Made by a program: the position numbers and the translations under genes
The notes under the pieces: model-generated
Told to the model about the DNA's origin: nothing
What the model saw: only the letters and a program-made list of their open reading frames with translations
Databases searched by the model: none
Part shown: positions 1-40,645 of the stretch, one piece after another
Position numbering within the stretch: the first letter of the stretch is position 1
Layout of the letters: every line of letters begins with the position of its first letter
NCBI GenBank assembly: GCA_030148085.1
Contig: JASBUF010000052.1
Span: 1 to 40,645, forward strand
Origin: Methylophaga sp.
GTDB taxonomy: Bacteria; Pseudomonadota; Gammaproteobacteria; Nitrosococcales; Methylophagaceae
Direction of reading: 5' to 3'
DNA: 40,645 nucleotides

Positions 1-30
1 GAAATCGAAATCACAGGCATCTCAGCCTAA
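1..30 (+). CDS. rplU: 50S ribosomal protein L21, C-terminal end only
   Basis: The first 30 bases read in frame 1 as EIEITGISA followed by TAA. This resembles the usual C-terminus of ribosomal protein L21 (ending in a KITGIKA-like sequence) and lies directly upstream of rpmA, the standard gene order. Only nine residues are in the window, so the call rests on this short tail plus context. The gene would contribute the 23S rRNA-binding L21 protein of the large ribosomal subunit. Confidence 0.8.
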   Translation, partial: EIEITGISA

Positions 31-52
31 GATTCTTTAGAGAGGTTTAATC

Positions 53-310
53 ATGGCTCATAAGAAAGCTGGTGGTAGTACGCGTAACGGACGCGATTCA
101 GAAAGTAAACGCCTTGGTGTAAAACGCTACGGCGGTGAACAGGTAGTTGGTGGTAACATCATCATTCGTCAGCGCGGTACGCGTTACCACGCCGGTCGCA
201 ATGTTGGTATCGGTGAAGACCCCACTCTGTGTGCACCTGCAGAAGGTAAAGTGGTGTTTGAGACTAAAGGTCCTCAAAAGCGCACCTTCGTTAGCGTTGT
301 TGCTGACTAA
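53..310 (+). CDS. rpmA: 50S ribosomal protein L27
   Basis: This 85-residue protein has the classic L27 N-terminus ([16 protein letters not shown]), which reaches towards the peptidyl-transferase centre of the large ribosomal subunit. The length matches the family. It begins 22 bases after the rplU stop, with a GAGAGG ribosome-binding site just upstream of the ATG. It is co-transcribed with rplU and followed by a strong intrinsic terminator, which separates it from obgE at least partly. There is no sign of the N-terminal extension that is cleaved in Firmicutes L27. Confidence 0.97.
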
Positions 311-342
311 AACACATTGTTAGCCCGTTGGGGCAAACAGCC

Positions 343-369
343 AAAAGCCCCGCTGATGCGGGGTTTTTT
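343..369 (+). terminator. Intrinsic terminator after rpmA
   Basis: A GC-rich stem (AGCCCCGC / GCGGGGTT around a TGAT loop) is followed by six T residues. It lies 33 bases after the rpmA stop and ends the rplU-rpmA transcript. Only about 45 bases separate it from obgE, so obgE is expressed either by read-through or from a promoter too weak to recognise here. Confidence 0.9.
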
Positions 370-400
370 GTTTCTGGCATAGTAAGCCGGAAGAAGATAA

Positions 401-1468
<1,068 letters not shown>

Positions 1469-1473
1469 ACACT

Positions 1474-2604
1474 GTGACAGAACCTCACCAGCAGCTGCTG
1501 CATACCAAACGCTGGGTTATAAAAATAGGCAGTGCGTTACTCACGCGTGTCGGTGAGGGACTGGATATTGAACGCATTCGTTGGCTAAGCGCTGAGATTG
1601 CTGAACTGCGCCGTCAGGGTAAGGAAGTGGTTCTGGTCACTTCCGGCTCTGTTGCAGCTGGTATGCAAAAGCTGGGCTGGCAGCGTCGTCCGCATGAAAT
1701 TCATCAGCTGCAAGCTGCAGCTAGCGTTGGGCAGATGGGGCTAGTAAATGCCTATGCGACTGAATGCAGCAAGCATGACATTCAAACCGCGCAGATCCTT
1801 CTCACGCACTCTGATTTGTCAGATAGGGGGCGTCATCTGAATGCCCGTAGTGCATTACAGACGTTACTGGAATTAGGTATTTTGCCGGTCGTTAATGAAA
1901 ACGATACGATTGCCACCGAAGAAATTCGTTTTGGCGATAACGATACCTTAGCAGCGATGACAGCGAATCTGGTTGAAGCCGATGTTCTGGTCATTCTGAC
2001 CGATCAGGACGGCCTGTTCGATTCCGATCCACGTATCAACCCTGAGGCAAGAATGATCGCGGCCTCGGCTGCGAGTAACCCGGCTCTGGATCAGATGGCG
2101 GGTGATAGCAAAGGTGAACTGGGTCGTGGTGGTATGACGACCAAGCTGCTGGCAGCTCGTCGCGCTGCACGTTCTGGTGCCTATACTGTGATTCTGTCTG
2201 GTAAGCATCCCGATAATCTTCGTCATCTCGCTGCCGGACATGGTGTTGGGACTCTGCTGTGGCCGGATAATAAGCCTATCAAAGCACGTCAGCAGTGGTT
2301 GGTCGGTCACCTGAAGCCAAAAGGTCAAATCGTACTGGACGATGGTGCGGTTGCCGTGATTCGAGAACAGGGTAAAAGTGTTTTACCGGTTGGCGTAAAG
2401 CATGTAGAAGGCGATTTCACGCGAGGTGAGCTGGTGATTTGTCGTGATCTGAACGGCAAGGAAGTGGCACGTGGCCTAAGTAACTATAATGCCAGTGAAG
2501 CATTACGTATTAAGGGGCATTCCAGCGCTGAAATCGAAAGTTTGCTGGGTTATGTTGATGAACCAGAACTGATCCATAGAGACAATTTGGTGGTTACTAA
2601 CTGA
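1474..2604 (+). CDS. proB: Glutamate 5-kinase
   Basis: First enzyme of proline synthesis; phosphorylates L-glutamate to glutamyl-5-phosphate with ATP. The 376-residue protein has an amino-acid-kinase domain (IKIGSALL near residue 17, [24 protein letters not shown]) and a C-terminal PUA domain (about residues 280-370), the full bacterial layout. The start is GTG, five bases after the obgE stop, so the two are probably co-transcribed. proA is not adjacent. A bidirectional terminator follows. Confidence 0.95.
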
Positions 2605-2625
2605 GTAAGCTTTAATTCCAGACAT

Positions 2626-2652
2626 AAAAAAACCGGCCTAGGCCGGTTTTTT
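2626..2652. terminator. Bidirectional terminator between proB and rpsT
   Basis: A perfect palindromic stem (AACCGGCC/GGCCGGTT with a TA centre) is flanked by A residues on the left and T residues on the right. It can therefore end transcripts from proB (rightward) and rpsT (leftward), which converge here. Confidence 0.9.
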
Positions 2653-2675
2653 ACTTAAAGCTATGAAGCTCTAAA

Positions 2676-2936
2676 TTACATTGCGCGAACAGCGTTGTTC
2701 AGACGGCTTTTACCGCGAGCAGCAGTATTCTTGTGAATAATGCCTTTGCGAGCCATGCGGTCCAGCTGAGGAACAGCAGCTTTGAAAGCAGCAACGGCTT
2801 GTTCTTTATCGCCAGCTGCGATTGCTTTTCTCAGTGCTTTGATGCTGGTACGCATCGCTGAACGTTGGCTGGCATTGCGCTGACGGTGATCTTCCGCTTG
2901 ACGCGCGCGTTTTTTTGCTTGTGCCGAGTTTGCCAA
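2676..2936 (-). CDS. rpsT: 30S ribosomal protein S20
   Basis: Small basic 86-residue protein with the S20 pattern: an N-terminal [15 protein letters not shown] and a C-terminal [16 protein letters not shown] segment. It binds 16S rRNA early in 30S assembly. It is a single-gene unit, with AGGAGAAG just upstream of the ATG, a good sigma-70 promoter (TTTACA-17-GATAAT) and a shared terminator downstream. Length is normal for the family. Confidence 0.97.
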
Positions 2937-2983
2937 AGTGCTTCTCCTAAAAAATTCAGCTATCAGTAGTAGATGAACAGGCC

Positions 2984-3012
2984 ATTATCCTGATTTTCAT
3001 CTGCTTTGTAAA
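2984..3012 (-). promoter_or_regulatory. Predicted sigma-70 promoter for rpsT
   Basis: Read on the minus strand, TTTACA (3012-3007) is separated by exactly 17 bases from GATAAT (2989-2984), both close to consensus. The start would fall about 40 bases before the rpsT ATG. The -35 side lies in the same stretch as a TATGAT (3016-3021) that could be the -10 box of the divergent xthA. Confidence 0.6.
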
Positions 3013-3047
3013 TGGTATGATGTGAAAATTTTCAGACAGGGGTAACC

Positions 3048-3830
3048 ATGCGCATCATTACCGTTAACGTCAATGGCATTCGGGCAGCGGCTCGTAAAGG
3101 TTTTTTTGGCTGGCTACTGAAGCAGAATGCCGATGTTGTCTGCATCCAGGAAACCAAGGCTCAGGTGCATCAACTCGAAGACGACGTTTTTACGCCGCAA
3201 GGATACCACTGTTACTACCATGATGCCGAAAAAAAGGGCTATAGCGGCGTAGCGCTGTATTGCCGTCATGAACCAGATGAAGTGATTAGCGGGATGGATA
3301 ACGCCGAGTTTGATGCTGAAGGCCGTTATATCGAAGCCCGTTTCGGTAATTTAAGCGTGGTTTCCCTTTACCTGCCTTCAGGATCGTCAAAAGAAGAGCG
3401 TCAGGTAGCTAAATACCGTTGTATGGATTTCTTTGAGGGCAAGATGCAAGACATGAAAGCGTCTGGACGCGATTATGTGATCTGTGGTGACTGGAACATT
3501 GCGCACAAAAACGAAGACATCCGTAACTGGAAGGGCAATCAGAAAAACTCAGGCTTCTTGCCGGAAGAGCGTGCCTGGCTGGATAAACTGTTTGATGAAA
3601 TGGGGTTTGTCGACGCCTTCCGCGAACTGCCGCAAGCTGAGCATGAATATACCTGGTGGTCGAACCGTGGTCAGGCCTGGGAGAATAATGTGGGATGGCG
3701 GATTGATTACCACATCCTGTCACCATCGATGAAAGGCAAGGTCAAAGCCACCGATATTTATCGGGATGAACGTTTTTCTGATCATGCACCGCTGACAGTC
3801 GATTACGATTACACGTTTCCCGCCGAGTAA
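3048..3830 (+). CDS. xthA: Exodeoxyribonuclease III-family endonuclease (AP endonuclease)
   Basis: EEP-fold (endonuclease/exonuclease/phosphatase) enzyme expected to incise DNA at abasic sites and remove 3' blocks. In its 260 residues the catalytic elements are visible: QETK with Glu35, GDWNIAH (Asp/Asn pair) and a C-terminal SDHAPL motif. Overall the sequence resembles the clade containing the Pseudomonas regulator Crc (same length, a GFLPEERAWLD-like region, WW motif, VDYD end). Crc has lost those residues, whereas this protein keeps them, so it should be an active nuclease. It is convergent with recQ with only two bases between stops. Confidence 0.9.
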   Translation: MRIITVNVNGIRAAARKGFFGWLLKQNADVVCIQETKAQVHQLEDDVFTPQGYHCYYHDAEKKGYSGVALYCRHEPDEVISGMDNAEFDAEGRYIEARFGNLSVVSLYLPSGSSKEERQVAKYRCMDFFEGKMQDMKASGRDYVICGDWNIAHKNEDIRNWKGNQKNSGFLPEERAWLDKLFDEMGFVDAFRELPQAEHEYTWWSNRGQAWENNVGWRIDYHILSPSMKGKVKATDIYRDERFSDHAPLTVDYDYTFPAE

Positions 3831-3832
3831 GC

Positions 3833-5992
3833 TCAACTTATCCCAACGGAAGCCATTACGCAGCGAATAACGCCGTAGTTAAAACGTCCATCAAGTGTCT
3901 GATGCACGGTCTTTAGGCTTTGCGCTTCTTCACCGAGGCCTTCTAGGGTGACGATGATTTCCTGTAAATCGGCATCTTGCAGATTCAGCACGGTTTTAAC
4001 ATCCAATAGTCCTGCGCTGATGCCCTCAGCCAAATGGCTGTAGACCGTGCTGGGTTTGAGGTTTCTGTCAGTAGCGATTTGCTCCAGACTCAGGCCCTGT
4101 TCATGCAGCATCAGTGTTTGATTGACGGTATCACTTAAGCCATTATTGAGTAGTTCCGATAAGGGATGTTGCTGGATAACACTAAGGAAACGCTGGCCGT
4201 AGTGCGCCAACTTCTGTCCGCCGACACCGGAAATACGCTGCATGGCTTCCAGCGTATTGGGTCGAAGCTGACACATGTCCAGCAAGGTGGCATCGTGGAA
4301 AATGACGTAGGGCGGTACGCCGTTTTGCTTGGCGATATCGGCACGCAGCTGGCGTAAGGCTTCCCACAAAGCTTGATCCTGTGGCCGCACGACGGTTTGT
4401 TTCTTGGTTTTACTGCTGGTTTGCTTTTGTTGTTGTTTTCGCAACAGCAAGGTCTGTTTGCCTTGCAGCACCGGACGACACTTTTCGGTTAAACGCAGCG
4501 CGCCATAGCGGTTGATATCAATATCCAGAAATCCGGTGGCCACCAGTTGGCGGAAGATTCCGCGCCACTGGGCGGCATTGAGTTCCGTGCCAATACCGAA
4601 GGTGCTGATCTGATCGTGCTGATTGTTGCGAATGCGTTCATTCTCACTGCCCAGCAGGACATCAATCAGGTAATTAACGCCAAAGCGTTGCTCAGTGCGA
4701 TAGACGCAGGACAAGGCCTTTTGCGCGACTTCGGTGGCATCAAAATGCTCGGGTGGATTGATGCAGTTATCACACCGCCCACATTTTTCCGGTGCCACTT
4801 CATCAAAATAGGCCAATAGGGCATGACGGCGGCAGGTGATAAGTTCACACAAGCCGAGCATCGCTTCCAGTTTGTGATGTTCGACCCGCTTAACCATATC
4901 GGGTGCGTCGGAATCTTGCATAAACTGGCGCAGGGTAATGACATCCTGCAGGCCATACGCCATCCAGGCATTGGCAGGTTGACCGTCACGCCCTGCACGA
5001 CCAGTTTCCTGATAGTAGGCTTCGATATTCTTGGGAAGGTTTAAATGTGCGACAAAGCGCACATCGGGTTTATCGATACCCATACCGAAGGCAATCGTGG
5101 CAACAATAATCACGCCATCTTCGCGTAAAAAACGTTGCTGTGTATGGGCACGTAATTCTGCCGTTAAACCGGCATGGTAAGGCAAGGCCGTACGACCTTT
5201 TTCCTGTAGCCACTCGGCAATCGCCTCCACTTTTTTACGCGACAGACAGTAAACAATACCGGCGTCTTCAGCATGCTGGCTGCTGATAAAGTCCCACAAC
5301 TGCTGCTTGGCCTGACTGGCTTCAGCGATAGCGTAATGAATGTTCTGCCGATCAAAGCTATTGAGGTAGATCTCGGCCTGATGCAGGTTCAACTGCTCGA
5401 TGATTTCGTGACGGGTGCGTTTATCAGCGGTCGCAGTTAAGGCAATGCGCGGAATCGTTGGAAAGCGTTCATGCAGAATGCGCAGCTGTTGATATTCAGG
5501 ACGGAAATCGTGGCCCCATTGCGAGACGCAATGCGCTTCATCAATGGCGAACAGCGAAATTTGCAGGCGCTCCAGCAAGTTCAGCATGCGTTGGTTGAGT
5601 AAGCGTTCGGGGGCGACATAGAGCAAATCGATCTGACCAAGTTCGAGTTGAGCCTGAACATCTTGGACTTCATCAGCTGACAGACTGGAGTTTAGAAAGG
5701 CGGCCTTAACGCCCAGCTGTTCCAGTGCCATCACTTGATCCTGCATCAATGCAATCAATGGCGATACCACGATCGCAGTACCTGATCGAACTAAGGCGGG
5801 AATCTGATAGCAAAGCGACTTACCGCCGCCAGTGGGCATCAGCACTAGCGCATCGCCACCGTTGATTACATGATCAACAATTGCGGCCTGGTTATGGCGG
5901 AATTGGTCGTAACCGAACACATTTTGCAGCACGTCCTGTGCGGTAGTGTGGAGAGTATCCATAGATAAGGCGGGCAAATTGGAAAGAGCCAT
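3833..5992 (-). CDS. recQ: ATP-dependent DNA helicase RecQ
   Basis: 3'-5' superfamily-2 helicase of recombinational repair. Of 719 residues, the helicase core holds Walker A MPTGGGKS (52-59), DEAH (151-154) and a GRAGRDGQ motif VI (331-338). The RecQ-Ct zinc site has Cys387, 404, 407 and 410. An HRDC domain lies near 535-610. About 110 further residues form a helix-turn-helix-like domain ([20 protein letters not shown]) that the 609-residue E. coli protein lacks. Met1 and Met11 are both possible starts; neither has a convincing ribosome-binding site. It is likely an independent unit upstream of dinB. Confidence 0.95.
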
Positions 5993-6072
5993 TATGGCAA
6001 ATTGCCTCTAGTCTTACATGGCAAGTGAACAATAAATTCGGTTTCTCAGGCTAACCTACACACTGTTGAGGA

Positions 6073-7167
6073 TTAAAACGCATCGTTGAATGTAAAAGTC
6101 AGCTGAGGCGGCGCTTGGTTCTCTTCTGCAACTGGCACATCAAAACCACTCAAGCTCAAACCGACTAGTCGGACAGCTTTATGTCCAGCCTCACTCCGGC
6201 TCAATAAGACCGGAATCCATTCTTGCAAGTCAGTCATGCTAACACTGTGACCCATAGTCTGAGCACGAGTGACTTGCTGGAAGTCGGCATACTTGACTTT
6301 CACCGTTACTGTTCGAGCTTTTAGGCTCTGTTTGGCAAGACTTTCCAGCACAATCTCGGCAAGGTCGAGGAGTTTAGCCGTTAATTCCGTGACAGATAGG
6401 ATATCTTCAGCAAAGGTGGTTTCTTTACCCAGTGACTTGCGAATACGAGTACTGCGTACAGGGCGCTCGTCTATGCCACGGGCAATATTGAAATAATACT
6501 GGCCGGATTTACCGAAGCGGTCATTAAGTTCATCCAGGGTTTTCTGGCGTAAATCGAGGCCGGTTTCTATGCCGAGCTTTTTCATCTTGGCTTCGGTGGC
6601 CGGGCCGATACCGTGAAATTTGCCGATCGGCAGTGTTTCAACAAATGCGGCTCCCTGTTCGGGGCGAATGACATAGAGGCCATTAGGCTTATCCATATCA
6701 GACGCAATCTTGGCGAGAAACTTGTTGTAAGACACCCCGGCCGAGGCAGTGAGCCGGGTTTCTTTCAGGATGTCGCGTTTTATCGACTTGGCAATCAGGG
6801 TCGCAGAGCCATTACATTCTGCCGTGTAGCTCACATCCAGATAGGCCTCATCCAGCGATAACGGTTCAACTTCGCTGGCATATCGCCAAAAAATGTCGCG
6901 AATTTGCTGCGAAACTTCACGATAGGCGTCAAAACGGGGCCGAACAAATATCGCTTGAGGGCACAGCCGATAAGCGCGAGAGCTGGGCATGGCCGAGTGT
7001 ATGCCAAATTTTCGGGCTTCATAGCTGCACGCGGCAACTACACCACGACTGTCGGGTTGGCCCCCGACAATAAGCGGTTTGCCCTGATAATCGGGGTTAT
7101 CGCGTTGTTCTACCGATGCAAAAAAGGCATCCATATCCACGTGAATGATTTTGCGTTGTCGGGGCAT
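6073..7167 (-). CDS. dinB: DNA polymerase IV (Y-family)
   Basis: Error-prone translesion polymerase, 364 residues. Visible elements are the N-terminal KIIHVDMDAFFASVE with Asp11, the catalytic SLDEAYLD pair Asp106/Glu107, YNKFLAKIASDMDKPNG, and the helix-hairpin-helix GIGPATEAKMKKLG. The C-terminal little-finger domain ends in QLTFTF, which looks like a beta-clamp binding peptide. No LexA box of the enterobacterial CTG-N10-CAG type was seen upstream, so SOS control is not evident. It lies 80 bases upstream of recQ on the same strand. Confidence 0.95.
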   Translation of the reverse strand: MPRQRKIIHVDMDAFFASVEQRDNPDYQGKPLIVGGQPDSRGVVAACSYEARKFGIHSAMPSSRAYRLCPQAIFVRPRFDAYREVSQQIRDIFWRYASEVEPLSLDEAYLDVSYTAECNGSATLIAKSIKRDILKETRLTASAGVSYNKFLAKIASDMDKPNGLYVIRPEQGAAFVETLPIGKFHGIGPATEAKMKKLGIETGLDLRQKTLDELNDRFGKSGQYYFNIARGIDERPVRSTRIRKSLGKETTFAEDILSVTELTAKLLDLAEIVLESLAKQSLKARTVTVKVKYADFQQVTRAQTMGHSVSMTDLQEWIPVLLSRSEAGHKAVRLVGLSLSGFDVPVAEENQAPPQLTFTFNDAF

Positions 7168-7293
7168 GGGCTCAGTAAAGGAGTTGTATTCTCGCTATTT
7201 TCTCACGAATAAAGTGAGTGTTGCATGCTTGGAGTGGATTGCCGCTGGCGTCAATGATACTTTAGCCCACTAAACCTTCGTTGAGAGATCGGC

Positions 7294-8835
7294 TTGATAG
7301 CGCAACTACATTCCTGGCAGGAAAGCATTAAGGCATTTTGTCACCCACGGGTGGTGACGATGCTGTTTCTGGGGATATCTGCCGGTCTGCCGTTATTGCT
7401 GATTTTTTCTTCCTTAAGCCTGTGGCTGCGCGAGGCCGGTGTTGAACGTGCCGCTGTAACCTACTTCAGCTGGGCCGCGCTGGGCTACTCCTTCAAATTT
7501 GTTTGGGCACCGTTGGTGGATGTGATTCCTCTGCCGCTGCTGGGGCGTTTACTCGGCAGGCGGCGCAGTTGGTTATTGCTGTCTCAACTCAGCATCGTAC
7601 TGTCCATCATTCTTATGGCTCTGATTGATCCTGCCAGTCAGGGGCTGGTACTGATGGCTTTAGCAGCGGTTTTGCTGGGCTTTTCCTCAGCAACACAGGA
7701 TGTGGTTATTGATGCTTATCGGATTGAGTCAGCTGCCGAAGAATTACAGGCATTGATGTCAGCGAGTTATATCGCGGGTTACCGTATCGGTATGCTCATT
7801 GCGGGCGCAGGCGCCTTATTCCTGGCCAGTTATTTCGGCACCAGTCCGGAGCATTATCAGGCCAGTGCCTGGCAGATAACGTATTTCATCATGGCAACCT
7901 GCATGCTGATTGGCATTGTCACGACCTTGAGCATTCGTGAGCCAGACGTTGCACCCGCCACCCGGCCGCAGAGTGCCAGTGATTATGCAGGCTTGTTTTT
8001 TACCTTTGTCGTAGCCGTCAGTGGCTTTATTGCCCTGTTTGCGGCAAGTAGTGATCTTGCCGAACAGCTTAAACAGGTGTTGGCAACGCAGCTCAATAAC
8101 CAGCCATTGGCGGCAGTACTCGTAGAATTTCTGCGTTTATCTATCGCGGTTTGTGTGGCTCTGGTACTGGCGAAATTCTGCCTGCGCTTTGAGTGGGTGA
8201 ATGCGGCTTTGCTCAAACGCAGTTACGTAGAGCCGGTACAGGATTTCTTCCGTCGCTATGGCTGGTCGCTGGCATGGCTGTTATTGGCTTTGGTCGGCTT
8301 GTATCGGATCTCCGATATCGTGCTGGGCGTTATTGCCAATGTGTTCTATCAGGATATGGGGTTTACCAAGCCGCAGATTGCAACGGTGGTCAAAACTTTT
8401 GGTTTGTTTATGACCATTTTGGGGGGCTTTCTGGGCGGTATTTTAGCGGTGCGTTATGGTGTGATGCGGATCCTGTTTCTTGGCGCGGTGCTATCGGCGG
8501 CGACCAATCTGCTGTTTATGCTGCTGGCGGGAATGGGCAATGAGCTGTGGATGCTCTATGTGGTGATTTCGGCCGATAACTTGTCGGCAGGGCTGGCCAG
8601 TGCAGCGTTTATCGCCTTTCTGTCGAGTTTGACCAATATTTCATTCACTGCGGTGCAGTACGCAATTTTCTCGTCGCTGATGACCCTGTTGCCGAAGATG
8701 CTGGGGGGCTATTCCGGTGGCATGGTCGAATCTTTGGGTTATCAATGGTTCTTTATGCTGACGGCATTGATTGGTTTACCGGTATTGCTGTTGATTGTGC
8801 TGGCTGCGAAACGCTTTAGGTTGGCGCAGTCATGA
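7294..8835 (+). CDS. ampG: AmpG-like MFS permease (muropeptide transporter family)
   Basis: Inner-membrane major-facilitator protein of 513 residues with about 12-14 hydrophobic segments. The N-terminus (FLGISAGLPLLL, GYSFKFVWAPLVD, GRRRSWLL, ATQDVVIDAYRIE) follows AmpG, which imports anhydro-muropeptides for cell-wall recycling. The start is TTG at 7294. The next in-frame ATG (codon 23) would cut into the first conserved segment, so TTG is preferred. A long cytoplasmic or linker region near residues 215-300 carries a few extra hydrophobic segments. The stop overlaps the next gene by ATGA. Substrate specificity is inferred only. Confidence 0.82.
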   Translation: MIAQLHSWQESIKAFCHPRVVTMLFLGISAGLPLLLIFSSLSLWLREAGVERAAVTYFSWAALGYSFKFVWAPLVDVIPLPLLGRLLGRRRSWLLLSQLSIVLSIILMALIDPASQGLVLMALAAVLLGFSSATQDVVIDAYRIESAAEELQALMSASYIAGYRIGMLIAGAGALFLASYFGTSPEHYQASAWQITYFIMATCMLIGIVTTLSIREPDVAPATRPQSASDYAGLFFTFVVAVSGFIALFAASSDLAEQLKQVLATQLNNQPLAAVLVEFLRLSIAVCVALVLAKFCLRFEWVNAALLKRSYVEPVQDFFRRYGWSLAWLLLALVGLYRISDIVLGVIANVFYQDMGFTKPQIATVVKTFGLFMTILGGFLGGILAVRYGVMRILFLGAVLSAATNLLFMLLAGMGNELWMLYVVISADNLSAGLASAAFIAFLSSLTNISFTAVQYAIFSSLMTLLPKMLGGYSGGMVESLGYQWFFMLTALIGLPVLLLIVLAAKRFRLAQS

Positions 8836-9428
8836 GTTTGCGGAATCTTGTTTTCCTGATTTTGATTGCGGTGTTTGTCTGGCAGTGCCGGGCGGCGGAG
8901 GTCGTTTCTTTAGGGCCGGGCATTAAAGTCACGGCGTCGCCGTTACAGACATCCATCAAGGCGACAGAGAAGTTCGAGCATGGCGATTATTTAATTACCC
9001 CACTGGCCGAGTTCACGTTAACTGCAAAAGTCCTGTCACGGGAAGATTATTTTCTGGATCGCGAAAGTGACTTGTCACCGACGGATTTAGCGTTGGGCTG
9101 GCAGCAAATGTCTGATGAAGCAGTGTTGGAACAGATCGAGATTCGTCAGTCCGGTCGCTGGTATCGTTGGAGTGTGCAAGATTTTCCAATCCCACGTCGT
9201 CAGATAGAAACGCAAAGTGCCAATATGCATATGGTGCCAGCTAATGAAGAGGTGGCTACAATGCTGGATATGGTGCAGCCAGGCCAGATCATCAGCCTAG
9301 AGGGACAACTTATCCTTGCCGAAGGCTATGATGGCTGGCGCTGGCAGAGCTCTTTGACCCGCGAAGATACCGGCGCTCGAGCCTGTGAACTGGTCTTTGT
9401 TACAGCGCTCAGTATTGTGTCACCTTAA
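8832..9428 (+). CDS. Conserved membrane-anchored or secreted protein of unknown function
   Basis: A 198-residue protein starting with an uncleaved or cleavable hydrophobic segment (LRNLVFLILIAVFVWQC), so the rest is probably periplasmic. I do not recognise a named function. Striking blocks that look conserved are DRESDLSPTDLALGW, QSGRWYRW, SANMHMVPA and a C-terminal DGWRWQSSLTREDTGA followed by CELVFV. Similar proteins without function are, from memory, widespread in bacteria. The ATG overlaps the ampG stop (ATGA), implying translational coupling and a possible link to envelope recycling. The stop overlaps the convergent ppnN end by three bases. Confidence 0.75.
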   Translation: MSLRNLVFLILIAVFVWQCRAAEVVSLGPGIKVTASPLQTSIKATEKFEHGDYLITPLAEFTLTAKVLSREDYFLDRESDLSPTDLALGWQQMSDEAVLEQIEIRQSGRWYRWSVQDFPIPRRQIETQSANMHMVPANEEVATMLDMVQPGQIISLEGQLILAEGYDGWRWQSSLTREDTGARACELVFVTALSIVSP

Positions 9429-10789
9429 GCGTATTGGGCCACCTTATAGCAGGGACGGTAGGCATGTTTATCCTGCCCCAGTTTCATCCGTTTTTCCTCC
9501 ACAAAGGTATGCAGAATATGATCGATAGCCTGCATGATCTTTGGATCGCCATCGATAATGTAAGGCCCATGTTTGGCCACTTCTCGAATACCGAACGCTT
9601 TTACGTTACCGGCAACAATACCTGAAAAGGCGGAACGCAACTGACTTGCCAGTTCATGTTTTGGCAAAGAAGGGTCCAGTTTTAACGCCGCCATATTTTC
9701 GTGGGTCGGAATAAAAGGGAATTGCAAAGTTGGGTCGATATTCAGTTGCCAGTTAAAGTAAAACGCTTCACCACTGGCATAGCGGTCACTGTGAACCTTG
9801 TCGACCGCTTCACGGATGACATTGCCTACGTGATGAGGCTCACCGATGATGATCTGATACAGGCTTGCGATCTCATCACCGAGGCATTGGCGTAAGAAGT
9901 GATCCAAGGTCTCAAAATACTCGCGGCAGGATTCAGGGCCTGCAAATACCAGTGGAATACCTTGTTTATTTTCAGGGTGCAGCAGGATACTGAGCAGATA
10001 AACGATTTCTTCTACCGTGCCCACCCCGCCGGGGAACACGACGATGGCATGCCCCAGACGGACAAAGGCCTCCAGTCGTTTTTCGATATCCGGCATGATC
10101 ACCAGTTCATTAACGATAGCGTTGGGCGATTCTGAAGCGATAATGCCCGGTTCACTGATGCCGATGTAACGACCATTCTTAATTTGCTGCTTGGCATGGC
10201 CGACAGCCGCACCTTTCATCGGCCCTTTCATTGCACCGATACCGCAGCCAGTGATGATATCAAGCCCTCTCAGGCCGAATTCATAGCCGACATGTTTAGC
10301 GTAATTGTATTCTTCACGCGGAATGGAATGTCCGCCCCAGCACACCACCAGATTTGGTGACACACCCGGCCGCACTACGCCGGCGTTACGCAGAATACGA
10401 AACACTTTATCGGTGATTTTTGCCGGGTCGTCGGCTTCTTCAGCGAGGATCTTGAAGTCGGTATAGACAATATCGCGCAGTACCGAGGACAGGTGTTCCT
10501 GAATACCACGGATAATCTTGCCATCGACAAACGACTGTGCAGGTGCATTAAGAATTTCTAGCATAATGCCGCGTGATTGCGGCTGCAGGCGAATATCGAA
10601 ATCGGCAAAACTTTTGAAAATTTCTTCCGCGTCATCCTCTTCGCTATCCGTATTGAGAATGGCCAAAGCACAGTCGCGAAACAGACGGTGCAGATCGGCA
10701 CGGGGATTACTGAGTTTGTAGATTTCTTCCTGAGATAACAGGTTCAGACTGCGAACCGGACGGATGGTAGTACGAGCAACCTTGTTCAT
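9425..10789 (-). CDS. ppnN: Nucleotide 5'-monophosphate nucleosidase (PpnN/YgdH family)
   Basis: LOG-fold enzyme that in E. coli splits nucleoside monophosphates into base and ribose-5-phosphate and binds (p)ppGpp. The protein shows the LOG signatures GCGIGAMKGPMKGA and PGGVGTVEEIVYLL, plus the YgdH-type N-terminal domain (DLHRLFRDCALAILN, SFVDGKIIRGIQEHL) and C-terminal domain. The start at 10789 (MNKVARTT) is chosen because AAGGTAG lies just upstream. An upstream in-frame GTG at 10828 would add 13 residues without support. The length of 454 residues from this start equals the E. coli protein. It is transcribed behind pat after an 86-base gap. Confidence 0.9.
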   Translation of the reverse strand: MNKVARTTIRPVRSLNLLSQEEIYKLSNPRADLHRLFRDCALAILNTDSEEDDAEEIFKSFADFDIRLQPQSRGIMLEILNAPAQSFVDGKIIRGIQEHLSSVLRDIVYTDFKILAEEADDPAKITDKVFRILRNAGVVRPGVSPNLVVCWGGHSIPREEYNYAKHVGYEFGLRGLDIITGCGIGAMKGPMKGAAVGHAKQQIKNGRYIGISEPGIIASESPNAIVNELVIMPDIEKRLEAFVRLGHAIVVFPGGVGTVEEIVYLLSILLHPENKQGIPLVFAGPESCREYFETLDHFLRQCLGDEIASLYQIIIGEPHHVGNVIREAVDKVHSDRYASGEAFYFNWQLNIDPTLQFPFIPTHENMAALKLDPSLPKHELASQLRSAFSGIVAGNVKAFGIREVAKHGPYIIDGDPKIMQAIDHILHTFVEEKRMKLGQDKHAYRPCYKVAQYA

Positions 10790-10875
10790 GCATCTACCTT
10801 TGTTGTGAGCATAGTTTGATGCTCCCACTGTTGCCGTGACGAATCAATACCTAGCCAAAAAAATAACGTGATGTA

Positions 10876-13560
10876 TTAGCTGACAAGGCTTTTACTCGCC
10901 AGTCTGATGCCGGGATCAGACGGATCTTTGCTGAGTACGAAGCCCAGTTCTTCGGCAAGACGCTGCATATTGATGTTGCTGGTAAGTATTTCGCCGTTCA
11001 TCTGCATAAAGCCCTGCTGACGGGCGCTGGCAATGAGTGCTTTCATCAACCGCGAGCCGATGCCGCGATGCTGCCAGTCATCGGCAACGACCAAAGCAAA
11101 TTCGCAGCTTTTGCCGTCCGGGTTCATGATGTAGCGGGCGACGCCAACCTCGATTTCATCATCATCAATCTCCGTGACCGCGATAAGTGCGAGTTCACGA
11201 CTGTAATCCAATTGAGTAAAGCGAATCAGCATGTCCTGAGTAAGTTCATTCAGGCGCTGCATAAAACGGAAATAGCGTGATTGTGCCGACAGCTTGCGGA
11301 AGAAGTCCTGCTCGATCAAGGCATCTTCAGGGCGAATCGGCCGTATTGTGATATTACTGCCATCCGGCAGTTGAGCGAGGGTGATCAAGTGATTGGGGTA
11401 AGGGTGTATGGCGAGATGATCATAGTGGTTAATGCCAGCAGGCTGATGACCGACTTCAATTCGCGCATCCAGCGCCATTACGCCTTTTTCGTCAGCAATC
11501 AGTGGATTGATATCCAGCGATAGCAGCTCCGGTAATTCACAGACCATTTCCGAAACGCGTAACAAGACTTGTATCAGTGCCTGCCGGTTGATGGGCGGTA
11601 AATTGCGAAACTCACCGAGCAGGCCAGAGATTTTGGTTTCCGATATCAAACGTTCGGCCAGGAAGTGATTCAGTGGTGGCAACGCAATGGCGCGGTCCTG
11701 CAATACCTCGACCTTGATACCACCGGCACCAAAAACAATCGCTGTACCGAATACCGGATCACGATTGGCACCCACCAGTAATTCGCGACCGGAAGGGGTG
11801 ATGTACATCGGTTCTACCGTGACATGGGTCGCATAGGGATTGCCCTGATTCACATGTACCTGTTCCAGCAGTTCGTTATAGACCGTGCGAACTGCCGGTG
11901 CATTGTTTATATTCAATCGCACGCCGCCGACTTCAGTTTTATGGATAATCGACGGCGAGCTGATTTTCATCACCACCGGATAACCCAGTGACTCTGCTGC
12001 AACTAAGGCTGAATTGGCACTATCACACTGGATACTGAAGCTGACCGGGATGTTGAAGGCTTTGAGCAACGCCCGCGACTCGGTGGTGCTCAGCGAATGA
12101 CGGCCCTCCGACAGGACGCTTTCAATGATCAGCCTTGCGCCTTCGACATCAGGCGCACTGTGGGTGGCGAGCGGTCCGGGTACCTGCATCAGCAGTTGTT
12201 GATTATCATGAAACCGGGCGAGGCCGGAAAAGGCTTCAACGGATGACTCCGGATTGGTAAAACTAGGTAGATGATGACTTGCAAACAGCTTGTGTGCATT
12301 GGCGATTAAGTCCTGCCCCATCCAGCAGGCCAGTACGGGTTTCTTCTGCCCCTTTTGAGCATCGATAACGGCCTGTGCGCAGGCGTCCGGGTCTGTCATT
12401 GCCTGAGGCGATAGCATCACCAGCACACCGTCGACATTGTCATCTGCAAGACAGGCTGTGACGGCGTGTTGATAGCGCTCTGGCGGAGCATCCCCGAGAA
12501 TATCAACCGGGTTGCGTTGTGACCATTGGGGAGGCAGCGACTTATTCAAAGTGGCAAGCGTATCCGCGGATAACTGTGCCAGCTCAATGTTAAGATCAAC
12601 GGCGCGATCGGTCGCCATCACACCGAGGCCGCCACCATTAGTCACAATGGCGAGTCGTCGTCCACTTGTCCGACTTTGTGTAGCCAGAATTTCTGCCGCG
12701 GCAAAGAGTTGTTGAATCGTGTTAGCCCTGACCACACCGGCCCGTTTCAACGCTGCGTTGAAGACATCATCGCCACCAATCATCGCCCCGGTATGGGTAA
12801 TTGCTGCCTCGGAAGCAGCTTGATGCCGACCAGCCTTAATCACCACAACCGGTTTCATTCTTGATGCGATGCGTAAACCGCTCATAAAGCTTCGCGCATC
12901 ACGTATGCCCTCAACATAAAGCAGAATACTTTGCGTTTTCGGATCCTGTGCGAGGAAGTCGAGCAGATCGCCAAAATCAATGTCAGCGGCGTTACCCAAT
13001 GAAACGATGGTCGAGAAACCGACATTATTGGCACAGGCCCAATCCAGAATGGCTGTACACAATGCGCCAGACTGTGAAATGAGGGCTAGTTGACCCGGCA
13101 GCGCGGTATTTTTGCTGAAGGTAGCATTCATGCCGATAGAGGGGCGGATAAGACCCAGACAGTTCGGCCCTAGTAGCTGCATCTGATAACGCTCAGCGAC
13201 CGCTACCAGAGTTTTTTCCAGCCCACTGCCTTGCCCCTGACCTTCACTGAAGCCTGCAGTGATAATGATGGCCGCACTGACACCATGTTCGCCGCACTGA
13301 TGGATGATATCGGGTACGGTCGCTGCTGGCGTGGCAATCACAGCCAGATCAATCGCTCTCGGGGTATCCGCTATGCGGGCGAAGCAGGGCTGGCTCAGTA
13401 CTTTTTTGTGTTTGGGATTGATGGCGTAGACGGGACCGCTGAAGTCACCGTTCAGCAAGTTTTCGAATACGCGTCTACCGACAGAGTTTTTTTCTTCGCT
13501 GGCACCGAAAACAGCAATCCCGCGTGGAGAAAACAGACGATCCAGATAATGCGTATTCAT
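10876..13560 (-). CDS. pat: Pat/YfiQ-type protein lysine acetyltransferase (acyl-CoA synthetase-like plus GNAT)
   Basis: An 894-residue protein with the order of Salmonella Pat / E. coli PatZ. It has a CoA-binding Rossmann domain (GIAVFGASEEKNSVG, residues 14-28), succinyl-CoA-ligase-like domains (to about 460), an ATP-grasp domain (about 490-700, PVVMKISSPSIIHKTEVGG) and a C-terminal GNAT domain (about 730-890, acetyl-CoA loop QHRGIGSRL). Pat acetylates lysines of metabolic enzymes such as acetyl-CoA synthetase. His256 in THTGAM sits where NDP-forming acetyl-CoA synthetases carry their phosphohistidine, so residual ligase activity cannot be excluded. It is divergent, by 55 bases, from a deacetylase-family gene. 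Confidence 0.88.
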   Translation of the reverse strand: MNTHYLDRLFSPRGIAVFGASEEKNSVGRRVFENLLNGDFSGPVYAINPKHKKVLSQPCFARIADTPRAIDLAVIATPAATVPDIIHQCGEHGVSAAIIITAGFSEGQGQGSGLEKTLVAVAERYQMQLLGPNCLGLIRPSIGMNATFSKNTALPGQLALISQSGALCTAILDWACANNVGFSTIVSLGNAADIDFGDLLDFLAQDPKTQSILLYVEGIRDARSFMSGLRIASRMKPVVVIKAGRHQAASEAAITHTGAMIGGDDVFNAALKRAGVVRANTIQQLFAAAEILATQSRTSGRRLAIVTNGGGLGVMATDRAVDLNIELAQLSADTLATLNKSLPPQWSQRNPVDILGDAPPERYQHAVTACLADDNVDGVLVMLSPQAMTDPDACAQAVIDAQKGQKKPVLACWMGQDLIANAHKLFASHHLPSFTNPESSVEAFSGLARFHDNQQLLMQVPGPLATHSAPDVEGARLIIESVLSEGRHSLSTTESRALLKAFNIPVSFSIQCDSANSALVAAESLGYPVVMKISSPSIIHKTEVGGVRLNINNAPAVRTVYNELLEQVHVNQGNPYATHVTVEPMYITPSGRELLVGANRDPVFGTAIVFGAGGIKVEVLQDRAIALPPLNHFLAERLISETKISGLLGEFRNLPPINRQALIQVLLRVSEMVCELPELLSLDINPLIADEKGVMALDARIEVGHQPAGINHYDHLAIHPYPNHLITLAQLPDGSNITIRPIRPEDALIEQDFFRKLSAQSRYFRFMQRLNELTQDMLIRFTQLDYSRELALIAVTEIDDDEIEVGVARYIMNPDGKSCEFALVVADDWQHRGIGSRLMKALIASARQQGFMQMNGEILTSNINMQRLAEELGFVLSKDPSDPGIRLASKSLVS

Positions 13561-13615
13561 GAGTCCTTCCTGCTAAGCTATCGGCTTATAACTGTTTCCG
13601 GCATGACTGGCATCG

Positions 13616-14536
13616 ATGACTTTAGCACTAATTTCGCATCCCGACTGCGCGCTTCATCAGACCGTATCGTATCACCCGGACACAGCTGAGCGACTGTCCG
13701 CAATTCAGGATCAACTGCTCGCCAGTGGACTGGAAATGATATTACATCACTACCAGGCACCCTTGGTCACACGGGAACAGCTTGAGCGGGTTCACAGTGC
13801 CGATTATCTCGATGATATTTTTCACAAACTCGATACCCAAGATCAGGTCTGGCTAGACGCTGACACCATGATGATGCCCGGTACCTTAACGGCAGCCCAA
13901 CGTGCCGCTGGTGCGGTGATTGAGGCCGTAGATCTGGTCATGCAGGATCGCCATCAGGTCGTTTTTTGTGCGGTCAGGCCTCCTGGTCATCATGCGGAAC
14001 GGGATCGTGCGATGGGGTTTTGTCTATTCAATAATGTCGCGGTCGGTGCTGCCCATGCGTTAGCGAAGATGGGGGGGCGCAAGCTGGCCATTATCGATTT
14101 TGATGCCCATTTCGGTAATGGTACCGAGCAAATATTTCGTGACAACGACGATGTGCTTATCTGTTCCTGCTTCCAGCATCCGTATTATCCCGATTGCGGA
14201 GAGCCGAGTTATGAAGGACACATCATCAATGTGCCGCTAGCTGCGGGTGCTGGCGGTGCTGAACTGAGGGCTGGGGTGCAGCAACACTGGTTGCCGACAC
14301 TGACTCGCTTCCAGCCTGAGCTGATTCTGATTTCGGCCGGTTTTGACGGTCATCGTGAAGACGATATGTCAGAACTCAATCTGGTTGAGGATGACTATGC
14401 CTGGTTGAGTGAGCAGATAAAGGCAGTGGCCGACCAATATGCCGGTGGGCGGATTGTATCGGTGCTGGAGGGCGGCTATGCCTTGTCATCGTTGGGCCGC
14501 AGCGTGGTAGCTCATTTGAAAGCGCTGCTTGGTTGA
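13616..14536 (+). CDS. Histone deacetylase-family hydrolase
   Basis: Zinc-dependent arginase/deacetylase fold, 306 residues. The family motifs are complete: RPPGHHAERDRAMGFCLFNN with the His125-His126 pair, DFDAHFGNGT with zinc ligands Asp163 and His165, SAGFDGHRED with the third Asp, and a C-terminal LEGGYAL. Bacterial members remove acyl groups from lysines or from polyamines, and sequence alone does not decide which. Its divergent placement 55 bases from a Pat-type acetyltransferase suggests a role in reversing protein acetylation, like AcuC next to AcuA in Bacillus. A bidirectional terminator lies downstream. Confidence 0.9.
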   Translation: MTLALISHPDCALHQTVSYHPDTAERLSAIQDQLLASGLEMILHHYQAPLVTREQLERVHSADYLDDIFHKLDTQDQVWLDADTMMMPGTLTAAQRAAGAVIEAVDLVMQDRHQVVFCAVRPPGHHAERDRAMGFCLFNNVAVGAAHALAKMGGRKLAIIDFDAHFGNGTEQIFRDNDDVLICSCFQHPYYPDCGEPSYEGHIINVPLAAGAGGAELRAGVQQHWLPTLTRFQPELILISAGFDGHREDDMSELNLVEDDYAWLSEQIKAVADQYAGGRIVSVLEGGYALSSLGRSVVAHLKALLG

Positions 14537-14543
14537 TCGCCAT

Positions 14544-14572
14544 AAAAAAAGCCCCGAAATCGGGGCTTTTTT
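14544..14572. terminator. Bidirectional terminator between deacetylase gene and ssb
   Basis: Stem AAGCCCCGA / TCGGGGCTT with a small AA-centred loop, flanked by seven A and six T residues. It works for the rightward deacetylase-family gene and for the leftward ssb. Confidence 0.9.
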
Positions 14573-14589
14573 AATTTGTCAGATACGAC

Positions 14590-15075
14590 CTAAAACGGAA
14601 TGTCGTCATCGTAGTAATCGCTGTCACCGCCGCCGTAATCCGGACCGGCTGAACTGGACGCCGGTTGCGGTGCATTGTAGCCGCCAGACTGTTGCTGTGG
14701 ACGCTGGTCGAAGGAGGTATCACCACCGCCGCCACTTGCACCACCACGGCTGTCGAGCATGGTCATGTTTTCACCGACGATCTCTGTGGTGTACTGATCC
14801 TGGCCTTGCTGGTTTTGCCATTTACGGGTCTGGATACGACCTTCGATATACACCTGTGAACCTTTGTGCAGGTACTGCTGTGCAATTTCGCCAAGACGGT
14901 TACGCAATACGACGCGGTGCCATTCAGTGCGCTCCTGGCGTTCACCGGTTTGACGGTCTTTCCAGCTTTCGCTGGTGGCGATGCGCAGATTGCAGATCGA
15001 GCCACCGCTAGGGAAGGCGCGGCTTTCAGGTTCAGCACCCAGTCGCCCGACGAGAATGACCTTGTTTACTGACAT
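14590..15075 (-). CDS. ssb: Single-stranded DNA-binding protein
   Basis: 161-residue SSB with an N-terminal OB fold ([36 protein letters not shown]; about residues 1-110). A glycine/glutamine-rich flexible linker follows, ending in the acidic tip DDDIPF that recruits repair and replication partners. It coats ssDNA in replication and repair. AAGGAT lies seven bases before the ATG. It follows the YajR-like transporter on the same strand after 43 bases, and uvrA is transcribed divergently further up, a common gammaproteobacterial arrangement. Confidence 0.97.
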
Positions 15076-15118
15076 GGCAAAATCCTTGGTTAAAAATGAA
15101 TTGGCTTATTCTACGACG

Positions 15119-16504
15119 CTAATTCTGAAACGCAAACGCTTCCAGATCGGACAGGTTGGTTTCGTCCGGTGAGAACTTCACATAGGCCACCCGCTCTTCG
15201 GGAACGACGATGGTTTCCTTTACGCCCTTGACCGCGTTGAGCTGGCTGACGAAGCCGTCAATATCGGCCAGCGCAGCTGAAGTCATATGAATGATGCGAT
15301 TGCTGTAATGCTTGGGTGCTTGCATGGGAAACACCAGGGCTAACCAGATCAGAATCAACACGCTGCTGCCGAGGAAAATGCCCTGCAGACCGAACTGAGT
15401 ATAGAGAACACCACCGAGCGCACCGCCGATAAACGCACCAATAAACTGCGCAGTGGAATAAATGCCCATCGCTGTGCCCTTGTTTTCTAACGGACTGAGT
15501 TTGGACATCATCGATGGCAGGCTGGCTTCGAGAATATTAAAGGCGGTAAAGAACAGCCACAGGCAGAGCAGAATCGCGCCGAGTGAGCCCGGCAATAAGG
15601 CCCAGCCCAGTTCTGCCAGACCTAGCACGGCAATCGCGCCAAGGAAAATCGGCTTCATCTTGCGCTTTTTCTCGGCAATGATGATAAACGGCACCATCGT
15701 AATAAAGGCTAGGAGCAGTACCGGCAAATACGCCAGTGCATGCTGGCTTTTGGCAAGGCCTGCCACATTCTGCAGCGCCAGGGGCAAGGCAAAGAAGCTG
15801 GTGGTCAACAGCAGGTGCAGCACCATAATGCTCAATACCAGCCGCATAATTTGCGGATTGCCCAATACCTTAGTGAATTGACGAGGTACCGGTTCAATAT
15901 CACGGTGACTGACCAAGCGATGTGGTGAGGGTACCCAGAAGTGCAAAACTGCAAGGCCTAACAAAGCCATTAATGCCGTAGCCCAGAAAATACCAGACAG
16001 GCCAATCCAGTGTTCCAGCGCTGCACCGGTCGCCAGTGCAATAGAAAACGACATACCGATGCTGATGCCGATACTGGCCATGGCTTTGGTGCGTTGTTCG
16101 TCACGGGTCAGATCGGCGGTTAAAGCCATCACTGCTGCTGCAATGGCGCCACTGCCCTGCACCAGACGACCGACAATCACCATTTCGATGCTTTCTGCCA
16201 GTGCGGCAATGACGCTGCCGGTGGCGAACAGGATGAGTCCGATAGTGATGATACGTTTGCGACCAAAACGGTCGGAGAGCATGCCGAAGGGAATTTGTAA
16301 TAAGGCTTGGGTCAGGCCGTATGCGCCAATTGCCAGACCGATCAACATTGGCGTGCTGCCGCTGTACTGCTGCGCCGAAATTGAAAACACCGGCAAGATC
16401 ATGAATAAGCCCAGCATTCTCAAGGCAAAGATGAGGGAGAGACCGGAAATACTGCGTTTTTCCAAAGCAGTCATTGCGGTCGAAGCAGTTTGTTTTTGCG
16501 TCAT
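15119..16504 (-). CDS. YajR-like MFS transporter with C-terminal ferredoxin-like domain
   Basis: 461-residue inner-membrane transporter of the drug:H+ antiporter (DHA1) group. The A-motif GMLSDRFGRKRIITIG, RLVQGSGAIAAAVMALTADLTRDEQRTKAM and the N-terminal FALRMLGLFMILPVF closely follow E. coli YajR. After 12 transmembrane segments the last ~65 residues form a soluble alpha/beta domain (IDGFVSQLNAVKGVKETIVVP) like the YajR 'YAM' domain. The substrate is unknown. It lies upstream of ssb and divergent from uvrA with a 50-base gap in which no LexA box was found. Confidence 0.9.
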   Translation of the reverse strand: MTQKQTASTAMTALEKRSISGLSLIFALRMLGLFMILPVFSISAQQYSGSTPMLIGLAIGAYGLTQALLQIPFGMLSDRFGRKRIITIGLILFATGSVIAALAESIEMVIVGRLVQGSGAIAAAVMALTADLTRDEQRTKAMASIGISIGMSFSIALATGAALEHWIGLSGIFWATALMALLGLAVLHFWVPSPHRLVSHRDIEPVPRQFTKVLGNPQIMRLVLSIMVLHLLLTTSFFALPLALQNVAGLAKSQHALAYLPVLLLAFITMVPFIIIAEKKRKMKPIFLGAIAVLGLAELGWALLPGSLGAILLCLWLFFTAFNILEASLPSMMSKLSPLENKGTAMGIYSTAQFIGAFIGGALGGVLYTQFGLQGIFLGSSVLILIWLALVFPMQAPKHYSNRIIHMTSAALADIDGFVSQLNAVKGVKETIVVPEERVAYVKFSPDETNLSDLEAFAFQN

Positions 16505-16554
16505 GATAGTTGGACAGAGTATATTGATCCGTTTGATTTTACTACGGAATCCTG

Positions 16555-19401
16555 ATGAAAAATATAAGCGTTCCCGGGATGAAAAGCATCAGCATTCGTG
16601 GGGCTCGTACCCACAATCTGAAGAACATCGATCTGGACCTGCCCAGAGATGCGCTGATAGTGATTACCGGCCTTTCAGGCTCAGGGAAGTCGTCGCTGGC
16701 ATTCGACACATTATACGCAGAAGGGCAACGGCGTTATGTGGAATCCCTGTCCGCTTATGCGCGTCAGTTCCTGTCGATGATGGAAAAACCGGACGTCGAT
16801 CATATTGAAGGTTTGTCTCCAGCGATCTCTATTGAGCAAAAGTCGACCTCGCATAACCCGCGTTCAACCGTGGGTACGATCACCGAAATCTATGATTACC
16901 TGCGTCTGCTGTTTGCCCGGGCTGGTGAGCCGCGCTGTCCGACCCATCAAAAACCACTGGCAGCACAGACCGTCAGTCAGATGGTGGATGCGGTGTTGGA
17001 AATGCCGGAAGGCAAACGTCTGATGCTGCTGGCGCCGGTGATTCAGGACCGTAAGGGCGAGCACCGTGATGTACTGGAAGAGTTACGCTTACAGGGGTTT
17101 GTCCGTGCCCGTGTCAACGGTAAAGTCGTTGAGCTGGATAACCCACCGGAACTGGAGCTTCGCAAAAAACACACGATCGAAGCTGTTGTCGATCGCTTTA
17201 AAGTTCGTGATGACCTGCAACAACGTCTGGCTGAATCCTTTGAAACCGCGCTCAATATGGCAGATGGTGTCGCCAAAGTCGTGTCGATGGATGATGAGTC
17301 CGATGAAACGCTATTCTCAGCGTTATTTGCCTGTCCGGACTGTGGCCATTCCATTTCTGAACTCGAACCCCGCATGTTTTCGTTTAACAACCCGGCTGGT
17401 GCCTGTGGTTCCTGTGACGGTCTGGGGGTGAAGCAATTTGTTGATCCAGCACGTGTGGTCGCGCACCCGGAAATGAGTCTTGCTGCGGGCGCGATTCGTG
17501 GCTGGGATCGCCGCAATGCCTACTACTATCAAATGATGCAGTCGCTGGCCAAGCACTGTACTTTTGATCTTGATACGCCCTTTGATGAGTTGTCGGAAGA
17601 GGTGCGTGAGATTGTACTTTACGGTAGCGGCACCACCGCTATCGAATTCACCTACATGGGTGACAGAGGTAAAAAAGTCACACGCACGCACCCGTTTGAG
17701 GGTGTCATTCCCAATATGCAGCGTCGCTATCATGAGACTGAGTCGAACAGTGTGCGCGAAGAGTTATCACGCTTCCACTCTGTACGTGCCTGCCCAGATT
17801 GTCAGGGCACCCGTCTGACTCAAGCCTCACGTCATGTTTATATCAATCAGACGACCTTGCCGGAAGTCACTACGATGCCTATCGGTGAAGTGAGCGCTTT
17901 CTTCGCAGAGTTGACGCTGCCTGGCAAGCGCGGCGAAATTGCATCGAAAATTATTACCGAAATTGCCGCTCGTTTGAGCTTCCTTGTGAATGTCGGTCTG
18001 GATTACCTCAATCTGGCACGTAGCGCGGATACCCTGTCCGGCGGTGAAGCACAGCGAATTCGTCTGGCCAGTCAGATCGGTGCGGGTCTGGTCGGGGTCA
18101 TGTATATCCTCGATGAGCCATCGATAGGTCTGCATCAGCGAGACAATGATCGCCTGCTGGCAACGCTGACCCGACTACGTGATTTGGGTAATACGGTGAT
18201 TGTAGTTGAGCATGATGAAGATGCGATCCGCATGGCCGACTACGTACTCGATATTGGACCAGGTGCCGGTGTGCATGGTGGTGATATTGTCGCCCAGGGA
18301 ACGCCTGAAGAAGTGATGCAGAGTGAACAGTCACTCACCGGTCAATACCTGTCAGGACGACGTAAGATTGAAGTGCCTGAAAAACGTGAGAAACGCCATG
18401 CCGGCAAGGTTATCGGCCTGCGCGGTGCCTGTGGCAATAATCTGCAGAACGTCGATATCGACATTCCGGTCGGATTGATGACCTGCGTGACAGGTGTATC
18501 AGGCTCGGGTAAATCGACGCTGATCAATGAAACCCTGCTTAAACTGACGGCAAAAACCTTGAATGGTGCTTCCGATGAGCCTGCACCGCACCAGGAGATC
18601 CTCGGTCTTGAGCAGCTGGATAAAGTGGTCGCTATCAATCAAAGTCCGATTGGCCGTACGCCGCGTTCTAATCCTGCCACCTATACCGGCCTGTTTACAC
18701 CGATTCGAGAACTGTTTGCCGGCACGCCTGAAGCACGCTCACGTGGCTACGGACCGGGGCGATTCAGTTTTAACGTGAAAGGCGGACGCTGTGAAGCCTG
18801 TCAGGGCGATGGTCTGATCAAAGTCGAAATGCATTTCCTACCTGATATCTACGTGCCTTGTGATGTGTGTAAAGGTGCGCGCTATAACCGAGAGACCTTG
18901 GATATCCGTTACAAAGGCAAAACCATTACCGATGTGCTGGATATGACCATCGAAGATGCCTGTGTGTTTTTCGAGAACATTCCGGTTGTTGCCAAAAAGC
19001 TGCAAACGCTGATGGATGTCGGCCTGAGCTATATCAAGCTGGGGCAGAATGCGACCACTTTATCGGGTGGTGAAGCACAGCGGGTTAAGCTGGCCAAGGA
19101 ATTGTCCAAGCGGGATACTGGCAAAACCCTGTATGTATTGGATGAGCCAACCACTGGTCTGCATTTCTTTGATATTGAGCAGTTATTGAAAGTACTGCAC
19201 AGCCTGCGCGATCGCGGTAACACCATTGTGGTGATTGAGCATAACCTGGATGTGATCAAGACAGCTGACTGGATCATCGATATGGGGCCAGAAGGTGGCT
19301 CTGGTGGTGGCGAAGTGGTGGCTGTCGGTACTCCGGAAGAAGTGGCGGAGCATGCGACCTCCTATACCGGTAAATACCTGAAACCATTGCTGACACGATG
19401 A
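16555..19401 (+). CDS. uvrA: Excinuclease ABC subunit A
   Basis: DNA damage-recognition ATPase of nucleotide excision repair, working with UvrB. The 948-residue protein has two ABC modules: Walker [10 protein letters not shown] (about 39-47) and GVSGSGKST, two LSGGEAQR signatures, and [13 protein letters not shown] and DEPTTGLH Walker B regions. Its two CxxC...CxxC zinc modules start CPDC...CGSCDG and CEAC...CDVCKG. Met1 (16555) and Met9 (16579) are both plausible starts; GGAATC precedes the first. The residues from Met9 match the E. coli N-terminus better. It overlaps the following CYTH gene by ATGA. Confidence 0.97.
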
Positions 19402-20021
19402 GTCTGGAACAAGAAATCAAAATGCTGGTGGTCCAGTCCGAAGAACTGGATCTGATGTCGCTGCCGCTTATCCAGCAGCATTTGCAGGCTCCGGTCAGCC
19501 ACATCCATTTGCTCAGTACTTACTTTGATACTCTGGATAAGGCCTTGATGAAGTTTGGCGTCGGCTTACGCCTGCGTCAGATCGGCGAGCAGTGGCTGCA
19601 GACGGTTAAATGCAGCGGTGAAGCTGAAAATGGTCTGCACCAACGCAAGGAATGGGAACATGAATTAAGCGGCCCTGAGTTTGATGTACCGCGTCTGGCT
19701 GAGACGGCGTTGGCACCGCTACTGGCTCAGCCGGAAGTCTGGCAGGCGATTGAACCCGTCTTCACAACAGATTTTGAACGCTGTGTGTTGCCTATTGAAC
19801 TGGAGGACGGTACCAGCGTAGAAATGGCCTATGATCGTGGTGAGGTACGGGCAGGAATGCGACGGGCTCACATTCATGAAATTGAGCTGGAATTAAAGCA
19901 GGGAGCCATCGAAAAAGTGCAGGAATTTGCCGAGCAGCTGAAGGCCGCGCTACCGCTGGAATACAGTGATATCAGTAAAGCGGGACAAGGTTATGCTCTC
20001 TCTCAAGGTGTTGATAAATAA
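19398..20021 (+). CDS. CYTH-domain protein (putative inorganic triphosphatase)
   Basis: 207-residue single-domain CYTH protein. The defining ExExK motif is residues 4-8 (Glu4, Glu6, Lys8), followed by TYFDT, LRLRQIG, a KEWEH strand, [14 protein letters not shown] and [10 protein letters not shown]. The charged residues line a tunnel that binds triphosphates and metal in this family, which includes triphosphatases and class IV adenylate cyclases. It corresponds to the N-terminal part of E. coli YgiF without the C-terminal CHAD domain. Its ATG overlaps the uvrA stop, so it is translationally coupled to uvrA. The physiological substrate is unknown. Confidence 0.85.
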
Positions 20022-20045
20022 CAACTATTGTTGTTTTAACACCAA

Positions 20046-20074
20046 CAGACAAATCTCAATTTCTTTGTTATAGT
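20046..20074 (+). promoter_or_regulatory. Possible sigma-70 promoter for the host-attachment-family gene
   Basis: CAGACA (20046-20051) and TATAGT (20069-20074) are spaced by 17 bases. They match the consensus at four and five of six positions. The predicted start leaves a leader of about 85 bases containing an inverted repeat. Confidence 0.4.
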
Positions 20075-20102
20075 CAAATTATTACTTCTCTCGACTCAAC
20101 TT

Positions 20103-20131
20103 CACACCGCGTTCTCTGGAAGCGAGGTGTG
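20103..20131 (+). other. Inverted repeat in the leader of the downstream gene
   Basis: CACACC (20103-20108) pairs with GGTGTG (20126-20131). The helix can extend by several pairs after one G-A mismatch. It sits between the proposed promoter and the ATG at 20168. No T-run follows, so it does not look like a terminator; a structured leader or a protein site is possible. Confidence 0.4.
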
Positions 20132-20167
20132 TTGCTTGTCTGACCCAAGCCAGAAGGAGTATCGACT

Positions 20168-20587
20168 ATGAAGAAAAAATGGATCGTCGTTGCCGAAAGT
20201 AGCCGCGCCAAAATCTACTCGGTAGAAAGCCGAACCAGCCCGCTCAAAGAAATTGATGACATCGTCAATATGTCCAGCCTGAATGATCTTGCCGATAATG
20301 GACGGGATCTGGAGGGGAACGGACAAGGTGGCCGCCATGCTTTGGAGCCCCGGATTGAGCCGAAAAAACTGGAGACCGCGCACTTTGCTCATGATGTCAG
20401 CGAGCGTCTGGAAACGGCACGCCGCGTCGGTGATTACAACGATCTGGTCATCATTTCCTCGCCCGGTTTCCTGGGTATGCTAAAGCAGAATCTGGGCACG
20501 GTGACACAAAAACACATCAGCCAGACCATTAATAAAAACCTGATCCATAAAAGCGAAGCAGAAATCCGCGATTATGTGTTTCACTAA
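20168..20587 (+). CDS. Host attachment-family protein (bacterial release-factor-1-like fold)
   Basis: 139-residue cytoplasmic protein resembling the 'host attachment protein' family first named from Agrobacterium AtsE. Visible features are an N-terminal WIVVAESSRAKIYSVE strand, a Gly/Asp-rich loop (DNGRDLEGNGQGG), a middle FAHDVSERLETARRVGDYNDLVIISSPGFLGMLK segment, and a C-terminal IHKSEAEIRDYVF. The family is thought to share the eRF1 domain fold, but biochemical function is not established. AGAAGGAG lies just before the ATG. It appears to be a single-gene unit with its own promoter and terminator. Confidence 0.8.
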   Translation: MKKKWIVVAESSRAKIYSVESRTSPLKEIDDIVNMSSLNDLADNGRDLEGNGQGGRHALEPRIEPKKLETAHFAHDVSERLETARRVGDYNDLVIISSPGFLGMLKQNLGTVTQKHISQTINKNLIHKSEAEIRDYVFH

Positions 20588-20595
20588 ATGAGGAG

Positions 20596-20626
20596 AGGCC
20601 GACGGTGATGACCGTCGGCCTTTTTT
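20596..20626 (+). terminator. Intrinsic terminator after the host-attachment-family gene
   Basis: Stem GGCCGACGGT / ACCGTCGGCC around a GATG loop, followed by six T residues. The T-run runs into the stop codon of the convergent tonB-type gene. On the opposite strand there is no matching T-run, so it acts rightward only. Confidence 0.9.
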
Positions 20627-21632
20627 ATCGGGTCGACAGGCCGTGGCCTGTTTCAAACTTCCAGGTACGGATAATCGTCAACATATCGTTATCGCGCAGC
20701 ACATCCTCAGGGATCGCCGCATAGGGCGCTCCAAGTCTGACGATACGAACGGCAGCTTCATCAAGCACTGTGTGACCTGATGAGCGTGAAATGACGATAC
20801 CGCCAGCGGGCACACTGCCATCGGGATTTATATCCACTGATAACATCAGGCTGCCATTTAACCCTCTTTGTCTCGCTTCCTGTGGGTAATTCATATTACC
20901 GATACGTTCGACTTTCATTTCCCAGGCCTTCATATACGCGGCGGCGGCAAATTCTTTGGTGGCGGCAGAAATACGGCGTTTCTTGGGACGTTCGCTCAGA
21001 GCCTTAGTGGTGCGATCCAGCGTCTGTTGCAGGTCATTACGTGCCTGTAACATCAGATCTCGTGCCGAAGGACGTGGCGGTGGAGCGTCAACGACTTCAG
21101 TTTCAGGTTCAACTGCAGTGTCCGGCGTTTCTGTAGTCTGAACCTGACGTTCAGCCTCTTTCTGAGTTAATGTTTTCACCGTTTTTTCTGGCTGCGTTTC
21201 TGCTGGCTTAGGCGGAACGGGTTTCGGTTCAGGTTTCGGTGGTGCAGGAGCTATCGGTTCCGGCGCCGGCGGCTTTGGCGTCGGTTCATCAATAGGTAAT
21301 GGTTCGGGTTCAATTTCCGCTGCCGCGACAACGGGAAGCGGTTCTGATGTCGGGTTTTCTTCTACTAACGGGACGGGGGCATCGGGCGTCGGTTCAGGGC
21401 TGGGCGTATCCAGTTCTCCGCCGCCTTCATTGTTTGCCTGAGCGAGAAAATCCGCCTTGTCAGGTTTGACGTTGTCTTTCTGCTTGACCAGAGTGATTTC
21501 GAGGTTGTTCGCCGGCGCATTGGTCGGTTGGGAAAACACATCAAAACTGACCCCCAATACGATGATCAGGTGAACGATGATCGAAATCAGCAGGGTAAAA
21601 ATAAATCTGTCAGCAGAGGTGGTTTTAGCCAT
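20625..21632 (-). CDS. tonB: TonB-family energy transducer
   Basis: 335-residue protein with the TonB layout. A short cytoplasmic N-terminus is followed by one transmembrane segment (FIFTLLISIIVHLIIVLGV). A long Pro/Glu/Lys-rich periplasmic spacer (about residues 70-190, repeated PEP and PKP) leads to a C-terminal domain (NYPQEARQRGLNGSLMLSVDI, IVRTWKFE-like end) that contacts outer-membrane receptors. It passes proton-motive force from ExbB/ExbD, which are not in the window. It is the last gene of a gshB-apbE-tonB operon, 8 bases after apbE. gshB next to a tonB gene is also seen in Pseudomonas. Confidence 0.9.
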   Translation of the reverse strand: MAKTTSADRFIFTLLISIIVHLIIVLGVSFDVFSQPTNAPANNLEITLVKQKDNVKPDKADFLAQANNEGGGELDTPSPEPTPDAPVPLVEENPTSEPLPVVAAAEIEPEPLPIDEPTPKPPAPEPIAPAPPKPEPKPVPPKPAETQPEKTVKTLTQKEAERQVQTTETPDTAVEPETEVVDAPPPRPSARDLMLQARNDLQQTLDRTTKALSERPKKRRISAATKEFAAAAYMKAWEMKVERIGNMNYPQEARQRGLNGSLMLSVDINPDGSVPAGGIVISRSSGHTVLDEAAVRIVRLGAPYAAIPEDVLRDNDMLTIIRTWKFETGHGLSTR

Positions 21633-21640
21633 ACTGGGGA

Positions 21641-22681
21641 CTAAGGTTGGGTTACCTGACGAATAACAGGCTCAATGGCCGGGTTACTGAATCTGACTTG
21701 TTCAGTCATGGCCGGTGTCATTTCAATCTGACCATCGGCTCGCATCAGCATAACATGATCAATACCCAGTGAAGCGGCAATTTCAGGCCAGTTATCACCG
21801 GCGACAACCAGTGCGGTCGCGGCCGCATCGGCCAGTGCAGCCTGGCGGTGGATTACCGTCACCGAGATATTGTCACGGGCCGGATAACCCGTGCGGGGGT
21901 CCAGAATATGGGGATAGCGCTGGCCTTCGTAGCTGAAGTAACGCTCATAATCTCCCGAGGTGAAGACGCTTTCATCGTTATTGATGTCGACCGATGCCAA
22001 CATTTTTCCTTCCTGCCGTGGGTGGCGGATGCCAATACGCCAGGGGCGATCACCATGACTACCAATCGCACGCAAATCACCACCTATGTTAATGATGGCA
22101 TTTTCGATGCCTTGTTGTTTCAGCGCCTCTATCGCGGTATCGACAGCGGTGCCTTTGGCAAAACCACCAAAACCGAGTTTCACCATCGGGTTATCGCTGC
22201 GCAGCACATTATTCTCAATATGAATAGCATCCATACTCGGTGCGGCAGCCAACCAGTTATTAATGTCTTCCTGTGCTGGGGGCGGTCGTGATTCAAACCA
22301 GTTGTCCTGATGATAACCCCACAGCTCGAACAGCTTGCCAGCCGCCGGATTAAACAGATGCTGGCTGGCCTTGGCATAACGTGCGGCTTCATCAATAACA
22401 GCGGCGACATCAGGCTGGATTGTGATTTCTTCACCCTTGGCAATCGCCTCATTAATGCGAGTCAGCGTACTTGGCTGCCAGGCATGCCAGTTGTCATTCA
22501 CGTTACTAAATGACTCTTCCAAGACCGAGACAGTCTTTTCGGCGGTGGCAGCATCGACGCCATAGAGGCTGACATCAATTTCGGTGCCGAAGGCATAGAA
22601 CTTGGCCTGGCGGGCACGATCATCGTTGCCACAGCCGCTTAACAGGAGGGTGATGAGAATGAGGAAGGGGAACAGTTTCAT
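21641..22681 (-). CDS. apbE: FAD:protein FMN transferase, lipoprotein
   Basis: 346-residue ApbE-family enzyme, which covalently attaches FMN to threonines of target proteins such as NqrC/RnfG. The N-terminus is a lipoprotein signal (LLLSGC, lipobox Cys17), so it acts in the periplasm on the membrane. Family motifs are GTEIDVSLYG, a GGFAKGTAVD segment, NIGGDLRAIG, SVFTSGDYERYF with HILDPRTGYPA, and a C-terminal DAAATALVV. Its ATG overlaps the gshB stop by four bases, and tonB follows 8 bases later. No obvious flavinylated partner gene is in the window. Confidence 0.92.
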   Translation of the reverse strand: MKLFPFLILITLLLSGCGNDDRARQAKFYAFGTEIDVSLYGVDAATAEKTVSVLEESFSNVNDNWHAWQPSTLTRINEAIAKGEEITIQPDVAAVIDEAARYAKASQHLFNPAAGKLFELWGYHQDNWFESRPPPAQEDINNWLAAAPSMDAIHIENNVLRSDNPMVKLGFGGFAKGTAVDTAIEALKQQGIENAIINIGGDLRAIGSHGDRPWRIGIRHPRQEGKMLASVDINNDESVFTSGDYERYFSYEGQRYPHILDPRTGYPARDNISVTVIHRQAALADAAATALVVAGDNWPEIAASLGIDHVMLMRADGQIEMTPAMTEQVRFSNPAIEPVIRQVTQP

Positions 22682-23625
22682 GGCAGTCGTTTTTCTATAG
22701 CATCCATCAGTTGTGCGGCAATATTGAGTCCGAATTCGCGATCAAGTTCACGGATACAGGTCGGGCTGGTGACATTGATTTCGGTCAGGTAATCACCAAT
22801 CACATCTAAACCAACAAAGATTAACCCTTTTTCACGTAATTTGGCGCCAACTTGTTCGCATATCCAGCGATCGCGATCAGTTAAAGCTCGCCCTTCAGCA
22901 CGACCACCGGCAGCGAGGTTGCCACGGGTTTCACCGGCAGCCGGAATACGTGCTAGGGCATAAGGCACAGGTTCACCATCAATCAGCAGAATGCGTTTGT
23001 CTCCATCTGAAATCGCTGGCAGGAACTGTTGGGCCATGACGGATTTTTTGCCGTGCTCGGTTAAGGTTTCGACGATCACAGAGAAATTCGGGTCGCCCTG
23101 ATTCACACGAAAGATAGACGCGCCGCCCATGCCATCCAATGGTTTGAGAATGATATCGCCATGCGCTTGCTGAAATTCTCGAATCAGATGTTTGTGTCGG
23201 GTGACCAACGTTGGTGGGCAGCACTGTGGGAACCAGGCGGTGAACAGTTTTTCATTGGCATCGCGAAGACTCTGTGGATCGTTGACGATGAGTACACCTG
23301 CGGCCTGGGCCTGCTCCAGCAGGTAGGTGCTGTAGACATATTCCATATCAAACGGCGGATCCTTTCGCATCAGGATCACATCGACATCGGTAATCGGGCG
23401 AGTCTGCATGTCACCGAGTTCATACCAGTTCTGCGGATCATCTTTTACTGATAATGGGCGCATTTCGGCAAAGACTTTGCCTTCACGCAGAAACAGATCC
23501 TGCTGTTCCATGTAGAGAATGTTCCAGCCTTTGGCCTGAGCAGCCAGCAGCATCGCAAAGCTGCTGTCTTTCTTGATATTAATCCGGGAAACCGGGTCCA
23601 TCACGATGCCGACGGTGCGTTGCAT
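22678..23625 (-). CDS. gshB: Glutathione synthetase
   Basis: ATP-grasp ligase joining gamma-glutamylcysteine and glycine; 315 residues, matching E. coli GshB (316). Visible are GIVMDPVSRINIKKDSSF at the N-terminus, LMRKDPPFD, PQSLRDANEKLF, ILKPLDGMGGASIF, the GETRGNLAAGG loop, and a C-terminal EINVTSPTCIRE. In a methylotroph, glutathione may also serve formaldehyde detoxification, but no such genes are present here. First gene of the gshB-apbE-tonB operon and divergent from glyQ. Confidence 0.97.
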   Translation of the reverse strand: MQRTVGIVMDPVSRINIKKDSSFAMLLAAQAKGWNILYMEQQDLFLREGKVFAEMRPLSVKDDPQNWYELGDMQTRPITDVDVILMRKDPPFDMEYVYSTYLLEQAQAAGVLIVNDPQSLRDANEKLFTAWFPQCCPPTLVTRHKHLIREFQQAHGDIILKPLDGMGGASIFRVNQGDPNFSVIVETLTEHGKKSVMAQQFLPAISDGDKRILLIDGEPVPYALARIPAAGETRGNLAAGGRAEGRALTDRDRWICEQVGAKLREKGLIFVGLDVIGDYLTEINVTSPTCIRELDREFGLNIAAQLMDAIEKRLP

Positions 23626-23750
23626 GATCTCACTCTAAATGAAGTTGATAGCTGCCGGCATTGTACCTGAATCGTTATAGTGCCGCCGTCTTTGTCATTT
23701 CTAAGGTGAGTGATGGCAACGAGCTGACACTCCTAATTCAATGATGTGTC

Positions 23751-23780
23751 TCTACAAGCGGTGTTGGGATTCGCTATAAT
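23751..23780 (+). promoter_or_regulatory. Possible promoter for glyQS
   Basis: A perfect TATAAT lies at 23775-23780, with TCTACA 18 bases upstream (four of six -35 matches). Transcription would start near 23787. That is downstream of the longest possible glyQ reading-frame start (23746) and so argues for the shorter glyQ start. Confidence 0.45.
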
Positions 23781-23835
23781 CGCAGGGGTTTTGACTTTGA
23801 CTATTGATAACAAGCTAATGACTAACAACGCGGTG

Positions 23836-24756
23836 ATGAAGGCGGAGACGCCGAAAACCTTTCAGGAACTGATCCTGAGACTGCAACAGTACTGGGCTGA
23901 GCAAGGTTGCGTGCTACTGCAACCCTACGATATGGAAGTAGGCGCGGGCACCTTCCACCCGGCCACTTTCCTGCGCGCAATCGGTCCTGAGCCGTGGAGT
24001 GCGGCCTATGTGCAACCGTCGCGTCGTCCGACCGATGGTCGTTATGGCGAGAACCCAAACCGTCTGCAGCACTACTACCAGTTCCAAGTGGTATTGAAAC
24101 CGTCACCAATCAATATTCAGGAACTGTATCTCGGTTCGCTGGAAATGCTGGGCATTGATACCTCCGTGCACGATATCCGTTTCGTTGAAGATAACTGGGA
24201 ATCACCGACTTTGGGTGCATGGGGCTTGGGTTGGGAAGTCTGGCTCAACGGTATGGAAGTCACACAGTTCACCTACTTCCAACAAGTTGGTGGTCTGGAA
24301 TGCCGTCCGGTTACGGGTGAGATCACCTATGGTCTGGAACGTATCGCGATGTATCTGCAGGGCGTTAGTAGCGTCTATGATCTGGTCTGGGCCGACGGTC
24401 CGATGGGCACCGTGACCTATGGCGATGTGTTCCACCAGAATGAGGTGGAAATGTCAGCCTATAACTTCGAGCAGGCCGATGTGGAAAGCTTGTTCCAGTT
24501 TTTTGATACCTATGAGCGCGAGAGTCAACGAATGATCGAAGCGGGCCTGCCTTTGCCAGCGTACGAATTGGTACTGAAAGCCTCCCATACCTTTAATATG
24601 CTGGATGCGCGCAAAGCGATTTCAGTGACTGAGCGACAACGCTTTATTCTCCGCGTCAGAACGCTGGCCCGTGCCGTGGCGCAAGCCTATTACGATCGTC
24701 GAGAAGCCTTAGGGTTCCCGATGGTGCAGGCAGAAAAGGCGGAGGCGCAGGCATGA
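23836..24756 (+). CDS. glyQ: Glycine--tRNA ligase, alpha subunit
   Basis: Catalytic subunit of the heterotetrameric class II glycyl-tRNA synthetase. The start at 23836 ([13 protein letters not shown], 306 residues) aligns best with the E. coli N-terminus (303 residues). An in-frame ATG at 23818 is a possible alternative, and the open frame back to 23746 is disfavoured by a TATAAT box inside it. Typical conserved blocks are [21 protein letters not shown]-like sequence, [19 protein letters not shown] and [12 protein letters not shown]. It overlaps glyS by ATGA. The start choice is less certain than the identity. Confidence 0.96.
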
Positions 24757-26831
24757 AAGAGTTTGAAGATGTTCTGATTGAACTCGGCACCGAAGAGCTA
24801 CCACCGAAAGCACTGGCTAAGCTGAGTCAGGCTTTCCATCAGGGTGTGGAAGAAGGTCTGAACAAAGCCGAATTGAGTTTTGGGGAGATTCGCCCCTACG
24901 CGACACCACGTCGTCTGGCTCTGGTTATCAGCAAAATGCAGACTAAACAGCCCGATCGTACTGTTGAGCGCCGTGGCCCGGCGGTAACTGCCGCCTTTGA
25001 TGAAGATGGTAACCCGACCAAAGCCCTGCAGGGCTTTGCCAGTTCCTGTGGTGTTGGGGTTGATGATCTCGAAACCATGAAGACCGACAAAGGGGCCTGG
25101 CTGGTGTTCAAACAAGAACAGGCCGGTGCCGAAGCATCTGCATTGTTGCCTGAAATCATTGAGCAGTCGTTGAATCAGTTGCCGATTCCAAAACGCATGC
25201 GCTGGGGCGATCTGCCGGGTGAGTTTGTGCGTCCGGTTCACTGGCTTGTTGTACTGCAAGGTAGTAGAGTCGTGCCGATGGAAATTCTTGGCGTTAAGTC
25301 CGATCAATTCTCTCGCGGTCATCGCTTCCATCATCCAGAGGCGGTTCGTATCAGTTCACCGATGACCTATGCACCGCAAATGGAAACTGAAGGCCATGTG
25401 CTGGTGGATTTCCAGGCGCGTAAAGAAGCCATCGAAGGTCAGGTTATTGAACTGGCCGCAAAGCTCAATGGTGAAGCGATTATCAACCCGGATTTGCTGG
25501 ATGAAGTGACGGGTCTGGTCGAATGGCCTGTCGCCCTGGCGGGTAATTTTGATCAGCGTTTTCTGGAGCTACCTGCCGAAGCATTGATTTCGTCGATGGA
25601 AGGTCACCAGAAATACTTTGCCGTGCAATCTGCTGATGGCAAACTGCTGCCACACTTCATTACGGTGAGTAATATCGCCAGTCAGGATCCGACTCAGGTG
25701 ATCGCCGGTAATGAGCGTGTGATTCTGCCACGACTCAGCGATGCGGCTTTCTTCTGGGATACTGACCGCAAGCAGCCTTTAGCGGCACGTCAGGAGCAGC
25801 TGAAAACCATTGTGTTCCAGAATAAGCTGGGTACGGTCTATGACAAATCTGCCCGTGTGGCGACACTGGCGGCCGAGATTGCAGCACAGGTCGGCGGTGA
25901 CGCGGCTCTGGCTGAACGTGCGGCCAAACTAGCGAAATGTGATCTGGTCACCGAAATGGTCGGTGAATTCCCTGAACTGCAGGGTATTATGGGCCGCTAC
26001 TATGCCCGATTGGATGGCGAAGATAATGAAGTCGCTGAAGCCCTGGATGAGCAATACCTGCCACGCTTTGCTGGTGACAGCCTGCCATCAACCATCAGTG
26101 GTCAAGCCGTCAGTCTGGCGGAAAAGCTGGATACGCTGACAGGCCTGTTTGGTATTGGTCAGCCACCGTCAGGGGTGAAAGATCCGTTTGCGCTGCGTCG
26201 TGCGGCGTTGGGTGTGTTACGGATTATCATCGAAAAAGAATTGGATTTGGATCTGGCTGCTCTGCTGCAATCAGCCGCTAATTCGTTTGGTGACACACTG
26301 AGTGAGAAAGCCGTAACCGAGCAGGTCATGTCTTATTTCTACGATCGCCTTCGCGGTTACGCCTTGGAACAGGGCTTTAAGGCCGATGAGTTTGAAGCGG
26401 TGCTGGCGGTGAAGCCAAGTAAACCTCTGGACTTTATCCAGCGCCTGAAAGCGGTTGCTGCATTTAGACAGCTGGAGCAGGCGGAATCACTGGCGGCGGG
26501 TAATAAACGTATCGGCAATATTCTGCGTAAGAATGATGCTGAGGCAGATGATTTACAGGTTAATGACACTCTGCTTGAAGAAGCGGCCGAAAAAGCCTTG
26601 GCAGAAAAAGTCAGTCAGGCGCGCTCGGATTTGGCGCCATTGACGGCGAATGCCGATTACACCGGCGTATTGAATTATCTGGCCGGTATGCGTGAAACCA
26701 TCGATAGCTTCTTTGACGATGTTATGGTGATGGCGGATGATGAAGCGGTTAGACTTAACCGTCTGGCTTTATTGAATCAGACCCGCGCCTTGTTCCTCGG
26801 CGTGGCCGATATCTCCTGCCTGCAGGAGTAA
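24753..26831 (+). CDS. glyS: Glycine--tRNA ligase, beta subunit
   Basis: 692-residue beta subunit (E. coli: 689), which binds tRNA-Gly and is needed for aminoacylation with GlyQ. The N-terminus ([14 protein letters not shown]), the PTKALQGFA segment, [25 protein letters not shown], the HD-type region [20 protein letters not shown] and a C-terminal [19 protein letters not shown] all fit the family. It is coupled to glyQ by a four-base overlap and followed 12 bases later by gmhB. Confidence 0.97.
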
Positions 26832-26843
26832 CAGGAGCCTGTT

Positions 26844-27386
26844 ATGTCGCTGATAATTCTGGACCGCGATGGTGTTATTAATCACGACTCGGATGAGTTT
26901 ATTAAAAACCCGGCCGAGTGGGAGCCCATTGAAGGCAGTCTGGAAGCGATTGCGCGACTGAATTATGCCGGTTACCGGGTGGTGGTCATTACCAACCAGT
27001 CCGGCATTGCCCGCGGCCTGCTGGATGTAGAAACCTTAAACCGCATCCACAGTAAGATGCGTCGCATGCTGGCCCAGGTAGGCGGTCGTATTGAGGCCAT
27101 TATGTACTGCCCGCATGGCCCGGAAGATGGCTGCACCTGCCGTAAACCGCACAATGGTTCATTTACCGATCTGGCCCATCGTCTGCGGGTTAACTTGGAT
27201 ACTGTGCCAGCTGTTGGCGATTCCATGCGCGACATGCAGGCAGCCATTGCGTCAAAAGCACGACCCATTCTGGTCAGGACTGGCAAGGGCGAACGCACTC
27301 TGGCGGAGGGGCTGCCGGAGGGCATTGAGGTCTACGATGATTTGGCTGCGGTAGCCACAGCTTTACTGGAGCCACAGATTCAATGA
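26844..27386 (+). CDS. gmhB: D,D-heptose 1,7-bisphosphate phosphatase
   Basis: HAD-superfamily phosphatase of ADP-heptose synthesis for the lipopolysaccharide inner core. In 180 residues it shows the DRDGVIN nucleophile motif (Asp7, Asp9), VITNQSGIARG, a zinc-binding CPHGPEDGCTCRKP loop, and VGDSMRDMQAA for metal binding. Length and motifs match GmhB. It is placed 12 bases after glyS and overlaps plsC by ATGA, an order also common in Pseudomonas. Confidence 0.94.
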   Translation: MSLIILDRDGVINHDSDEFIKNPAEWEPIEGSLEAIARLNYAGYRVVVITNQSGIARGLLDVETLNRIHSKMRRMLAQVGGRIEAIMYCPHGPEDGCTCRKPHNGSFTDLAHRLRVNLDTVPAVGDSMRDMQAAIASKARPILVRTGKGERTLAEGLPEGIEVYDDLAAVATALLEPQIQ

Positions 27387-28120
27387 TCTACATCCGCTCC
27401 ACGCTATTCTTTATTTTTTATGCCCTGACCGCCGTTTTATTTTCCTGCCTTGGCGTCTTGCTCTGGCCTTTACCCTTTAAATGGCGTTACGCTGTGGTCA
27501 GCCAGTGGGCCAAGACCAATATCTGGCTGCTGGAAAAAATTTGTGATGTACGTCTCGAAGTCGAAGGCAGCGAGCACATAGGTGACGAACCCGCTGTTAT
27601 TATTTGTAAACATCAGTCTGCCTGGGAGACGCTGGCGTTACAGGCCGTATTTCCGCCACAAGTCTGGGTGTTGAAGCGGGAATTGTTATGGATTCCCTTT
27701 TTTGGCTGGGGCTTGGCATCATTAAAGCCGATTGCGATAGACCGTAAAGCAGGGCGCAAGGCGCTCAGTCAGGTCATTGAGCAGGGGCTGGACAGACTAT
27801 CTTCCGGCGCTTGGGTTGTGGTGTTTCCCGAAGGCACGCGGGTAGCTCCGGGATATATCGGCAAATTTGGTATCGGTGGAGCCAGACTGGCGGTTGAAAC
27901 CGGTTACCCGGTGATTCCGGTAGCGCATGATGCCGGGCACTACTGGCCAAAGCGGGGGTTTTTGAAACGCCCGGGCACGATTAGAATGCAGATCGGTGCA
28001 AAGATAGACACGAGCGGAATAGAGGCAGCGGATTTAAACCAGCAGTTGTATGACTGGATGGAACAAACAATGACGCAGCTGGAAGGCAAAAAGCCGCAAC
28101 AGCAGGCGCGACAACTATAG
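27383..28120 (+). CDS. plsC: 1-acyl-sn-glycerol-3-phosphate acyltransferase
   Basis: 245-residue inner-membrane acyltransferase that converts lysophosphatidic acid to phosphatidic acid. A hydrophobic N-terminal segment (LFFIFYALTAVLFSCLGVLLW) is followed by CKHQSAWET, which is the HX4(D/E) catalytic motif with Glu in the last position. FPEGTR is the glycerol-phosphate binding motif, and VIPVAHDAG follows. It overlaps gmhB and precedes fimX by 11 bases, so it is part of the glyQS operon. Confidence 0.92.
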   Translation: MIYIRSTLFFIFYALTAVLFSCLGVLLWPLPFKWRYAVVSQWAKTNIWLLEKICDVRLEVEGSEHIGDEPAVIICKHQSAWETLALQAVFPPQVWVLKRELLWIPFFGWGLASLKPIAIDRKAGRKALSQVIEQGLDRLSSGAWVVVFPEGTRVAPGYIGKFGIGGARLAVETGYPVIPVAHDAGHYWPKRGFLKRPGTIRMQIGAKIDTSGIEAADLNQQLYDWMEQTMTQLEGKKPQQQARQL

Positions 28121-28131
28121 AGAGTGACAGA

Positions 28132-30216
28132 GTGGCGAGAGCAGAAGGCATTTTACGCTTACTGATAGTCGATGATTCGCTGACCGATGCGGATGGCGTT
28201 ATCAATAGCCTACGCAGTGCCGGTCACGCCGTGCGGGCGGCCCGAGAAGACCGGCCGGCAGAACTGGAACAATTGCTGGCCACTCAGACTTGGGACTTGC
28301 TGCTCTGCCGAGATAATGTGGCGAACCTGGCCCCGACCGATGTCGTATCTCTGGTTCAACGTCTGGGTAAAGATCTGCCCAGCATCATTCTTATCAATGA
28401 TAAAGCCGAAGAAAGCCGCTTTTATGATGCCGGTGTGCAAGACATCATCGAGTTTAGTGATACCCGTCGTCTGCAATTTGCTGCTAACCGTGAGCTGAAT
28501 AGCCTGTTTGCCCGTCGCCTTGGCCGCCGTAATGAGCGTGCGTTGAGAGAAAGTGAAAAACGTTCCCGCTCTTTGCTGGAAAGCTCTCGCGATGCCGTCG
28601 CCTATATGCATGAAGGTATGCATATCTATGTGAATCAAGCCTACCTCACCCTGTTCGGTTACGAGGAGCCGGAAGATATTGATGGTTTGCCGATGCTGGA
28701 CTTGATTGCGTCGGACGATCATCATAAGTTCAAAGCTGTATTCCGCGAGTTTGCCGAGCAAAGTGAATCGGCACCGGTCACTGTGGTTGCAGCCTGTGTG
28801 CGTGCTGACGGTACTGGCTTCAGTGCCAAAATCGAATTCAGCCATGCCCGGGTTGAGGGGGAAGACTGCACTCAGGTTGTGATTCGTGATGACGCGACTT
28901 TCAATGTCGATGATTCTCAGCTTAAGCTGCTGCGTGACCACGACTTGCTGACCGGGCTCTATAATCGTAAACGCTTTATGGATGAGCTGGAAAAAACTGC
29001 CTTCCAAGCCGTTGAGGGTAATAGTGATGCCGAACTGCTTTACCTCGTTTTGGATGAATTCCAGTCAATTAAAGAGCAGGTCGGCCTGGGCACCAGCGAT
29101 GTCATTATCAAGAGCGTTGCCGATCTGTTGCGCAAGAACCTGCGTGAGGGTGAAATACTCGGTCGTTATGGCGATCAGATCTTTACCATCATTGTGCCGA
29201 GTCACGATGACAATCTGGTAGATGAACGTGCAGCCAGTTACCAGCAGGTGATTACCGATTACGTGTCGCATGTGAACGGCAAGACTATTGATCTGCGCTG
29301 CAGCATCGGTATTTCCCGTATTACCGAGAGTCAGCCTTCTGCTGAGGCGGTGTTGGAAAATGCAGATAAGGCCTGTACCCAGGCGCAGCGTGGCGGCGGT
29401 AATCAGGTTGCTCGTTTCCAAACAAATGAACCTGAGGTTTCAGAAGAGCACACGATTGAGCAATGGGAAAAACGCATACAAAGAGGTCTGCATGAGAATA
29501 AATTCTTACTGCATTATCAGCCAATTGTTACGCTACATGGTGAAGAACAAGAGTTTTATGAAGTCCTGTTGAGACTGGAGTTGATTGAAGGCCGCTTGAC
29601 CGGGCCTGATGAATTCATCAAGCCGGCCGTTGAATTAAAAATGATGACGGAGATAGATAAATGGGTTATCCGTTCAGCTGTAGAAACGTTGACCGAACAT
29701 CGTGCTCAGTTTCCCCGTACCCGTTTCTTTGTGAAGCTGTCTGAGCAGACCTTGCATGCGCCAGAATTTGTTGATTGGCTAAAAGCCACCCTGAATGCTC
29801 ATAAGCTGAACGGTAATGCGCTGATTTTTGAAATCAGTGAGACGGTGGCCATTGATAATTTAGACCAGGCACAGCAAGTGATTGCGATGCTGAAAGAGAT
29901 TGGCTGTGAGTTTGGGCTGGAGCACTTTGGCTCCGGTGTCGATTTCTCCAATAGCTTAAGTTCACTGAACGTCGATTACGTCAAAATCAACGGCACCTTC
30001 GTTGAAAATATGGCTCGTGATAATGAGAATCAGGCGGCCGTTAAAGCGATTATCGAAATGACCAAACAAGCCGGTAAACGCTGTATTGCCGAGTTTGTGT
30101 CTGATGCGAATAGCTTGGCGCTGCTGTGGCGCTTAGGTGTGGATCATGCGCAGGGCTACTATATTCAGGAGCCGTCCGAGAAGCTTGATTATGACTTTGA
30201 AGACGATGATTTCTAA
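28132..30216 (+). CDS. fimX: FimX-like degenerate GGDEF/EAL protein
   Basis: 694-residue cytoplasmic protein with the architecture and size of Pseudomonas aeruginosa FimX, a c-di-GMP receptor controlling type IV pilus assembly and twitching. The order is a receiver-like domain (about 8-125, usual phospho-acceptor region reads LLLCRDN), PAS (about 140-260), GGDEF (about 265-430) and EAL (about 440-690). The GGDEF signature is RYGDQ (345-349) and EAL reads EVLLR (477-481). The DDFG motif is replaced by LEHFG (596-600), so both enzymatic sites should be dead and the EAL domain a binding module. The start is GTG. It is the last gene of the glyQS-gmhB-plsC run. Confidence 0.87.
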   Translation: MARAEGILRLLIVDDSLTDADGVINSLRSAGHAVRAAREDRPAELEQLLATQTWDLLLCRDNVANLAPTDVVSLVQRLGKDLPSIILINDKAEESRFYDAGVQDIIEFSDTRRLQFAANRELNSLFARRLGRRNERALRESEKRSRSLLESSRDAVAYMHEGMHIYVNQAYLTLFGYEEPEDIDGLPMLDLIASDDHHKFKAVFREFAEQSESAPVTVVAACVRADGTGFSAKIEFSHARVEGEDCTQVVIRDDATFNVDDSQLKLLRDHDLLTGLYNRKRFMDELEKTAFQAVEGNSDAELLYLVLDEFQSIKEQVGLGTSDVIIKSVADLLRKNLREGEILGRYGDQIFTIIVPSHDDNLVDERAASYQQVITDYVSHVNGKTIDLRCSIGISRITESQPSAEAVLENADKACTQAQRGGGNQVARFQTNEPEVSEEHTIEQWEKRIQRGLHENKFLLHYQPIVTLHGEEQEFYEVLLRLELIEGRLTGPDEFIKPAVELKMMTEIDKWVIRSAVETLTEHRAQFPRTRFFVKLSEQTLHAPEFVDWLKATLNAHKLNGNALIFEISETVAIDNLDQAQQVIAMLKEIGCEFGLEHFGSGVDFSNSLSSLNVDYVKINGTFVENMARDNENQAAVKAIIEMTKQAGKRCIAEFVSDANSLALLWRLGVDHAQGYYIQEPSEKLDYDFEDDDF

Positions 30217-30243
30217 GCGTTGAAGCATTTAGAAGATAGAAAT

Positions 30244-30272
30244 AAAAAAGCCGGGTTAACCCCGGCTTTTTT
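30244..30272. terminator. Bidirectional terminator between fimX and htpX
   Basis: Stem AAGCCGGG / CCCGGCTT with loop TTAAC, flanked by A and T runs. It ends the rightward glyQS-fimX transcript and the leftward htpX transcript. Confidence 0.9.
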
Positions 30273-30283
30273 ATATTTAGAAC

Positions 30284-31162
30284 TCAGCGTTGACCACGCA
30301 ATGCGTTGATCCGTTGTTCCAACGGTGGGTGGGTCATAAACAAGGCAGACAGACCTCCACGACCACCGGAGATACCCATTGCATGTAACTGATCAGGCAA
30401 TGGCTCTGTCGATGTGCCAGCGAGACGCTGTAAGGCTGCAATCATCTTCGGTGCACCGACAAGACTCGCCGCACCTGCATCGGCACGGAATTCACGCTGA
30501 CGGCTGAACCACATAACGATAATGCTGGCGAGAATGCCGAGTACCAGTTCAGCAATGATGGAAGTGATCCAGAAAGCCGGACCGTGACCACGTTCGACTT
30601 TGAAAACGGTACGGTCAACCAGATGACCGATAACCCGTGATAAGACGATAACAAAGGTGTTCACCACACCCTGAATCAGCGCCATGGTGACCATGTCGCC
30701 GTTGGCAATATGGCTGACTTCGTGAGCCAGAACGGCTTCCACTTCATCCTGTGTCATCGACTGCATCAGGCCGGTACTGACTGCAACCAGGGCATTGTTT
30801 TTATTGGCACCAGTCGCAAAAGCATTCGGCTGAGGTGAGTTATAAATCGCGACGTCAGGCATGCCGATATTGGCGTCTTTAGCCAGCCTGCTGACCGTGT
30901 TGACCAGCCAGCGCTCAGTGTCGTTTTTGGGTTGCTCAATCACCTGTGCACCAGTCAGGTGTTTGGCTGTCCATTTGGAGATGAACAGTGAGATTAGCGA
31001 GCCACTGAAACCGATGACGGCGGCATACACCAGCAAAGCATTCATATTCAGGCCCACACCCTGCTCATCCAGCAGGTTTTCGATGCCCAGCAGTCGCATG
31101 GTAATGCTCAGCACCGCCAGAACAGCGATGTTGGTACCCAGAAAAAGTAAGATGCGTTTCAT
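30284..31162 (-). CDS. htpX: Membrane zinc metalloprotease HtpX
   Basis: 292-residue inner-membrane heat-shock protease that degrades misfolded membrane proteins together with FtsH. Two N-terminal transmembrane segments precede the zinc motif HEVSH (147-151). The third ligand Glu is in [12 protein letters not shown], with two further membrane segments ([16 protein letters not shown] and a [14 protein letters not shown] stretch) between. The NPQ-type region QPNAFATG is typical. It is downstream of the methanopterin operon on the same strand after 55 bases, but could have its own promoter there. Confidence 0.95.
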
Positions 31163-31217
31163 GTATGAATCCTAGTCAATGAACTTGGCTTAAATATGGG
31201 TAAGCCGGATTACATTT

Positions 31218-32309
31218 TCAAGCGTGCGGATGACAATTTTGCAGTGCTGCCACAATGTTTTTATCAAGCTGCTGCTGACATTCGGCTTCTGAGTCAGCTT
31301 GGACAATCAGGGTACAGATTGGTTGTCCTGCCACAATAGTGTCGCCGGCATGCGGTAGATCATGACAGCCATCTGGCCAGCTTGGAGTCTGACCGATTCT
31401 CACCTGACTTTCCGCGATTAGGTAATGCAGCATTCTGACCGGTGATTGGGGCACAGGTTCACACACCGGCAGCCGACCTGAGCAGGCGGCGAGATGCCAG
31501 CCAAACACCTTAGCTGGACTCAGCAATTCAGCAGAGGCGCTGATGCGAGGATTTATTTCGAGAATGAAGACTTTTCCCTGCTCATCAAGCAGATAATCCA
31601 GACTATTAAAGCCGCGTAGCGCGCATGCTGTGACGAGCTTGCTCACAGCCTCAGTAATCACAGACTGACATGCGGGTGGCGGATAACCAGGTTGTTGTAA
31701 TTGAGTTAGCGTGAAGCTGTCCGAATCATGGTGTTGACTACTCCAGGCCAGAATCTGCGCTTGTATCCCATCAGCAAGAAAGCAGACGGAATAACTATTC
31801 CCTTCAACATAGCGCTGATAATACTCACTTTTGCTCAGCGTCTTGCTAGATGCGCATTGAATGCTGTAACCACCGCTGCTCGCCATATCTTTTATTAGGT
31901 AGTCGAAAGCTGGTCTTGTGTAGGCCACTTCCGGGAATGGTAGTGCAAGCGTTTCAAGCAAGCTGAAAAAAAGCTGCGGTTGTCGAAGCTGGAAAAAGCT
32001 TTCCAGCGGGTTGCCTGCAAACTGGATATGAGGTGGGAGCTCTGCAAGTAGAGGGTAGAATTGTTCGATCCCCGTGCCGCAGACCAGCCAGCAAGGCTGC
32101 TGTTCGCTCAGTTCGACAATGACCGAGAGTAAGTGCTCTGAGCTTAGCTCTGAGAGTGGAGGTAATGCATGCCAGTGCTCTGCGAGACGAAGTGTGTCTG
32201 CATCACCAAAACAATCAGCCAGCCGAACCGTATAACCGGCGCGGGTGGCTGATTCGGCAATAAATCGCCCGCTTTGTGCAAAGACCAGTACGAGTGACGG
32301 ACTTTGCAT
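31218..32309 (-). CDS. ATP-grasp protein of the methanopterin gene cluster
   Basis: 363-residue ATP-grasp enzyme of the COG2232-like group. An N-terminal Rossmann-like half (about 1-100) precedes the ATP-grasp core, with the nucleotide lysine in IKDMASSGGYSIQ (Lys140) and the metal-binding EINPRISASAEL (Glu251, Asn253). A C-terminal beta-rich part follows. Homologues lie among H4MPT genes in methylotrophs (Orf17 of Methylobacterium is the likely counterpart, from memory) and in methanogens, suggesting a ligase step in tetrahydromethanopterin assembly. The actual substrate is unproven. It starts 14 bases after mtdB with no good ribosome-binding site, so translation is probably coupled. Confidence 0.75.
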   Translation of the reverse strand: MQSPSLVLVFAQSGRFIAESATRAGYTVRLADCFGDADTLRLAEHWHALPPLSELSSEHLLSVIVELSEQQPCWLVCGTGIEQFYPLLAELPPHIQFAGNPLESFFQLRQPQLFFSLLETLALPFPEVAYTRPAFDYLIKDMASSGGYSIQCASSKTLSKSEYYQRYVEGNSYSVCFLADGIQAQILAWSSQHHDSDSFTLTQLQQPGYPPPACQSVITEAVSKLVTACALRGFNSLDYLLDEQGKVFILEINPRISASAELLSPAKVFGWHLAACSGRLPVCEPVPQSPVRMLHYLIAESQVRIGQTPSWPDGCHDLPHAGDTIVAGQPICTLIVQADSEAECQQQLDKNIVAALQNCHPHA

Positions 32310-32323
32310 GATGAACTGGCTAC

Positions 32324-33229
32324 TTAAACCAGTTTGCGCGCACCTTCAAAGGCGTTACGGAAGTCGAGGTAGACTGGCTTCTCGCTTTCAAGGGTTTCGC
32401 GCAGCAGAGTTTGTTGCAGTTTGTATTTGATGTCGCCGACTGCCAGCGCACCGATACCAACAGCATCAGACGCATTTTTCGCGTGTTCCAGTGGTGCACC
32501 GAAGTCCATCAGCTTGACGCCTTCAATACCCAGTGGCGGTACCGCATTGACATCACCAGCGACTTTCAGCTGTTTGGCGTCGGCCAGGACCGAGGCATTC
32601 AATACCTGAATACCGGCTTTAGCGGTGCAGAAGACGACATCGGCATCAGCTAGCAGACGGGCTTTATCGGCATCAGAGGCGGCAGTGGTTGCGCGCAGTT
32701 CAACGCCATAGCGGACTTTGGCTTCTTTGGCGAATTCCAAAGCTGTGTCCAGTGAAAAGTGATCGACGATGGTGGTTTGCGCACCAGCCAGAGCCGCAAT
32801 CACCGCCGTGGCCAGACCCACAGGGCCGGTACCACCGAAGACAACCGCTTTGGCACCTTCGTAACCTTGGCTGAACTTGGCTTTCAGTTCACGCTCAACA
32901 CAAGCAACTAAGGCTGCAGCCGTGGTGAAGGCGCCACTTGGATCCGCCATCACGGAAATTTCAAACGGCGGTACCATGGCTTTTTTGGCTGCTTCAAGCA
33001 TATCCATAGCCAGACCGATATCACGACCACCAATAAACATACTGGTTTTCTTCACGCCAGAAGGGCCGCGCGAGAAAATAGCATCCTGTGTCAGGCCGGC
33101 CACTTCTTCCAGCGTGACATGCTGATAAGGGATCAGTACGTCATAGCCGGCATCCAGCGCCATATTGATATCAAACGGGCTGTTATGCTTCATCGGGTTG
33201 ATCATATGAGCGATAGAACGTTTGGACAT
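32324..33229 (-). CDS. mtdB: NAD(P)-dependent methylene-tetrahydromethanopterin dehydrogenase
   Basis: Oxidises methylene-H4MPT to methenyl-H4MPT in the formaldehyde-oxidation pathway. The 301-residue sequence follows Methylobacterium MtdB: ML/MINPMKHxSPFDINMALDAG start, TQDAIFSRGP, FIGGRD, MADPSGAFTTAAA, Rossmann loop VVFGGTGPVGLA (129-140), DVNAVPPLGIEG and a C-terminal YLDFRNAFE. AAGGAAAA precedes the ATG. It lies 53 bases after mptG in an operon mtdA-mptG-mtdB-ATP-grasp. The next-step gene mch is not adjacent and must be elsewhere. Confidence 0.92.
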   Translation of the reverse strand: MSKRSIAHMINPMKHNSPFDINMALDAGYDVLIPYQHVTLEEVAGLTQDAIFSRGPSGVKKTSMFIGGRDIGLAMDMLEAAKKAMVPPFEISVMADPSGAFTTAAALVACVERELKAKFSQGYEGAKAVVFGGTGPVGLATAVIAALAGAQTTIVDHFSLDTALEFAKEAKVRYGVELRATTAASDADKARLLADADVVFCTAKAGIQVLNASVLADAKQLKVAGDVNAVPPLGIEGVKLMDFGAPLEHAKNASDAVGIGALAVGDIKYKLQQTLLRETLESEKPVYLDFRNAFEGARKLV

Positions 33230-33282
33230 GAGTTTTCCTTAAAAATTAAAGACTAAAGCGGTTTGAGCAATCATAGCCAGTC

Positions 33283-34311
33283 TTATGCTGCTGTTTCAAT
33301 GATTGCACCATGATTATCTGCATGTGCTGAAATGAATAGTGGGCGAAGGTCAGCGTCATAGCTTGTTGCTACATAGTCCGACAACTGCTGGATGAGTGTC
33401 TGCGCCTGCTGCTCTGAGCTGACAAACACACAGCCTGTGGGGCCCCATGAGCTTTGAGCAATGCCCCGATGACCGAGTTGTTGTGCTTGATGCAAACACG
33501 CGGCCACGCGTGGACTGGTGTAACGCCCCCCTTGTGCCGGGGCAAAATGATCACCAATCAGCCCTTGTATGTCGGTAATTGCGGCGCCGAATTGATCGAT
33601 ATCGCGCTCTGCCAAAGCCGGTAATAACTGCATCAGGGTGAGGTGACAGATAGCCTGCGACTGCGCCAGCGGGAATGGTGGCAAGTCACGGAAAGCCTGT
33701 TTTTCAGTCTGGCCATGAATGCCCTGATGATGCGGATCCATAACCAACACAATGCGCCAGTCTTCCGGGTAGGCCTGCTGCACCAGCATCGGTGGTACGG
33801 TCTGGTCTGGTTTAAGACCGCCATCGACAACAAAACCACCATGATCAAAGGTGGCAATGCCGATACCTGAGCGTTTGCCTCTACCGAGGGCCTGAGCAAT
33901 AGCATGCGTATTGCAATCCAATTGATACAACTGGCTTAGGGCTTTGCCCAGTGTCAGTGCCAATTGGGTACCGCTGCCAAAGCCGGCGTGTTCAGGGATC
34001 AGCGATGTAATATCGATTCTTACATCTGACTTGTTGTCCGCGATGACATCGCTAAATTGATCGTGGAACTGTTTAGTCAGGTTGTGAAGTTTATCTTCAG
34101 TTTCAGCAGACACCGGCAGACCGCTGAGCTCAAAGTGCTCAGCGGTGCTGACGGTTAATGCCGTATGGTGACTGCCAATGGCCAGACCGATACTGCCAAA
34201 ACGACGGCCGATACTGGCATTCAGGTCTAAAAAGCCCAGATGGAGTCTGGCTGGTGCCCGAACGCTGACCGATTGCAGGGCAGCCGGGCTGTCAGCGGAG
34301 TGTGACTTCAC
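33283..34311 (-). CDS. mptG: Beta-ribofuranosylaminobenzene 5'-phosphate synthase
   Basis: First committed enzyme of the methanopterin branch: condenses 4-aminobenzoate with PRPP, releasing CO2 and pyrophosphate. The 342-residue protein is GHMP-kinase-like, with an N-terminal APARLHLGFLDLN strand and IPEHAGFGSGTQLALTLGKAL (about 105-125). GGFVVDGG and SSWGPTGCVFV follow. These match archaeal and methylotroph MptG (Orf4). The start is GTG, overlapping the mtdA stop (GTGA on the minus strand), so it is translationally coupled. Its presence shows the cell makes an H4MPT-type cofactor. Confidence 0.9.
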   Translation of the reverse strand: MKSHSADSPAALQSVSVRAPARLHLGFLDLNASIGRRFGSIGLAIGSHHTALTVSTAEHFELSGLPVSAETEDKLHNLTKQFHDQFSDVIADNKSDVRIDITSLIPEHAGFGSGTQLALTLGKALSQLYQLDCNTHAIAQALGRGKRSGIGIATFDHGGFVVDGGLKPDQTVPPMLVQQAYPEDWRIVLVMDPHHQGIHGQTEKQAFRDLPPFPLAQSQAICHLTLMQLLPALAERDIDQFGAAITDIQGLIGDHFAPAQGGRYTSPRVAACLHQAQQLGHRGIAQSSWGPTGCVFVSSEQQAQTLIQQLSDYVATSYDADLRPLFISAHADNHGAIIETAA

Positions 34312-35174
34312 TGTGCGTTATCAATCTTGCAGGCGATGTCGTAAATGGTGGTCTCATCGAGAAACAGATCATTGGTCTCATAGAGAGAGGCAATCGCACC
34401 ACGGTGGACTTTCATTTTGAAGTTACCGATAGCGATGGCGCCATAATGACGAATACCGTTTTTCTCTTCACCGTTATCCATCACCTCAATACCAGCAACA
34501 CCCAATGGTGGGACGGCGTTTACATCGGCGATAACTTCCAGTGTGGTGTTACCTTCAAGTGCTGATGCAGGGACCACACAAACTCCGGCTGGACCGGCGG
34601 CAATGGCTACATGGGCATCAGCCAGTAATGATTTCACGGCTTCATCACTACGGGTTTCACCTGGAATGACATCAACGCCATAAGACTCTTTCATCTGCTC
34701 GGTGATGACTGTGCTGCGTTCCAGACTGCGTGAGGTCAGGGTGACTTTGGCTGCGCCTTCTTTGATCAGGTACAGGGCACTGCGTTGGCCGACAGGACCA
34801 GAGCCAAGGATCACGACATTTTTGTCTTTCACGTCGAAGTCGGTCAGAACTTTACGCACGATAGCCGCTGCTGTGGTGTTAGAACCGTTCGGGTCGAGCA
34901 TGACGGAAACTCTGACCGGACCGAAAAAGGCTTTCTTGACTGCCTGGCCCACCAGGTCAGAGGCAGCCACATTGGAGCCACCGATGAAAATGGCACTGTT
35001 TTTCAGGTTTTTACCACCGCGGGTAAAGATCATACCGTGCACATGTGGGGTAACGTTATCGCGGGTCGCACCACCGTGGGCGATGATATTGTCTACACCG
35101 GAGTCATAGGCCACGGCCTGATCAAAAGTGCTTGCAACTGGGTCAGTGTCCAGGTGCAGTAACAGTTTTTTCAT
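34308..35174 (-). CDS. mtdA: MtdA-like NADP-dependent methylene-H4MPT/H4F dehydrogenase
   Basis: 288 residues from the chosen start, exactly the length of Methylobacterium MtdA, with parallel motifs: KKLLLHLDTD start, TRGGKN, AIFIGG, VKKAFFGPVRVSVMLDPNGSN (also the catalytic/binding core), Rossmann loop LGSGPVGQR (123-131), DVNAVPPLGVAG and GNFKMKVHR. The start at 35174 is supported by AGGAG nine bases upstream. An open frame reaching 35375 has no family match. MtdA proteins use NADP with methylene-H4MPT and some also with methylene-H4F; which applies here is not decided by sequence. First gene of the methanopterin operon and paralogous to mtdB two genes on. Confidence 0.87.
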   Translation of the reverse strand: MKKLLLHLDTDPVASTFDQAVAYDSGVDNIIAHGGATRDNVTPHVHGMIFTRGGKNLKNSAIFIGGSNVAASDLVGQAVKKAFFGPVRVSVMLDPNGSNTTAAAIVRKVLTDFDVKDKNVVILGSGPVGQRSALYLIKEGAAKVTLTSRSLERSTVITEQMKESYGVDVIPGETRSDEAVKSLLADAHVAIAAGPAGVCVVPASALEGNTTLEVIADVNAVPPLGVAGIEVMDNGEEKNGIRHYGAIAIGNFKMKVHRGAIASLYETNDLFLDETTIYDIACKIDNAQ

Positions 35175-35414
35175 CTGGGTTTCTCCTGATCGCCTTTCGG
35201 CGGTTAAATCTGAACATAAACTGCTGATTTTACCTGATGTTGTCGGGCAGAGAAACTTAAACCGTGTTGTCATTATGATCGTCGACTTCACAACTGACGG
35301 ATTTGATGTACTATGCAGAATCTGTTGAATGCAACGAGTTTGAATCAGGAACTTAGCATATAAATGACGAGTCACAGCTCAGTCGTCAGATAACTACAAA
35401 ATCAGGAGAGATAA

Positions 35415-35765
35415 ATGAAGAAAGCTGGTATGACCTTAATTGCTGCAGGTATGGCTATGTTGCCCGCACTGTCGATGGCAAATGACTTCTCTACGGTGAC
35501 ACGTGTGCATTTTGTTATGGACTGTATGGCTGCCAATGAGGGTATGAATGTCTATGAAGGCACACACAAATGTTCCTGTGTGATCGATAAAATCGCCGAA
35601 GTGTTCACCGAAAAAGAATTTGAAGATGTCAGTGTTGGCTTTATGTATAAAAACCTGCCAGCGGATCGTGGTGCTACTTTCCGTGATGACAAAGGAGTAC
35701 GTAAAGGCCTGAAGTTGTTTGAAGAAACCACTGCTAATGCCTATCAGGAATGTCGAATTCGTTAA
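35415..35765 (+). CDS. Small secreted protein with four cysteines, near the quinoprotein relay genes
   Basis: 116-residue precursor with a clear signal peptide (MKKAGMTLIAAGMAMLPALSMA, cleavage likely before Asn23). The mature ~94 residues contain Cys37, a CSC motif (Cys53, Cys55) and Cys113. They also have an acidic/aromatic helix-like segment (AEVFTEKEFEDV) and a DRGATFRDDKGVRKGL block. I know no function. From memory, similar small proteins sit beside PQQ-dehydrogenase genes in other bacteria, which would fit this location. AGGAGAGA precedes the ATG. Divergent from mtdA and convergent with the SoxYZ-like gene. The cysteines could form disulfides or bind a metal. Confidence 0.75.
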   Translation: MKKAGMTLIAAGMAMLPALSMANDFSTVTRVHFVMDCMAANEGMNVYEGTHKCSCVIDKIAEVFTEKEFEDVSVGFMYKNLPADRGATFRDDKGVRKGLKLFEETTANAYQECRIR

Positions 35766-35782
35766 TGATCTGATATCTCAAT

Positions 35783-35810
35783 AAAAAAGGCCGCGATTGC
35801 GGCCTTTTTT
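35783..35810. terminator. Bidirectional terminator between the small secreted gene and the SoxYZ-like gene
   Basis: Stem AAGGCCGC / GCGGCCTT with loop GATT, flanked by A and T runs, lying between two converging genes. Confidence 0.9.
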
Positions 35811-35841
35811 ATTGGCTCCTCACTCACCTAAGGAAAGTTAT

Positions 35842-36639
35842 TTAAATGTCTTTTTCCAGACTGAATTGTTGTTGTTTACTGTCCTTGACCACCGCTTTCA
35901 GCTTACCATGCTCATCCGGTGTGAAGGTGAAGCGTACGCTGGGATCTTCACTCATTGAAATACCGGCTTCTACTCTGATCAATGTTTTGTTGTTATAGCT
36001 GATATCAATATCATCGACATAGTGGGCAGGAATGTACTTACGGTTTTGCTGGTCGTATTGCAGGCCGCTGTAGTTAGGGTGGCTCACGATAACCTGTGCC
36101 TGAACAGGTTCACCGACAGTGGCTTCGCGCATGCGGATTTGCATTTGTCCAAGCCGTGCCAAAGCGGCTGCCGCATCTTTACCAGCAGGCGCACTACAAC
36201 CACCAGACGCTTTAACAAAGCGCGATACCATATGCAGGCTGCCATCATTCATCTCAGCAATGGCGCGTACATAGGTGTATTGGTCAATACGCATACGGGT
36301 AGAAATGTCGACAGTGCCAAGTTCAGGGGAGAGCTGAAAGTTTGCTGAATAGGGCATGGGGTTTTCATCAATAATCACATGGATATTTTTGATGTATTTG
36401 TCTGCAGATTGTGGAACCAGTGACTTGATAGAAATGGGCACAATAGCGGCATCTTCCGCCCGCTTGGGCGCTTCAATGACCAGTAAGTCATCAGCATTAT
36501 CCCGTATGCTTTTATCACCGAAATAAGCAGTCTTCAGTGACGGCCAGATAGGTTCCTTATCCGTAGCGGCCTGAGCTACTGGTATCGCTAACATCAGCAT
36601 GAGGCTGAGCGCGAAAAATTGTGTGATTCGTGTAAACAT
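35842..36639 (-). CDS. Quinoprotein dehydrogenase-associated SoxYZ-like carrier protein
   Basis: 265 residues from the start at 36639, chosen for the AGGAGAGAG just upstream; an ATG at 36654 would overlap that site. A signal peptide (residues 1-24, ending VAQA) targets the periplasm. The first domain resembles SoxY and ends with GGCSAP, placing a carrier cysteine at Cys148. The second domain (about 165-265) resembles SoxZ. Natural SoxY and SoxZ are separate sulfur-compound carriers; this fused form is a known family found near PQQ dehydrogenases. No soxA, B, C or X gene is nearby, so thiosulfate oxidation is not implied. The cargo on Cys148 is unknown. Confidence 0.85.
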   Translation of the reverse strand: MFTRITQFFALSLMLMLAIPVAQAATDKEPIWPSLKTAYFGDKSIRDNADDLLVIEAPKRAEDAAIVPISIKSLVPQSADKYIKNIHVIIDENPMPYSANFQLSPELGTVDISTRMRIDQYTYVRAIAEMNDGSLHMVSRFVKASGGCSAPAGKDAAAALARLGQMQIRMREATVGEPVQAQVIVSHPNYSGLQYDQQNRKYIPAHYVDDIDISYNNKTLIRVEAGISMSEDPSVRFTFTPDEHGKLKAVVKDSKQQQFSLEKDI

Positions 36640-36803
36640 CTCTCTCTCCTGCATACAGCATTATTATTATGGTTACTTACTTGCCTATAGCCTTTGAACA
36701 AGGGCCCAGTTTAAAGTTCCGTGCCGCTAAATGATTGATTTTTACATCGCTTTCAATGACTCAAGCGGTTTAACTATATCGCGATTTTGTGCTTAACCGG
36801 TGT

Positions 36804-37742
36804 TTATTCCCACTCCAACTCGACAAACGCAGCCGTCACATTTCGGCGGTGGTATTCATCAAACAATAGCCATTTGTCTTTTTCTGCCAGTCCGACGCTA
36901 GCGGTGGCCTCTTCAATAGTGCCGAAGTCCAGAATAATGTCCCGGATCTGCTGACGAATCGACGTCAGGTAGAGCAATTGAGCCTGCCAGCCGGCTTGGC
37001 CGAGATCCGTGCTACCTGCCGGACCGTGACCAGGCACGATATAGTTGACCGGCATCTGTTGTAATTGTTCACTGATCGCTATCCAGCCATTGATGCTGCC
37101 GTCCAGAGCCGGGGTGCGTTCAATAAACAGCAGATCGCCGGTCCATAATGTCTGGGTCTGTTTGTCGAAAACAGTGAGATCATGATCGGTGTGTGACGTG
37201 GTGAAAGCAGTGAGAACAAGCTCTCTGTTTCCCAGATCGATCGTTACGGGCTGATCGATACTGACAGTCTGTGAGGGAGCAATAAACTCGGTACCGGTGT
37301 AGGCATCACCTAATGTCTCAGAAAAGCTGCGTTTAAAGAAGTCTTCACGAGCGGCCATCGCCGCCGACAGTTTTTCATGACCTATATATATAGTATGTGC
37401 GCCGTTGAAAGCAGCATTGCCCAAAGTGTGATCGGGATGTACATGGGTGTTGATGATATAGCAAACCGGTTTGTCAGTCACAGACTGAACAGCCTTGGCC
37501 AGTAGCTCACCTTCTTTATAGCTGCCGCCGCTATCAATCACTGCCACACAGTCGCTGCCGATAATAAAACCGACATTGGCAATAGCGCCGAAATTCTCCA
37601 CGGACGCATCCTCATGCACACCTTGATGGTAATAGATGCCGTCAGTGACTTGCTCTACAGAATAAGTCTGTTGCGCACAGGCCGTTTGACTGAAAAACGT
37701 AATACCAAGGCTGATGGTTGTCAGCAAAGCCCTTATTAGCAT
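36804..37742 (-). CDS. Periplasmic metallo-beta-lactamase-fold hydrolase (quinoprotein relay type)
   Basis: 312 residues from 37742, where a signal peptide begins (MLIRALLTTISLGITFFSQTACA) with AGAGAGG upstream; a longer frame to 37868 lacks one. The zinc motif HVHPDH gives His100, His102, Asp104 and His105. Later SHTDHD and VPGHGPAG carry the other ligand residues. The group accompanies SoxYZ-like carriers and quinoprotein alcohol dehydrogenases and has been named quinoprotein relay metallohydrolase. It is upstream of the carrier gene by about 165 bases on the same strand. The reaction is unknown; cleaving a thioester or persulfide from the carrier is one possibility. Confidence 0.82.
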   Translation of the reverse strand: MLIRALLTTISLGITFFSQTACAQQTYSVEQVTDGIYYHQGVHEDASVENFGAIANVGFIIGSDCVAVIDSGGSYKEGELLAKAVQSVTDKPVCYIINTHVHPDHTLGNAAFNGAHTIYIGHEKLSAAMAAREDFFKRSFSETLGDAYTGTEFIAPSQTVSIDQPVTIDLGNRELVLTAFTTSHTDHDLTVFDKQTQTLWTGDLLFIERTPALDGSINGWIAISEQLQQMPVNYIVPGHGPAGSTDLGQAGWQAQLLYLTSIRQQIRDIILDFGTIEEATASVGLAEKDKWLLFDEYHRRNVTAAFVELEWE

Positions 37743-37820
37743 GCGATCCTCTCTATCCTGAGCATGAGGCTGGTACAATAACCCACCTTTAACAAGACTA
37801 TCCAGTTGAGAGTTTATTAC

Positions 37821-39224
37821 ATGACCATTCGTACCCGCTTTGCTCCCAGCCCAACCGGTTATCTGCATGTAGGTGGTGCTCGTACCGCTTTATTCTCCTG
37901 GCTTTATGCCCGTAAGCATGGCGGCCAGTTTGTTCTGCGTATTGAAGATACCGATCTCGAGCGTTCTACGGCGGAGTCGGTCAATGCCATTCTTGAAGGC
38001 ATGACCTGGTTGGGGCTGAGCTACGATGAAGGTCCTTTTTATCAAACGCAGCGTTTCGACCGTTATAAAGAAGTGATTCAGCAATTGATGGATCAAGGTG
38101 ATGCCTATCACTGCTACTGCTCTAAAGAAGAACTGGACGAGATGCGTGAGGAGCAACGCGCCAATAAACAAAAGCCACGCTATGATGGCCGCTGCCGTCA
38201 TCGCACCGAGCCAAGAGCAGGTGTTGAGCCGGTTGTTCGCTTCAAAAATCCGACGGAAGGCAGTGTCATCGTCAAGGATGTCATTCGTGGAAATGTTGAA
38301 TTTAAAAACACGGAGCTGGATGATCTGATCATTGCTCGCCCGGATGGCACACCGACCTACAACCTCACCGTGGTTGTGGATGATATGGATATGCAACTGA
38401 CCCATGTGATTCGAGGTGATGACCATCTGAATAACTCACCGCGCCAGATCAATCTTTACCGGGCTCTGAGGGCTGAGCCACCGGTGTTCGCCCATGTGCC
38501 GATGATTCTGGGTGATGACGGTGCGCGCTTATCCAAACGTCATGGTGCTGTGAGTGTGATGAGCTACCGTGATCAAGGCTATTTACCGGAAGCCCTGTTG
38601 AACTACCTGGTGCGTCTGGGCTGGTCACATGGCGATCAGGAAATTTTCTCTCTGGATGAAATGACCCAGCTGTTCGATATTGAGGACGTCAACAAAGCTG
38701 CTTCCAGCTTCAATACCGACAAACTGCTGTGGCTAAACCAGCAATACATTAAGAATAGTAGTCCGGAGCATGTGGCCCATCATTTAGGCTGGCATTTGGG
38801 ACAGCTGGGCATCGATCCTGCAACAGGTCCGGAACTGACCGAGGTGGTTAAAACACAGCAGGAGCGAGCTAAAACGCTGGTGGAGATGGCAGCGAACAGT
38901 CGTTTCTTTTATAAGGACGTTGAGGAGTACGATGAAAAAGCGGCCAATAAAAACCTCAATGAAGCCTGTTTGCCGTTATTGGAAGACATGCATGCCCGTC
39001 TGAGTAATGTGACAGAGTGGTTGGCCGAACCAGTACATGCAGAGATTAAACTCTGTGCTGAGGCGAATGACGTCGGTATGGGGAAAGTCGCTCAACCAAT
39101 TCGGGTGGCCATTACCGGAAATACCGTTTCTCCACCCCTCGATGTCACACTGGCATTACTGGGTCGTGAGCGCACGTTGGCAGCGATCAGCAAAGCGATA
39201 GATTGGATCAAAGATCGTGCCTAA
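37821..39224 (+). CDS. gltX: Glutamate--tRNA ligase
   Basis: Class I aminoacyl-tRNA synthetase of 467 residues. The HIGH-type signature [13 protein letters not shown] and KMSKS-type LSKRHG (in [13 protein letters not shown]) are both clear. The zinc-site region [16 protein letters not shown] and the C-terminal anticodon-binding helical domain are present. The ATG at 37821 aligns with the E. coli N-terminus ([12 protein letters not shown]). An in-frame TTG at 37806 would only add five residues. An AT-rich repeat just after the stop (AAAAAG...CTTTTTTT) may be a weak terminator. Divergent from the hydrolase gene. Confidence 0.97.
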
Positions 39225-39269
39225 AAAAGGATTTAAAGCTTTTTTTCTAGATTAATCAGTGGTTTACTG

Positions 39270-39291
39270 TTTCGGGAAAAAATTCCCGAAA
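39270..39291. promoter_or_regulatory. Perfect palindrome upstream of xoxF, possible operator
   Basis: TTTCGGGAA (39270-39278) and TTCCCGAAA (39283-39291) are exact inverted copies around AAAA. No T-run follows on either strand, so it is not a standard terminator. It lies about 40 bases before the xoxF -35 box, a position suited to an activator or other regulator. Confidence 0.5.
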
Positions 39292-39330
39292 AAAATATGG
39301 AAAATATCACAAAAAAGATCAGGAAGATGC

Positions 39331-39359
39331 TTGACTAACGTTTTCAGCGAGATTATGGT
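39331..39359 (+). promoter_or_regulatory. Predicted sigma-70 promoter for xoxF
   Basis: TTGACT (39331-39336) and TATGGT (39354-39359) are spaced by exactly 17 bases. A start near 39366 would give a leader of about 75 bases, ending in an AGAGGAAAA ribosome-binding site seven bases before the ATG. Confidence 0.6.
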
Positions 39360-39440
39360 TTGCTCTACGCATGGAGTACAGCGATGTGATTTTCATGACG
39401 TAAATATAAATACTAATAAAGCAATGTAGAGGAAAACTTT

Positions 39441-40645
39441 ATGAAGCTGAAAACTTTGTCATTGGCTATGATGTCACTGGCAGTACCAGGTCTGGTTGCT
39501 GCTGATGAACTGGCCACAATGCAAGAAAACGAAGCTAACTGGGTAATGCCAGCAGGTAACTACAAAAACCAACGTTACTCAGAGCTGACTCAAATCAACA
39601 AAGACAATGTCAAAAACCTGAAAATGGCATGGTCTTTCTCAACTGGTGTACTGCGTGGTCACGAAGGTAACTCTTTGGTTATCGACGGTACTATGTACGT
39701 TCACACACCATTCCCTAACATCGTATACGCGTTGGATCTGAACAACGACGGTGCGATCAAGTGGAAATATGAGCCAAAACAAAACTACGACGAAACTGTG
39801 CCAGTCATGTGCTGTGACACCGTTTACCGTGGTCTGTCTTACGGCGATGGCAAAATCTTCCTGAACCAAGCTGACACGACTCTGGTTGCATTGAATGCAG
39901 CAGACGGTAGCGTTGTCTGGTCTGACAAACGTGACGATGCTAAACGTGGTGCGACCAGCACTGCTGCTGCTCACGTATTCAAAGATAAAGTCATCGTTGG
40001 TATCTCAGGTGGTGAGTTCGGCGTACGTGGTTACGTTCAAGCTTACGACATGGACGGTAACGTTCTGTACCGCGCTTACAGCACTGGTCCTGACGAAGAA
40101 ATGCTGGTTGATCCAGTTAAAACCACTTCTATGCTGAAACCAGTTGGCAAAGATTCTTCTTTGAAAACCTGGCAAGGCGACCAGTGGAAAATCGGTGGCG
40201 GTACAACCTGGGGTTGGTACTCATACGATAAAGACTTAGACATGTTCTACTACGGTAACGGTAACCCGTCTACCTGGAACCCGGTTCAACGTCCTGGCGA
40301 CAACAAGTGGACCATGTCTCTGTGGGGTCGTGACCTCGACACCGGTATGGCGAAATGGGTTTACCAAATGACGCCATACGATGAGTGGGACTACGACGGT
40401 GTTAACGAAGTGATCCTGGCTGAACAAAAAGTCAAAGGCAAAATGCACAAGACTGCTGTTCACTTCGACCGTAACGGTTTCGCTTACACCATGGACCGTG
40501 AAAGCGGTGAACTGCTGGTTGCAGAAAAATATGACCCAGCGGTTAACTGGTCAAACGGTGTTAACCTGAAAACCGGTCGTCACGATCGCGTTGCCAAGTA
40601 CTCCACTGCCCGTAACGGCGAAGACGTGAACACCACAGGTATCTG
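39441..40645 (+). CDS. xoxF: XoxF-type PQQ-dependent methanol dehydrogenase, N-terminal two thirds
   Basis: Cut by the window end after 401 codons (the family is about 600 residues). A signal peptide (1-20 or 21) sends it to the periplasm, where it oxidises methanol with PQQ and passes electrons to a c-type cytochrome. Visible features are the vicinal Cys124-Cys125 pair beside PQQ, Glu192 in GGEFGVRG, Asn275 in GNPSTWNP, catalytic Asp317 and, two residues on, Asp319 in DEWDYDG. Calcium-dependent MxaF enzymes carry Ala at that last position; Asp there marks lanthanide-dependent XoxF. The remaining genes expected downstream (xoxG, xoxJ) are outside the window. Confidence 0.92.

Follow-up and report, generated by a model that had tools for sequence, protein, structure and literature searches.

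A putative Orf6-type companion of XoxF5 beside the SoxYZ-like carrier and zinc hydrolase genes of Methylophaga sp.

Do the three neighbouring genes near xoxF in a Methylophaga genome serve one covalent relay, or do they have separate tasks around the lanthanide enzyme? XoxF enzymes carry out much of environmental methanol oxidation, and the maturation and protection of lanthanide/PQQ enzymes are poorly known. A sequence-only reading of the window (the whole stretch of 40,645 nucleotides analysed here, from Methylophaga sp. contig JASBUF010000052.1) had joined a four-cysteine protein, a fused SoxYZ-like carrier and a zinc hydrolase into one such relay. The features concerned are as follows.

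35415..35765, plus strand: small exported four-cysteine protein, 116 aa, putative Orf6-type XoxF5 companion, named by synteny
35779..35814, no strand: hairpin resembling a bidirectional terminator, where the convergent small Cys and carrier genes meet
35842..36654, minus strand: fused SoxYZ-like carrier, TIGR04557 by family model scores, 270 aa from the first ATG
36804..37742, minus strand: exported zinc-site hydrolase, TIGR04559 by family score, 312 aa, with a binuclear-zinc-type site
39441..40643, plus strand: xoxF, lanthanide-type PQQ methanol dehydrogenase, N-terminal 401 aa

All three genes are genuine, and the span 35415..37742 earlier assigned to them is right; export of their products is suggested by hydrophobic N-termini, judged by eye. 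The hairpin is predicted to be strong (-25.2 kcal/mol, z -8.2), and a consensus scan did not call it. The trio is flanked on one side by H4MPT genes, namely those for a methylene-H4MPT dehydrogenase-like protein and beta-RFAP synthase, and on the other by gltX-xoxF. The placement between methanopterin genes and xoxF stands, except that gltX separates the trio from xoxF. In lanthanide-type enzymes the catalytic Asp is followed, two positions on, by an additional Asp (WDYD). The window xoxF, truncated by the contig end at 40645, scores 489 bits against TIGR03075, which is over the cut-off, and its product contains the lanthanide-type signature DEWDYDGVN and is a XoxF by that signature. The XoxF proteins of six Methylophaga genomes have been assigned to clade XoxF5 (PMC6548844).

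The carrier belongs to TIGR04557, named quinoprotein dehydrogenase-associated SoxYZ-like carrier (284 bits, cut-off 140), and contains the Pfam domains SoxY (PF13501) and SoxZ (PF08770) in fused form. Its arm, VKASGGCSAP, has the Cys codon at 36196-36198, that is, Cys153 counted from the first ATG; the single carrier cysteine proposed as Cys148 is this residue, numbered from an ATG five codons later. It is invariant in all 108 carriers examined, and in 99 of the 108 no other Cys occurs between a point about 110 residues ahead of the arm and the C-terminus. In the AF2 model (mean pLDDT 84) the arm is part of a loop of low confidence (block mean 60) that connects strand 140-148 to helix 161-167 and lies between two beta-rich halves, so the GGCSAP arm would be anchored on either side, whereas that of SoxY is C-terminal. 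The SoxYZ thiosulfate carrier that works with SoxB has the SoxY/SoxZ homology and the single arm cysteine in common with the window carrier. However, the latter is fused in one gene, its arm is internal, its neighbours are PQQ genes and no SoxB was found in its genome; it also stays below the cut-offs of true SoxY (TIGR04488, 78 vs 125 bits) and SoxZ (TIGR04490, 67 vs 76 bits) and falls outside both families. PP_2677 of Pseudomonas putida and SoxYZ-S4 of Thiodiazotropha, as described in the papers, have the same fused SoxY-SoxZ, GGC arm and adjoining PQQ dehydrogenase and SoxH-like hydrolase. The window system does not differ in kind from the known TIGR04557 systems, although here gltX intervenes before xoxF and the small Cys gene is convergent.

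The hydrolase scores 384 bits (cut-off 280) against TIGR04559, named quinoprotein relay system zinc metallohydrolase 2, and is a member of this family. The HxHxDH site, correctly described before as intact, and the later His, Asp and His ligands are each kept in at least 95 of 97 hydrolase sequences. Among solved structures, its closest relatives in sequence are a chlorothalonil dehalogenase (6uxu) and a further MBL protein (8d2z). Assignments to subclass B1 metallo-beta-lactamase (NF033088, 52 vs 200 bits) and to glyoxalase II (TIGR03413, 20 vs 201 bits) were rejected. Like other SoxH-like TIGR04559 proteins, from which it does not differ in kind, it is an exported protein of the MBL fold with full metal ligands, and adjoins the carrier.

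That carrier and hydrolase go with quinoproteins is already known, since it has been described in several papers and the family names of TIGR04557 and TIGR04559 contain the word quinoprotein. For example, PP_2666 (rhodanese-like), PP_2677 (carrier) and PP_2678 (hydrolase) are conserved with lanthanide and PQQ dehydrogenases, and the roles proposed for them are to form disulfides, to stabilise the cofactor or to shield PQQ from sulfur species; the P. putida mutants had minimal phenotypes without rare earths (PMC12997753). Fused SoxYZ-S4 is linked to xoxF and formate dehydrogenase genes, and protection from thiosulfate was suggested as its role (PMC11237559), a similar ensemble occurs in Hyphomicrobium (PMC11582611), and in a methanol-using Pseudomonas the carrier and hydrolase adjoin PQQ dehydrogenases (PMC12875217). 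The two proteins are thus known helpers with roles that are so far proposals, in agreement with the earlier remark that their families are named.

Then, with which enzymes do they occur? We searched 229 Pseudomonadota genomes, counting as a carrier only a continuous fused ORF over the TIGR04557 cut-off. Such a carrier is present in 26 genomes; 21 more passed the cut-off only by joined separate soxY and soxZ with a stop inside, and were not counted. These 26 genomes represent 14 genera, in which congeneric genomes are not independent, and the Fisher p-values for co-occurrence ignore kinship. Of the PQQ-type hydrolases, TIGR04559 was found over its cut-off in 19 genomes and TIGR04558 in 8, one having both, and the union is exactly the 26 carrier genomes. 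A PQQ alcohol dehydrogenase over the cut-off is present in 48 of the 229 genomes, that is, in 26/26 with the carrier and 22/203 of the others, where the hydrolase, dehydrogenase, SoxB and XoxF searches scored 5 to 10 candidates per genome and extra dehydrogenases may be missed. The lanthanide-type signature WD[YF]D occurs in 25 of the 26 carrier genomes, typed on a subset of their PQQ dehydrogenases, and in 10 of the 22 dehydrogenase-bearing non-carrier genomes, where all listed enzymes over the cut-off were typed and one genome so counted (G147) is an odd WDFDS case. In the remaining carrier genome, G054, no lanthanide-type enzyme was seen among the subset of candidates scored. The predicted link to PQQ and lanthanide dehydrogenases, rather than to thiosulfate oxidation, is therefore borne out by an association across genomes. 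Moreover, a XoxF5-like enzyme is present in 18 of the 19 TIGR04559 genomes and in none of the 7 with TIGR04558 only; the hydrolase type splits with the dehydrogenase type.

Could the pair instead be left-over or moonlighting parts of thiosulfate oxidation (SoxYZ and SoxH)? The homology to SoxY and SoxZ fits such an origin, as does SoxB over the cut-off being somewhat commoner in carrier genomes (10/26 vs 17/203), and elsewhere in this genome, on contig C43, a second xoxF is accompanied by unfused soxY and soxZ together with DsrE2 and TusA. Accordingly, the statement that no sulfur-oxidation genes lie around holds for 31218-40643, the part scanned by family, but not for the genome as a whole. 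The related proposition that no complete sox genes use this carrier is upheld in the own genome, where soxY and soxZ are separate and SoxB was not found (genome about 90% complete), but less so elsewhere in view of the 10 carrier genomes with SoxB. Against the leftover explanation, the carrier is below the true SoxY and SoxZ cut-offs, SoxB over the cut-off is absent from 16 of the 26 carrier genomes and the neighbours are PQQ genes, and we regard it as very improbable. A true Sox system was rejected for the window by these scores, the internal arm and the SoxB result in its own genome. Methylophaga thiooxydans has been described with two soxYZ fusions and no SoxAB (PMC6548844).

The small protein is a different matter. 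It has no Pfam or NCBIfam match in profile searches, yet a chance small ORF was rejected: in 98 distinct relatives, chosen by the family model, the four Cys, Thr27 and Asp58 are invariant (98/98), and it is by these sequences a conserved family. The AF2 model is all helical, with five helices, and ten-residue blocks from residue 31 on average 74-94 pLDDT. The PDB contains no informative solved-structure match, and the protein is probably compact, helical and disulfide-braced, as modelled.

Its distribution follows XoxF5. A profile from alignment A2, made of relatives adjoining carriers in other genera, matches 19 of the 229 genomes. The XoxF query finds enzymes of at least 60% identity also in 19 of 229, followed by a gap down to about 52%; the 60% line for XoxF5-like enzymes was chosen after a gap from about 62 to 54% had been seen. 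Of the enzymes at 48-52% in this sample, four were typed, three being WDYA, which we take to be the signature of MxaF, and one HDYD. The two sets of 19 genomes are identical, and comprise 10 genera whose congeneric members are not independent. In a second sample, 168 genomes of the class, the small protein is present in 17 and XoxF at 60% identity or more in 16, all within the 17; the seventeenth, G411, is of the window's genus and was scored XoxF-positive solely on contig-end pieces. In 10 of these 17 genomes xoxF has the small gene within 2.5 kb on its upstream side and in the same orientation, and at three loci (L272, L273, L276) the small gene directly precedes it.

The carrier, in contrast, is distributed differently. 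The small protein is present in 18 of the 26 carrier genomes and absent from 8, and G070 has XoxF and the small protein without carrier or hydrolase, so that the pair is not obligatory for XoxF5. There are two irregular cases: the small family was not found in G237 (Methylococcus sp. UBA6136, a 2.4 Mb MAG) despite a XoxF of 63% identity (L132), which is either an exception or an assembly gap, and the match in G247 is merely a fragment. Consequently, the small protein accompanies XoxF in nearly every genome examined, a nearly strict relation, and follows XoxF5, not the carrier; a place within the carrier system proper was rejected on these distributions.

What, then, is the small protein? Gene order gives an indication. 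At two loci, L201 and L202, xoxF-xoxG-xoxJ are encoded on the strand opposite to pqqCD-pqqE-orf7-small Cys-folP, and family models confirm the names in L201 (methanol-related cytochrome TIGR03874, TIGR03871, folK, folB, folP, PqqE and a fused PqqC-PqqD). In Methylorubrum extorquens AM1 the META1p tags run xoxF1 1740, xoxG 1741, xoxJ 1742, orf6 1746, orf7 1747, pqqE 1748 and pqqCD 1749 (PMC7391723). The small gene in L201 and L202 thus has the position of orf6 (MexAM1_META1p1746), between fol genes and orf7-pqqE-pqqCD near xoxFGJ, and by this matching order we provisionally equate the two. The correspondence differs in detail, since the tags leave room for three genes between xoxJ and orf6 whereas L201 has four ORFs there (L,D-transpeptidase, folK, folB, folP). 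The order folP-orf6-orf7-pqqE-pqqCD near xoxFGJ is found at these two loci and not at the window locus itself, where the small gene has an H4MPT gene and the carrier, not pqq genes, as neighbours. On gene order, the most likely identity of the small protein is that of an Orf6-type factor required for XoxF function.

The orf6 gene was hit at least 4 times in a screen for XoxF1 function in AM1, and its deletion lowered growth on methanol with La to 0.03 per h, against 0.16 for the wild type; in the same medium xoxF1 xoxF2, as well as xoxG and xoxJ, gave 0.04 per h, and the authors report that orf6 is required only in the presence of La (PMC7391723). The AM1 homologues of carrier and hydrolase are META1p1703-1705 (PMC12997753), which are absent, over their number range, from the published list of genes hit at least 4 times in that screen (PMC7391723). 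With orf6 on the list and META1p1703-1705 off it, and with distributions that part the small protein from the carrier, the sequence-only reading of all three proteins as one covalent relay finds no support in that form.

We therefore turn to the account that we consider probable on balance, in which the three window genes represent a single XoxF5 gene set in dispersed form, made up of an Orf6-type factor and a maintenance pair for lanthanide-type quinoproteins. It is founded on the family membership, co-distribution, gene-order linkage and invariant catalytic residues observed here, together with the published orf6 and orf7 phenotypes. The small four-Cys protein, equated with Orf6 by synteny, is probably a dedicated and indispensable periplasmic factor of XoxF5, which would be required for XoxF assembly, activation or coupling, the exact step being our supposition. 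The carrier and hydrolase look like an accessory, dispensable pair that would serve lanthanide-type quinoproteins more widely, XoxF with TIGR04559 and ExaF/PedH-like enzymes with TIGR04558. The Cys on the internal flexible arm would most likely take up a reactive, probably sulfur-based group that might otherwise modify PQQ or enzyme thiols, and the zinc hydrolase would free the carrier by hydrolysis; the pair would thus maintain the enzyme rather than turn over its substrate. As the stronger Lewis acid, the lanthanide might leave PQQ more open to attack. A cycle of sulfur adducts is favoured because it fits the SoxYZ/SoxH ancestry and the rhodanese-like TIGR03865 protein, which occurs as a neighbour of carrier and hydrolase genes.

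The single invariant carrier Cys, the complete metal site of the hydrolase and the exact co-occurrence of the two would also suit a covalent aldehyde relay, a periplasmic counterpart of the glutathione route with its intermediates bound to protein, in which formaldehyde and the carrier Cys form a hemithioacetal, the quinoprotein oxidises this to a thioester, and formate is then set free by the hydrolase in the manner of glyoxalase II. The pair is mostly limited to genomes with lanthanide-type enzymes, some of which reach formate, as ExaF does from methanol (PMC7391723). However, XoxF1 of AM1 yields formaldehyde, not formate (PMC6414531), the carrier and hydrolase genes are absent from the list of the XoxF1 formaldehyde screen (PMC7391723) and the hydrolase is far under the glyoxalase II cut-off given above, which make this relay improbable.

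A joint role in maturation, by which carrier, hydrolase and small Cys protein form the vicinal disulfide of the dehydrogenase or insert PQQ or lanthanide, deserves more weight and is still, in our estimate, rather unlikely. The cysteine-based parts, the gene order with xoxFGJ and orf7 and the pqqCDE neighbourhood accord with it, and a review proposes disulfide formation or cofactor stabilisation; the same review, however, notes that Ca-type enzymes have the same vicinal disulfide, even where the species lacks these genes (PMC12997753), and the small protein and the carrier differ in distribution.

Returning to the maintenance account, the new part is the small protein, which the literature found does not, in the portions available, name as a member of the carrier/hydrolase set, whereas the link of carrier and hydrolase to PQQ dehydrogenases is already in print. 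A bolder form, which we put forward only tentatively, would have the XoxF5 class depend on an unnamed four-Cys periplasmic Orf6-type protein that forms with Orf7, the carrier and the hydrolase an unrecognised 'xox completion' set, where a Cys-adduct cycle keeps the lanthanide-PQQ site active. Points against our explanation are G237, G247, G070 and G054, the META1p1703-1705 result, the P. putida phenotypes, the equation with Orf6 by gene order only, with its fourth ORF in L201, the structure search of the small protein that gave no informative match, and the 31 of 80 carrier loci described below. A near-strict XoxF5 companion that lacks a Pfam or NCBIfam name, and whose syntenic counterpart has a severe published phenotype, is a directly testable missing part; and by tying the 'quinoprotein relay' pair to genes with lanthanide-dependent phenotypes, gene order indicates where and when to seek the carrier adduct.

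The gene order was compared at 80 carrier loci, the best of at least 584 relatives and hence a set biased towards near kin of the window carrier. Among these best 80, the small gene is in the fetched flank of the carrier in 49, convergent after the carrier in 37 and co-directional before the hydrolase in 12; for the other 31, the genomes have a small-family match elsewhere or on another contig in 30 cases, among them the fragment of G247, and the one with no match is G237. The hydrolase is found at 70 of these 80 loci and a PQQ alcohol dehydrogenase at 33, while orf7, coding for an unnamed protein of about 230 aa, is found at 27 and lies directly upstream of the small gene at 14. The co-directional order xoxF-xoxG-xoxJ-orf7-small Cys-hydrolase-carrier is complete at 7 of the best 80 loci, listed by genus.

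L126, L129, L131: Azohydromonas
L135, L151: Thauera
L149: Variovorax
L174: Rubrivivax

The seven co-directional genes may form one transcript. In L129, L131 and L174, orf7 is set off from the gene before it by about 0.6-0.75 kb, and L170 has six of the seven genes, orf7 being absent. The complete seven-gene order thus occurs in some Betaproteobacteria.

The genome to which the window belongs carries a second xoxF gene at a contig end, together with its neighbours:

Contig C43 of the same genome (locus L004), 953-8037: second xoxF and neighbouring genes, at the contig end

As shown by sequence comparison, the first 157 aa of this second XoxF are 98% identical to the XoxF of the window, and the split in the assembly was probably caused by the near-identical xoxF copies. 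Upstream of it, family models identified separate soxY and soxZ genes, DsrE2 and TusA. The same upstream region also encodes an M48 peptidase resembling BepA, as well as a sensor kinase with response regulators.

In the window, family-model matches define a tetrahydromethanopterin (H4MPT) cluster, which comprises an ATP-grasp protein, two Mpt_N-domain proteins and beta-RFAP synthase:

Window, 31218-35174: H4MPT cluster

The small Cys gene lies beside an H4MPT gene here, and similarly, it is found near the gene for formaldehyde-activating enzyme (Fae) in Paraburkholderia solisilvae (L260). In Methylococcales-like genomes (L245-L258), the small Cys protein resembles a lipoprotein as judged by eye, and its gene is frequently accompanied by genes for a DUF302-type protein and a MobA-like protein, as confirmed for representatives.

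The orf7 family, exported-looking proteins of about 230 aa whose genes recur beside the small Cys gene, xoxJ or pqqE, had no match in Pfam or NCBIfam. It comprises 47 ORFs when counted over loci, some genes being repeated in overlapping loci, for example:

L201, 9984-10697: orf7 family member

Directly 3' of the carrier gene, a rhodanese-like protein is encoded in locus L050:

L050, 10841-11449: rhodanese-like PQQ_CXXCW protein, TIGR03865

Its sequence cluster, of which one representative was identified as TIGR03865, is present in 29 of the loci whose proteins were clustered.
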